Shown one piece after another: positions 1-39,165 of a DNA stretch of 39,165 bases. Origin of the DNA: Methylophilaceae bacterium (GTDB lineage Bacteria; Pseudomonadota; Gammaproteobacteria; Burkholderiales; Methylophilaceae); assembly GCA_028342535.1 (NCBI GenBank), contig JAOLWQ010000009.1, positions 1 through 39,165 on the forward strand, written 5' to 3'. A model generated the notes under the pieces. That model saw nothing but the letters and a program-made list of their open reading frames with translations. It was not told the origin of the DNA and searched no databases. The stretch's first letter is position 1. Each line of letters opens with the position of its first letter. A program made the position numbers and the translations under genes.

Positions 1-1089
1 ATTTAGTTTTGTTTGGCTTTCTAATCTATTTGATTCAGCCTCAATTTTTTTCTCATTCTCTTTAGCTTCGACATTGATTTGGTCTTCTAATAATATCAGT
101 TCTTCTATTTTTTGCTTACTATCAGCCTGAGACTTTGATAATCTTTCGATATTATTTTTAATATTATTTAACGCATTTTCAGCATTCGATACTATCGAAT
201 TAACTTCATAAAATTTAGCTTGAACTGTATTAATTTCATCAGAGGTTTTAGTATGCTCCTGCCTCGCTAGTTCGACATTAGATTCAATTTCTCTTAACTT
301 AGCGGTAAACTGATCCAGCTCTAATGTTTGATCTTCTATCTTCTTTTTTATTATCTCCCAAGACTCATTTGTAATACGCTTTTTTAACGCCCATACTTGT
401 GCTTGATTAAATTTAAGATTTTCTTGTTGTTTGTGGTATCTATTTGCTGTTTCTGCTTGAGATTTTAGCTTAGTAGCTTGAAGCTTTATTTCATGGATTA
501 GGTCTTGAACCCTAGATAAGTTTTCTTTTGTATCCCTGAGTCTAAATTCAGTTTCCTTCCTTCTTTCTTTGTACTTAGACACCCCTGCAGCTTCCTCCAA
601 GAATCCTCTCAGATCTTCAGGTTTGGCTTCAACTATTTGTGTAATACTATTTTGAGCAATAATTGCATAACCCCTCCCACCTAAACCAGTCCCTAAAAAT
701 AAATCTGCCACATCTTTTCGCCTTACGACTGTGTTATTAATGAGATAGGTAGAGCCTTTTTCTTTTTCAATAATTCTTTTAACTGAAATTTCTGCATATT
801 TTGACCATTCTTCAGGTGCTCTATTCTCAGTATTATCGAAAATAAGCTCCACATTAGCGCGACTGACCGCTTGTCTAGTCTCAGAACCATAAAAGATCAC
901 ATCATCCATAGTGCTTCCGCGCATCTCTTTTGCTGAAGAAGAGCCTAGTACCCACTTTACTGCCTCAGCAATATTTGATTTACCACAACCATTAGGACCC
1001 ACAATTGCACTTAACTTATCATTAAATTTAATAGTGGTTGGATCCACGAATGATTTAAATCCTGAGATTTTAATTTGTTTTAATTTCAA
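1..1089 (-). CDS. smc: Chromosome segregation protein SMC, N-terminal part (cut by window edge)
   Basis: SMC is the ATPase of the chromosome-condensing SMC-ScpAB complex. About 363 residues are visible: the N-terminal head and the start of the long coiled coil; the rest lies off the left edge. The N-terminus reads MKLKQIKISGFKSFVDPTT, the usual SMC opening, followed by the Walker A loop GPNGCGKSN near residue 32 and the conserved LFLGTGLGGRGYAII and FLEEAAGVSKYKERR blocks. There is no ATG, so a TTG at 1089 is inferred from this family N-terminus. The reading frame is intact throughout. The sequence resembles betaproteobacterial SMCs more than alphaproteobacterial ones (judged from memory). 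It is divergent from queF with only an 85-bp gap. Confidence 0.95.
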   Translation of the reverse strand, partial: MKLKQIKISGFKSFVDPTTIKFNDKLSAIVGPNGCGKSNIAEAVKWVLGSSSAKEMRGSTMDDVIFYGSETRQAVSRANVELIFDNTENRAPEEWSKYAEISVKRIIEKEKGSTYLINNTVVRRKDVADLFLGTGLGGRGYAIIAQNSITQIVEAKPEDLRGFLEEAAGVSKYKERRKETEFRLRDTKENLSRVQDLIHEIKLQATKLKSQAETANRYHKQQENLKFNQAQVWALKKRITNESWEIIKKKIEDQTLELDQFTAKLREIESNVELARQEHTKTSDEINTVQAKFYEVNSIVSNAENALNNIKNNIERLSKSQADSKQKIEELILLEDQINVEAKENEKKIEAESNRLESQTKLN

Positions 1090-1174
1090 TTTAAACTTTA
1101 ACTTTCTTTAATTTATTTAACGAAGTATTTCTTCAAAGCAGTATAATGTTTTTCTTTTTTTAAAATATTTAATT

Positions 1175-1621
1175 ATGTCCACACAATCATTAGGATCAAA
1201 CCCTACAGCACAACCTTCAAAGGAACTTGAAACCTTTGATAATCCAAATACTAAAAAAGATTTTCATATTCATATGCAAATTCCTGAATTTACATGTCTT
1301 TGCCCTAAAACAGGTCAGCCAGATTTTGCTACTCTGTACCTTGATTATATCCCTGATGAACGTTGTGTGGAACTAAAAAGTCTAAAACTATACATATGGT
1401 CTTTTAGAAACGAAGGATGCTTCCATGAGGCGATCACCAACCAAATTCTTAATGACTTAGTTAAGGCTACAGAGCCAAGGTTTATGAGGCTTACAGCGAA
1501 ATTCTTTGTTAGAGGTGGCATATTTACCAATGTCACCGTAGAGCACATAAAAAAGGGTTGGAAAGCAGATTCTTATATAGATATAAATAGATTTCCTACA
1601 GAGACAAGCTATAGAGATTAA
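1175..1621 (+). CDS. queF: NADPH-dependent 7-cyano-7-deazaguanine (preQ0) reductase, short form
   Basis: QueF reduces the nitrile of preQ0 to the aminomethyl group of preQ1 in queuosine tRNA modification; it is cytosolic. The 148-residue length fits the short, single-domain family rather than the long E. coli type. The catalytic block [13 protein letters not shown] gives the thioimide-forming Cys43 and the acid Asp50, seven residues apart as in the Bacillus enzyme. [16 protein letters not shown] and the following HE form the substrate-binding part, and [14 protein letters not shown] is the T-fold strand. The ATG is chosen by family length; no strong ribosome binding site is seen. The protein looks betaproteobacterial. 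The tRNA-Ala gene starts 9 bp after the stop. Confidence 0.95.
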
Positions 1622-1630
1622 ATAGATTTT

Positions 1631-1706
1631 GGGGGTATAGCTCAGCTGGGAGAGCATCTGGATGGCATTCAGAGGGTCAGCGGTTCGATCCCGCTTACCT
1701 CCACCA
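1631..1706 (+). tRNA. tRNA-Ala (anticodon GGC)
   Basis: A complete 76-nt cloverleaf with encoded CCA. The acceptor GGGGGTA pairs with TACCTCC (one G-T). The D stem is GCTC/GAGC, and the anticodon stem TCTGG/TCAGA encloses the loop ATGGCAT, giving anticodon GGC. The T arm is CAGCGGTTCGATCCCGCTT. Its 3' end is the apparent attachment site for the repeated fragments found downstream at 3.04, 3.73, 8.32 and 11.57 kb. Confidence 0.97.
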
Positions 1707-1742
1707 ATTTACAGTCCAAATAGGTCCTAGACGGTCCGATTA
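1699..1742 (+). repeat. Attachment-site-like repeat, parental copy (tRNA-Ala 3' end plus downstream arm)
   Basis: The last 8 bases of tRNA-Ala and the following 36 bp form a 44-bp block repeated at 3726-3769 with one mismatch. A longer alignment starting in the T arm (1682-1748) matches 8319-8385 without gaps at 59 of 67 positions. This copy belongs to the intact tRNA and is taken as the junction where the downstream modules were added. I see no hairpin in it, so a shared transcription terminator is an unlikely reason for the repetition. Confidence 0.8.
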
Positions 1743-1830
1743 TTAATCTTTGTAATTATATTCTCTAATTCTAATGAATTGAAAGTGCTTCATAGCGAAT
1801 AGACTTAGAGCTTTAATACTAGATGTCAGG

Positions 1831-1836
1831 TATAAT
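1831..1836 (+). promoter_or_regulatory. Candidate -10 box for the phospholipid gene pair
   Basis: A perfect TATAAT lies 65 bp before the start of the CDP-alcohol phosphatidyltransferase gene. No convincing -35 hexamer is visible at 16-18 bp spacing, so this is a weak call. The rest of the 1743-1900 gap shows nothing else I recognise. Confidence 0.3.
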
Positions 1837-1900
1837 ATTGGCTTAGCCTAGCTTATAGCTGTCAATTCCAATTAGGTCTCATAACTAATCTGGAAACATT

Positions 1901-2554
1901 ATGGCTCATCAACCAGCTCAATTGCTGCCAAGTATCCTTTCTTTTGTTAAAGATCCTCCAAACTTATTATCGCTAGCTGGTTTATTCTGCACAATTTTTG
2001 CCATCTATTTTAGTATTTTAGGTGCATATTATCTAGCCATGATTGGGATGATATGGGCAGTTGCTTTTGACTGGTTGGATGGTATCGTCGCAAGAAAAAT
2101 GAAAGGTCGAACAGGGACCGATCGAGCTTTTGGTGCTCAGCTTGACCTGCTGATTGATATTGTAAGTTATGGAGTTGCACCCTCTATCCTCCTTTTAAGC
2201 TACGGAAAGTTTGAGCCGCTATTTTTAATTGGTGCTTTTATCATGCTTACTTCAAGTGCAATACGCTTGAGTTACTTTAGTACTTTTGGCCTCAGTGGTG
2301 GAACCAAATACACTGGCTTAGCACTTGATAACAACAGCATAATACTTGTTTTCATTTTTTTATTTGAAAGTTACTTTAGAGGAGAAGTTTTTACTGGCAT
2401 TCTTTTTATAAGTGCAATTAGTCTCGCAATATTAAATGTATCGCAAATTAAAACACCCAAGCTTTCTGGAAATCCAGCCAATGTCTATATGCTTTCAGCT
2501 TATACCCTCGTTATAACAGTTACCTATGTATGGAAAATTTATAATGGGAGTTAA
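1901..2554 (+). CDS. CDP-alcohol phosphatidyltransferase family membrane protein (PssA-like)
   Basis: A membrane enzyme of the family that transfers a phosphoalcohol from a CDP-linked donor, most like type II phosphatidylserine synthase. The catalytic signature is visible: Asp57, Asp60-Gly61, Ala64-Arg65, then Gly78, Asp82 and Asp86. The spacing between Arg65 and Gly78 is 12 residues, where the usual motif has 8, so the catalytic loop carries a four-residue insertion. About six hydrophobic segments surround it, and YGVAP follows the last Asp as in PssA. A GGAAA precedes the ATG. The next gene, 8 bp downstream, encodes a cytidylyltransferase, which suggests that the pair makes a head group through a CDP-activated alcohol. 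The exact substrate is not readable from sequence. Confidence 0.85.
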   Translation: MAHQPAQLLPSILSFVKDPPNLLSLAGLFCTIFAIYFSILGAYYLAMIGMIWAVAFDWLDGIVARKMKGRTGTDRAFGAQLDLLIDIVSYGVAPSILLLSYGKFEPLFLIGAFIMLTSSAIRLSYFSTFGLSGGTKYTGLALDNNSIILVFIFLFESYFRGEVFTGILFISAISLAILNVSQIKTPKLSGNPANVYMLSAYTLVITVTYVWKIYNGS

Positions 2555-2562
2555 TTAATAAA

Positions 2563-2994
2563 ATGCTTGTATACACCGTAGGTACTTTTGATTTACTGCA
2601 TGTAGGACATCTTGCACTATTGGAATACTGTTACACCTTAGGCGATGTTGCAGTTGGTGTAGCATCTGATGATGTGGTGAACTCTTATAAGCCAAATGTG
2701 CCTATTATCCTTTTAGCGCATAGGATGGAGATGCTTAAAGCATTGAGGTGTGTCAGTATTGTTCGACCTTATTATTCTCTTGAGTACGTGTCAGCATGTA
2801 AAGAATTGAACCCAGATATTTTTATTGTTGGTGAAGATTGGGGGAGAGGTAAGCACAATATCGACGTAGAAACTTATTTAAAGTCTAAGGGAAAGAAAAT
2901 AATTAAAGTTAATTATAGTCCACTAATATCATCAACAAAAATAAAACAAACCGTCTTAGACCAATCTCACATAATTCTTAGTGAGCATGCATAA
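2563..2994 (+). CDS. Cytidylyltransferase of the TagD / phosphoethanolamine type
   Basis: A 143-residue single-domain nucleotidyltransferase that probably activates a phosphoalcohol with CTP. The N-terminal strand VGTFDLLHVGH contains the HxGH motif at residues 13-16. The RMEML helix (Arg54) and the C-terminal ISSTKIK (122-128) match the second nucleotide-binding motif of glycerol-3-phosphate and phosphoethanolamine cytidylyltransferases. It starts 8 bp after the CDP-alcohol phosphatidyltransferase stop, with GGGAG just before that stop serving as a somewhat distant ribosome binding site, so the two are surely co-transcribed. The family acts on glycerol-, ethanolamine- or ribitol-type phosphates; which one cannot be decided here. 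Confidence 0.88.
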   Translation: MLVYTVGTFDLLHVGHLALLEYCYTLGDVAVGVASDDVVNSYKPNVPIILLAHRMEMLKALRCVSIVRPYYSLEYVSACKELNPDIFIVGEDWGRGKHNIDVETYLKSKGKKIIKVNYSPLISSTKIKQTVLDQSHIILSEHA

Positions 2995-3038
2995 AAAAAT
3001 ACATTTAAAGATAATATAGGACTGTATTGGACAATCGT

Positions 3039-3055
3039 GCTTACCTCCACCAATT
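3039..3055 (+). repeat. tRNA-Ala 3'-end fragment (copy 1)
   Basis: Seventeen bases identical to 1693-1709, the acceptor strand and CCA of tRNA-Ala plus three bases beyond. Neither the T arm upstream nor the arm downstream is preserved. It lies 45 bp after the cytidylyltransferase gene, closing the first module after the tRNA. Confidence 0.75.
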
Positions 3056-3145
3056 CTTTATTTTATCTTATCCTAAACTATCCTAAATAGTTAACCAACT
3101 CAATGATTATACTGTTTGTGAAGATATGACAAGTGAGGATTTGCC

Positions 3146-3167
3146 ACCAAGCAAATGTGAGCTTGGT
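3146..3167 (+). repeat. Small perfect inverted repeat upstream of the adhesin-E-like gene
   Basis: ACCAAGC and GCTTGGT, seven bases each, enclose an 8-nt loop 25 bp before the next start codon. No T run follows, so it does not look like an intrinsic terminator. It may be a leader hairpin or a protein-binding site. Confidence 0.4.
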
Positions 3168-3192
3168 AAATAGATTGTGATACGATTTAATT

Positions 3193-3603
3193 ATGAATAA
3201 AATATTTCTTATATTTATATTGTTGTTTCCGATGACCTCTTTTGCAGAATGGAAAAAAATTACAGAGGCTGAAGATGGTTCTACTTATTACATAGATGTT
3301 GCAAGCATCAAACAAAATAACGGATTTGTTTATTATTGGATTCTAATCGATTATCTTAAATTAACTAAAATTGGCACCTATTCAGATATTAGCGAATACA
3401 AAGTTAATTGTGTGGATGAAAAACAAACTTGGTTAAGTAATACTTTTTACAGTCAACCAATGGCCAAGGGAAAAATAATCACAGAGAAAATTCCAGTTTG
3501 GAACTATTACGGTTCCACGTTAAATGAAATTAGATATTTAACTCCAGGTTCACTTGGACATAATATATTGAAAGAAGTATGTCATTTTGAAAGTATTAAA
3601 TAA
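3193..3603 (+). CDS. Secreted surface-adhesin-E-like protein
   Basis: A 136-residue exported protein of unknown role. Residues 1-18 form a signal peptide ending SFA. The mature part has the pattern WKKI, acidic turn, STYYIDVASI, YYWILIDYL, YKVNC and a final VCHF, which resembles the surface-adhesin protein E family (PF16747) common in aquatic bacteria. Two cysteines, one central and one near the end, may form a disulfide in the periplasm. It stands alone between two tRNA-Ala 3'-end fragments, so it looks like a single-gene cargo. The family call is from pattern memory and is moderately sure; 'adhesin' should not be taken as a proven function. Confidence 0.7.
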   Translation: MNKIFLIFILLFPMTSFAEWKKITEAEDGSTYYIDVASIKQNNGFVYYWILIDYLKLTKIGTYSDISEYKVNCVDEKQTWLSNTFYSQPMAKGKIITEKIPVWNYYGSTLNEIRYLTPGSLGHNILKEVCHFESIK

Positions 3604-3725
3604 TAATTCATCAGCTGAAAATACTTTTCTTGAGGTTAAATAAAAATTGGTAAAAAGCGTCAAATAAAATTTAAAAATAAAACATTCCTTGGTTATGAAG
3701 CTCTCTGCTCATTCTGGGATAAAAG

Positions 3726-3769
3726 CTCCACCAATTTACAGTCCAAATAGGTCCTAGACGTTCCGATTA
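3726..3769 (+). repeat. tRNA-Ala 3'-end plus arm repeat (copy 2)
   Basis: This 44-bp block matches 1699-1742 with a single mismatch. It begins inside the tRNA acceptor strand (CTCCACCA) and continues through the downstream arm. The sequence before it is unrelated to the tRNA, so it is a fragment and not a gene. It is the best preserved of the arm-bearing remnants. Confidence 0.85.
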
Positions 3770-3794
3770 CAACTATCTTCTTCTCTAAATCCCT

Positions 3795-3926
3795 TTAATA
3801 ACTTAAGTAAATTAAAAGACCAAAGTACAATAGTGCAAAAAAACCAATTATCCAAAATACATATAATAAAGTTTTATGAATTTTATTAAGAACGTCCTTA
3901 ATCTCCTTTAATTCATCTTGCTTCAT
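3795..3926 (-). CDS. Small membrane protein, 43 residues
   Basis: A short gene opening MKQDELKEIKDVLNKIHK, an amphipathic helix, followed by one long hydrophobic segment ending LLIYLSY. Its ATG overlaps the TGA of the 90-residue gene upstream as ATGA, a typical translational-coupling arrangement, which is the main reason to believe it. I do not recognise a family. The pair probably acts together at the inner membrane: one protein with a long extramembrane coil, this one with a short cytoplasmic helix. Confidence 0.6.
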   Translation of the reverse strand: MKQDELKEIKDVLNKIHKTLLYVFWIIGFFALLYFGLLIYLSY

Positions 3927-4195
3927 AATTGTTTTTGACAAGCATTATTTATCGTAGTTGTAAGGTTGCTCTCAGTAGTATTTATTATTTTTTCTAAGAC
4001 CCTTACATTCTTATCAATTATATTTAAATTCTCTTGCATCCTATCAATTTTTACATTACTTTTATTTAGCTCTACTACTAAATCCCAATCATTTGCATAA
4101 GCCTTATCTATAAACACATTGCTTGTATTTAACAACAAGCCAAATGCAATGGCACCTAGTAGTATCTTTGTTGTTTTATCTACTTTTAATTCCAT
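3923..4195 (-). CDS. Membrane-anchored coiled-coil protein, unknown function
   Basis: Ninety residues. After a short charged start (MELKVDK) comes a hydrophobic segment at about 10-27 that could be a signal anchor or an uncleaved signal peptide, then a helical heptad-like stretch (about 40-85) rich in Asn, Leu, Ile and Val with a single Cys near the end. AAGGAG lies at good distance before the ATG. The stop overlaps the start of the 43-residue membrane protein. No enzymatic motif is present. It resembles short hypothetical proteins of marine bacteria, but no function can be given. Confidence 0.7.
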   Translation of the reverse strand: MELKVDKTTKILLGAIAFGLLLNTSNVFIDKAYANDWDLVVELNKSNVKIDRMQENLNIIDKNVRVLEKIINTTESNLTTTINNACQKQL

Positions 4196-4259
4196 ATTGA
4201 TTTCTCCTTATTTTTTTACTGCTTTTTTATTCAAAATTATTCTTCACTACATTAATTTA

Positions 4260-4826
4260 TTAGAAGGAATAGGTTTTATTGGGAGTAACGCAATGCGTCA
4301 AAGGTATATCATATTCTGTAATATCTTCTATACCTTTGCACGGTTTAAAAATGCTTATTCCAATTCTTTTTGCATCCTTGTGTAAAGAAGCAAAAAAACG
4401 ATCGTAAAATCCTTTTCCATAACCTACTCGATAACCTTTAAGATCAAAAGCCAAAAGAGGAGTGATAATAATATCAATACTATCGTTTTTTTGCCAAATG
4501 GGATCAATGGGTTCGGTAATATTATTTTTTGTTTGTTTTGTTTTAGTATGCTGTCTGAATTCTGCATTTTTTAGTGTCCCATCTTTAAAGTTACTAACAG
4601 GCACAACAACATTGATGTTATTTTTCCAGCAATACTGGATGATTGGTTTAGTGTTTATTTCACCTTTTGAATGGATGGGTAAAAAGCAATGAACACATTC
4701 AGGCTTATATTTTTTAATAAGCTCAATAGTGTTTTGAACAAGCTGAGATGATTCTTCTTCAAATTTGGAAGAAGATAGTTCTTGACGCTTTTCTAAATAT
4801 GTTTTTCTAACTATATCTTTTTTCAA
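4260..4826 (-). CDS. ygfA: 5-formyltetrahydrofolate cyclo-ligase
   Basis: This cytosolic enzyme converts 5-formyl-THF to 5,10-methenyl-THF with ATP, returning an inhibitory folate form to the one-carbon pool. The 188-residue length is normal. The C-terminal signature GYRVGYGKGFYDR (131-143) is the ATP- and substrate-binding loop, and LPIHSKGEI near residue 49 and the DIIITPLLAFD strand (117-128) fit the family. The N-terminal MKKDIVRKTYLEKRQEL helix is also typical. The start is a TTG at 4826; no ATG lies near and no clear ribosome binding site is seen. It is followed, 64 bp on, by the coiled-coil gene, perhaps in one transcript. Confidence 0.92.
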   Translation of the reverse strand: MKKDIVRKTYLEKRQELSSSKFEEESSQLVQNTIELIKKYKPECVHCFLPIHSKGEINTKPIIQYCWKNNINVVVPVSNFKDGTLKNAEFRQHTKTKQTKNNITEPIDPIWQKNDSIDIIITPLLAFDLKGYRVGYGKGFYDRFFASLHKDAKRIGISIFKPCKGIEDITEYDIPLTHCVTPNKTYSF

Positions 4827-5166
4827 AATAATGGCCGAAGGATAAGGTTACGAATTAAACAAATAGCATTTAATGAAACTTCTTATAATCCTCTATAACA
4901 AAATATAGATAACATATCATAATCTTGTTGGATCTTACTAAATACTATATAATTTATTTACCGTAATCACGGTCAATATCTAAAAGCAAATCACGACCAA
5001 AAGTCATACCTTGTTTTAAAAAATGATGATTAATCTCGTTCAATCAAAAATAGGATTAAAACGTGATTTACTTTTATTAATCGCTGGCACAAGTAATTAT
5101 CACTAATTATGTGTAATTACTCATGATTAATCGTCACCATAAAATTAAATAAGTAAAGGAGACAGC
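4827..5166. other. 340-bp gene-free divergent region
   Basis: No open frame of coding character is visible. The region lies between the diverging cyclo-ligase and PanB-like genes and must hold both promoters. It is full of TAATTA and ATTAATC elements, and holds one clear hairpin (5092-5121, listed separately). The last 10 bases contain the AAGGAG ribosome binding site of the PanB-like gene. Confidence 0.5.
5092..5121 (+). promoter_or_regulatory. Hairpin in the leader of the PanB-like gene
   Basis: AGTAATTA-T-CAC pairs with GTG-TAATTACT around a 7-nt AT loop: 11 base pairs with one bulged T, ending 45 bp before the start codon. As DNA it could be an operator; as RNA, a leader hairpin. I do not see the paired bulged adenosines of the known pan RNA motif, so I do not assign it to that class. 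Confidence 0.4.
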
Positions 5167-5985
5167 ATGAGCGTATTAGAAGATTTCAAAAAGTTAAAAG
5201 CAGAAGGAACGAAAATTGTAGTTGTTACTTCACATGAGTACTGGAGCGCAAAGATTCTTAATGATACAGATGTAAACGGTATTCTAATCGGTGATGATTT
5301 AAATATGGTAGTACATGGACACGAAGATACTCTGAGCTGTGATGTTGAAACAATTGCCATGCACACCAGGGCAGTAAAAAAAGGAGCAAAAGATAAATTT
5401 CTTATTGCTGGTATGCCTTTCATGAGTAACAGAAAGGGATTTAAGGAATCAATGGATAACGTTGAAATCTTAATTAAGGCTGGAGCAAATGCACTTAAAA
5501 TAGAGGGTGTTGACGGAAACGAAGAACTCTATGCACATCTATCTCAATCAGGTATCCCAGCAATCGGACACATTGGTCTTACACCATCTCACCACAATGC
5601 AATCGGTGGATTTAAAGCTCAAGGGAAAACTAAAGAAAGCGAGCTTAGTATCATTGAAGAAGCCAAAAAGCTTGATAAACTCGGATGTATTGCAATCGTT
5701 TTAGAAGCTGTTCCACAGCACGTAGGTGCGGCAGTTAGTGCCGCAGTTTCTATCCCAGTAGTTGGTGTTGGAGCAGGATTGGATGTAGATGGACAAGCAC
5801 TAGTTCTTCCAGATATGTTAGGATTTTCTACAGACTTCAAGCCTAAATTCGTAAGAACATATATGAATGGAGCTGATCTTATCAAAGAGGCTGTTAATCA
5901 GTTCGCAGCAGATGTCCATGCAAAAACTTTCCCATCGGAAAAAGAAACCTACGCACCAGCCAAAGAACAACTACCTAATAAGTAG
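5167..5985 (+). CDS. panB: PanB-like ketopantoate hydroxymethyltransferase, divergent active site
   Basis: PanB adds a hydroxymethyl group from methylene-THF to 2-oxoisovalerate, the first step to pantothenate. The 272-residue length and most of the barrel are family-like: IGDDLNMVVHG (41-51), GIPAIGHIGLTP, GGFKAQGKT, VLEAVP, VVGVGAGLDVDGQALVLPDMLG, KPKFV and the closing FPSE. Three conserved positions differ from canonical PanB. The substrate Ser after the first Asp is Asp44. The second metal-ligand Asp (DMPF) is Gly82. The KLEGG block is KIEGV. It may still be PanB, or it may have moved to a different 2-oxo acid. AAGGAG lies 5-6 bp before the ATG. No panC is adjacent. Confidence 0.82.
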   Translation: MSVLEDFKKLKAEGTKIVVVTSHEYWSAKILNDTDVNGILIGDDLNMVVHGHEDTLSCDVETIAMHTRAVKKGAKDKFLIAGMPFMSNRKGFKESMDNVEILIKAGANALKIEGVDGNEELYAHLSQSGIPAIGHIGLTPSHHNAIGGFKAQGKTKESELSIIEEAKKLDKLGCIAIVLEAVPQHVGAAVSAAVSIPVVGVGAGLDVDGQALVLPDMLGFSTDFKPKFVRTYMNGADLIKEAVNQFAADVHAKTFPSEKETYAPAKEQLPNK

Positions 5986-6024
5986 TTGTTTAATTTTTGG
6001 AGTTATTAAAGAAACTTTAACTCG

Positions 6025-6059
6025 CCTATACCCTAGCCTACCAAATAGGCTAGTATAGG
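6025..6059 (+). terminator. Hairpin between convergent genes (bidirectional terminator-like)
   Basis: CTAGCCTA and TAGGCTAG, eight bases each, pair around a 5-nt loop and are extended by an outer CCTATA/TATAGG stem with a two-base bulge. It sits 40 bp after the PanB-like stop and 29 bp from the stop of the converging small secreted protein gene. No T run follows on either strand, so termination is inferred from position and stem strength only. Confidence 0.5.
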
Positions 6060-6087
6060 ACGATCCCCTTCATATTCAGGAAAATTT

Positions 6088-6390
6088 TTAGTCTTTACCG
6101 ATTAGCCAATGCATACTGCATTTATATGTGCATACCTTCATCTTCTGCGGGCCTAGTTCCTCACATTTTGTTTGAGCAGTATCTATACCAGTGAAAGGCT
6201 CACAAAGTTTTATCATCTTTTCAATTGGATAATCTTGATTTATAGGGTCATACAATAATCTTCCTTGATAGGCATTTGAAATGCTGGGCTTATAAAAGCC
6301 TAAACTATCAGATTCACTTTTGCTTTCAGCCAAACAAAATCTTGCTGAAAAAAATATTAATAATAGAGAAAGCATAAATATGTTTCGCAT
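6088..6390 (-). CDS. Small secreted four-cysteine protein, unknown function
   Basis: One hundred residues. The first 21 form a signal peptide (MRNIFMLSLLLIFFSARFCLA). The mature part is hydrophilic and has four cysteines in its second half (in KLCEPF, TKCEEL, KVCTYKCSMHW), which fits two disulfides in the periplasm. I do not recognise a family. It lies downstream of the PQQ dehydrogenase gene on the same strand but behind a strong terminator, so it is probably transcribed separately. Confidence 0.65.
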   Translation of the reverse strand: MRNIFMLSLLLIFFSARFCLAESKSESDSLGFYKPSISNAYQGRLLYDPINQDYPIEKMIKLCEPFTGIDTAQTKCEELGPQKMKVCTYKCSMHWLIGKD

Positions 6391-6423
6391 TATAGTTATT
6401 AACTCCGCTAATTAACTTAATTT

Positions 6424-6460
6424 AAAAAAAACCCCCATCAAGATTGATGAGGGTTTTTTA
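6424..6460 (-). terminator. Rho-independent terminator of the PQQ dehydrogenase operon
   Basis: CATC/GATG and CCC/GGG pair with one mismatch, flanked by A runs on the left and T runs on the right, giving a stem followed by eight T residues when read on the minus strand. It begins 45 bp after the dehydrogenase stop. The symmetric A/T flanks could let it work in both directions. Confidence 0.8.
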
Positions 6461-6504
6461 ATATACAAATCTGCATAGCTGTTAGCTAAGCAAGTGTTTT
6501 AAAA

Positions 6505-7809
6505 CTACTGAGCTGAAACTTTATATATTTCACCTTCATCAGTAGTAGCATAAAGAGCATTATCCGGTCCCATTTCTAGTCCACGGAATCTCTTTGATAC
6601 TCCAACAGGCATATGAATCACGCTCTTGACTGATTTTCCGTCTTTAGCAAGATCAACGATATCAATACGCATACCACCTGGTGTTCCACCAAAACCAATA
6701 CCCATGATTCCAGTAGCAAAACGTCCCTCATAAATACCCCAGTTTCCACCTTTCAAGAAAGCAGCAGAACCAGTTCCTTGAGAGTAGCCGTTGTTATTCC
6801 AAGCAGGAGGCATTAGATCTTTAAAACGAGTATCACTCATTGGAGTATATGCAGCACGAACGGCAGGAGTCATACCTTCCATTTGATTCGGCTCATAACC
6901 ACAATATTGATCTGGACAAGCACCACGACCAGCTGTTTTTTCCTTAGGATCCCAACCACCATTACCGCCGTTTACTAATGCAGTAATTTCGTCGTTGTGC
7001 CAAGGTCCATGCTCAGCAGTAAATAGTTGACCATCGCTTGGACGGAAATCTAAACCTTGAACATTTCGGTGACCGTATGTGTAAATACGTTTATCGCCTT
7101 TAACCTTGTTTTTTGGATGACCTTTACCATTACCATCAATTCTTAATACTACACTGCATAGTAATGTATTGTCTTGACCACATATGCCTCTATGACGGTC
7201 TCCTGTACCAACATATAAATAGCCATCAGGACCGAAGGCCATTCTGCCACCGTTATGAGCTCCTGGGCCACCAAATGGTTGATTTGACTCAAATGGTTTG
7301 TACTGAATATCTTTAACAATATCTGTACGTCCAGAAATTTTTGTCAAATCTTTACTTACTTTGAATTTCATAACAATGTTACCGTCACATTTTTCAAAAT
7401 TAGTTTTACATCCAGAACCATGGTATTTGGTTGAGGTAGAATAAAGATAAAGTACACGGTTCTTTTTAAAGTTAGGGTCTAGTTCAACACCTAACATACC
7501 AGCTTGTCCACTACAAAAGAGATCATTACCAGAATTTTTATATCCTTTAGAGTCTTTCATACCGTAAAGCTTATTAATTTTTCCAGATGATGTTTTCACT
7601 GAAAGACCTTTACATTTTTCAGTATAAAACATAGAACCATCTGCAGTAAAAGTCATATCCCATGGATTTTCTAAACCGGACATAACTACCATTGACCCAA
7701 TCTTAGGAACATTCATTCCTTTAGATTTGTGGCCGTCAGCATAGACTGAAGTTGCAGTAAGCAACATAGCAGAAACTATGACTGTAAATACCTTACTTAA
7801 TACTTTCAT
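6505..7809 (-). CDS. Secreted PQQ-dependent aldose sugar dehydrogenase (glucose/sorbosone family)
   Basis: A 434-residue periplasmic oxidoreductase of the six-bladed beta-propeller family (PF07995) that oxidises sugars or related alcohols using PQQ. The signal peptide is about residues 1-24 (ending VYA). Family hallmarks are GLENPWDMTFTADGSMFYTEK (45-65), GPGAHNGGRMAFGPDGYLYVGTGD with the likely catalytic base His185, YTYGHRNVQGLDF with the PQQ-contacting Arg, and TAEHGPWHNDE. Several Cys pairs may be disulfides. The ATG follows AGGAGAAG, and the stop of the cytochrome gene upstream lies in this ribosome binding site, so translation is coupled. The cytochrome is the obvious electron acceptor. 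No pqq synthesis genes are in the window. Confidence 0.88.
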   Translation of the reverse strand: MKVLSKVFTVIVSAMLLTATSVYADGHKSKGMNVPKIGSMVVMSGLENPWDMTFTADGSMFYTEKCKGLSVKTSSGKINKLYGMKDSKGYKNSGNDLFCSGQAGMLGVELDPNFKKNRVLYLYSTSTKYHGSGCKTNFEKCDGNIVMKFKVSKDLTKISGRTDIVKDIQYKPFESNQPFGGPGAHNGGRMAFGPDGYLYVGTGDRHRGICGQDNTLLCSVVLRIDGNGKGHPKNKVKGDKRIYTYGHRNVQGLDFRPSDGQLFTAEHGPWHNDEITALVNGGNGGWDPKEKTAGRGACPDQYCGYEPNQMEGMTPAVRAAYTPMSDTRFKDLMPPAWNNNGYSQGTGSAAFLKGGNWGIYEGRFATGIMGIGFGGTPGGMRIDIVDLAKDGKSVKSVIHMPVGVSKRFRGLEMGPDNALYATTDEGEIYKVSAQ

Positions 7810-7821
7810 AATATACTTCTC

Positions 7822-8184
7822 CTAGTTATTAACATCATATTTCGCATCTTTAAGATACGCCGATACATTTGCAATTTCTTCATCAGTTAAAGGCTTTGCC
7901 ATCATAATCATTAAACCTGAATTAGGTCCAATTTTAGTTCCAGCCCTGTAAGTTTTAAGCTTATCAGTTATATAGGGAACTTCTTTTCCAGATATTTTTG
8001 GATAACTAGCAGCACCTTTACCTGCTGGGCCGTGACAATTAATGCATGTTTTGTTATATCTCACTTTTCCAGCTTCTGCGTCACCAGCTAATGCCTGAAA
8101 AGATGAAAGAAAAAAAATGATGCCAATAGAGCTTATTAAAATTTTAATTGCAGTGTACCTAACAAGATTGAAAAAAAAATACAA
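7822..8184 (-). CDS. Class I cytochrome c, likely electron acceptor of the PQQ dehydrogenase
   Basis: A 120-residue exported monohaem cytochrome. The CINCH haem-binding motif is at residues 47-51 and the Met axial ligand is among Met92-Met95 (GLMIMMAKPLT); EEIANVSAYL is the usual C-terminal helix. A signal peptide or membrane anchor precedes (cleavage after ALA, about residue 33). The start is uncertain: TTG at 8184 is the only candidate near the right place, no ribosome binding site is seen, and codons 3-5 lie in a run of nine T, where a sequencing slip could hide an upstream ATG. The gene ends 12 bp before the dehydrogenase, which makes a two-gene sugar-oxidation unit. Confidence 0.87.
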   Translation of the reverse strand: MYFFFNLVRYTAIKILISSIGIIFFLSSFQALAGDAEAGKVRYNKTCINCHGPAGKGAASYPKISGKEVPYITDKLKTYRAGTKIGPNSGLMIMMAKPLTDEEIANVSAYLKDAKYDVNN

Positions 8185-8223
8185 TTTAAGTATAACAATA
8201 AAAGTACAATAAATATGAAGATG

Positions 8224-8267
8224 AGCATGAAGATTATCTAAGTAAAATCATTAGATAAACTCATGCT
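8224..8267. repeat. Long imperfect stem-loop upstream of the cytochrome gene
   Basis: The arm at 8224-8241 begins AGCATGA and ends TTATCTAA. The arm at 8251-8267 is its complement at about 15 of 17 positions, with a 9-nt loop. It lies 40 bp upstream of the TTG start of cytochrome c on the minus strand. No T run follows. It could be an operator, a leader hairpin, or part of an element end, as a tRNA fragment lies only 52 bp away. Confidence 0.55.
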
Positions 8268-8318
8268 GATTTCTCAATGAAACCCAATCTAGATTAGGAA
8301 AAATTCATAAGATCGGCT

Positions 8319-8385
8319 GGTTCGATCTCGCTTAACTCTAACAATTTATAGTCCAAATAGGGCCTAGACAATCCGATTATTAATC
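8319..8385 (+). repeat. tRNA-Ala T-arm, 3' end and arm repeat (copy 3)
   Basis: A 67-bp block that aligns gap-free with 1682-1748 at 59 positions (88 percent). It retains GGTTCGATC of the T arm, a mutated acceptor strand and CCA, and nearly all of the downstream arm. The 5' half of a tRNA is absent, so it is a remnant. It overlaps by a few bases the 3' end of the methyltransferase gene. Confidence 0.85.
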
Positions 8386-9270
8386 CCCTCTTCTCTTAAC
8401 AACTAAAAGATTTACTGGCATGGTGAAGCAACTAATTCCATCTTGATGATTCGTAATAAAATATTTTTCAAGATCGGTAAGCATTTGGCTAAAGTCTTTA
8501 GGCGAGAGAACAAATGAAGCATAGAAAAAACCAGCAGCCTCTTTTGCGAGAACGCTAGGAGCTGCATTAAGACTTAGAGTTATTGGCGTTATTTTAATAT
8601 CGAAATCTTCAAAAGTTTCTGCTGTAAGTTTTTGTAGTCCCTCAGCTGTTCTGACGCGTGGGTCGCCAAGCTCAAAAACTCCATAATTCGGATAATTAGA
8701 TTGCACGTGTTTGTAAATAATATCGTGGACTTCAAGATAGCCAGGAGCAGTTTTAGGATCTCCATCAATGATGGCTGCAAAAATACCTCTTACCTTAAGT
8801 AAGCGCTTGATTGTGGCAAGCACTGGAACAACTGGATCCATCAAAGTCAATGCCCAATGACAGAAGATTACATCAAAAGATGAATTAGCAAAACAATCAA
8901 GTTTTTGTGCTGCTCCCTGATGAAATTTGGTCTCGGTATGAGCAAGTCGCTCACGTGCAAGCTTTAGTTCAGAACGATTCATATCAACACCCGAAAGCAT
9001 CAATTCAGCTCCAAAACGTTGATTACAAAGGTCTAGCAGAACGCCGCTACCACAACCAAGATCCAGAACGTGAGAATGATTTTTTTGGTCAACAATATCA
9101 GCAAGTAGCTCATAGCTATTTTTGCCATCCATATCACGACAATTCCATGCAAATGCTTCCGTGAAACCCGGATGATTATCATGAACAGCATCGAGATGTT
9201 CTCGTAAATCAGAGCTATCCGGCTGTTGGCCGCTTTCTACCTGTCGCGTCCAAGCAGATTTAATTTTCAT
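8380..9270 (-). CDS. SAM-dependent class I methyltransferase
   Basis: A 296-residue cytosolic methyltransferase of unknown substrate. The SAM-binding glycine loop VLDLGCGSG (68-76) follows a helical N-terminal segment. The acidic end of strand 2 is GVDMNRSEL, and motif IV is FDVIFCHWALTLMDP. The C-terminal half (DPKTAPGYLEVHDII onward) is not one I recognise. It lies 39 bp downstream of the EgtD-like gene on the same strand, so both are probably co-transcribed. A second methyltransferase next to a histidine trimethyltransferase suggests that both work on one small molecule. The ATG at 9270 has only a weak ribosome binding site. Confidence 0.85.
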   Translation of the reverse strand: MKIKSAWTRQVESGQQPDSSDLREHLDAVHDNHPGFTEAFAWNCRDMDGKNSYELLADIVDQKNHSHVLDLGCGSGVLLDLCNQRFGAELMLSGVDMNRSELKLARERLAHTETKFHQGAAQKLDCFANSSFDVIFCHWALTLMDPVVPVLATIKRLLKVRGIFAAIIDGDPKTAPGYLEVHDIIYKHVQSNYPNYGVFELGDPRVRTAEGLQKLTAETFEDFDIKITPITLSLNAAPSVLAKEAAGFFYASFVLSPKDFSQMLTDLEKYFITNHQDGISCFTMPVNLLVVKRRGD

Positions 9271-9309
9271 AGGTTCACTTCTAAATAGTTTAAGTACATG
9301 AATATAATT

Positions 9310-10311
9310 TTAAATAGCTTTCATCAAATAAATACTGAAAAAATTTTTCTTATCACTCCAATTTTTTAACACACTAAATCCTGATTTTTTAGCTAACTCA
9401 GAAAATTCCTTTACAGAATATTTATAAGAACATTCAGTATGTATACTTTCGCCTTTTTCAAAGAGAAACTCTAAACTATTAATTTTAATAACCTGCTTAA
9501 TATCACTAATAAGGTGCATTTCAACTCTTCCAAGTTTTTCGTTATAAAAAGCATTATGAGAAAATTGAGAGATATTTATATCAGCACCTAGTTCATTTTT
9601 CATTCTATGAAGAAGGTTCAGGTTAAAGTCAGCAGTATGACCTTCTGAATCATTATAAGCGCGATTAAAAACCTCGGCATCTTTCTTCATATCTACACCA
9701 ATTAAAAATGTACCCTCATCACCTACTAAATGTCGAGCATATCTTAAAAATTGACTAGCTTCTCCAGGCTTAAGATTGCCGATGGTAGAGCCAGGAAAAA
9801 AAGCTAGCCGCTTTAAAGATTCAAAAGAAGCCTTTTCTGGCCAGTCAATTGGCTCCATAAAATCTGCACAAATTGCTGCAACAGAAATATTATGATAATT
9901 CGAAGCTATTTCTTTCGCGGTTAATATCAGATGGGATTTTGAAATATCTATTGCAATATAATGCGACGGCTCTGGCAATGCCGATAAAAGTGCTTTGATC
10001 TTAATACTCGACCCACAGCCATATTCTACAACTACTGAACCAGGCTCAATAAGAGAATAAAGCTCTTCTTGAATATCATTGAGTAATGCTACTTCGGTTC
10101 GAGTTAAGTAATATTCTGGTGTGTCGCAAATTTTATCGAAAATTTTGGAGCCACGCTCATCATAAAAAAATTTAGGAGATATTGCTTTCTGGGGTGATGA
10201 CAATCCTTCCAAAACAGCCTCGTAAAATTCTATACTTTTCTTAGGTTTAATATCGATAAAATAGTCAAGCTCCTTACTATTCTCTTCATCCTTAATATTT
10301 TCTTCATCCAT
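9310..10311 (-). CDS. egtD: L-histidine N-alpha-methyltransferase (EgtD family)
   Basis: EgtD trimethylates histidine to hercynine, the first step of ergothioneine synthesis. The 333-residue length is standard. The N-terminal block KFFYDERGSKIFDKI and the following PEYYLTRTE (64-73) supply the substrate tyrosine. EYGCGSS (96-102) is the SAM loop, and FFPGSTIGNL (171-180) follows. RAYND gives Asn220, matching the carboxylate-binding Asn of the mycobacterial enzyme. The pair Glu293/Ser295 in HTECSYKY matches the residues that hold the imidazole. So the histidine pocket looks intact. No egtB follows; instead a methyltransferase lies downstream and an oxygenase is divergent. Methylation of a related amine remains possible. 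Confidence 0.87.
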   Translation of the reverse strand: MDEENIKDEENSKELDYFIDIKPKKSIEFYEAVLEGLSSPQKAISPKFFYDERGSKIFDKICDTPEYYLTRTEVALLNDIQEELYSLIEPGSVVVEYGCGSSIKIKALLSALPEPSHYIAIDISKSHLILTAKEIASNYHNISVAAICADFMEPIDWPEKASFESLKRLAFFPGSTIGNLKPGEASQFLRYARHLVGDEGTFLIGVDMKKDAEVFNRAYNDSEGHTADFNLNLLHRMKNELGADINISQFSHNAFYNEKLGRVEMHLISDIKQVIKINSLEFLFEKGESIHTECSYKYSVKEFSELAKKSGFSVLKNWSDKKNFFSIYLMKAI

Positions 10312-10552
10312 AAAATTAAATTCTCAAAAAAAAATTTCCTTGTTCCTTGGTTAATATTATTTTCGACTGTCACATTATCGTGGGATTTAGTAGACTGTTA
10401 AAGCAAATATAAAGGCACATAATACACATAAGTTATAGATGAAACTAATTGCGACCTAAAACTGTCCGAATAAAATCACAACCTATTAAGGCTGTCCACA
10501 ATATATTTATTTAGGAAATTAAGTTATTAATAAAAAAAAACTTTCTAATAAT
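10312..10552. promoter_or_regulatory. Divergent promoter region of the EgtD/PhyH module
   Basis: About 240 bp between the diverging EgtD-like and oxygenase genes. It must carry both promoters. I see two partly similar CTGTCC elements (near 10465 and 10491) but no clear hexamer pairs. TAGGAA at 10512-10517 is a plausible ribosome binding site for the oxygenase. The shared region suggests joint control of the three genes. Confidence 0.4.
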
Positions 10553-11536
10553 TTGCTTTTAGGGGCAAATGCACTTGGTGATGATTTAAACCAATACTGG
10601 GAGCAGGACAATCAAGCTTGGTGGGATTGGTATCTAACGCTTGCTGATAACAAAGGTAAAAGTAATGCAGCTAATTTAGTCGATATAGAGCCGATAAAGC
10701 ATTTCGACATGCCGTCCGATCGTGAACTAGAAGATGAACTTTCTACTCCTTACAACTTAACAGAGGGGCATCACCTTGCCTTTCGTCGAGACGGATTCAT
10801 CAGGCTGCCGAATGTGTTGTCTCCAGCAGCTGTAGTTCGCTTACGCGTCGAACTCATAAACCTTCTTTATAAGGCTTTCCCAGAAAGCAACAGAAGTAAT
10901 CGTTTCCTAAGTCTCGAAATGATGTGGATTGATAGCCCTATCATTAGGCAATATGTACTCAGCCCGAGAATTGCAAGAATTTCAGCAGACCTGCTTAGCG
11001 TAAAAAGTGTTCGGCTTTACCATGATAATGCACTTTCAAAGGAGCCTGGTTGTGGACGTACACCTTGGCATTACGATGACCATCATTTCCCTTTAGAGAC
11101 AAATGATGTTGTGACTGCATGGATTCCAGCACAACCAGTTCCCGAAGCTATGGGGCCTTTGTCATTTGCAAAGCCGTTAAATGTTTTTAATCTCGTCAAA
11201 AATATTAATTTTAATAAAAATGACACAAGCTACGACAAAAAAGTCACAGAAGTTTTTAAAGCAAACAACGTTGTTATTGACAGCAAACCATTTGAGATGG
11301 GTGAGGCCAGTTTTCATCATAATTTGAGTTTTCATACAGCAGGTAATAATAGAACTTCGCAGAGCAGAGTAGTTCTGGCTAATACATATTTCGCAGATGG
11401 TGCACGTGTAGTTAAGGAGCCAACAATGGTATCAGGGGACTGGCAAAAATTCATTCCTGGTGTTGAGCCAGGAGGAGTTGTAGCTAGCGAACTCAATCCA
11501 GTTTGCTGGCCAGCAAATAAAAAAAGAAGGATGTAG
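10553..11536 (+). CDS. Phytanoyl-CoA dioxygenase (PhyH) family Fe(II)/2-oxoglutarate oxygenase
   Basis: A 327-residue oxygenase that probably hydroxylates or desaturates a small molecule using Fe(II), O2 and 2-oxoglutarate. The iron ligands are visible as His173-x-Asp175 (in TPWHYDDHHF) and the distal His261 (in NLSFHTAGNNR), with Arg267 or Arg272 to hold 2-oxoglutarate. AWIPAQPVPEAMGPL is the usual strand after the first ligands. TTG at 10553 is the given start, but the frame is open back to 10523, and an ATT at 10526 lies 8 bp after AGGAA, so the protein may start nine codons earlier. It is divergent from the EgtD-like gene; both lie between two tRNA-Ala remnants. Confidence 0.88.
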   Translation: MLLGANALGDDLNQYWEQDNQAWWDWYLTLADNKGKSNAANLVDIEPIKHFDMPSDRELEDELSTPYNLTEGHHLAFRRDGFIRLPNVLSPAAVVRLRVELINLLYKAFPESNRSNRFLSLEMMWIDSPIIRQYVLSPRIARISADLLSVKSVRLYHDNALSKEPGCGRTPWHYDDHHFPLETNDVVTAWIPAQPVPEAMGPLSFAKPLNVFNLVKNINFNKNDTSYDKKVTEVFKANNVVIDSKPFEMGEASFHHNLSFHTAGNNRTSQSRVVLANTYFADGARVVKEPTMVSGDWQKFIPGVEPGGVVASELNPVCWPANKKRRM

Positions 11537-11566
11537 AAAAAAAATAAGACTGTTTAGCGCGGTGGA

Positions 11567-11596
11567 GCTTGCCTCCCTCAATTTACAGCCAGAATA
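11567..11596 (+). repeat. tRNA-Ala 3'-end plus arm repeat (copy 4, most diverged)
   Basis: Thirty bases that match 1693-1722 at 24 positions, including GCTT, CCTCC and AATTTACAG. It lies 31 bp after the oxygenase stop and just before the stop of the SDR gene. It is the most distant and least conserved of the four remnants, as expected if new modules were added next to the tRNA. Confidence 0.65.
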
Positions 11597-11602
11597 CAAA
11601 AA

Positions 11603-12316
11603 TTAGGGATCTATCACTTTCCCTGAAAAATCAAAACACTTTCCTGAATCCTTTTGACTAATTTTATTAATAACCTGCGTCATCAATTCAACACTTTCCC
11701 TTGGGCTAAAAATGCCATGCTTTACGTACTTTAGGAAGGGTTCTGATAAAGTACTTCTAACCGTTCCTGGATGAATCCCTATTACTATATTTTCTTTATT
11801 AGCTCTTTGTAATTCTATCGAAAGGTTTTTTATCATCATATTAAGTGCACATTTAGAACTCCGATAACTATACCAACCACCAAGTCCATTATCAGAAATA
11901 CTTCCCACTCTTGCTGTTAAAAAAACAACTTTTACTCCTTGCGATTTCTTAATAAGCGGTAAAAGCTTTTTTACTAAAAGAATTGGTCCGTAAACATTCA
12001 CTTGAAATACTTTCTCCAAGACTTTAGAATTAATTTCATCTATTGACTTCTCTGGTTTGATTTGATCTGTGTGCAATATTCCTGTTGCGATTATGATCGT
12101 ACTAAGAGATTCTAATTGAGATATTTTATTTAAATTTTCAAATGATTGTTCATTACTATAATCTAACTCTATTGATTGAATTTTATTATGGGTAGGTTCA
12201 ATTTTTTTTCTCGATAATGAGACAATTTTTTCTACATTTGGGTCATCACTGTAAAATCTTATGAACTCGCTCCCAATTGCACCAGTTGAACCAGCTATTA
12301 ATATATTTTTATTCAT
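11603..12316 (-). CDS. Short-chain dehydrogenase/reductase, C-factor (CsgA)-like
   Basis: A 237-residue Rossmann-fold oxidoreductase of unknown substrate. The nucleotide loop GSTGAIG is at residues 9-15, the IIIATGIL strand near 75 replaces the usual NNAG, and the catalytic pair is Tyr151-x3-Lys155 (YSYRSSK) with Ser139 or Ser141 before it. GIHPGTVRS is the usual end of strand 6. The overall pattern is like C-factor-type SDRs, which lack a long substrate loop. It stands alone, with tRNA remnant 4 at its 3' end. The ATG at 12316 has no clear ribosome binding site. Confidence 0.85.
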   Translation of the reverse strand: MNKNILIAGSTGAIGSEFIRFYSDDPNVEKIVSLSRKKIEPTHNKIQSIELDYSNEQSFENLNKISQLESLSTIIIATGILHTDQIKPEKSIDEINSKVLEKVFQVNVYGPILLVKKLLPLIKKSQGVKVVFLTARVGSISDNGLGGWYSYRSSKCALNMMIKNLSIELQRANKENIVIGIHPGTVRSTLSEPFLKYVKHGIFSPRESVELMTQVINKISQKDSGKCFDFSGKVIDP

Positions 12317-12350
12317 TTTGGGAGTTTGCTTTATTTAATTGTAAGAATAA

Positions 12351-12372
12351 AGATATATTGCAGATATATTGC
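12351..12372. repeat. Tandem 11-bp repeat upstream of the SDR gene
   Basis: AGATATATTGC occurs twice in immediate tandem, 35-56 bp upstream of the SDR start. Two perfect copies in the promoter region could be a binding site for a regulator. The copy number is too small to call an iteron array. Confidence 0.45.
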
Positions 12373-12434
12373 ACAAAATTACCTACTTCCAACAATTTAA
12401 AGAATTAAAAGCTAAGAAATAAGTACAAAAAGCA

Positions 12435-13715
12435 TTATTTTTTTGAAGCCTCAATTGCTTGTTCAACATCCTGAATAATGTCATCAATATGCTCAATCCC
12501 CACTGAAATTCTTATCAAATCTTCACTAACTCCTGCTAAAACCTTTTGTTCTGGAGTTAATTGTCTATGTAATGTCGATGCCGGATGGCATGCAAGTGAT
12601 TTAGCATCACCCATACTAAGCACTCTCAAAATCATTTGTAGTGCATCAATAAATTTAGCGCCAGCTTCAACCCCACCTTTAATACCAAAACTGACAATAC
12701 CTGAAGCCTGACCATTTGTAATTTTTTTACAAATATCATTATATTTATCATTAGGTAGAGCAGCATAATTTACCCATTCCACACGGTCGTGGCTTTGTAA
12801 ATATTTGGCTAGCGCAAGTGCATTATCACAATGTCGCTCCATCCTTACACCTAATGATTCAAGCCCTAGCATTATTATATAGGCGTTATTGGGAGATAAA
12901 CATGCGCCTGTTTCTCTCAAAGGAACAACCCTACAACAGGCAATAAAAGCAGCATCTCCGAATTGTTCGGTGTATACAACTCCATGATAAGAAGGATCTG
13001 GTTCATTAAGCATAGGATATTTCTTTGGCTCTTTAGCCCAATCGAATTTTCCAGAATCAACAATAATTCCCCCGATCGTCGCTCCGTGACCATCTATATA
13101 TTTTGTAAGTGAATGAATAACAATATCTGCTCCAAAATCAATTGGTCGGCATAGGTAAGGCGTGGCCACAGTGTTATCAACAATCAAAGGAATACCATGT
13201 TTGTGAGCAATATCTGCAAATTTCTTTAGATCAATAATATTTCCTAAAGGATTGCCAATTGACTCGCAATATATAGCCTTAGTTTTTTCATCTATTGCCT
13301 CTTCAAGACCCTTAAAATCTGCTCCATCGACCATTTTCACATTGATACCATACTTAGGGAAGCTATGAGTAAAGCAGTTATATGTTCCTCCATATAGCTG
13401 ATTGGTACTCACAATATTATCACCTGCTCTTGTAATGGTCTGGATAGCATAAGTGATTGCAGCCATTCCAGAGGCAAGGGATAAAGCAGCAATGCCGCCT
13501 TCCATTTCCGCAACTCTTTTTTCAAGTACTGTATTAGTTGGATTTCCTATTCTTGAATAAATATTTCCTTCTACCTTAAGGTCGAATAAATCTGCACCAT
13601 GCTGCGTATCATCAATCGTAAATCCAGAAGTTTGATAAATTGGGGTCGTTGCTGCTTTTTGGTCATTTGTATCTGGATCATAACCATGATGAAGTGCTAT
13701 TGATTCAAGTTTCAT
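12435..13715 (-). CDS. metY: O-acetylhomoserine sulfhydrylase (aminocarboxypropyltransferase)
   Basis: MetY replaces the acetate of O-acetylhomoserine by sulfide to give homocysteine; members of the family also accept methanethiol and form methionine directly. The 426-residue length is typical of MetY and longer than MetB/MetC. The PLP lysine is Lys205 in HSLTKYIDGHG; NIYSRIGNPTNTVLEKRVA (51-69) and the ASGMAAI loop bind the phosphate; GNPLGNIIDL and VDNTVATPYL are family blocks. AAAGGGAT precedes the ATG. The gene starts 19 bp after the flavin monooxygenase stop, so the two form an operon. No SAM riboswitch can fit in that short gap. Confidence 0.92.
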   Translation of the reverse strand: MKLESIALHHGYDPDTNDQKAATTPIYQTSGFTIDDTQHGADLFDLKVEGNIYSRIGNPTNTVLEKRVAEMEGGIAALSLASGMAAITYAIQTITRAGDNIVSTNQLYGGTYNCFTHSFPKYGINVKMVDGADFKGLEEAIDEKTKAIYCESIGNPLGNIIDLKKFADIAHKHGIPLIVDNTVATPYLCRPIDFGADIVIHSLTKYIDGHGATIGGIIVDSGKFDWAKEPKKYPMLNEPDPSYHGVVYTEQFGDAAFIACCRVVPLRETGACLSPNNAYIIMLGLESLGVRMERHCDNALALAKYLQSHDRVEWVNYAALPNDKYNDICKKITNGQASGIVSFGIKGGVEAGAKFIDALQMILRVLSMGDAKSLACHPASTLHRQLTPEQKVLAGVSEDLIRISVGIEHIDDIIQDVEQAIEASKK

Positions 13716-13734
13716 ATATATATCCCTTTAATTA

Positions 13735-15057
13735 TCATTTAAACTCTACTGCTCCGTCATTAATTTTTGTCCATTTAAAACTTAAATATTCTATTAAGTA
13801 GTTTTGATAAAATTTATAAGTTCTATTAGGAAACTTATCCATTGCTCGTAATACATAATTTGCTTGTATGGATGGCTTTGATTTTTCACCCAAATATTTT
13901 GGAGTGCAGCTCGTTAATTGCTTTTTCTTCATATAGTCAAGTGTTCTGCAAATACGCTTACTAACTATTTCGCATCTAGCAGTCCAACTAAAATTAATAT
14001 ATCCTGCATGAGCAAAAAGATTTGGTAGCCCACTGAACATCATTCCCCTATACCAACTCGTATCATTGATATTTATTTTTTTATCATTAACAAGAATATC
14101 AATACCACCTAATAATTGGGCATTACCGCCTGTGGCCATAACTGTAATATCGCTATCAATAACTTTTCCATTTTTTAACTTAACGCCATTTTTTTCCCAA
14201 TTACTAATTCCTTCGCGCACTATTGTTACTTTGCTTGATTCAACAGCCCTAAAATAATCCTGATCTAAACTAGAAGCTGGTCGTTGGTCCCAATAATCAT
14301 ATGAGGGAGTGGTTGTCTCATTATAATAAGGATCAGTAGCTATTATTTTCTTTCTAAGTGACTTTTTAAAAAATCTACTGGATATATAATCTTTTAAGAC
14401 CTCGAATGTTTTATAACTTCGAGATGATTTTTCTTGACTATCAATATTTATAATCCATGCAGGACTACGCTGAACCAATGTTACTGCTTTTGCTTCTTTG
14501 ATTATCGAGGGTGCCATAGTGATAGCAGTGCATCCGCTACCAATAATAGTTACATTTTTATTTTTATAGTCTGTATCCCCCCAAGCTTGTGTGTGTACAA
14601 TTTTTCCTTGGTATTTATTTTCATTTTTAAAATTTGGTAAATGAGGATTGTTACGATCACGTGATCCAGTAGAGAATATGACATATTGACTAGTAAAATT
14701 TTTACGATTGGTTTTTGTTGTCCATTGAGTATTTTTCCAAGATGATGATGTGACCTGTGTATCAAATAATATATGTTTTTTAATATTAAATTTTTCTGCA
14801 GTGTCATTTATATATTTTTTAATATCCTGACCTTTGCCTATGATTGTCCCTTGCCAAGGATTAAAACTAAATCCATAGGTATACATATCATTATCTGCAC
14901 GAACACCAGGAAACCTCATCTGATCCCAGGTACCACCTACATCACTTCTTGATTCTATTATCTTATATGTAATGTTAGGAAAGTTTGTTTGTAAGTAATA
15001 AGCTGTTGTTATTCCAGCGATTCCAGCACCAATAATAATTACATCTATTTTAGCCAT
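13735..15057 (-). CDS. Flavin-containing monooxygenase, Baeyer-Villiger-like
   Basis: A 440-residue FAD- and NADPH-dependent monooxygenase. FAD binding: GAGIAG (10-15) and GGTWDQMRFPGVRAD (41-55). A sequence close to the Baeyer-Villiger/FMO fingerprint lies at 149-161 (YQGKIVHTQAWGD; the last position differs from the usual WP or WD). NADPH binding: IIGSGCTA (171-178). The length is shorter than the usual BVMO (about 500 or more). The substrate cannot be read: ketones, amines and sulfides are all accepted in the wider family. Being in one operon with metY, a sulfur-containing substrate is an attractive guess, but only a guess. Confidence 0.85.
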   Translation of the reverse strand: MAKIDVIIIGAGIAGITTAYYLQTNFPNITYKIIESRSDVGGTWDQMRFPGVRADNDMYTYGFSFNPWQGTIIGKGQDIKKYINDTAEKFNIKKHILFDTQVTSSSWKNTQWTTKTNRKNFTSQYVIFSTGSRDRNNPHLPNFKNENKYQGKIVHTQAWGDTDYKNKNVTIIGSGCTAITMAPSIIKEAKAVTLVQRSPAWIINIDSQEKSSRSYKTFEVLKDYISSRFFKKSLRKKIIATDPYYNETTTPSYDYWDQRPASSLDQDYFRAVESSKVTIVREGISNWEKNGVKLKNGKVIDSDITVMATGGNAQLLGGIDILVNDKKININDTSWYRGMMFSGLPNLFAHAGYINFSWTARCEIVSKRICRTLDYMKKKQLTSCTPKYLGEKSKPSIQANYVLRAMDKFPNRTYKFYQNYLIEYLSFKWTKINDGAVEFK

Positions 15058-15159
15058 CTTAGTACCAACTCATTTAATATATAGTTATTATAGTAATTGA
15101 CAGAAGAATCGAGCCATAATTCAATTTTAGTTTTCATTTATAGTTTCTCATTGCGACAG

Positions 15160-15190
15160 TTTACCCTCAGATATGATAGTGGGCAAATCA
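15160..15190 (+). repeat. Second-family repeat, copy A
   Basis: GTTTACCCTCAGATATGATA followed by GTGGGCAAATC. It matches four other intergenic sites (31245, 34104, 35681, 37339), all in the same orientation. It lies upstream of the monooxygenase gene in the 255-bp divergent gap 15058-15312. About 60 bp further, at 15249-15285, stretches such as ATCCGACTATC and TTCTTCTCTAAA resemble the sequence after tRNA remnant 2 (3761-3790), so this gap may be one more decayed junction. Confidence 0.5.
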
Positions 15191-15312
15191 ATAGTGAGCT
15201 AATAAATTGTCAGCATAAAATATTAAAAGGGTAATTTTATGACGAAATATCCGACTATCACCCTATTCTTCTCTAAAACCGTTTAAACAAATATTATTTA
15301 GAAAAAACTTAT

Positions 15313-16722
15313 ATGAATAAATTAACAAATAACAGAAATCCATACAGCCTAACTACTTTATTTTTCACAGAAATGTGGGAGCGCTTCAGCTACTATGGAA
15401 TGAGAGCTCTGCTTGTCCTGTACCTAGTAAATTCGTTGGGATTTTCTAACAGTAATGCCCTTCATATATATGCTATTTATACTGGATTAGTTTATCTAAC
15501 ACCAATCATAGGTGGCTATCTTGCGGATAAATATTTAGGCACTCAAAAAACGATTTTTATTGGTGGAATCACAATGATGCTGGGGCATTTTTTAATGGCA
15601 TTCCCTGATTTTTTATTTTTAGCTATGGGTTTATTGATTATTGGTAATGGCTATTTTAAACCTAACATCAGTACTCTGTTAGGAAGGCTTTATAAAGACA
15701 ATGATGTGCGAAGAGATAGTGGATTTAGTATTTTTTATATAGGGATAAATCTAGGCGCTTTCTTAGCACCTTTAGTAGTTGGATATGTTGGCGAAACTAT
15801 TAATTGGCATTATGGATTTGCTATTGCAGGAGTGGGAATGTTTGCCGGTTTAATACAATTTTATTTAGGGCAAAATAAAATTATCCAAGAAGATTTATCT
15901 AAAAAAACAAAAAAGTTAAATTTTAGTGATTGGAGATTAATCATATTTTTATCATTAATCAATATCCCAATTATTTTATTAATTTTTAAAATTAATAGCT
16001 TTATTAATGCCAATCTTTACGAACTTTTAACTATATTATTTATATTTGTAATCATTATATTTTTAAATAAAAAAAATAAAATTAACTTCATTATGGAAGA
16101 TTTAAAGAAAATTATTTATATTGGTATCCTTTCATTGTTTGTAATCTTCTTTTGGATAGGCTTTGAACAGGCTGGCGGATCATTAACCTTGTATGCAAGT
16201 AATTCTGTCGATAGAAATTTATTTGGCTTTGTTATTCCAGCTTCTTTCTTTCAATCAATAAATCCCTTAATTATAATTTTACTTGGGCCCTTGATTGCAA
16301 ATTTTTGGTTAAGAATTGATAGAAGTGATCATAAAATCAATACTTCTCAAAAAATGGGTATAGGTCTTATTCTTTTATCTGCCGGATTTTTCCTAATCAT
16401 GTATGTCAATAATTCAACGGAATCCTACGTAAATCTTTGGTGGCTTGTGGGAGTATATTTTCTTCATACGCTTGGTGAGTTATGCTTGTCACCTATAGGT
16501 TTATCAATGGTTACTAAAGTTTCACCAAAGAAAATTGCTTCACTAATGATGGGTTTTTGGTTTTTATCGGCAGCTATTGCGAACTATTCTGCTGGGAAAT
16601 TACCGAGTATCTTGCAATCAAATAATATAGATTTATTTACCTTCTTAACAATTATGTCTCTTATTGCTGGTATCGTCTTAATTTCAATTGCACCTTTAAT
16701 GGAAAAATTAGTCAAAAAATAA
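15313..16722 (+). CDS. POT/PTR family proton-dependent oligopeptide transporter
   Basis: A 469-residue inner-membrane symporter for di- and tripeptides (major facilitator fold, 12-14 membrane segments). The start FFTEMWERFSYYGMRALLVLYL contains the ExxERFxYY proton-coupling motif of POT transporters, GGYLADKYLG is the loop-2 motif, and GNGYFKPNISTLLG with a later FYIGINLGAF is the PTR2 signature region. The segment at about 200-270 is the usual extra helical pair. It is followed at 137 bp by a PatB-type C-S lyase, a pairing that suggests uptake of peptide-bound sulfur compounds. The ATG at 15313 has an A-rich leader and no clear ribosome binding site. Confidence 0.92.
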   Translation: MNKLTNNRNPYSLTTLFFTEMWERFSYYGMRALLVLYLVNSLGFSNSNALHIYAIYTGLVYLTPIIGGYLADKYLGTQKTIFIGGITMMLGHFLMAFPDFLFLAMGLLIIGNGYFKPNISTLLGRLYKDNDVRRDSGFSIFYIGINLGAFLAPLVVGYVGETINWHYGFAIAGVGMFAGLIQFYLGQNKIIQEDLSKKTKKLNFSDWRLIIFLSLINIPIILLIFKINSFINANLYELLTILFIFVIIIFLNKKNKINFIMEDLKKIIYIGILSLFVIFFWIGFEQAGGSLTLYASNSVDRNLFGFVIPASFFQSINPLIIILLGPLIANFWLRIDRSDHKINTSQKMGIGLILLSAGFFLIMYVNNSTESYVNLWWLVGVYFLHTLGELCLSPIGLSMVTKVSPKKIASLMMGFWFLSAAIANYSAGKLPSILQSNNIDLFTFLTIMSLIAGIVLISIAPLMEKLVKK

Positions 16723-16859
16723 TATTAACAATTAAATATAAGTGAATTAAATAATGATTAAATATTTCCTCAAAATGTTCTTTTTTAAAAAAATTATATT
16801 AGTAATAATTTACAAAATTATTAAGTTTTTTTTCTCTCGAAAACGCTAACATTTATAGA

Positions 16860-17999
16860 ATGAGTAATTATAATTTTGATAAAGCAATTAATCGGTTTAA
16901 AACTGACTCAATTCGATGGGATCAATACGATTCATCTGTGATTCCCCTTTGGGTGGCAGATATGGATTTTGAGTCCCCTCCATGTGTTCTTAATGCTATG
17001 AAAAATAGAGTAAAGCATGGAATTTTTGGCTACACGCACGCACCAAATAATTTCAAAGAGAATATAGCTGATTATGTAAAAAAACATTATGATTGGGAAG
17101 TGGATACTGATTGGATTGTTGTTATCCCAAGTATTGTATCCGCACTATATTCAATTGGAATTAGTTGTACAAAAAGCACTTCTCATATAATTACTCCTCA
17201 ACCAATTTATCACCATCTTAAGCTAGCTGCAGCAGAATCCGGAAGAAATTATAATGAGGCACGTCTTGAAACCATTGCAAATCGTCAAATTTTATCTCCG
17301 GAAAGTATAAATAAAGTAATAAAAAAAAATTCAGAACTTTTATATTTTTGTAATCCACATAACCCTGGAGGGACTGTTTACACAAAAAATGAATTAGTTC
17401 AGATTGTTGATTTTTGTAATGAAAATAATCTACTTATCTGCTCTGATGAGATTCATTGTGGCATGGTCTTAGATGGCCATAAACATATTCCAATCGCGAG
17501 TATTTCAGAGGCAGCAGCTAACAGAACAATCACTTTAATGTCTCTTAACAAAACCTTTAATTTTCCTGGAGCTGGTCTAGGTTGGATGATCTGTAAGAAC
17601 CCCAGACTCAGGAAAATAGCCTCTCATAAAATTGGATCACTTATTCCTCATCCAGAAATTTTTGGCTATGTTGCAACTGATGCTGCAATAAAAAATGGTG
17701 AAGATTGGAGATTAGCCTTACTTGATTACCTAAGTCAAAATAGAAATTTATTGATGGAGAGAATTAATCAAATTCCCGGCTTAAGAATTTATGACATTGA
17801 GGCTAGCTATCTTGGTTGGATCTCGTGTGAGAATTTGCCAGCAAAAAATCCTCATCAATTATTTTTAAATCACGGTGTTGCGGTTCAGCCAGGCCACATG
17901 TTTAATCAGCCTAATCATATAAGGATTAATATTGCGACAACTCACTCGTTACTTAAAAAAGCATTAGATCGAATAGAAAAAGCCGTAAAATCTATCTAA
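16860..17999 (+). CDS. patB: PLP-dependent C-S beta-lyase (PatB/MalY type cystathionine beta-lyase)
   Basis: A 379-residue fold-type I PLP enzyme that cleaves the C-S bond of cystathionine or other cysteine S-conjugates, giving pyruvate, ammonia and a thiol. PLWVADMDFESPP (29-41) and the GIFGYTH helix (54-60) are hallmarks of the MalY/PatB branch of class II aminotransferases. CNPHNPGG (164-171) is the aspartate aminotransferase-like loop, SDEIH (195-199) holds the pyridine nitrogen, and Lys231 (SLNKTFNFPG) is the Schiff-base residue. It lies between a peptide transporter and an anion transporter on the same strand. Thiol or homocysteine released here could feed MetY-linked methionine metabolism encoded 3 kb away. 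Confidence 0.9.
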   Translation: MSNYNFDKAINRFKTDSIRWDQYDSSVIPLWVADMDFESPPCVLNAMKNRVKHGIFGYTHAPNNFKENIADYVKKHYDWEVDTDWIVVIPSIVSALYSIGISCTKSTSHIITPQPIYHHLKLAAAESGRNYNEARLETIANRQILSPESINKVIKKNSELLYFCNPHNPGGTVYTKNELVQIVDFCNENNLLICSDEIHCGMVLDGHKHIPIASISEAAANRTITLMSLNKTFNFPGAGLGWMICKNPRLRKIASHKIGSLIPHPEIFGYVATDAAIKNGEDWRLALLDYLSQNRNLLMERINQIPGLRIYDIEASYLGWISCENLPAKNPHQLFLNHGVAVQPGHMFNQPNHIRINIATTHSLLKKALDRIEKAVKSI

Positions 18000-18076
18000 A
18001 ATACTATGAGTTGAGTTGCTTATTGAGCAATACCAATTCTTTGTTACAATAAATTAAATTATTCAAATAAAAAATA

Positions 18077-19507
18077 ATGCATACTCAAGCTTATAAAAAA
18101 ATAGGATTTTGGATTGGTTTAATATTATTTTTTGGGGTATTTTTAAGTACTCCACCAAATTCAATATCTAATGAAGCCTGGTATATTGCAGCCGTTGCAT
18201 TACTTATGGCTTCATGGTGGGGATCAGAAGCTATCCCTCTTCCTGTAACAGCTCTTTTACCATTGGCTTTGTTCCCATTATTACAAATCATGGACTTTGG
18301 AGAAGCTGCTTCATCTTACGCTAATCCTAATATTTTTCTTTTTATGGGTGGATTTATTTTAGCTTTAGCTATTCAGTCTTCCGGTCTCCATAAAAGAATA
18401 GCATTTAATGTTATAGCGTCCATAAGTAATTCAGCAACATCGTTAGTCGGGGCATTCATGGGTATTTCATTCTTTATTAGTATGTGGGTAATGAATACAT
18501 CAACAACACTCATGTTACTTCCTATTTGTTTGGCTATCTGTTCAAATATTAAAGAAAGTCTTCCAAATCTTTCTCCAAAAAATTCAAGAAATTTTGAGAT
18601 ATCACTATTATTAGGTATAGCATATGCTTCATCAATGGGCGGTATGTCAAGCCTTGTAGGAACGGCACCTAATATTGTTTTTGCAGGATTCATGCAGGAA
18701 AACTACGCTATTGAGATTTCATTTATAGATTGGATGAAAATAGCATTGCCCATTGGCTTAATAATGCTTATATGTGGGTTTTTAGTACTAACTAAATATA
18801 TATATCCAGCTAATTTTGAAATAAATCACATTACTAAAAAGACAATCAATTTAAATTTAAATAAATTGGGGCCTATGAACAAAGATGAAAAAAAAGTTCT
18901 AGTAGTTTTTTTAATCACAGCCTTTTTATGGGTTACTAGAACCTACTTAAAAGAATTTAATATTTTTATAGGTTTAACGGATGCAGGTATAGCAATTATT
19001 GCAGCGATTAGTCTCTTTATTATTCCATCACAAAATAAAAAAACAGATTTACTTATTTGGGACGAAACAAAAAAATTGCCCTGGGGACTTCTTATTTTAT
19101 TTGGAGGCGGACTCTCATTAGCAAAAGCAATTAACAGCTCAGGATTAGGTCAATGGCTTGGGGAAGCTTTTATCTTAGCGGTTAATCTTAAACCTTGGAT
19201 TATGGTATTTCTAATTGTAACTTTTATTATATTTTTAACTGAACTTACATCAAATACAGCAACCACATCAACTTTTCTTCCAATTGCTGCTGCAATAGCA
19301 GTTGCATCATCAATATCACCCATAAATATTGCAATTCCTTTAGTCTTAGCATCGAGTCTAGCATTTATGCTTCCTGTAGCAACTCCTCCAAATGCAATAG
19401 TTTATGGATCAGGAAAGATAGCTATAAGAGATATGATAAAAGCTGGATTTATTTTAAACATAATAGGAATAATTATTATCACAATTGCTTATTTTTTATT
19501 TTTTTAA
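18077..19507 (+). CDS. DASS/SLC13 family sodium-dependent anion transporter
   Basis: A 476-residue inner-membrane transporter for dicarboxylates, sulfate or other anions. Two inverted halves are visible, each with an Ser-Asn-Thr-type loop: MNTSTTLMLLP in the first and SNTATTSTFLPIAAAIA in the second, which form the sodium and substrate sites. GTAPNIVFAGF and VATPPNAIVYGSGKI are the paired proline-containing motifs. EAIPLPVTALLPLALFPLL near residue 55 is typical of the N-terminal half. The substrate cannot be told from sequence. In this place after a C-S lyase it could move the organic acid or sulfonate product. Confidence 0.9.
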   Translation: MHTQAYKKIGFWIGLILFFGVFLSTPPNSISNEAWYIAAVALLMASWWGSEAIPLPVTALLPLALFPLLQIMDFGEAASSYANPNIFLFMGGFILALAIQSSGLHKRIAFNVIASISNSATSLVGAFMGISFFISMWVMNTSTTLMLLPICLAICSNIKESLPNLSPKNSRNFEISLLLGIAYASSMGGMSSLVGTAPNIVFAGFMQENYAIEISFIDWMKIALPIGLIMLICGFLVLTKYIYPANFEINHITKKTINLNLNKLGPMNKDEKKVLVVFLITAFLWVTRTYLKEFNIFIGLTDAGIAIIAAISLFIIPSQNKKTDLLIWDETKKLPWGLLILFGGGLSLAKAINSSGLGQWLGEAFILAVNLKPWIMVFLIVTFIIFLTELTSNTATTSTFLPIAAAIAVASSISPINIAIPLVLASSLAFMLPVATPPNAIVYGSGKIAIRDMIKAGFILNIIGIIIITIAYFLFF

Positions 19508-19635
19508 TACCGCTAGGATAAACACATAATAATTATTTATTTTTTATAAAATCACCCTTACTTTCTCCATTTGTTTAGTTTTTTGTTATGACATATAATC
19601 ATTGGACTCCCCTTTTATTTGTAATAATTTAAATC

Positions 19636-21384
19636 ATGAAGAGTTCGTATTTTTTAGGCATTTTTGGTGGGCATGGCCCAAATCCAGCTGCAGCTTTAAT
19701 CTGTAATAATAAATTAATAGCTTTTGCCGAAGAAGAAAGATTTAATAGAATTAAAAATGCGCCATCGTATTTACCAATCAGATCAATATTATTCTGCTTA
19801 AAAAAAGCAAATATTGATGCTAAAGACCTTAATTCAATATCATTTGGTTGGGACTGTGAAAGTTATTTAAAAAAACAACCATTATTTTTAAAGCAACTTA
19901 AGGCTCGATATGATTGGCACGATAATTTATATAATGACTTACATGAAAGAAAGCTTTTAACTGCTTTTCATCCAGAAGTATTAAAACAAAACCTAAAATT
20001 TTCTCTAGCAAAGAATAATCAATTTATTGATATAAAAAAAATTTCTTTTTTTAACCATCACCTTTGTCATGCTGCAAGCACATACTATGCTTCGGGTTTT
20101 GACAAAGCTTTAATTTTTACTATTGATGGCAGTGGTGAAGAAGACTGTACAGTAATATGGAAAGCAGAGAATGGAGAAATTAAAGAAATAGAAAAATATA
20201 AATTACCTTATACGCTTGGAGGGTATTATGGTACTTTTACTGAATTTTTAGGTTTTAGAGCAAACTCAGAGGAAGGTAAATTAATGGGTTTGGCACCTTA
20301 TGGAAAATATGATGTCAAGTTACAAAATAAACTTGAAGATTTTGTATCTTTTGATAAAAAAAATTCTTCATATACCGTTGACCCAACATACAGATTCTAT
20401 AATCAAAGAACGTATAATGCTCTCTTCACGGATAAATTAGTTAAGGCTTTTGGTCCACCAAGATCGCCTCATCAAAAATTAACTTCGTATCATAAAGATT
20501 TGGCATTTAATGTTCAATGGAGATTAGAGCAGATAGTCTCTAGTATTGTTTCAAAATATGTGAATGCTAACAAAATACATAATGTATGTCTTGCCGGTGG
20601 AGTAGCTATGAATTGTAAAATGAATGGAGTGATAGCTAATCTTCCAGAAGTTAAAAATATTCATGTTCAACCAGCTTCATCTGACAATGGTACTGCTCTA
20701 GGAGCAGCTTGCATATCAGCTGTAAAAAAGAAATTTGTATTTAATAAAATTATGCCTCACGCATATTGGGGACCTGAATATTCAGATTCTGAAATTAAGA
20801 AAGCAATCATCGAATCCAAACTTAAATATTCAAAGCCAAAAAAATTATTAGAATATACAAGCACTATGTTAAATGAAGGAAAGATTATTGGATGGTTTAA
20901 TGGCAGGTCAGAAATTGGCGCACGCTCATTAGGGGGTAGATCAATTCTTGCTAATCCCATGTTCAAGGATATGCAAAAAAAACTAAATTTAGAAGTAAAG
21001 CATCGTGAACATTGGAGACCTTTTGCACCAGCTTTAATTAAGGAAAATTTTAAAAAATATTTTGGCCATACTAAACCCTCAGATTACATGATAGTGGCTT
21101 ACTACATGAAAAAAGAGTTTCATAAAGTATTCCCATCAACGGTGCATGTTGATGGCTCAGTAAGGCCACAGTCGGTCAGGAAAGATACAAATCATAGATT
21201 TCATAAACTACTTACACTTTTTGGTGAATTATCTGGGCACCCACTTCTAATAAATACATCATTTAATATTCAAGGTGAGCCTATTGTTGAAACACCTCAG
21301 GATGCTTTGAGATGTTTTGGTGGAACAGGAATTGATATTCTAGTTATTGGAAATTATATTATAGAAAAAAATCCTAAAAATTGA
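19636..21384 (+). CDS. NodU/CmcH/TobZ-type O-carbamoyltransferase
   Basis: A 582-residue cytosolic enzyme that transfers a carbamoyl group from carbamoyl phosphate, through an adenylate, to a hydroxyl of a sugar or natural product. The N-terminal part starts YFLGIFGGHGPNPAAAL and contains AEEERFNRIK and HHLCHAAS (141-148) followed by DGSGE (164-168), the metal and phosphate sites. The C-terminal YrdC-like part has GWFNGRSEIGARSLGGRSIL, EHWRPFAPA and the closing LINTSFNIQGEPIVETP. The full family length is present. No natural product cluster surrounds it; the nearest candidate acceptor system is the surface-glycan operon starting 700 bp downstream on the other strand. Confidence 0.92.
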   Translation: MKSSYFLGIFGGHGPNPAAALICNNKLIAFAEEERFNRIKNAPSYLPIRSILFCLKKANIDAKDLNSISFGWDCESYLKKQPLFLKQLKARYDWHDNLYNDLHERKLLTAFHPEVLKQNLKFSLAKNNQFIDIKKISFFNHHLCHAASTYYASGFDKALIFTIDGSGEEDCTVIWKAENGEIKEIEKYKLPYTLGGYYGTFTEFLGFRANSEEGKLMGLAPYGKYDVKLQNKLEDFVSFDKKNSSYTVDPTYRFYNQRTYNALFTDKLVKAFGPPRSPHQKLTSYHKDLAFNVQWRLEQIVSSIVSKYVNANKIHNVCLAGGVAMNCKMNGVIANLPEVKNIHVQPASSDNGTALGAACISAVKKKFVFNKIMPHAYWGPEYSDSEIKKAIIESKLKYSKPKKLLEYTSTMLNEGKIIGWFNGRSEIGARSLGGRSILANPMFKDMQKKLNLEVKHREHWRPFAPALIKENFKKYFGHTKPSDYMIVAYYMKKEFHKVFPSTVHVDGSVRPQSVRKDTNHRFHKLLTLFGELSGHPLLINTSFNIQGEPIVETPQDALRCFGGTGIDILVIGNYIIEKNPKN

Positions 21385-21478
21385 TAAGGTCTTAACAAAT
21401 AAATTTCGAGATTATACTTATACATATAAATCCTCTGATGTTTATCAAAAGTATTATCTATAACAAAAAAAGGAAATT

Positions 21479-22081
21479 ATGGAACTACAACAAGCGATCA
21501 TCAACAGACGATCGATAAAATCTTTTGATCCAAAGCATACGATGCCTGAGGCCGAAATAGAAAAGTTATTAAGATTAGCCATATTGTCACCAACTGCATT
21601 CAATATTCAACATTGGCGGTTTGTCATTGTTGACGATATAGACCTTCGTAATAAAATTAAAGATGAAAGCTGGGGTCAAGATCAAGTCACTGACGCCTCT
21701 TTATTTATTGTTTTAGCTGGAGACTTAATGGCTTGGAATAAATCAACAAGTCGCTATTGGCGTAACGCACCAAAAGATATTCAAGATTTTATGGTACCTA
21801 CTATTTGTGATTATTACGATAAAAAGCCAGAAGTTCAACGAGACGAAGTAATGCGCTCATGCAGTATGGCTGCTATGAACCTTATGTTAACCGCCAAAGA
21901 TTTAGGATATGACAGCTGTCCAATGGATGGGTTTAACTTTGAAAAAGTTGCAAAACTTCTCAATTTTCCCAGTGACCATATTCCGGTAATGTTTGTTGCT
22001 ATTGGCAAGCCGCTTAATGATCCTCGACCGCGTTCAGGGCAATTAAGTATTAAGCAGGTCGTACAATATAATCAATTTTAA
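21479..22081 (+). CDS. Nitroreductase family flavoprotein
   Basis: A 200-residue FMN-dependent NAD(P)H oxidoreductase. NRRSIKSFDP (8-17) is the FMN phosphate-contacting start, LSPTAFNIQHWRFVIVDD (33-50) is the second FMN block, and GYDSCPMDGF near residue 140 is the third. The C-terminal RPRSGQLSIKQVV is typical. The substrate is unknown; the family reduces nitroaromatics, quinones and other electrophiles. AAAAAGGAAATT gives a good ribosome binding site. It converges with the glycan operon, with only 6 bp between stop codons. Confidence 0.88.
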   Translation: MELQQAIINRRSIKSFDPKHTMPEAEIEKLLRLAILSPTAFNIQHWRFVIVDDIDLRNKIKDESWGQDQVTDASLFIVLAGDLMAWNKSTSRYWRNAPKDIQDFMVPTICDYYDKKPEVQRDEVMRSCSMAAMNLMLTAKDLGYDSCPMDGFNFEKVAKLLNFPSDHIPVMFVAIGKPLNDPRPRSGQLSIKQVVQYNQF

Positions 22082-22087
22082 AAAATG

Positions 22088-23668
22088 CTACCTTCGCTCC
22101 CTGAAGCTTTTAAGCCTATAAATGTCGCCATAAATACTTTTGTAATAGACATCAGGGCTATATGAAACAATAGCAACTCTTTCATATAAATTAGTTCTTG
22201 CAATAGCTTGTGTTAAATCTTGCATTCTTGGCAGCTCCTGTTTTGTTGGAAAAATTATGGTAGGTTTTACCTTTTTTAATAAATCTACTAACTTATCTTC
22301 ATTCCAGTTAAGGTTTAAGTAGGCTGTTCTTAAATTCATTGTTTCAAAAGATGCTGGCAATAACCCAGTCAAAGGATATAACACCTCAGCAAAACCTGCT
22401 AAAGCTAGAGTTGAATCCTTGTTTGATAATTGTTTTATCATATCAGCTGCAATTAAATAGTTTGACAGCCTTATTGTTTCTATTTCAGTATAATTATTTT
22501 TAAGTAAGCTATTATATGCATGACTTACTGGGCTTTCTTTGTTGTAAACATTTATGTTTAAAGTTCTTGAAAGGTTCGGATAAGCTCCAAAAACAAACAA
22601 CATAAGTATCACACCCATTACATAATTTTTTACAATTTTAGATTCATTTAGGCTGACATATTTCCAACACAATGCTGAGATGCCAGCAAGGCCGGGTAGG
22701 CAGTTTATAAAATGATAATCAAACCCTAGTTTGGATATTGGTTCTATAATTGGAACTAGTGCTAAGGCTAACCAGAAAAAAAATCGATTAATGCTAACTA
22801 ATTTTCTGTCTTTAGAATTTAATTTAAATATATACATAGCTGAAATAATGGAAAGTATGATTCCAAACCAATATGCCTTAATGGCTATTATGCTATGTTT
22901 GAAAAAATTTGAGATTAATAATTCTTCAGCAAGGTCACGGATGGCACCACTCTGACCTATATAAGCATCAATAATAGTTTGGAGACCTCCTTCTCCCCGA
23001 AGCATAATAAGTATATACAAAGTGGTAAACCCTAATATTGCTGAACCAATGAGAAATTTAGAAAAAGGCTTCCATCCATAAGCAAAGAAAATTGCAATTA
23101 AACCTGTTAAATAAAAAAAGAGAAAAGGCTCTCTTAATAAAACACCAAATGCTGCGGCTGCACCTATCATATAAAATAAGAAATGATTTTTATTATTAAT
23201 ACTTTGGGAAATAAGCAGGGCTAAAAATAAAGGGACATAAGCAGCCCAAATACTGTTTCGAAAGCCAAATAAAATAAATGAATAATTATTCATGACTATC
23301 AATACAGTAGAAACTACAACGGTACTAAAAAAAATACTACCGCTTTCATTCTCAATTACTTTAAAAAATAAAATAGAAGCAGTGATTGCGAGGCACAGAT
23401 CAATCCAACGTAATGCTATGAATTGATTAACCTCCAACCCATATACCCAAGAAGTAATTAAAGAATAAAGAGCTACAGGGTAACCAGAGTCTATAAGCTC
23501 TCCATTAGAGAGTGTTGAAAAAAAATATTGAGAAAAAGCTGTATAGAGCCCACCATCTGTTTCTGGTAAAAAAGGAATCCAATAAATTCTTAAATAACCA
23601 GTTGTAAAAACTGCCACAAGAATTGCGATTAGAGTACTTAGGTTTTTTTGATTTCTATTAGCTAGCAT
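22088..23668 (-). CDS. Multi-spanning GT-C-like glycosyltransferase or glycan membrane protein
   Basis: A 526-residue membrane protein. About ten to twelve hydrophobic segments fill residues 13-385, and a soluble part of about 140 residues follows, probably periplasmic. The first extracytoplasmic loop contains PETDGGLYTAF; an acidic residue in that loop is the catalytic feature of GT-C enzymes of the ArnT/PMT group. The C-terminal domain has no recognised motif. It is the last gene of the surface-glycan operon, so a role in moving a sugar from a lipid carrier, or in polymer assembly, is likely. I am sure of the membrane topology in outline, less of the enzyme class. Confidence 0.65.
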   Translation of the reverse strand: MLANRNQKNLSTLIAILVAVFTTGYLRIYWIPFLPETDGGLYTAFSQYFFSTLSNGELIDSGYPVALYSLITSWVYGLEVNQFIALRWIDLCLAITASILFFKVIENESGSIFFSTVVVSTVLIVMNNYSFILFGFRNSIWAAYVPLFLALLISQSINNKNHFLFYMIGAAAAFGVLLREPFLFFYLTGLIAIFFAYGWKPFSKFLIGSAILGFTTLYILIMLRGEGGLQTIIDAYIGQSGAIRDLAEELLISNFFKHSIIAIKAYWFGIILSIISAMYIFKLNSKDRKLVSINRFFFWLALALVPIIEPISKLGFDYHFINCLPGLAGISALCWKYVSLNESKIVKNYVMGVILMLFVFGAYPNLSRTLNINVYNKESPVSHAYNSLLKNNYTEIETIRLSNYLIAADMIKQLSNKDSTLALAGFAEVLYPLTGLLPASFETMNLRTAYLNLNWNEDKLVDLLKKVKPTIIFPTKQELPRMQDLTQAIARTNLYERVAIVSYSPDVYYKSIYGDIYRLKSFRERR

Positions 23669-23715
23669 ATAAATATTATTAAACTAAAATTATCATAATG
23701 TAATTCTTCCAAATA

Positions 23716-25302
23716 TTACCCATCTTTATTCCAAATTGTATAAGCACTATGAATATCCTTATTTAATTCTTTATATTTTTTTACAACTTTAATACCCCTT
23801 GAAAATTCATACTTTTTATCAACTAGACCAAATGGATCATAAAAAATAGATTTTATATTTAACATACTAGCAATTAGTGTTGGTGTTGAGTAGACCGGAG
23901 AAATTACAAAATTAGCCTGGCTTATAATTCTTTCAGGTGTTATTTCATCATTAATAAGAACGATTTTACCGATATTACTTAAATTGGTAATTAATGATGA
24001 ATACGATTTACAAATTGATAAAATCTTTCTTTTCTCTTTAAGATAGATTACAACATTTAAGCCTTTTGATGCTTTTACTATATCCCTAATAAAATCACTG
24101 GTATATTCTTTAGAATAAAATATATCGCCATTATTTGCATACATTGCTCGTGAATAAATTCTCTTCGGAGAGACATCAAAAATAACTAAATTAAAGCTCG
24201 TGGGGCTCAAATTAATTTCTTCACCAGAATCAGTAAAGTTAATTTTATTGATTATCTTAAAAGAAGTTAAAGGATTTGAGTCTTTGAGTGTCTTAAGTTG
24301 GACTTTATCCCAAACGTAAATATTATCCCAATTCATTAATCTATACTCAATCGGATATAAAAACACATTATTTTTTAAATCATAGTTGTATCCGAAATTT
24401 ATTGAATAGTAGATTAAATAATTTTTTTTAAACTTGCCTATCGCCCATAGTGGCGTATATCCCATTTGGGAATTGTTGAAAATAAATGAAAAATTCTTAC
24501 CTTTAACAGAGTTGTCTACAACAATCTTTTTAAAGTGCTCTTTGAATAGTAAATTAAAATATGATTTATCAACTAAGAAATTAATCCAGAAAAGCAGATT
24601 AAGTTTTATTAAATCAACGATTAGTGATGGAATATTATGTAAGGTCAAAAAATCTCCCTTGACTATATCTTTTCGAAAAACTAAATTATTTATTGAATAA
24701 TTATTTGAATAAGCAGTTTTATTAAAAAAGGGATTAATATTTTTATCACTCATACAAAAACTTAAGTAAGATTTAAGATCGGTATCAATACAATTATTCT
24801 TCCTTAAGTCTTCAAAATATATAACTGATGTTGTATTTTTATCTCTATCCTTGCTGACAGAAAAACTTCTAACAAAAGCTTTAGCAATTAAATAAATTGA
24901 GGCTAAATTACAAAAAAAATAAACGCCTAAATATCTAATTCTGTTAACTATGTATAAAGAAATATTTCCTAGAAAACTTAAATTTTTATTTAATATATTG
25001 GCAGGTATGCGTGTATTTATGAGATTTAAAAATGTTGGATTAAAGATATACCTATTAAAATTTGGGCCAAAAAGATATGCCTTTATGTATGCTTTAATAT
25101 CTTTTTCTGAATAATCAAAACCTATTTTTTTAAAAAAGAACTTTTGTGACTTTGAAAGTGTAACTAGCTCTAATAATTGCAAATGCTTATAATGTAAGAA
25201 AAATTTATCATCCCTGACAATCTTTTTATAATTTTTAAGTGCATTAAGATTATTTCTAAATTTACTTAACATATGACTCTTTAATCCACTTATTTGATTC
25301 AT
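23716..25302 (-). CDS. Capsule/surface polysaccharide biosynthesis protein, glycosyltransferase-like
   Basis: A 528-residue, Lys- and Asn-rich, mainly soluble protein with one hydrophobic stretch around residues 125-145. The C-terminal half has a GT-B-like pattern: IYYSINFGYNYD, PIEYRLMNWDNIYVWDKVQ, NLVIFDVSPKRIYSRA, then NVVIYLKEKR and a nucleotide-sugar-site-like VISPVYSTPTLIASMLNIKSIFYDPFG. That last motif resembles the end of capsule sialyl- or polysaccharide transferases and of the so-called PFTS-motif polysaccharide proteins. No catalytic residue can be pointed to with certainty. It is 39 bp after the aminotransferase fusion gene and is AT-richer than its neighbours, which may mean separate acquisition. 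Confidence 0.55.
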   Translation of the reverse strand: MNQISGLKSHMLSKFRNNLNALKNYKKIVRDDKFFLHYKHLQLLELVTLSKSQKFFFKKIGFDYSEKDIKAYIKAYLFGPNFNRYIFNPTFLNLINTRIPANILNKNLSFLGNISLYIVNRIRYLGVYFFCNLASIYLIAKAFVRSFSVSKDRDKNTTSVIYFEDLRKNNCIDTDLKSYLSFCMSDKNINPFFNKTAYSNNYSINNLVFRKDIVKGDFLTLHNIPSLIVDLIKLNLLFWINFLVDKSYFNLLFKEHFKKIVVDNSVKGKNFSFIFNNSQMGYTPLWAIGKFKKNYLIYYSINFGYNYDLKNNVFLYPIEYRLMNWDNIYVWDKVQLKTLKDSNPLTSFKIINKINFTDSGEEINLSPTSFNLVIFDVSPKRIYSRAMYANNGDIFYSKEYTSDFIRDIVKASKGLNVVIYLKEKRKILSICKSYSSLITNLSNIGKIVLINDEITPERIISQANFVISPVYSTPTLIASMLNIKSIFYDPFGLVDKKYEFSRGIKVVKKYKELNKDIHSAYTIWNKDG

Positions 25303-25341
25303 TAGTCGGTGGCCAAAAATTATAATTCATTGGTCTATTGC

Positions 25342-27369
25342 TTAATTTAAACGCTTAAACCCACTATGGCACAATGGGCCATCAATCAAATTCATTACAT
25401 CTCGACCTTCTTCGCATTCTTTGATTGTAGCAAATATTGGGTCGAGTGCCTCAAGATATCCTTTTATAATCTTAGGCGTATGATCAATGCATACGTAGAC
25501 ACTATTTCCAGCCAAGTAACCTTTTGCCAGCATTTCTTGGGTAATCAATGTTTTATAAGCCAATTCATTCTCACTTTGAATTGTAAACCCAGTTAAAGCG
25601 GGCATTCCCCAATAAGAAACACTTAACTCATAGTTATTACCTATCTTTTGTAATCCTTGACGAATTTTTAAACCTGCTTGGGTGATGGTTTCCCATGATT
25701 TAATGCGTTCCATCACTTCTAGAGTCTTAAGCCCGGCAGTTGAACCGATTCGTTCAGTCCAAAATGTGCTGCTAATGAAAGTTGTTTGAGCAGCCTCCAT
25801 CACTTCCCTCTTGCCAATTATTGCGGTAATACCGTAACCATTACCTAGCGCTTTACCAAACATGGCCATATCAGGCTCAACACCATATTTTTTATGTAGG
25901 CCACCAAATGTCTCACGGAAACCTGATGTACATTCATCAAAAATTAATATAATACCTCTGTCAGTTGCTAGCTTTCTAACATTATGTAAGAAGTCATTTT
26001 CTGGCTCCATATTCCGAGCTACTTCCATTTTAATGATGCCTATATCTTTAGCATTTACTAAAGCTTCTAACTCTGCATAGTTATTGTAATTAAATGAGAA
26101 TACTGAATCTTTCAAGCTGCGTGGAACACCATTTGGCTGTAAACCTGAAAGTAAATGTCCATCCAAACTAGCGTCATCTCCTAAATTAGCTGATAAATAC
26201 CAATCATGCCATCCATGGTAACCACAGATAGCAACATTATCTTTTCCTGATGCTGCACGAGCAATTCGAATTGCAATTGCATTTGCTTCGCCACCAGATC
26301 TCGCAAACCTTGCCATATCTGCCCATGGGTGAATCTCAATTAACTTTTCAGCTAAATATACTTCTTCAGGACAATTCAAAGTTGACATATTTCCAGCAGT
26401 AATTGTTTTTTGAACTGCAGCATCAACTTCTGGATGTCCATAACCTAAAATATTAGTTCCAATACCCATAATAGACATATCAATGTATTCTTTTCCATCT
26501 AAATCCCAAACCTTACAACCTTTAGATTTAGAGTAATAAGAGGGCCATTTCTCAGGAAGAAACATTTCTGGTCGTTTAGATAAAAGCATATTTCCACCGG
26601 GAATAACATGCTTTGCACGTTTCCAAAGTTTTTGACCTGTACCCATAATTGCTCCTTCATTTCTAATTAGGCGTTTATTAGCATCGAATATTGCTGGATT
26701 TTCTTCATGTAAAGCTAGCACGTCGCCCCATGAAAAATTTATTTGCGGATGAAAATACTGAAATATTTTTTCAATCACTTCAAAATCAGAGGCTTCATCA
26801 ACAGTCCAACGTAAAGAAGATAAATCCTCACTGTATTTTATAGATTCAATTTTATATTTACCTGAATTACGTAAATATGGAGTTACATGCTCTCTATCAA
26901 ACTGATCATCAGTTTCTTGACTCGCTTTTTCTAAAGCTTTATAGGTGAAAACTTCAATATCCAAACCATCTGGATAAGTTGGCGGGATAGTATTGCTAAG
27001 ATAATCTACATTAGCACCTTTAAACCTCCGAATAGCTTCATCAACTAATTCTGGATCAACAAGAGGGCAGTCACCAGTAATACGGACTAGTACATCAGCT
27101 TGATGAATTTTAGCAGCACTCACATAACGATCTAAAACATCGTTTTCACTCCCCTGCTCACAAGAATAACCTAGCTTGCGCACATGATCAATTAAGGGTA
27201 AATTGCGCTCATCAATTGAAGTCGCAACAATAATTTGATCTAGCTCTTTTGATTGTGCTAAACGCTTAAGAAGTAACTCAATCATTGGGTTGCCCTCAAT
27301 GGCCTTCATTACCTTATTAGGAAGTCTAGTTGAGCCCATTCGGGCCTGAACAATTGCGACTATTTTCAT
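25342..27369 (-). CDS. Fusion of SpsF-type cytidylyltransferase and class III (GSAM-like) aminotransferase
   Basis: A 675-residue bifunctional enzyme. Residues 1-235 are a CMP-sugar-type nucleotidyltransferase: AIVQARMGSTRLPNKVM at 5-21, RITGDCPLVDPELVD at 96-110, and YPDGLDIEVF. Residues 240-675 are a class III aminotransferase close to glutamate-1-semialdehyde aminomutase, with ARSGGEANAIAIR (356-368), Asp478 in FDECTSGFR, and the PLP Lys506 in GKALGNGYG. Fusion means that amination and CTP activation act on the same or successive intermediates of an unusual sugar or sugar acid. It overlaps the aldo/keto reductase gene by ATGA (coupled translation). No NeuB-type synthase is in the window. 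Confidence 0.9.
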   Translation of the reverse strand: MKIVAIVQARMGSTRLPNKVMKAIEGNPMIELLLKRLAQSKELDQIIVATSIDERNLPLIDHVRKLGYSCEQGSENDVLDRYVSAAKIHQADVLVRITGDCPLVDPELVDEAIRRFKGANVDYLSNTIPPTYPDGLDIEVFTYKALEKASQETDDQFDREHVTPYLRNSGKYKIESIKYSEDLSSLRWTVDEASDFEVIEKIFQYFHPQINFSWGDVLALHEENPAIFDANKRLIRNEGAIMGTGQKLWKRAKHVIPGGNMLLSKRPEMFLPEKWPSYYSKSKGCKVWDLDGKEYIDMSIMGIGTNILGYGHPEVDAAVQKTITAGNMSTLNCPEEVYLAEKLIEIHPWADMARFARSGGEANAIAIRIARAASGKDNVAICGYHGWHDWYLSANLGDDASLDGHLLSGLQPNGVPRSLKDSVFSFNYNNYAELEALVNAKDIGIIKMEVARNMEPENDFLHNVRKLATDRGIILIFDECTSGFRETFGGLHKKYGVEPDMAMFGKALGNGYGITAIIGKREVMEAAQTTFISSTFWTERIGSTAGLKTLEVMERIKSWETITQAGLKIRQGLQKIGNNYELSVSYWGMPALTGFTIQSENELAYKTLITQEMLAKGYLAGNSVYVCIDHTPKIIKGYLEALDPIFATIKECEEGRDVMNLIDGPLCHSGFKRLN

Positions 27370-28226
27370 AATTTAGCCCAGTTAGATGGATTAATTAAGT
27401 TTTCATCCTCACTTGCTAAATTAGGTAAGGCTGTCTTCAATGTATCTTTTGAGGTTGAAATTATATCCAATAAATGGTCATTACTGAAAACCCCTACAAT
27501 CACTTGATCAATTTCAGGAAAAGATAGTGGAAAAGATAGCGATGCTTGAAGTGCTGAAACACTACTATCTGAAAGCCACTGATGCCATTGATTCCAAACA
27601 TTATTCCATTGTAAAAATTTTGACGGAATATTTTCTTGTTTGAGTAACAGCAATCCTTGTAAAAAAGTAGATCGTGTATGAATTTCAATACCAGCGTCTT
27701 TTAATCGCCTCATCCAACCAGTATTTATAAGTCGGTTATCAATCAAATTAAGTGGTGCTTGGACTAAATCAAAATGAAAATTTGGAATCAATACATCGAG
27801 TTCTTTAGGTGAGTAAATTGATATACCTATCTTTTTCACCAAACCTTTTTCTTTTAATAATTCTAATGATCGATAAATCTTAGGGCCATCTGAGCCGAGA
27901 AGTTGCTCTGGTTTATGAAGTAATAGACCATAAATATTATTAATGCCTAAACGCAAAAATGAATCATTTACTTGTGAAGTTATCCAGCTAGTAATATCAC
28001 ATCCATCAGGAAATTTTGGAAGTTTGGTAACTAATTTAAAGTTACTTGTATCCATTTTACCTAAGCGGGCTTCACAATCGCCATAATCAATAGCTGTATC
28101 TAATGTATTAATATCATTGGAGGAAGCAGTATTTAAAATCGACTTAACCATCGAAAAAGGAACTTGCCCGTGATTGGTTAAGCCGTAAGTTAATCCAAAT
28201 TGAGCGGTTCCAAGTGCTAACCTCAT
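27366..28226 (-). CDS. Aldo/keto reductase of the glycan operon
   Basis: A 286-residue NAD(P)H-dependent reductase of the (beta/alpha)8 fold. The catalytic tetrad is visible as Asp43 and Tyr48 (LDTAIDYGD), Lys68 (VTKLPK) and His104 (LLLHKPE). The ALGTAQFGLTYGL opening is like that of the aldo/keto reductases in nonulosonate and other surface-sugar loci, which reduce a keto sugar. The stop overlaps the start of the fusion gene; the formyltransferase stop is 5 bp upstream. It should act in the same pathway as the aminotransferase, probably on a carbonyl that is reduced while another is aminated. Confidence 0.9.
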   Translation of the reverse strand: MRLALGTAQFGLTYGLTNHGQVPFSMVKSILNTASSNDINTLDTAIDYGDCEARLGKMDTSNFKLVTKLPKFPDGCDITSWITSQVNDSFLRLGINNIYGLLLHKPEQLLGSDGPKIYRSLELLKEKGLVKKIGISIYSPKELDVLIPNFHFDLVQAPLNLIDNRLINTGWMRRLKDAGIEIHTRSTFLQGLLLLKQENIPSKFLQWNNVWNQWHQWLSDSSVSALQASLSFPLSFPEIDQVIVGVFSNDHLLDIISTSKDTLKTALPNLASEDENLINPSNWAKL

Positions 28227-28231
28227 TTTAC

Positions 28232-29266
28232 TTATTTTAACCCTTTTGGGCTATAAATAGGTCTAGCAAAAGAGCCCTCTAATAATGAACATGGAGTATT
28301 AAATCTATCACCGATGTTAACAGAATTTAAGATATCTTGGCCTTGTTCATTATAGAGTCCTTCAACTACTAATGTAGAACCTTTCAAGGCAACGCATATC
28401 CAAGATTTAGACTTTCTATAAATAATTCCACTTTGGAAGGGGTGAAAAGAACCATCTTGTGGGCTAAGACAAATATCTTTAATTTTAACTTTATTACCAT
28501 TAAGTAATGTTTGAGCTCCAGAATATGGGTCATCAAAAGCACAAATAAATCTTTCGATATCATTTGCTTCTAATGACCAATTTATCCAACTATTAATTTC
28601 TGTATTTAATCTAGGCCAATATGAGGAAAAATACTCTGATTGTCTAATAGAATTTACTGAAAGATTATCTGAACGATAGGTCTTAATAAAATTAATTAAA
28701 AAATGTAAATTTTTTTCTAAGTAATAGTTTTCAAAATCTATTGGCTTTCTAAAATTAGCAGGATATAAAAACTCATCAAAAGCAATAATTTCTCCTGTAT
28801 CTACTCCACCATCAACAACATGCAAAGCACAATATCCAAATTTATTTCCCATCAGTATCTGCCAACTAAATCCACCTCCTCCTCTATTTTGTGGCAAACG
28901 AGTACCGTGAAGGTTTAGCAATTGATTGCCAACCAAAGACTTAATCACAGACTCTTTAAAAATCCAAGCTGCACCAAGGCTGAGATAAAAATAATTTTTA
29001 GTATCTCTTAAAAATTTAATCACATCTTGACTTGAAATATTCTCAGTGGATATATTTTCAACTTTTTGACGTAGAAAAAAATCTGCAAGTGATTCATCAT
29101 CGACAGTCTCACAATTATGTCTTGGTGATGTAACAACTCTAACTGGCATACCTTCAGATTTAGCCCACAAACAAAGCTTTCTCAATAAGACCCCTCCACC
29201 AAGTAGAACAATTCCTTCTATTGGGCCATAACTTTCAATCTGTTTAGTATTTATTTTATTTTGCAT
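28232..29266 (-). CDS. Formyltransferase-domain protein (sugar N-formyltransferase-like)
   Basis: A 344-residue member of the family that moves a formyl group from 10-formyl-THF to an amine. The catalytic triad is visible: Asn118 and His120 in LLNLHGTRLPQNRGGGG, and Asp156 in DGGVDTGEI. The N-terminal nucleotide-fold strand IVLLGGGVLLRKL is not as in methionyl-tRNA formyltransferase, and the C-terminal part (about 230-344) resembles the OB-like end of Fmt and ArnA. It is the first gene of the operon, so an amino sugar or amino acid made by the fused aminotransferase is the expected substrate, giving an N-formyl group as in many O-antigens. Confidence 0.85.
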   Translation of the reverse strand: MQNKINTKQIESYGPIEGIVLLGGGVLLRKLCLWAKSEGMPVRVVTSPRHNCETVDDESLADFFLRQKVENISTENISSQDVIKFLRDTKNYFYLSLGAAWIFKESVIKSLVGNQLLNLHGTRLPQNRGGGGFSWQILMGNKFGYCALHVVDGGVDTGEIIAFDEFLYPANFRKPIDFENYYLEKNLHFLINFIKTYRSDNLSVNSIRQSEYFSSYWPRLNTEINSWINWSLEANDIERFICAFDDPYSGAQTLLNGNKVKIKDICLSPQDGSFHPFQSGIIYRKSKSWICVALKGSTLVVEGLYNEQGQDILNSVNIGDRFNTPCSLLEGSFARPIYSPKGLK

Positions 29267-29325
29267 ATTTATCTTGAGATGTTCTTAAGAAAAATTTTTA
29301 GCTCTTAGTATAACCTTTAATATTT

Positions 29326-30783
29326 TTATGTTCCACAAAAAGTCTTATAGTCAGAATTCATCTTTTTATTTGGGTTACGATAAATTTCATTGGATAATGT
29401 TTCCTCAAATGGATTCCTCAAGGCTTCAAGTAAGGCCATGAAAGGCTCTATATCACCACCTTCTCCTGCCAACAATACCTCTTCTACATAATAGTTGTTA
29501 GGTATAATGACGGGGTTACTATCGCGCATCAAACAAAGAGAGAGATTTAGCGGTTTTGAGTTTCGTAAAAGTCTTTCCTTCCACTCCATATACCATTTTT
29601 GAAATGCTGGAGATTTGTAAGCTTTATTTTCTGGCATATTTTCCTGAGTTAAGTCACGAAAAGTTCTGGTATAGTCTGCTTTCGAAGTTTGCATCCAATC
29701 TAAAAATTTTTGAGCAAGAGAGAAATCTTCTACTTCCTCTCCAAATAGTCCGAGCTTGCAACGCATACCTGTAATCCATGCCTGATTAAAGATTTTACTG
29801 TAACTATCAATCGCCTCTTCTGCGAGCTTCACTGCCCTCCCCGATTCCTTATGTAAAAGAGGTAGCAAGCTGTCGGCCAATTTTACTAGATTCCATTGGG
29901 CGACATGCGCCTGACTTCCATAACTATAACGTCCATGAGAATCAATTGAGCTAAATACTTTTCCCATAGAAAATATGTCCATAAAAGCACAGGGACCATA
30001 ATCAATAGTTTCACCACTAATAGTCATATTATCAGTATTCATTACGCCATGAATGAACCCGATGTGCATCCATGCGGCGACGAGTTTGGCTTGACGCTCG
30101 ACCACAGCTTTAAGGAAATCGAGATAAGGATTTTCCTGCTGAACAAGTTTAGGGTAATGACGAGCTATTGAATAATCAGCTAAAATCTTAAGCCCTTCAA
30201 ATCCTTTGGTAAAGTTGGCATATTCAAAAGTGCCTACGCGTATGTGGCTAGAAGCAACACGCGTCAAAATTGCACCATCTAATAAAGATGAACGCATGAC
30301 TGATTCACCAGATAATACCAAAGCAAGGCTTCGGGTTGTAGGAATTTTTAATGCATGCATGGCTTCACTAATAAGGTATTCTCTAAGCATTGGGGCAAGA
30401 GCCGCACGACCATCACCATTTCTTGAGTAAGGAGTTGGGCCAGAACCTTTTAGCTGTATGTCGAAGCGTTTGTTATCGGGCGTAATTTGCTCACCAACTA
30501 AATGCGCACGACCATCGCCTAGTATCGAAAAATGGCCGAACTGATGCCCAGCATAGGCTTGTGCGATAGGACTTGTATCTTTGGGTAGTTGATTGCCAGA
30601 AAAAAGTTGAGCAAGCATTTTTTTATCATCAGTAGGTAAATCAATGCCGAGTGAATTTGCCAGATCATTATTAAAAAGTAAAAGCTGTGGCTCACTTACA
30701 GGTGTCGGATTAATGCGAGAAAATAAATATTCCGGCAAGTCAGCATAGCTATTTTCTAATCGCCAACCATAAGAATGGCTCAT
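29326..30783 (-). CDS. selO: Protein adenylyltransferase SelO (YdiU/UPF0061), Cys form
   Basis: SelO is a pseudokinase that transfers AMP from ATP to protein Ser, Thr or Tyr and takes part in redox stress responses. About 485 residues give the full length. Visible blocks are AYAGHQFGHFSILGDGRAHLVGE, LKGSGPTPYSRNGDGRAAL, REYLISEAMHAL, TRVASSHIRVGTFEY and HGVMNTDNMTISGETIDYGPC. The C-terminus TFCGT has Cys where selenoprotein members carry selenocysteine. An in-frame TTG lies three codons earlier (30792), but the ATG at 30783, giving MSHSYGWRLENSYADLP, is preferred. It ends 59 bp before the formyltransferase start and may be read with the glycan operon. Confidence 0.93.
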   Translation of the reverse strand: MSHSYGWRLENSYADLPEYLFSRINPTPVSEPQLLLFNNDLANSLGIDLPTDDKKMLAQLFSGNQLPKDTSPIAQAYAGHQFGHFSILGDGRAHLVGEQITPDNKRFDIQLKGSGPTPYSRNGDGRAALAPMLREYLISEAMHALKIPTTRSLALVLSGESVMRSSLLDGAILTRVASSHIRVGTFEYANFTKGFEGLKILADYSIARHYPKLVQQENPYLDFLKAVVERQAKLVAAWMHIGFIHGVMNTDNMTISGETIDYGPCAFMDIFSMGKVFSSIDSHGRYSYGSQAHVAQWNLVKLADSLLPLLHKESGRAVKLAEEAIDSYSKIFNQAWITGMRCKLGLFGEEVEDFSLAQKFLDWMQTSKADYTRTFRDLTQENMPENKAYKSPAFQKWYMEWKERLLRNSKPLNLSLCLMRDSNPVIIPNNYYVEEVLLAGEGGDIEPFMALLEALRNPFEETLSNEIYRNPNKKMNSDYKTFCGT

Positions 30784-30878
30784 GAAGGACAAGCTTTAAT
30801 AAAAGAAGATTCTGACATGATATTATTTTAATTTAATCCCTATTTAAAAACCAATAAATTTTCACTAAAGGAAAGTAT

Positions 30879-31064
30879 ATGTTTAAAAAACATTTAAATG
30901 AATCAGGCAAAAATTACACTGAGCATTTTATTTTTGCTTTTATTGCTGGGTGGTTATTAATATATGCAGGAATTACATCAATTATTCATTCCCTTATTCC
31001 TAGTTTATTCCCATTTACCAGCCAAAAAATTGTACAAAAGCTAGAAAGTAAAATAAAAATTTAA
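30879..31064 (+). CDS. DUF6356-like small membrane protein (copy 1)
   Basis: Sixty-one residues with two hydrophobic segments. HLNESGKNYTEHFIFAF followed by GITSIIHSLIPSLFPFTSQ fits the short DUF6356 pattern (HL..S...H, IH.L.P.LF..T). A paralogue is at 38098-38319. Function unknown; probably in the inner membrane. AAAGGAAAG lies before the ATG at good distance. Its stop overlaps by 4 bp the stop of the small gene on the other strand. Confidence 0.7.
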   Translation: MFKKHLNESGKNYTEHFIFAFIAGWLLIYAGITSIIHSLIPSLFPFTSQKIVQKLESKIKI

Positions 31065-31237
31065 AATCCTTTTAATTTGAAAAAAATATAGAACAAAATA
31101 CCCATAAAAATAATAGGGATAGACAATAAAAATGATTCTTTTGGAGTTGCAAAGATACTTTTAATGGAATGGCGATAATAAAAAACAATCATTGTAAAAG
31201 CCAAAATCAGTCCCAATATTCGAAAATCTGAAGTCAT
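31061..31237 (-). CDS. Small two-span membrane protein, 58 residues
   Basis: Opens MTSDFRILGLILAFTMIV and has two hydrophobic segments separated by a basic, proline-containing loop (YRHSIKSIFATPKESF), then ends KLKGF. It fills the gap between the DUF6356-like gene and the pseudoazurin gene with stop codons overlapping the former. GAGGGT, part of repeat copy B, lies 10 bp before the ATG and may act as ribosome binding site. No family recognised. The clean hairpin-like topology and the tight fit support a real gene. Confidence 0.5.
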   Translation of the reverse strand: MTSDFRILGLILAFTMIVFYYRHSIKSIFATPKESFLLSIPIIFMGILFYIFFKLKGF

Positions 31238-31244
31238 TAGATAA

Positions 31245-31275
31245 GTTTACCCTCAGACAAATAAACGGGCAAATG
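31245..31275 (+). repeat. Second-family repeat, copy B
   Basis: GTTTACCCTCAGACAAATAA followed by ACGGGCAAATG. It lies between the pseudoazurin stop and the start of the small 58-residue gene. On the minus strand its GAGGGT may serve the small gene as ribosome binding site. Confidence 0.6.
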
Positions 31276-31362
31276 TTAAGTTGAGTTGAAAAACCAAATC
31301 GTATGCTTAAGTAAAAAAGTTAAGTGGGTAAGCAGATGAGCCTTAACTTTTTACTATTTTTT

Positions 31363-31824
31363 TTATTTAACTTCTAACAAGTATTTAGAAAATCTACCTT
31401 TACCTGCAGCAAATTTTTCTTCTAACTTTTTAGCAGCAGTTTTAGCAGCTTTAGAATTAACGCTTACATCACCAACAGTTATTATACCGACCATCCCGAA
31501 CATAGCGTGAGGGGTACAGTTGTAACCATATAAACCTTCTATATCAAACTTAACTGAGATTGATTTTTCTCCAGCTTTTTTAGTTAATTTACCCATCCAA
31601 GGCTTAGCCCCTTTTGGAAGCATTTCTTTTATGGATGCTGAATTATGCATTGCATCTCCAGTCCAAGTTACTGTATCACCCTTCTTAATATTTAATACAG
31701 CTGGTTCAAATATAAACATATCAGGGGCACTACCGTTTAGCATTTTAACTTGATGTTCTTTTGCAAAAACATTTCCAATAGAAAAAAGTAGCAGTAACAA
31801 CATAAATTTTTTTATCTTTAGCAT
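31363..31824 (-). CDS. Pseudoazurin/plastocyanin-like blue copper protein
   Basis: A 153-residue periplasmic electron carrier of the type I copper fold. Signal peptide about 1-21 (ending VFA). The copper ligands are His60 (DAMHNS) and Cys103, His106 and Met111 (YNCTPHAMFGM), with the pseudoazurin spacing. MFIFEPAVLNIKKGDTVTW is the classic cupredoxin strand. A 30-residue Ala/Lys-rich tail follows. The ATG at 31824 is chosen over a TTG 17 codons earlier because AAGGAAA precedes it and the signal peptide then starts properly. It is the last gene of the apparently Fur-controlled operon, so it may replace an iron cytochrome under iron shortage. Confidence 0.9.
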   Translation of the reverse strand: MLKIKKFMLLLLLFSIGNVFAKEHQVKMLNGSAPDMFIFEPAVLNIKKGDTVTWTGDAMHNSASIKEMLPKGAKPWMGKLTKKAGEKSISVKFDIEGLYGYNCTPHAMFGMVGIITVGDVSVNSKAAKTAAKKLEEKFAAGKGRFSKYLLEVK

Positions 31825-31855
31825 AATCTTAATTTCCTTATAAATTTTACAATAA

Positions 31856-32482
31856 TCACCGACTATAAAATTCAACTACCGAACCGGGACTCATAATTGT
31901 TGCATATGGAATTTCATCTGAATCTGGGTATCTAATGTAACTTACCTTAAATTCTTTCACATCTAATGAAATATATTCTGGCAAATCTCTTTCCATTTTT
32001 TGTATTGACTCAACAACCAAAGGAATAGTTCTACTTTTTTCTTTTACTTCAATACAATCACCAGGCTTACATTTATAAGATGGAATATTCACTACTTTTC
32101 CATTAACCCTAACATGCTTATGATTAACAAATTGTCTTGCGGCAAATACGGTCGGGACTAAATTAGACCTATAAACTATAGCATCTAGCCTAGATTCAAG
32201 AAGAATAAGAAGGTTTTCACTAGTATCCCCTTTTTTAGCATAAGCTTCTTTGTATATATTTCTAAATTGCTTTTCACCAATATTTCCATAATAACCTTTC
32301 AGTTTTTGCTTTTCCCTTAACTGAACTCCGTAATCACTTCTTCTTCTTACGCCCTTTGCACCATGTTGGCCTGGCCCATAAGTTCGATTATTCGTTGGGC
32401 AGTTATCTTTACCCCAAATATTTTCTCCCATTTGTCTTGATAGTTTGTTTTTTGGTGTTTGCCTAGGGCCTCTATTGGGCAT
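31856..32482 (-). CDS. rpsD: 30S ribosomal protein S4, alphaproteobacterial-type
   Basis: S4 nucleates assembly of the 30S body. The 208-residue length is normal. YGPGQHGAKG, REKQKLKGYYGNIGEKQFRNIY and the S4 RNA-binding domain at about 98-160 (ESRLDAIVYR, ARQFVNHKHVRVNGKVVNIPSY) are clear. KLKGYYGNIGEKQF, VPTVFAARQFVNH and the ending VVEFYSR are typical of Alphaproteobacteria, unlike the betaproteobacterial look of smc and queF. The N-terminus lacks the four zinc cysteines (C-minus form). It is not in an rpsM-rpsK-rpoA context; it sits between an unknown gene (21 bp) and pseudoazurin (31 bp) behind a Fur-like promoter. AAGGAAG precedes the ATG. It may be a second, regulated S4. Confidence 0.93.
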   Translation of the reverse strand: MPNRGPRQTPKNKLSRQMGENIWGKDNCPTNNRTYGPGQHGAKGVRRRSDYGVQLREKQKLKGYYGNIGEKQFRNIYKEAYAKKGDTSENLLILLESRLDAIVYRSNLVPTVFAARQFVNHKHVRVNGKVVNIPSYKCKPGDCIEVKEKSRTIPLVVESIQKMERDLPEYISLDVKEFKVSYIRYPDSDEIPYATIMSPGSVVEFYSR

Positions 32483-32503
32483 GATTACTTCCTTTTATTG
32501 TAA

Positions 32504-32983
32504 TTAATGTGTAGACCAATTTGAATTATATTGCCTTCTTGATGGAATTATTAAGTTTGCCTTCTCTAAAATTGCAGCAAATGCATTTAAGATTTTAAAA
32601 ATATTTCTTGCTTGATATGCCTTCAACCATCCCTGAAGAGATAATTGAGCATCTTCGTATTTATCATTCTGCAACATACATAATGCTTCTAATATCTTAA
32701 ATTCGCCATAGTGTATGTGATTGCATAACTCTGAACCAATTGGTCCCTTCTCTTCTGTACCTTCAGCAATCCCATATACTACTTCTTCAATTAAGCTCGA
32801 TATATCAGGAAGTTGATGTTGCTCTCTGCATAATTTAAATAAATCTTGTGGATCTTCTCCAGAGATTGAACATGATGCCCAATGCCTTAAGCACCAAACA
32901 ACCATAACTTCAGAATTATCTAAATCTAATGATAAAACACTTTTTTTTATAAATTCTTTAGCTATATTATTTTTAGTATTCAA
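32504..32983 (-). CDS. Helical protein of unknown function, first gene of the Fur-box operon
   Basis: A 159-residue soluble, acidic, mostly helical protein without signal peptide. It contains several His and Cys residues (WCLRHWASC, LFKLCREQHQLP, SELCNHIHYGEF, LEALCML) that could bind metal, but no pattern that I recognise. The start is a TTG at 32983; an in-frame stop lies just two codons earlier, so nothing longer is possible. As the gene directly behind a Fur-like operator, it probably has a role under iron limitation. A comparison with the unknown protein of the Fur-controlled fumC-sodA operons of Pseudomonas would be informative. Confidence 0.75.
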   Translation of the reverse strand: MNTKNNIAKEFIKKSVLSLDLDNSEVMVVWCLRHWASCSISGEDPQDLFKLCREQHQLPDISSLIEEVVYGIAEGTEEKGPIGSELCNHIHYGEFKILEALCMLQNDKYEDAQLSLQGWLKAYQARNIFKILNAFAAILEKANLIIPSRRQYNSNWSTH

Positions 32984-33019
32984 TTGTTACTTTTTCCACT
33001 TATGTATTTTTAATTTGTA

Positions 33020-33048
33020 ATTCTAAATGAGAATCATTCGCATTACAA
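33020..33048 (-). promoter_or_regulatory. Sigma-70 promoter with a Fur box in the spacer
   Basis: On the minus strand TTGTAA (rc of 33043-33048) and TAGAAT (rc of 33020-33025) are separated by exactly 17 bp. The plus-strand sequence AATGAGAATCATTCGCATT at 33026-33044 is a 9-1-9 dyad with 8 of 9 paired positions and is a close relative of Fur boxes. It fills the spacer, the usual place for repression by Fe-Fur. It lies about 40-60 bp upstream of the unknown gene, rpsD and pseudoazurin. Confidence 0.75.
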
Positions 33049-33152
33049 GTTTTTTAAAAAAATATTACAAATATTAAAATTATTCAAAAAAAGAAATACG
33101 TAAAGATTAGAAAATGAGTAAAAGATATGAAGCAGTTTAAAGAGAGTTATTA

Positions 33153-33326
33153 TTATTTAGTTAACTTGGTCCAAACAAAAATTACAATAATTAGTGCACC
33201 AATCCAAACAAAGATAAAAGCGCTACCCATTACACTTCCAATTACTGTGGTTGGATCGAATTGAGTATTAATTGCAAGACCAATTAAAGCCCAAAGAAAC
33301 AGCGCTAGAATTTTTTTTATACTCAT
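33153..33326 (-). CDS. Small two-span membrane protein, 57 residues
   Basis: Opens MSIKKILALFLWALIGLAI, then a short loop NTQFDPTTVIG, a second long hydrophobic segment and a basic end WTKLTK. The ATG lies 4 bp after the stop of the DUF3565 gene, so both are probably co-transcribed. The codons are intact and the topology is clear, though no family is recognised. Confidence 0.6.
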   Translation of the reverse strand: MSIKKILALFLWALIGLAINTQFDPTTVIGSVMGSAFIFVWIGALIIVIFVWTKLTK

Positions 33327-33330
33327 AACA

Positions 33331-33537
33331 TTATAAATCTAATACTACATGCGGATGAAGGCGACACTCTGATTCAAACTCTACATAAGTGTCTCTACTT
33401 TGAGGTGATGTAACCCACTCTCTTATTTGAAAAGGAGAGTTATGTCTAAAATGCCTTGAATGGCCACAAGATAAATCTGTTACCCAATCTTTAATTTCAT
33501 CTTGATGAAAGCCAGTAATTATTGTTTTCATATACAT
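33331..33537 (-). CDS. DUF3565 family protein
   Basis: A 68-residue soluble protein. ITGFHQDEIKDWVTDLSCGHSRHFRHNSPFQIREWV matches the DUF3565 pattern: GFHQDE, LxCGHxxHxRH, P..R.W. The clustered Cys and His (one Cys, three or four His) suggest metal binding, and a second Cys near the end (ESECRLHPH) would complete a site. Function unknown. The ATG at 33537 or the one two codons later (33531) could both serve; the ribosome binding site does not decide. Confidence 0.82.
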   Translation of the reverse strand: MYMKTIITGFHQDEIKDWVTDLSCGHSRHFRHNSPFQIREWVTSPQSRDTYVEFESECRLHPHVVLDL

Positions 33538-33565
33538 TCTTCTCTTCTATTATTTGAAGTTGCAA

Positions 33566-33640
33566 TTAGGTCTCTATCAGCCATGGTATGGCAGCTAAGA
33601 CCATTAAAACAAAAGCCAATGCTATTAATAACTTATACAT
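33566..33640 (-). CDS. Very small hydrophobic peptide, 24 residues
   Basis: MYKLLIALAFVLMVLAAIP followed by WLIET and a stop. AAGG with six-base spacing precedes the ATG, and the peptide is a single membrane span. It lies in the 165-bp gap before the DUF3565 gene on the same strand. It could be a real one-span membrane peptide or a leader. Too short for a firm call. Confidence 0.35.
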   Translation of the reverse strand: MYKLLIALAFVLMVLAAIPWLIET

Positions 33641-33656
33641 AATTTACCTTTAGGCA

Positions 33657-33692
33657 TTAAAAAAAGAATAAGACTGGAAGTAGTTTTTTCAT
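33657..33692 (-). pseudogene. Orphan signal-peptide start (MKKLLPVLFFF)
   Basis: Twelve codons starting with the same MKK-L-L DNA as the genes at 34399, 34731 and 37331, but ending at a stop after eleven residues. The DNA around the start codon (TAGTTTTTTCATAAG on the plus strand) is shared with those genes. It is best explained as the 5' remnant of a lost secreted-protein gene. Confidence 0.5.
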
Positions 33693-33702
33693 AAGAACAG
33701 TT

Positions 33703-34077
33703 TTATGGGTGCAAGTAAAAAACTTTATTAATTACCTGCCACTTACCATCAAGTTTAAGAATATTTAGGAAATCAGTAAATCGAGAACCCTTCCAATTAT
33801 CGAGCTCAATTCTCACACTTGCAACCGTTCCAACGATATCTATTTTTGAAATGTTATAAACTAAATCTGTAGCCGCGCCATTTCCATCATGCCAATCATA
33901 TAAAGTTTGAATTGGTCCTGCAATTAAATCTTGTCCTACGTAGCCATACCATGTAGCGTCGTTATGGAATGTAGGCTTCATTTCAGAACCTTTACCTGAA
34001 ATTGCACCTTTTAGATAATGAGATGTTATTAAGTTAGTTATTGCTTTACGGTCATTAAGTTCTGAATTGGTTGTCAT
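33703..34077 (-). CDS. SnoaL/NTF2-like (lumazine-binding-like) protein
   Basis: A 124-residue single-domain protein of the NTF2-like cone fold. Typical features are the N-terminal helix with an ITNLITSHYLKG segment, FHNDATWYGY, then paired strands IDIVGTVASVRIEL and FTDFLNILKLDGKWQVINKVFYLHP. The last motif (L..DGKW.I..K.F..HP) is that of the putative lumazine-binding group. No catalytic residue can be assigned; members range from enzymes to small-ligand binders. No signal peptide. GGGAG stands before the ATG. Repeat copy C lies directly upstream. Confidence 0.8.
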   Translation of the reverse strand: MTTNSELNDRKAITNLITSHYLKGAISGKGSEMKPTFHNDATWYGYVGQDLIAGPIQTLYDWHDGNGAATDLVYNISKIDIVGTVASVRIELDNWKGSRFTDFLNILKLDGKWQVINKVFYLHP

Positions 34078-34103
34078 CTTAATCTCCCTTTTATATTAGA
34101 CCA

Positions 34104-34134
34104 GTTTACTCCCTGACAATTAAGTGAGCAAATG
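34104..34134 (+). repeat. Second-family repeat, copy C
   Basis: GTTTACTCCCTGACAATTAA followed by GTGAGCAAATG, between the stop of the 85-residue secreted protein gene (7 bp) and the start of the SnoaL-like gene (27 bp). Confidence 0.65.
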
Positions 34135-34141
34135 AAGTGAA

Positions 34142-34399
34142 TTATTTTGATTTTTCGTTTAATTGCATGACCTTATTCTTATCGCCACAAATATACATTT
34201 CATATTTTGTTTGTGCGCAAGTTTCAAAATTAGGCAAGATTAAGCAAGTATTTAAATAGCCTTCATAAGCTTCTTTATCATAGAAACATCCAACGGAAGG
34301 TTTAGAGTATTCTATTTTTACGCCTTGGTCATTAATAAAAATTTCTTTACTGTGACACAACATAGGCATTATTAATAAGAGCAGGAGTAGTTTTTTCAT
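34142..34399 (-). CDS. Small secreted Cys-containing protein, unknown function
   Basis: Eighty-five residues. Signal peptide MKKLLLLLLIMPMLCHS, which could be a lipoprotein signal only if LC were a lipobox (the context is poor). The mature part has four cysteines (VGCFYD, NTCLIL, ETCAQT, YICGDK), enough for two disulfides. No family recognised. The signal-peptide DNA is nearly identical to that of the neighbouring gene at 34731, while the mature part is unrelated. Confidence 0.65.
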   Translation of the reverse strand: MKKLLLLLLIMPMLCHSKEIFINDQGVKIEYSKPSVGCFYDKEAYEGYLNTCLILPNFETCAQTKYEMYICGDKNKVMQLNEKSK

Positions 34400-34434
34400 A
34401 AGAATAATTATTTCACTTTGTTATTTTTTTTTAA

Positions 34435-34731
34435 TTACATTTGGCTATTTACATAGCATTTAAAACTTCCGTTCATTGTTAGTTTTTTATATCCATCCTG
34501 AACTATATTAGCTATTTCATTATTTTCTATTTCAAAGCGAGTTCCACATACCTCATGAATTTTTCTTTTTAGTTCTTGTTTTAAGTCTATTTGACTCGAT
34601 GAAATATTTCCTTTTATTATTATATTATAGCGATCTGAATCTAGAGGGAATAAGTTTACTTCCAAACTTTTAGATTCATTAGCCATTACTAAATATGGTA
34701 TCAAAAATAAAAGTAGGAATAGTTTTTTCAT
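34435..34731 (-). CDS. Small secreted protein, unknown function
   Basis: Ninety-eight residues with signal peptide MKKLFLLLFLIPYLVMA. The mature part is hydrophilic with alternating strands (SLEVNLFPLD, YNIIIKGNIS, KKLTMNGSFKCYV) and two cysteines that could pair (EVCGTR, FKCYV). The start codon is 3 bp after the TAG of a 44-residue gene upstream, so they are likely co-transcribed. No known family. Confidence 0.65.
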   Translation of the reverse strand: MKKLFLLLFLIPYLVMANESKSLEVNLFPLDSDRYNIIIKGNISSSQIDLKQELKRKIHEVCGTRFEIENNEIANIVQDGYKKLTMNGSFKCYVNSQM

Positions 34732-34734
34732 AAG

Positions 34735-34869
34735 CTAGTTATTTATTCTTTTTTTTAATGACAGTATGATTTGATAGCCAAAAACACTTATTGCAAAAAA
34801 AATACCAGAAAATAGAAGTGCAAAATTCTTATTTGAAGCCGGTGGGGAAATTTTTGAAAATTTATTCAT
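34735..34869 (-). CDS. Small one-span membrane protein, SxtJ-like fragment?
   Basis: Forty-four residues: MNKFSKISPPASNKNFALLF, a hydrophobic stretch continuing through FAISVFGYQI, then LKKRINN. The SNKNFALLFSGIF part recalls the start of SxtJ-family membrane proteins, which often accompany NodU-type carbamoyltransferases, but the rest of that family is missing here. So it is either a truncated relative or an unrelated small membrane protein. It is tightly followed by the next secreted protein gene. Confidence 0.4.
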   Translation of the reverse strand: MNKFSKISPPASNKNFALLFSGIFFAISVFGYQIILSLKKRINN

Positions 34870-34986
34870 ATGTATCATTATATTGTAATAAGAGTAGATG
34901 ACTTTAATTAATAAAAATAGTTAAAACCTGACTAATTCAAGAATTTCTTCGTCTAAAAGGTATCTAAAATAAATAAGGATATAAAA

Positions 34987-35583
34987 ATGAAATGCTTATT
35001 TGTGGTTCTAATTCTAATATCAAATGTAACTCTTGCCGGAACAACGAATGAGATTCTCAAAAATTTACCTAAAAAAGTAGTTGAAATGATTTCAGAATAT
35101 CCGCAAGCTCTTCAGCTACAAATGGACTGTTTTGGTTATCCTACTATAAATATTGATGCCTGCAAGGAGGTAGCCAATATTAATCATCAGGGGTCTATGT
35201 ATGCAAAACATAATCTAGGATTTACTTATCAAAATGGACTAAATGGACTACATCAAAGTTACTCAGAAGCCTTCTTTTGGTATTTAAAAGCATCGAACCA
35301 AGGGTTAGCAAATTCCTCATATAATCTAGGACGAATGTACGAGTATGGGTTAGGTATGCAAACTAGCCATGTTATGGCTAGATCTCTATATATAAAAACA
35401 ATGGCTCAGGAAGATACCGGTCCAGCCGCAGCCAAAGAAGCTTTTGAAAGGCTAGGAGTTTTAACATTATTAGCTATGAATCAGAAAGTAGAGCAAGGTT
35501 CTATGGATGAAGAAGTACGATTTAAATTTGCCAAAATGTTAAAGCCTTGGCAAGTTGATGAAGCCAACACATACTTTGATTAG
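34987..35583 (+). CDS. Secreted Sel1-like repeat protein
   Basis: A 198-residue exported protein. Signal peptide about 1-17 (ending LAG). Two Sel1-like repeats are visible: GSMYAKHNLGFTYQNGLNGLHQSYSEAFFWYLKAS and GLANSSYNLGRMYEYGLGMQTSHVMARSLYIKTMA, each a helix pair of the A-x-x-x-LG-x-x-Y type. Two cysteines precede them. Sel1 repeats form protein-binding solenoids, so a scaffold or inhibitor role in the periplasm is likely; the partner is unknown. A weak AAGGAT precedes the ATG. It is one of few plus-strand genes in this part. Confidence 0.82.
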   Translation: MKCLFVVLILISNVTLAGTTNEILKNLPKKVVEMISEYPQALQLQMDCFGYPTINIDACKEVANINHQGSMYAKHNLGFTYQNGLNGLHQSYSEAFFWYLKASNQGLANSSYNLGRMYEYGLGMQTSHVMARSLYIKTMAQEDTGPAAAKEAFERLGVLTLLAMNQKVEQGSMDEEVRFKFAKMLKPWQVDEANTYFD

Positions 35584-35680
35584 TTTTTTAATTTTTCTAT
35601 TGATAATTAAGCATTAAATAATGGGATTACAACTGAAACTTTAAATTTTTTCATAAATGATTCTTATCTAGAGTAACTTA

Positions 35681-35710
35681 GTCTTCACTTAGGCAATTAA
35701 GTGTGCAAAA
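35681..35710 (+). repeat. Second-family repeat, copy D (degenerate)
   Basis: GTCTTCACTTAGGCAATTAA followed by GTGTGCAAAA. The second half fits the consensus, the first half less. It lies 15 bp from the stop of the converging 298-residue gene, in the 140-bp gap after the Sel1 gene. Confidence 0.45.
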
Positions 35711-35724
35711 GTTGATTACCCTTA

Positions 35725-36621
35725 CTAATGTAAGTTTTTATTCGCTTTAATTACTTCAGTCTTACCTACCTTAAAAGTCCCTATTCCTAGCTTTATAAAC
35801 GTTGGATAGCAAACTAGTTCATTAGGCATAATAATCTTATCCCAATTACTTTTGATTCGTTTGAGTTCTCTATCATCTAGAGTTGATCTACCCTTTTCCA
35901 TTCTTTCATATAGGTAGTCATTAAGAGCAGTCCATTTGTATTTATTCATCTCATCTTGCCATCTATCCGCACCCCATATCTGTGGTCTTGGTTGACTATT
36001 AGCAGTTCGCCATAACCCTTTATTATCTTTAGTCTTAAGTGAATGATTATTAGCCATCTCATCTAACTTCGTAATACAAGTATTCCTAGACATATCCTCA
36101 TCAATCATCATAGCTACTAATTGTCTAATATTTTCAGGGACTTTATATGGGTTAGTTGATCTACCTTCAACTCTGCTTAATTGAAAAGCTTGGTCTAAAT
36201 TATTTACTAAAGGATAAACATCTGACTTTCTTTTATTGAATGAATCTTTGATGGCATTAAGTAACTCTTTATCATTTTCCTCAAAAGTTACTGTTCTATT
36301 AAACATAGAAATTACAAGGTTAGAATCATAAGTGGTAGCCGTATGCTTCTTAAACATATCCAATGCAAACACTTCTCTAAAGACTTTGAATACACCAATA
36401 GCACCATTAATAGATTGCCTTACTTGGTGCATAGGGTGAACATTGTTAACCTCGTCATTCACATAATCTAATGTATCTGCTAACTCTCTAAAGTATGAGT
36501 TGCCTGTCCTAAACCCTTCATGAAGATTACTCCAGTTGTTATCCATAACTGTTCTTTTAAGCAACCATACCCATCTATCATGACTTGGGTTTTCTATTAG
36601 GTCTATATCTTCTATATTCAT
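35725..36621 (-). CDS. Unknown soluble protein, 298 residues
   Basis: No family recognised. The protein is hydrophilic, largely helical, rich in Asn, Asp, Trp and Arg, without signal peptide or membrane segment. Distinct stretches are SHDRWVWLLKRTVMDNNW, NVHPMHQVRQSINGAIGVFKVF, VEGRSTNPYKVPENIRQLVA and RPQIWGADRWQDEMNKYKW. The Trp-rich, polar character recalls phage or mobile-element proteins of unknown role. Its ATG overlaps the stop of the small membrane protein gene upstream (ATGA), so the two proteins probably work together, one holding the other at the membrane. Confidence 0.7.
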   Translation of the reverse strand: MNIEDIDLIENPSHDRWVWLLKRTVMDNNWSNLHEGFRTGNSYFRELADTLDYVNDEVNNVHPMHQVRQSINGAIGVFKVFREVFALDMFKKHTATTYDSNLVISMFNRTVTFEENDKELLNAIKDSFNKRKSDVYPLVNNLDQAFQLSRVEGRSTNPYKVPENIRQLVAMMIDEDMSRNTCITKLDEMANNHSLKTKDNKGLWRTANSQPRPQIWGADRWQDEMNKYKWTALNDYLYERMEKGRSTLDDRELKRIKSNWDKIIMPNELVCYPTFIKLGIGTFKVGKTEVIKANKNLH

Positions 36622-36788
36622 TTACTGCGGCTATCTAGTTCTTCTTCCAATTGCCCTTCTCTTAATTTTTTTTCTCTTGCAGTGTCATGAATTTTATCTG
36701 TCTTAATAAATTTAACTGCTTTTGTTACATATGTGAACATACCAAAAATACCAATCGCAATGACTATTAACCACAAAACCAATTCCAT
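36618..36788 (-). CDS. Small membrane-anchored protein coupled to the 298-residue unknown
   Basis: Fifty-six residues: one N-terminal membrane span (MELVLWLIVIAIGIFGMF), then a basic and acidic helical tail ending EEELDSRSK. GGAGA precedes the ATG. The TGA overlaps the next start as ATGA. Clear ribosome binding site and coupling make this a real gene. No family known; it looks like an inner-membrane tether with a cytoplasmic coil. Confidence 0.7.
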   Translation of the reverse strand: MELVLWLIVIAIGIFGMFTYVTKAVKFIKTDKIHDTAREKKLREGQLEEELDSRSK

Positions 36789-36803
36789 AATATATCTCCC
36801 TAG

Positions 36804-37331
36804 TTATTTTAAAACAGGCTTCACTTTAATCGTACAAGTTGAGAAATCACTTTTTATATCACCATGAATTATCTTGCCATAAATATCAATATTCTTTACT
36901 ACCTCTTCTTTATATATCAATGCCCATTTTTTTTCTCTTTCTTGAGAGATTATTTTTTTCTCTTTAATACATGCATAATTAATACATCTTGTTTTATAAA
37001 TATCTGATGAAGCTCTTGAGAAAAAAACAGCATCCAATACTGATAAATTATAAATATCTTGAGCAGCGGCGTCATTTTTAAAGCGCTCTGAAATAACTTT
37101 ATTCAGTATTCCACACCTGGATGCTATATATGAAAGTGATGACTTATCGGATAAGTTCCAGGATGAATTTTTAGATATATACTCATTAAGTGTACCTGGG
37201 AATGTAAAAGCAGCATTATCTTTATTTTTTCTTACTTCTTCTAAATTTTCCATAAATTCATTAGCATAAGCACTTGAGAAAATTGTTACAAATAAAATAA
37301 AACATATTTTGAGTAGGAGTATTTTTTTCAT
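36804..37331 (-). CDS. Secreted protein of unknown function, 175 residues
   Basis: Signal peptide about 1-23 (MKKILLLKICFILFVTIFSSAYA). The mature protein is helical and basic, with four cysteines (SRCGIL, TRCINYACIK, STCTIK). The central LSVLDAVFFSRASSDIYKTRC region and the C-terminal strands have no family that I know. GGAGG in repeat copy E lies 10-14 bp upstream of the ATG and is the likely ribosome binding site. It is upstream of the coupled pair at 36788 on the same strand, with only 15 bp between, so these three may form one operon. Confidence 0.68.
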   Translation of the reverse strand: MKKILLLKICFILFVTIFSSAYANEFMENLEEVRKNKDNAAFTFPGTLNEYISKNSSWNLSDKSSLSYIASRCGILNKVISERFKNDAAAQDIYNLSVLDAVFFSRASSDIYKTRCINYACIKEKKIISQEREKKWALIYKEEVVKNIDIYGKIIHGDIKSDFSTCTIKVKPVLK

Positions 37332-37338
37332 AAAGTTA

Positions 37339-37369
37339 GTTTACCTCCAGATAATTAAGCGAGCAAATG
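37339..37369 (+). repeat. Second-family repeat, copy E
   Basis: GTTTACCTCCAGATAATTAA followed by GCGAGCAAATG. It contains TACCTCCA, identical to the acceptor end of tRNA-Ala, and CAAAT at the place where the tRNA arm has CAAAT, so a distant relation to the tRNA-linked repeat is possible. It supplies GGAGG to the gene starting at 37331. Confidence 0.65.
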
Positions 37370-37397
37370 AGGTTTAAGAGGAAATATACTGTAAAGA

Positions 37398-38138
37398 TTA
37401 ATTCCTGCCTAAGTAATAAAGAACAGGGCTTTTGTCATTTGTTATTTTATTTTTTTTTATCACTAAGTCTCCAGTAAAAAACCAATCATCATAAACACAT
37501 ATATCCCCCTTAACAATTAATTCGTTTGACTCAGATATTTGATAATCACAATAAAAATTTTCACCTATTATAGTTAAGTTGTTTGGCGCTAATGAGATAT
37601 AATCTTTAACATAGTCTATATTTGAAAAAACAGTATTTATTGCGCATGGCCCGATTTCACTCATTCCCCAATTGGCCATAAAAGTTGCACCTTTACTTAC
37701 AAATGCTGTTATCACTTCCCAATCTATCCGATCACTCCCACAAGTTATCCATATATTAGATAAATTTATTTCAGAAAAATTTTTACTACTCATAATAATC
37801 TGAGCTTGTCTTGGAGTAATATGGGTATGAGTATATTTATGTATTTCTTTAATGAATCTTTTTACATTAAAATCTTCAACAACAACATCGGCACCTATAC
37901 TTATAGCTGGCAAAGTTTGCGCCAACATTCCACCTGCATGCTCCATTTTGCAAATAGTGTATATACGAGAATTCTTTGTAATTTTTTGAGAATCTATTGC
38001 GACATTATTGCAATACTTTAGATTCTCCGGCGTTCGAAAAATATTTTTTTGTAATCCAGTGGTTCCACTAGAATTAACATAGACACCCTCACTTAATTTA
38101 TTCTTTAGGTTTTCCAAGATGTTTTTCCGTTTCGTCAA
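37398..38138 (-). CDS. Minimal ANL-superfamily adenylate-forming protein (core domain only)
   Basis: A 246-residue protein that contains only the central part of an acyl-CoA synthetase or adenylation domain. Visible core motifs: the P-loop SSGTTGLQK (23-31), MEHAGGMLAQTLPAISIGADVVV, the A5-like NWGMSEIGP (156-164), WFFTGDLV (about 218-225), and the hinge LGRN at the very end. The first about 150 residues and the mobile C-terminal lid with its catalytic Lys are missing. The usual family length is 500 or more. TTG at 38138 is the longest start; TTG at 38117, behind GGAAA, may be the true one. It overlaps or abuts the DUF6356-like gene upstream, so the two are co-expressed. Truncated relic or a stand-alone core. 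Confidence 0.8.
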   Translation of the reverse strand: MTKRKNILENLKNKLSEGVYVNSSGTTGLQKNIFRTPENLKYCNNVAIDSQKITKNSRIYTICKMEHAGGMLAQTLPAISIGADVVVEDFNVKRFIKEIHKYTHTHITPRQAQIIMSSKNFSEINLSNIWITCGSDRIDWEVITAFVSKGATFMANWGMSEIGPCAINTVFSNIDYVKDYISLAPNNLTIIGENFYCDYQISESNELIVKGDICVYDDWFFTGDLVIKKNKITNDKSPVLYYLGRN

Positions 38139-38319
38139 CGATATATTTTGCTAATTTATATGGGGTATATGCAAATAAAAAAGGTAAAAAACTATGTATC
38201 AATCCTGTTATAAAAATTAACAAACCAACACAATTGAATTTTGACGCATAGAATAAGTGCCTTAGATAGCTTGATTTAACTTTATCTAAATGTTTGAAAT
38301 CTAGAGTATTTTCCTTCAT
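38098..38319 (-). CDS. DUF6356-like small membrane protein (copy 2)
   Basis: Seventy-three residues. FKHLDKVKSSYLRHLFYASKF, one or two hydrophobic segments, then LIHSFLPFLFAYTPYKLAKYI and an acidic tail. HLD..K.SY..H and IHSF.PFLF..T are the pattern of DUF6356, shared with the gene at 30879. AAAGGATT lies before the ATG. Function unknown. In this copy the gene runs into the ANL core gene, which hints at a role in handling a fatty or carboxylic acid at the membrane. Confidence 0.75.
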   Translation of the reverse strand: MKENTLDFKHLDKVKSSYLRHLFYASKFNCVGLLIFITGLIHSFLPFLFAYTPYKLAKYIVDETEKHLGKPKE

Positions 38320-38448
38320 TAAAATCCTTTCTCATATTTATATTAAATTATGACTTAATTACTTTTGATTAATCTAATATTAAAAGTTCAGTTTTAAATA
38401 AACACAATATTTCTTTTGTAACTCCCCTGTCTATATATAGAGGCACGG

Positions 38449-38477
38449 TACTCAAATTTTTGCTAGTATTTAGAGTA
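38449..38477 (+). promoter_or_regulatory. Inverted repeat over the AlpA-like start (possible operator)
   Basis: TACTC and GAGTA with partly paired AAT/ATT inside form a dyad that ends on the start codon of the AlpA-like gene. A separate perfect 12-bp palindrome TCTATATATAGA lies at 38430-38441. Either may be the binding site of the encoded protein or of another regulator. The rest of the 38320-38476 gap is AT-rich and unremarkable. Confidence 0.4.
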
Positions 38478-38689
38478 TGAAAGACAGTTTCTTAAATATT
38501 GATGACATTACAAACTCTCTAAAGATAGACAAAGATACCCTCAAGAAATGGATTAAAGACGGAAAGTTCCCGCCAGCTAAGAAGATAGGCGACAGAACAA
38601 CCTTGTGGAGTTATGCAGTAATTGAAAATTGGGTAGCCCAGCAACAAAAGACTCAAGAGTTCATTGATAATCAAGATTTAGATTTGTAA
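38477..38689 (+). CDS. AlpA/excisionase-like helix-turn-helix DNA-binding protein
   Basis: A 70-residue protein with a winged-helix domain of the MerR/excisionase type: FLNIDDITNSLKIDKDTLKKWIKDGKFPPAKKIGDRTTLWSYAVIENWV. The pattern 'helix, turn, helix, then G-K-FP-P-x-K-x-G-R-x-x-W' is that of AlpA regulators and phage Xis proteins, which control excision or integrase expression in mobile islands. It is the only gene of that type in the window, and no integrase is adjacent. Its 3' end overlaps on the other strand an orphan signal-peptide fragment. Strong hint of a mobile element, past or present. Confidence 0.82.
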   Translation: MKDSFLNIDDITNSLKIDKDTLKKWIKDGKFPPAKKIGDRTTLWSYAVIENWVAQQQKTQEFIDNQDLDL

Positions 38690-38716
38690 CAATAAGAGTA
38701 GGAGTAGTTTTTTCAT
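38678..38716 (-). pseudogene. Orphan signal-peptide start (MKKLLLLLLLQI)
   Basis: Thirteen codons, counting the stop, that begin exactly like the signal peptide of the gene at 34399 (plus strand GTAGGAGTAGTTTTTTCAT) and end with a stop. It overlaps the 3' end of the AlpA-like gene on the opposite strand. Likely the broken 5' end of a secreted-protein gene cut by insertion or deletion. Confidence 0.5.
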
Positions 38717-38727
38717 TTAATTAGATT

Positions 38728-39129
38728 TTAATCGCATGCACGTTTACCTCTTTTACAAGCATCTTCACATTTTGAGTTTGCATCGGTATTATAAAGATAT
38801 TCGCTTGTTTCCCAATCGTAAACAGATGATGGACAATCACTTTTACATTTCCTATTGAATGCATAACAAGCATCATCTATATTATCTTCATATTCACATG
38901 CACGTTTACCTCTTTTACAAGCATCTTCACATTTTGAGTTTGCATCGGTATTATAAAGATATTCGCTTGTTTCCCAATCGTAAACAGATGATGGACAATC
39001 ACTTTTACATTTCCTATACCCATCATAACAAGCTCCATCAACATCCTCCTCCTCATCATCATCACTAGACCTACTATTTCTAATTGTTTGTAACATTCTT
39101 AATTGAATAATTTTTTCTTGTGTTGTCAT
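38728..39129 (-). CDS. Cys-rich duplicated-domain protein, possibly continuing past the window
   Basis: At least 133 residues with two tandem copies of a six-cysteine domain: ACY or ACYDGY, KCKSDCPSS, VYDWETSEYLYNTD, KCEDACKRGKRAC. The two domains are identical over about 40 residues and also at DNA level. An Asp/Glu-rich linker precedes them. The CxxxC-type pairs suggest disulfides or metal binding, though no signal peptide is seen after the ATG at 39129. The frame stays open to the window edge and reads IGFKKVGESCSE before that ATG, so the true start, perhaps with a signal peptide, may lie outside. No family recognised. Confidence 0.7.
   Translation of the reverse strand: MTTQEKIIQLRMLQTIRNSRSSDDDEEEDVDGACYDGYRKCKSDCPSSVYDWETSEYLYNTDANSKCEDACKRGKRACEYEDNIDDACYAFNRKCKSDCPSSVYDWETSEYLYNTDANSKCEDACKRGKRACD
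38735..38855 (-). repeat. Perfect 121-bp direct repeat, copy 1
   Basis: Identical, base for base as I read it, to 38897-39017; the period is 162 bp. It encodes the second Cys-rich domain. Perfect identity including silent positions shows a very recent duplication or active conversion. Confidence 0.92.
38897..39017 (-). repeat. Perfect 121-bp direct repeat, copy 2
   Basis: Partner of 38735-38855; encodes the first Cys-rich domain. The 41 bp between the two copies encode the linker and the start of the next unit. Confidence 0.92.
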
Positions 39130-39165
39130 TTCGCTACAAGATTCTCCTACTTTTTTAAAGCCAAT

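What the first reader, a model, noticed from the sequence alone, without database searches (positions are those of the whole stretch)
1631..11600. Serial tRNA-Ala 3'-end remnants mark an accretion island with an age gradient
The 3' end of tRNA-Ala(GGC) and the arm after it recur at 3039-3055, 3726-3769, 8319-8385 and 11567-11596, all in the tRNA's orientation. In the three arm-bearing copies similarity falls with distance: 43/44, 59/67, 24/30. In each the 5' side is foreign, the 3' side is tRNA end plus arm. This is what repeated insertion at the tRNA 3' end by elements with the same attP arm would give, with new cargo pushed in next to the tRNA. Cargo-bearing tRNA-anchored elements (for example tycheposons of Prochlorococcus) are known; a similar layered system in an AT-rich betaproteobacterium-like genome would be new to me.
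Basis: partly seen in the sequence, partly recalled or inferred. Interest (0 to 1): 0.85.

Follow-up and report, generated by a model that had tools for sequence, protein, structure and literature searches.

The report
Integrase-free gene cassettes stacked behind tRNA-Ala
In a small methylotroph genome, short gene cassettes with what look like their own attachment ends but no integrase gene are stacked behind one tRNA-Ala gene, and the same cassettes appear in other orders in related species, which points to gene exchange run by an enzyme supplied from elsewhere.

Summary
The repeats are real, at the stated places, and not chance. They are junctions between tandem elements inserted at the 3' end of tRNA-Ala(GGC). 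Of 23 genomes of the genus mapped, 12 have left-arm junctions, and the same cassettes recur in different orders. Similarity blocks stop at the junctions. One relative lacks the window's two tRNA-proximal cassettes with a clean join. Nine cargos share one right arm and eight share one left arm, training sites included. No tyrosine or serine recombinase hit lies in an array examined; the window's own genome has two, read as XerC and XerD. Cassette synonymous sites are more alike between species than those of the anchor genes.

Best reading: integrase-less, attP-bearing cassettes captured at a tRNA, moved in trans by a helper not found here.

The 'age gradient' fails in G046, and the 3039 copy is not armless: it has another arm type. 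Precedents exist (Dehalococcoides ssrA islands; tRNA-end repeats in Ca. Methylopumilus), so I call it a new variant of a known kind.

The parts
1175..1621 (+). queF (with SMC 1-1089 the left anchor of the island)
   Evidence: homologues next to tRNA-Ala(GGC) in relatives; gene names recalled from the sequence, not from a family search
1631..1706 (+). tRNA-Ala(GGC), the inferred attB target; its last 13-17 nt with the next bases (GCTTACCTCCACCAATT) are the core
1707..1742 (+). right arm type A (P'), three GTCC motifs 10 nt apart
   Evidence: PA model 45.1 bits (training site); lag-10 matches 11/23, no shuffle control
1901..2994 (+). cassette E1 cargo: CDP-alcohol phosphatidyltransferase + cytidylyltransferase-like
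   Evidence: Pfam PF01066, PF01467; block 1693-3055 = G042_C14 3706-5071, 96.2%
3010..3055 (+). junction: left arm (P) of E1 + core 17/17
   Evidence: P model 34.4 bits (training site)
3056..3100 (+). right arm type C of the next cassette
   Evidence: alignment A2 with G021, G015, G017
3193..3603 (+). cassette cargo: surface-adhesin protein E family
   Evidence: Pfam PF16747
3726..3769 (+). junction: right half of core + type A arm (left half of core lost)
   Evidence: 98% over 44 nt to the tRNA locus; PA 42.4 bits (training site)
3923..4195 (-). cassette cargo orf3923 (90 aa, no Pfam family at E<=0.001); directly behind the tRNA in G044
4260..4826 (-). 5-formyltetrahydrofolate cyclo-ligase, recurrent right neighbour of arrays in relatives
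   Evidence: Pfam PF01812; junction sequence shared by G017, G024, G018, G021
5167..5985 (+). panB
   Evidence: Pfam PF02548
6505..8184 (-). glucose/sorbosone dehydrogenase + cytochrome c
   Evidence: Pfam PF07995, PF00034
8303..8385 (+). junction: displaced tRNA 3' half (from about position 37) + type A arm
   Evidence: E=3.1e-19 to query positions 37-118; PA 37.8 bits (training site)
8380..11536 (.). cassette E3 cargo: SAM methyltransferase (-), EgtD-like histidine methyltransferase (-), PhyH dioxygenase (+)
   Evidence: Pfam; block 8330-11586 = G017_C56 1905-5139, 82.9%
11539..11596 (+). junction: left arm of E3 (GTGGAG-CTTGC-CTCC) + core + degenerate type A arm
   Evidence: P model 25.3 bits (training site); 24/30

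Best explanation
The region is a tandem array of small integrative cassettes stacked at the 3' end of tRNA-Ala(GGC). Each reads, from the tRNA: right attP arm (P'), one to a few cargo genes, left attP arm (P) with half a core, then the next core. Recombination between the attP of a circular cassette and the tRNA 3' end (attB) would insert it next to the tRNA, restore the tRNA, and push the older core and arm outwards. The reverse reaction between two neighbouring junctions would free any cassette with a complete attP, so cargo needs no integrase of its own. SHOWN: junction anatomy, module boundaries at the cores, one clean absence state, alternative orders, sharing between species, no recombinase hit in the arrays examined. 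INFERRED: that the arms are integrase sites, that the recombinase is a tyrosine integrase acting in trans from a helper (phage, satellite or plasmid) not present in these assemblies, and that transfer between cells rides on that helper or on DNA uptake.
For: Boundaries: E1 (window 1693-3055) aligns to G042_C14 3706-5071 at 96.2% and stops at the core on both sides; E3 (8330-11586) aligns to G017_C56 1905-5139 core to core; G024 1755-3532 and 3506-5035 align to G017_C56 138-1919 and 5109-6639, so E3 is a clean 3.2-kb extra at one core. Absence state: G044 joins tRNA + type A arm straight into orf3923; the window has 2,027 bp more at that point (605 of 692 aligned positions identical over the joined flanks). 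Orders: E2 (weak methyltransferase match + gamma-glutamyltranspeptidase) is tRNA-proximal in G024, G018, G014 but inner in G002 and G046. Arms: nine cargos behind a right arm of 30 bits or more, eight in front of a left arm of 15 bits or more, training sites included; 9 held-out left-arm sites, 0 on the - strand. Core half-sites: mean 3.4 of 6 matches to GTGGAG in 20 hand-picked junctions vs 1.33 at random places; the motif was noticed before it was tested. Recombinases: no PF00589 hit falls in an array examined; 20 of 31 genomes have at most two hits; own genome two over the cut-off; PF00239 in 1 of 31, elsewhere. Exchange: fourfold-site identity G024-G002 queF 39.5% vs E2 62-63%; window-G044 SMC/queF 30-35% vs orf3923 75% (20 sites); close pair G018-G014 84-85% anchors vs 83-85% E2. 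Population variation: two G012 contigs overlap by exactly 55 nt, the first ending 1 nt past the tRNA, as at an assembly-graph branch.
Against: No helper integrase was found: exact arm, core and palindrome patterns in the viral contigs gave no related attP. No circular form, read data or excision was seen. 11 of 23 genomes mapped have no left-arm hit of 12 bits or more. Several junctions are degenerate, and 8 of 20 cores have 4 or more of 6 palindrome matches. In G002 the restriction-modification genes and E2 share one 8-kb interval with no junction between them. FTHFcl-panB changes order and strand between genomes, so the original flank is not certain. panB, not shown to be a cassette, is as similar as E1 between window and G042 (96.6% vs 96.3%), where the Xer locus is 85.2%. 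Between window and G002, island genes GSDH, CysMet and FMO, not shown to be cassettes, also exceed the anchors (61-77% vs 38-46% fourfold), while POT, PatB and DASS (42-49%) do not. Several arrays are broken over contigs and some genomes are incomplete, so a resident integrase could be missing; G001 has a PF00589 hit about 46 kb downstream of its tRNA, beyond the stretch mapped as its array. A very divergent integrase would escape Pfam; such a case is reported for picocyanobacteria (PMC10187409, passages seen).
Confidence: 0.7

Rival explanations
1. Ordinary serial insertion of autonomous islands or prophages at the tRNA, each of which later lost its integrase and most genes; what is left are decayed remnants kept for useful cargo, and present-day spread is vertical or by homologous recombination.
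For: Degenerate junctions (window 3726, 11567) and fourfold identities of about 60-70% for E2 and E3 in many pairs fit old events; tRNA-anchored integrase elements are common in general.
Against: No PF00589 hit, even partial, at E<=0.001 lies in the arrays examined, yet arms persist next to unrelated cargos, and E1 is 91-92% identical at fourfold sites between window and G042 with boundaries at the cores.
Confidence: 0.2
2. Cassettes are swapped by RecA-type homologous recombination between the repeats (17-nt core plus about 35-nt arm), after uptake of DNA, with no site-specific recombinase at work today.
For: Core plus type A arm is a 44-54-nt stretch 91-95% identical between window and G042; no integrase hit in the arrays.
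Against: It does not explain why unrelated cargos share left arms with partly palindromic half-sites, nor why cassettes with another right arm (type C) share the same core point. Crossovers in such short repeats would be inefficient (general knowledge).
Confidence: 0.1

Closest known systems
Dehalococcoides ssrA-specific genomic islands (McMurdie et al. 2011, PMC3146451; passages seen)
   Same: Tandem islands at the 3' end of one RNA gene, separated by a 20-bp direct repeat of that gene; 15 of 31 islands lack the integration module and are suggested to be cis-mobilizable elements moved through accretion.
   Different: There 16 of 31 islands carry an integration module with a serine recombinase in the same arrays; here no array examined has a recombinase hit, the target is tRNA-Ala, and attP-like arms on both sides recur around unrelated cargos.
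Additive island fGI-2 and tRNA-Met 'tycheposon' of Ca. Methylopumilus / OM43 (Layoun et al. 2024, PMC10872708; outline, abstract and passages seen)
   Same: Same family; recurring 20-nt tRNA-end repeats with variable, mostly unknown cargo.
   Different: Other tRNAs (Lys, Met); fGI-2 reported only from two freshwater species; no arms, module shuffling or integrase question in the passages I saw; 'tRNA-Ala', 'Ala' and 'alanine' occur 0 times in the main text (supplements not seen).
Tycheposons of Prochlorococcus (Hackl et al. 2023; not held; recalled and second-hand)
   Same: tRNA-anchored cargo elements in islands of streamlined marine bacteria.
   Different: Described as 4-200 kb with a tyrosine recombinase (as cited by Layoun et al.); the delimited cassettes here are about 0.7-5.3 kb with none.
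Integron cassette arrays without integrase, CALIN (review PMC11389934, passages seen)
   Same: Arrays of small cargo units with a recombination site each, dependent on an integrase in trans.
   Different: The site is a tRNA 3' end with arms; no integrase hit at the array; attC structure not tested.
Marine phage satellites (VEIME, PICMI; search listing, abstract start and review passages only; VEIME paper not held)
   Same: Small integrative elements that depend on helpers.
   Different: Those carry their own recombinase as far as recalled; none seen here.

Membership tests
tRNA-anchored integrative elements (general) | insertion at a tRNA 3' end that restores the tRNA and leaves a displaced 3' fragment at the far end | tested here: met
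   intact tRNA plus displaced cores at module ends; clean absence state in G044
tRNA-anchored integrative elements (general) | cognate integrase gene inside the element | tested here: not met
   no PF00589 or PF00239 hit within an array examined; ten cargo proteins each gave no integrase match in Pfam at E<=10 or PHROGs at E<=0.01, bar the AlpA/excisionase-like gene at window 38477, outside the cassettes
cis-mobilizable elements (CIME) / accretion | flanked by attL/attR-like sites, no integration or transfer genes | tested here: met
   for integration genes; transfer genes not searched for separately
cis-mobilizable elements (CIME) / accretion | tandem with an autonomous integrase-bearing element using the same att site | tested here: not met
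   none in the arrays examined; could exist in unsampled strains or missing contigs
tycheposon | tyrosine recombinase in the element | tested here: not met
tycheposon | size 4-200 kb (as cited in PMC10872708) | tested here: not met
   most delimited cassettes are below 4 kb; range 0.7-5.3 kb core to core, plus one 8-kb interval in G002
tycheposon | tRNA anchor with metabolic or defence cargo | tested here: met
integron / CALIN | integron integrase or attC sites | tested here: inconclusive
   no integrase hit at the array; attC folding not tested

The most novel reading that the evidence does not exclude
A tRNA gene serves as the primary landing site (like attI) of a cassette-capture system without a resident recombinase: free-standing gene cassettes, each with a complete attP and no integrase, are exchanged between species of a streamlined genus by a shared helper integrase acting in trans. 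It would be an integron-like gene bank run from outside the cell's own genome.
Probability: 0.45. Interest if true: 0.82.

Novelty: new variant of a known kind. Interest (0 to 1): 0.62.

Why it matters
Streamlined aquatic bacteria lose most mobile elements yet keep exchanging adaptive genes, and how they do so is open. Here the exchange units, their ends and an absence state are visible, so the question becomes testable: find the integrase that recombines this attP with tRNA-Ala. The cargo looks adaptive: restriction-modification, a weak GmrSD-like match, metal regulator/HMA, gamma-glutamyltranspeptidase, histidine methyltransferase. It also gives a marker (left arm + core + right arm) for finding such cassettes in metagenomes.

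Tried and rejected
Rejected: (a) arm as a dispersed repeat - found only at this island in the own genome and not in the other 299 genomes of the order sample or the 89 genomes of other genera in the family sample (stricter filters there; 7 of the 10 other same-genus genomes also gave none at E<=0.001, as in the laxer). (b) A third tyrosine recombinase in the own genome: the weak third hit (13.6 bits) lies in a DEAD-box helicase-like frame (my reading). (c) Integrases elsewhere in the genus: of 15 stretches looked at, some lie beside tRNA-Arg, -His, -Phe or -Met genes, none in the tRNA-Ala arrays mapped. (d) Viral helper: two arm patterns and the palindrome pattern gave 0 matches each, the 17-nt core 4; of these two follow a tRNA-Ala 3' half with other flanks (integrases there not looked for) and two lie inside phage coding sequence. 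(e) Window 1693-3788 in phage and plasmid records: no match. EgtD of E3 in viral contigs: none. (f) A whole second tRNA at 8303: only the 3' half is recognisable, so I read it as a displaced fragment. (g) Age gradient as a general rule: fails in G046. (h) XerCD/dif-type modules: considered, set aside because the core is the tRNA end; not tested.

Print check: 'tycheposon' gave 8 papers; OM43 + tRNA + genomic island 11; OM43 + tRNA-Ala 1, on Dehalococcoides. Further searches: tyrosine recombinase/cargo/satellite, integrase-less, accretion, cis-mobilizable; of these I looked into PMC10872708, PMC9004378, PMC3146451, PMC11389934 and PMC10187409 by passages only. Absence from print rests on these open-licence searches.

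Rows dropped or limits: nhmmer training used 14 hand-chosen junctions (window 3733, window 8343 and G016 7325 left out of the left-arm model); held-out counts exclude the training sites. One search prints 25 of 30 tracts, each to about 15.5 kb past the tRNA or contig start. The 30 tracts come from 23 genomes where a tRNA-Ala locus or arm hit was fetched; the other 8 of 31 were not mapped. The whole-junction model hits 25 of 31 genomes at E<=1; weaker hits away from the tRNA (for example G015 about 78 kb off, E 4.7e-5) were not followed up. In one search the plain 17-nt scan recovers only one of the four tRNA-Ala copies, so it is a weak test for arrays at other tRNAs. In one search only gene pairs with more than 60 aligned residues were listed.


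Full report
WHAT IS THERE. The window is one whole contig (G000:C2; 39,165 bases of a 1,194,772-base assembly in 17 contigs). Its left end holds SMC and queF (names recalled) and a tRNA-Ala(GGC) at 1631-1706. The 3' end of this tRNA recurs downstream at 3039, 3726, 8319 and 11567 as reported. Six stretches of named genomes that carry the type A arm are titled Methylophilaceae (five) or Nitrosomonadales (one), so the genome belongs to that group; 'OM43' is my recall.

THE REPEATS ARE JUNCTIONS. Aligning copies from the window and relatives shows three parts: a left arm (majority TATAGAACAAT.G.G), a core (GCTTACCTCCACCAATT, the tRNA end), and a right arm, mostly type A (ACAGTCCAAATAGGTCCTAGACGGTCCGATTAT). 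Type A contains GTCC three times at 10-nt spacing (11 of 23 positions match at lag 10, the best of lags 5-15, no shuffle control), as arm-type integrase sites can do; the site reading is inference. A second right arm (type C) follows the 3039 copy and is shared with G021 and G015, which carry other cargo there. The left half-site tends towards the inverted repeat of CTCCAC around CTTAC (mean 3.4 of 6 matches to GTGGAG in 20 hand-picked junctions against 1.33 at random places; 8 of 20 have 4 or more). Inverted half-sites round a short spacer are typical of tyrosine integrase cores (general knowledge).

NOT CHANCE, NOT DISPERSED. A left-arm profile trained on 14 junctions finds 9 further sites at 12 bits or more in 764 kb of tracts, all in tRNA orientation, none on the other strand and none in reversed sequence. 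Counting training sites, 12 of 23 genomes mapped have such a site; G001, G003, G006, G008, G011, G015, G016, G019, G022, G043 and G044 do not. In the window's own genome both arm profiles hit only this island. Among its 31 tRNAs a plain 17-nt scan shows, besides tRNA-Ala, one 14/17 match 4.5 kb behind a tRNA-Met, one 14/17 match upstream of a tRNA-Ser, and two neighbouring tRNA-Arg genes with identical ends. A sequence-only model of the whole junction hits 25 of 31 genus genomes at E<=1; the hits at E<=1e-5 are at the tRNA-Ala locus, on contigs carrying the same cassettes, or on short contigs not linked to a tRNA (G042:C15, G021:C157). No genome of another genus in the family and order samples is hit at E<=0.001.

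MODULES MOVE AS UNITS. Similarity between genomes starts and stops at cores in the cases compared. E1 (phosphatidyltransferase + cytidylyltransferase) sits next to the tRNA in the window but between E2 and E3 in G042, 96.2% identical from core to core. E3 (methyltransferase, EgtD-like, PhyH) is a clean 3.2-kb extra between E2 and FTHFcl in G017 compared with G024. E2 (weak methyltransferase match + gamma-glutamyltranspeptidase) is tRNA-proximal in three genomes and inner in others. G044 continues from tRNA and type A arm straight into orf3923; the window has E1 and the adhesin-E cassette inserted there. In G044 E3 has lost its cores: the aligned block is 8377-11511 only. Other cargo includes an NgoPII-type restriction-modification set (G002), a protein with a below-cut-off GmrSD match (G046) and a metal regulator with an HMA-domain protein (G002). 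Delimited cassettes measure about 0.7-5.3 kb core to core; in G002 one 8-kb interval holds the restriction-modification genes and E2 with no junction between (positions).

NO RESIDENT RECOMBINASE SEEN. PF00589 over 31 genus genomes: 20 have at most two hits and 11 have three or more; no hit lies in an array mapped, though G001 has one about 46 kb downstream of its tRNA. The own genome has two over the cut-off, by size and score XerC and XerD (my reading), plus a weak hit in a helicase-like frame. PF00239 hits 1 of 31, not at an array. Ten cargo proteins gave no integrase match at E<=10 in Pfam; of ten proteins put to PHROGs only the AlpA-like gene at window 38477 matched integration/excision families. 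Viral contigs gave no helper.

EXCHANGE ACROSS SPECIES. Fourfold-degenerate identity of the anchor genes SMC and queF is 30-46% in the 8 more distant pairs that have them, while E2, E3 and orf3923 reach 62-85%: G024-G002 queF 39.5% (43 sites) vs E2 62-63%; G024-G018 queF 42.2% vs E2 80-85%; window-G044 SMC 29.7% and queF 35.0% vs orf3923 75% (20 sites) and E3 63-69%. E1 is 91-92% between window and G042, for which no anchor was available. In the close pair G018-G014 anchors (84-85%) and E2 (83-85%) agree, as vertical descent would give. Caveats: only two anchor genes; some island genes not delimited as cassettes also exceed the anchors (window-G002 GSDH 69%, CysMet 61%, FMO 77%; window-G044 FTHFcl 82%, panB 71%), others do not (window-G002 POT, PatB, DASS 42-49%; window-G044 orf6088 46%, 13 sites); and the Xer locus of G042 is 85.2% identical to the window's genome over 2,337 nt, so G042 is a fairly close genome.

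POLARITY AND AGE. In the comparisons that can be read, extra modules sit on the tRNA side (window vs G044; G002 and G046 vs G024). In G017 E3 lies between E2 and FTHFcl, which needs E3 to have come first there. Decay with distance holds in three arrays and fails in G046. So tRNA-side insertion is likely; an age gradient readable from repeat decay is not established.

MECHANISM. Shown: boundaries at the cores, displaced cores, one absence state, shuffling, no recombinase hit in the arrays. Inferred: tyrosine integrase, action in trans, a mobile helper. The 55-nt overlap of two G012 contigs ending just past the tRNA is what an assembly-graph branch at the insertion point would leave, a hint of mixed states in one population, not proof.

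COMPARISON. The nearest published system seen is the ssrA islands of Dehalococcoides, tandem at one RNA gene with 15 of 31 lacking integration modules. In the same family, Layoun et al. found tRNA-end repeats and a tRNA-Met 'tycheposon'. What differs here is the absence of a recombinase hit in the arrays examined together with attP-like arms around unrelated cargos, which makes the units look like cassettes. I therefore file it as a new variant of a known kind, not as a tycheposon or an integron.

Noticed in passing
window 38477-38689: Orphan AlpA/excisionase-like gene (Pfam HTH_17/AlpA, PHROG 'excisionase and transcriptional regulator'); matches in 17 of 31 genus genomes at E<=0.001, six of them on tRNA-Ala island stretches (G001, G003, G006, G011, G012, G016). 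Could be a directionality factor kept without its integrase.
   Followed up: partly
window 32504-39165: The right end of the contig looks like a second variable island behind rpsD; in G022 the matching place carries a 405-aa tyrosine integrase and small proteins with similar starts (L093).
   Followed up: partly
L185 1799-3125: The E1 gene pair recurs (64% for the phosphatidyltransferase) on a viral contig with 51% G+C, so this pair travels with mobile DNA elsewhere too.
   Followed up: partly
window 34142-37331 and L093 481-4477: Runs of small proteins with similar signal-peptide-like starts (MKKLL...LLLIP) in islands of this genus.
   Followed up: no
G016 tract 7297-7328 and G001 tract 6422: tRNA-Ala remnants whose left side resembles the T-arm of the tRNA, perhaps from integrases that cut further 5' in the tRNA.
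   Followed up: no
PMC10872708, Fig. 4F legend: The published 20-nt fGI-2 repeat reads, reverse-complemented, like the 5' end of a tRNA rather than its 3' end (my reading of the printed letters).
   Followed up: no
window 8380-11536: EgtD-like histidine methyltransferase with a second methyltransferase and a PhyH dioxygenase, whole or in part in 8 genomes mapped (own included): a possible small-molecule pathway as cassette cargo.
   Followed up: no
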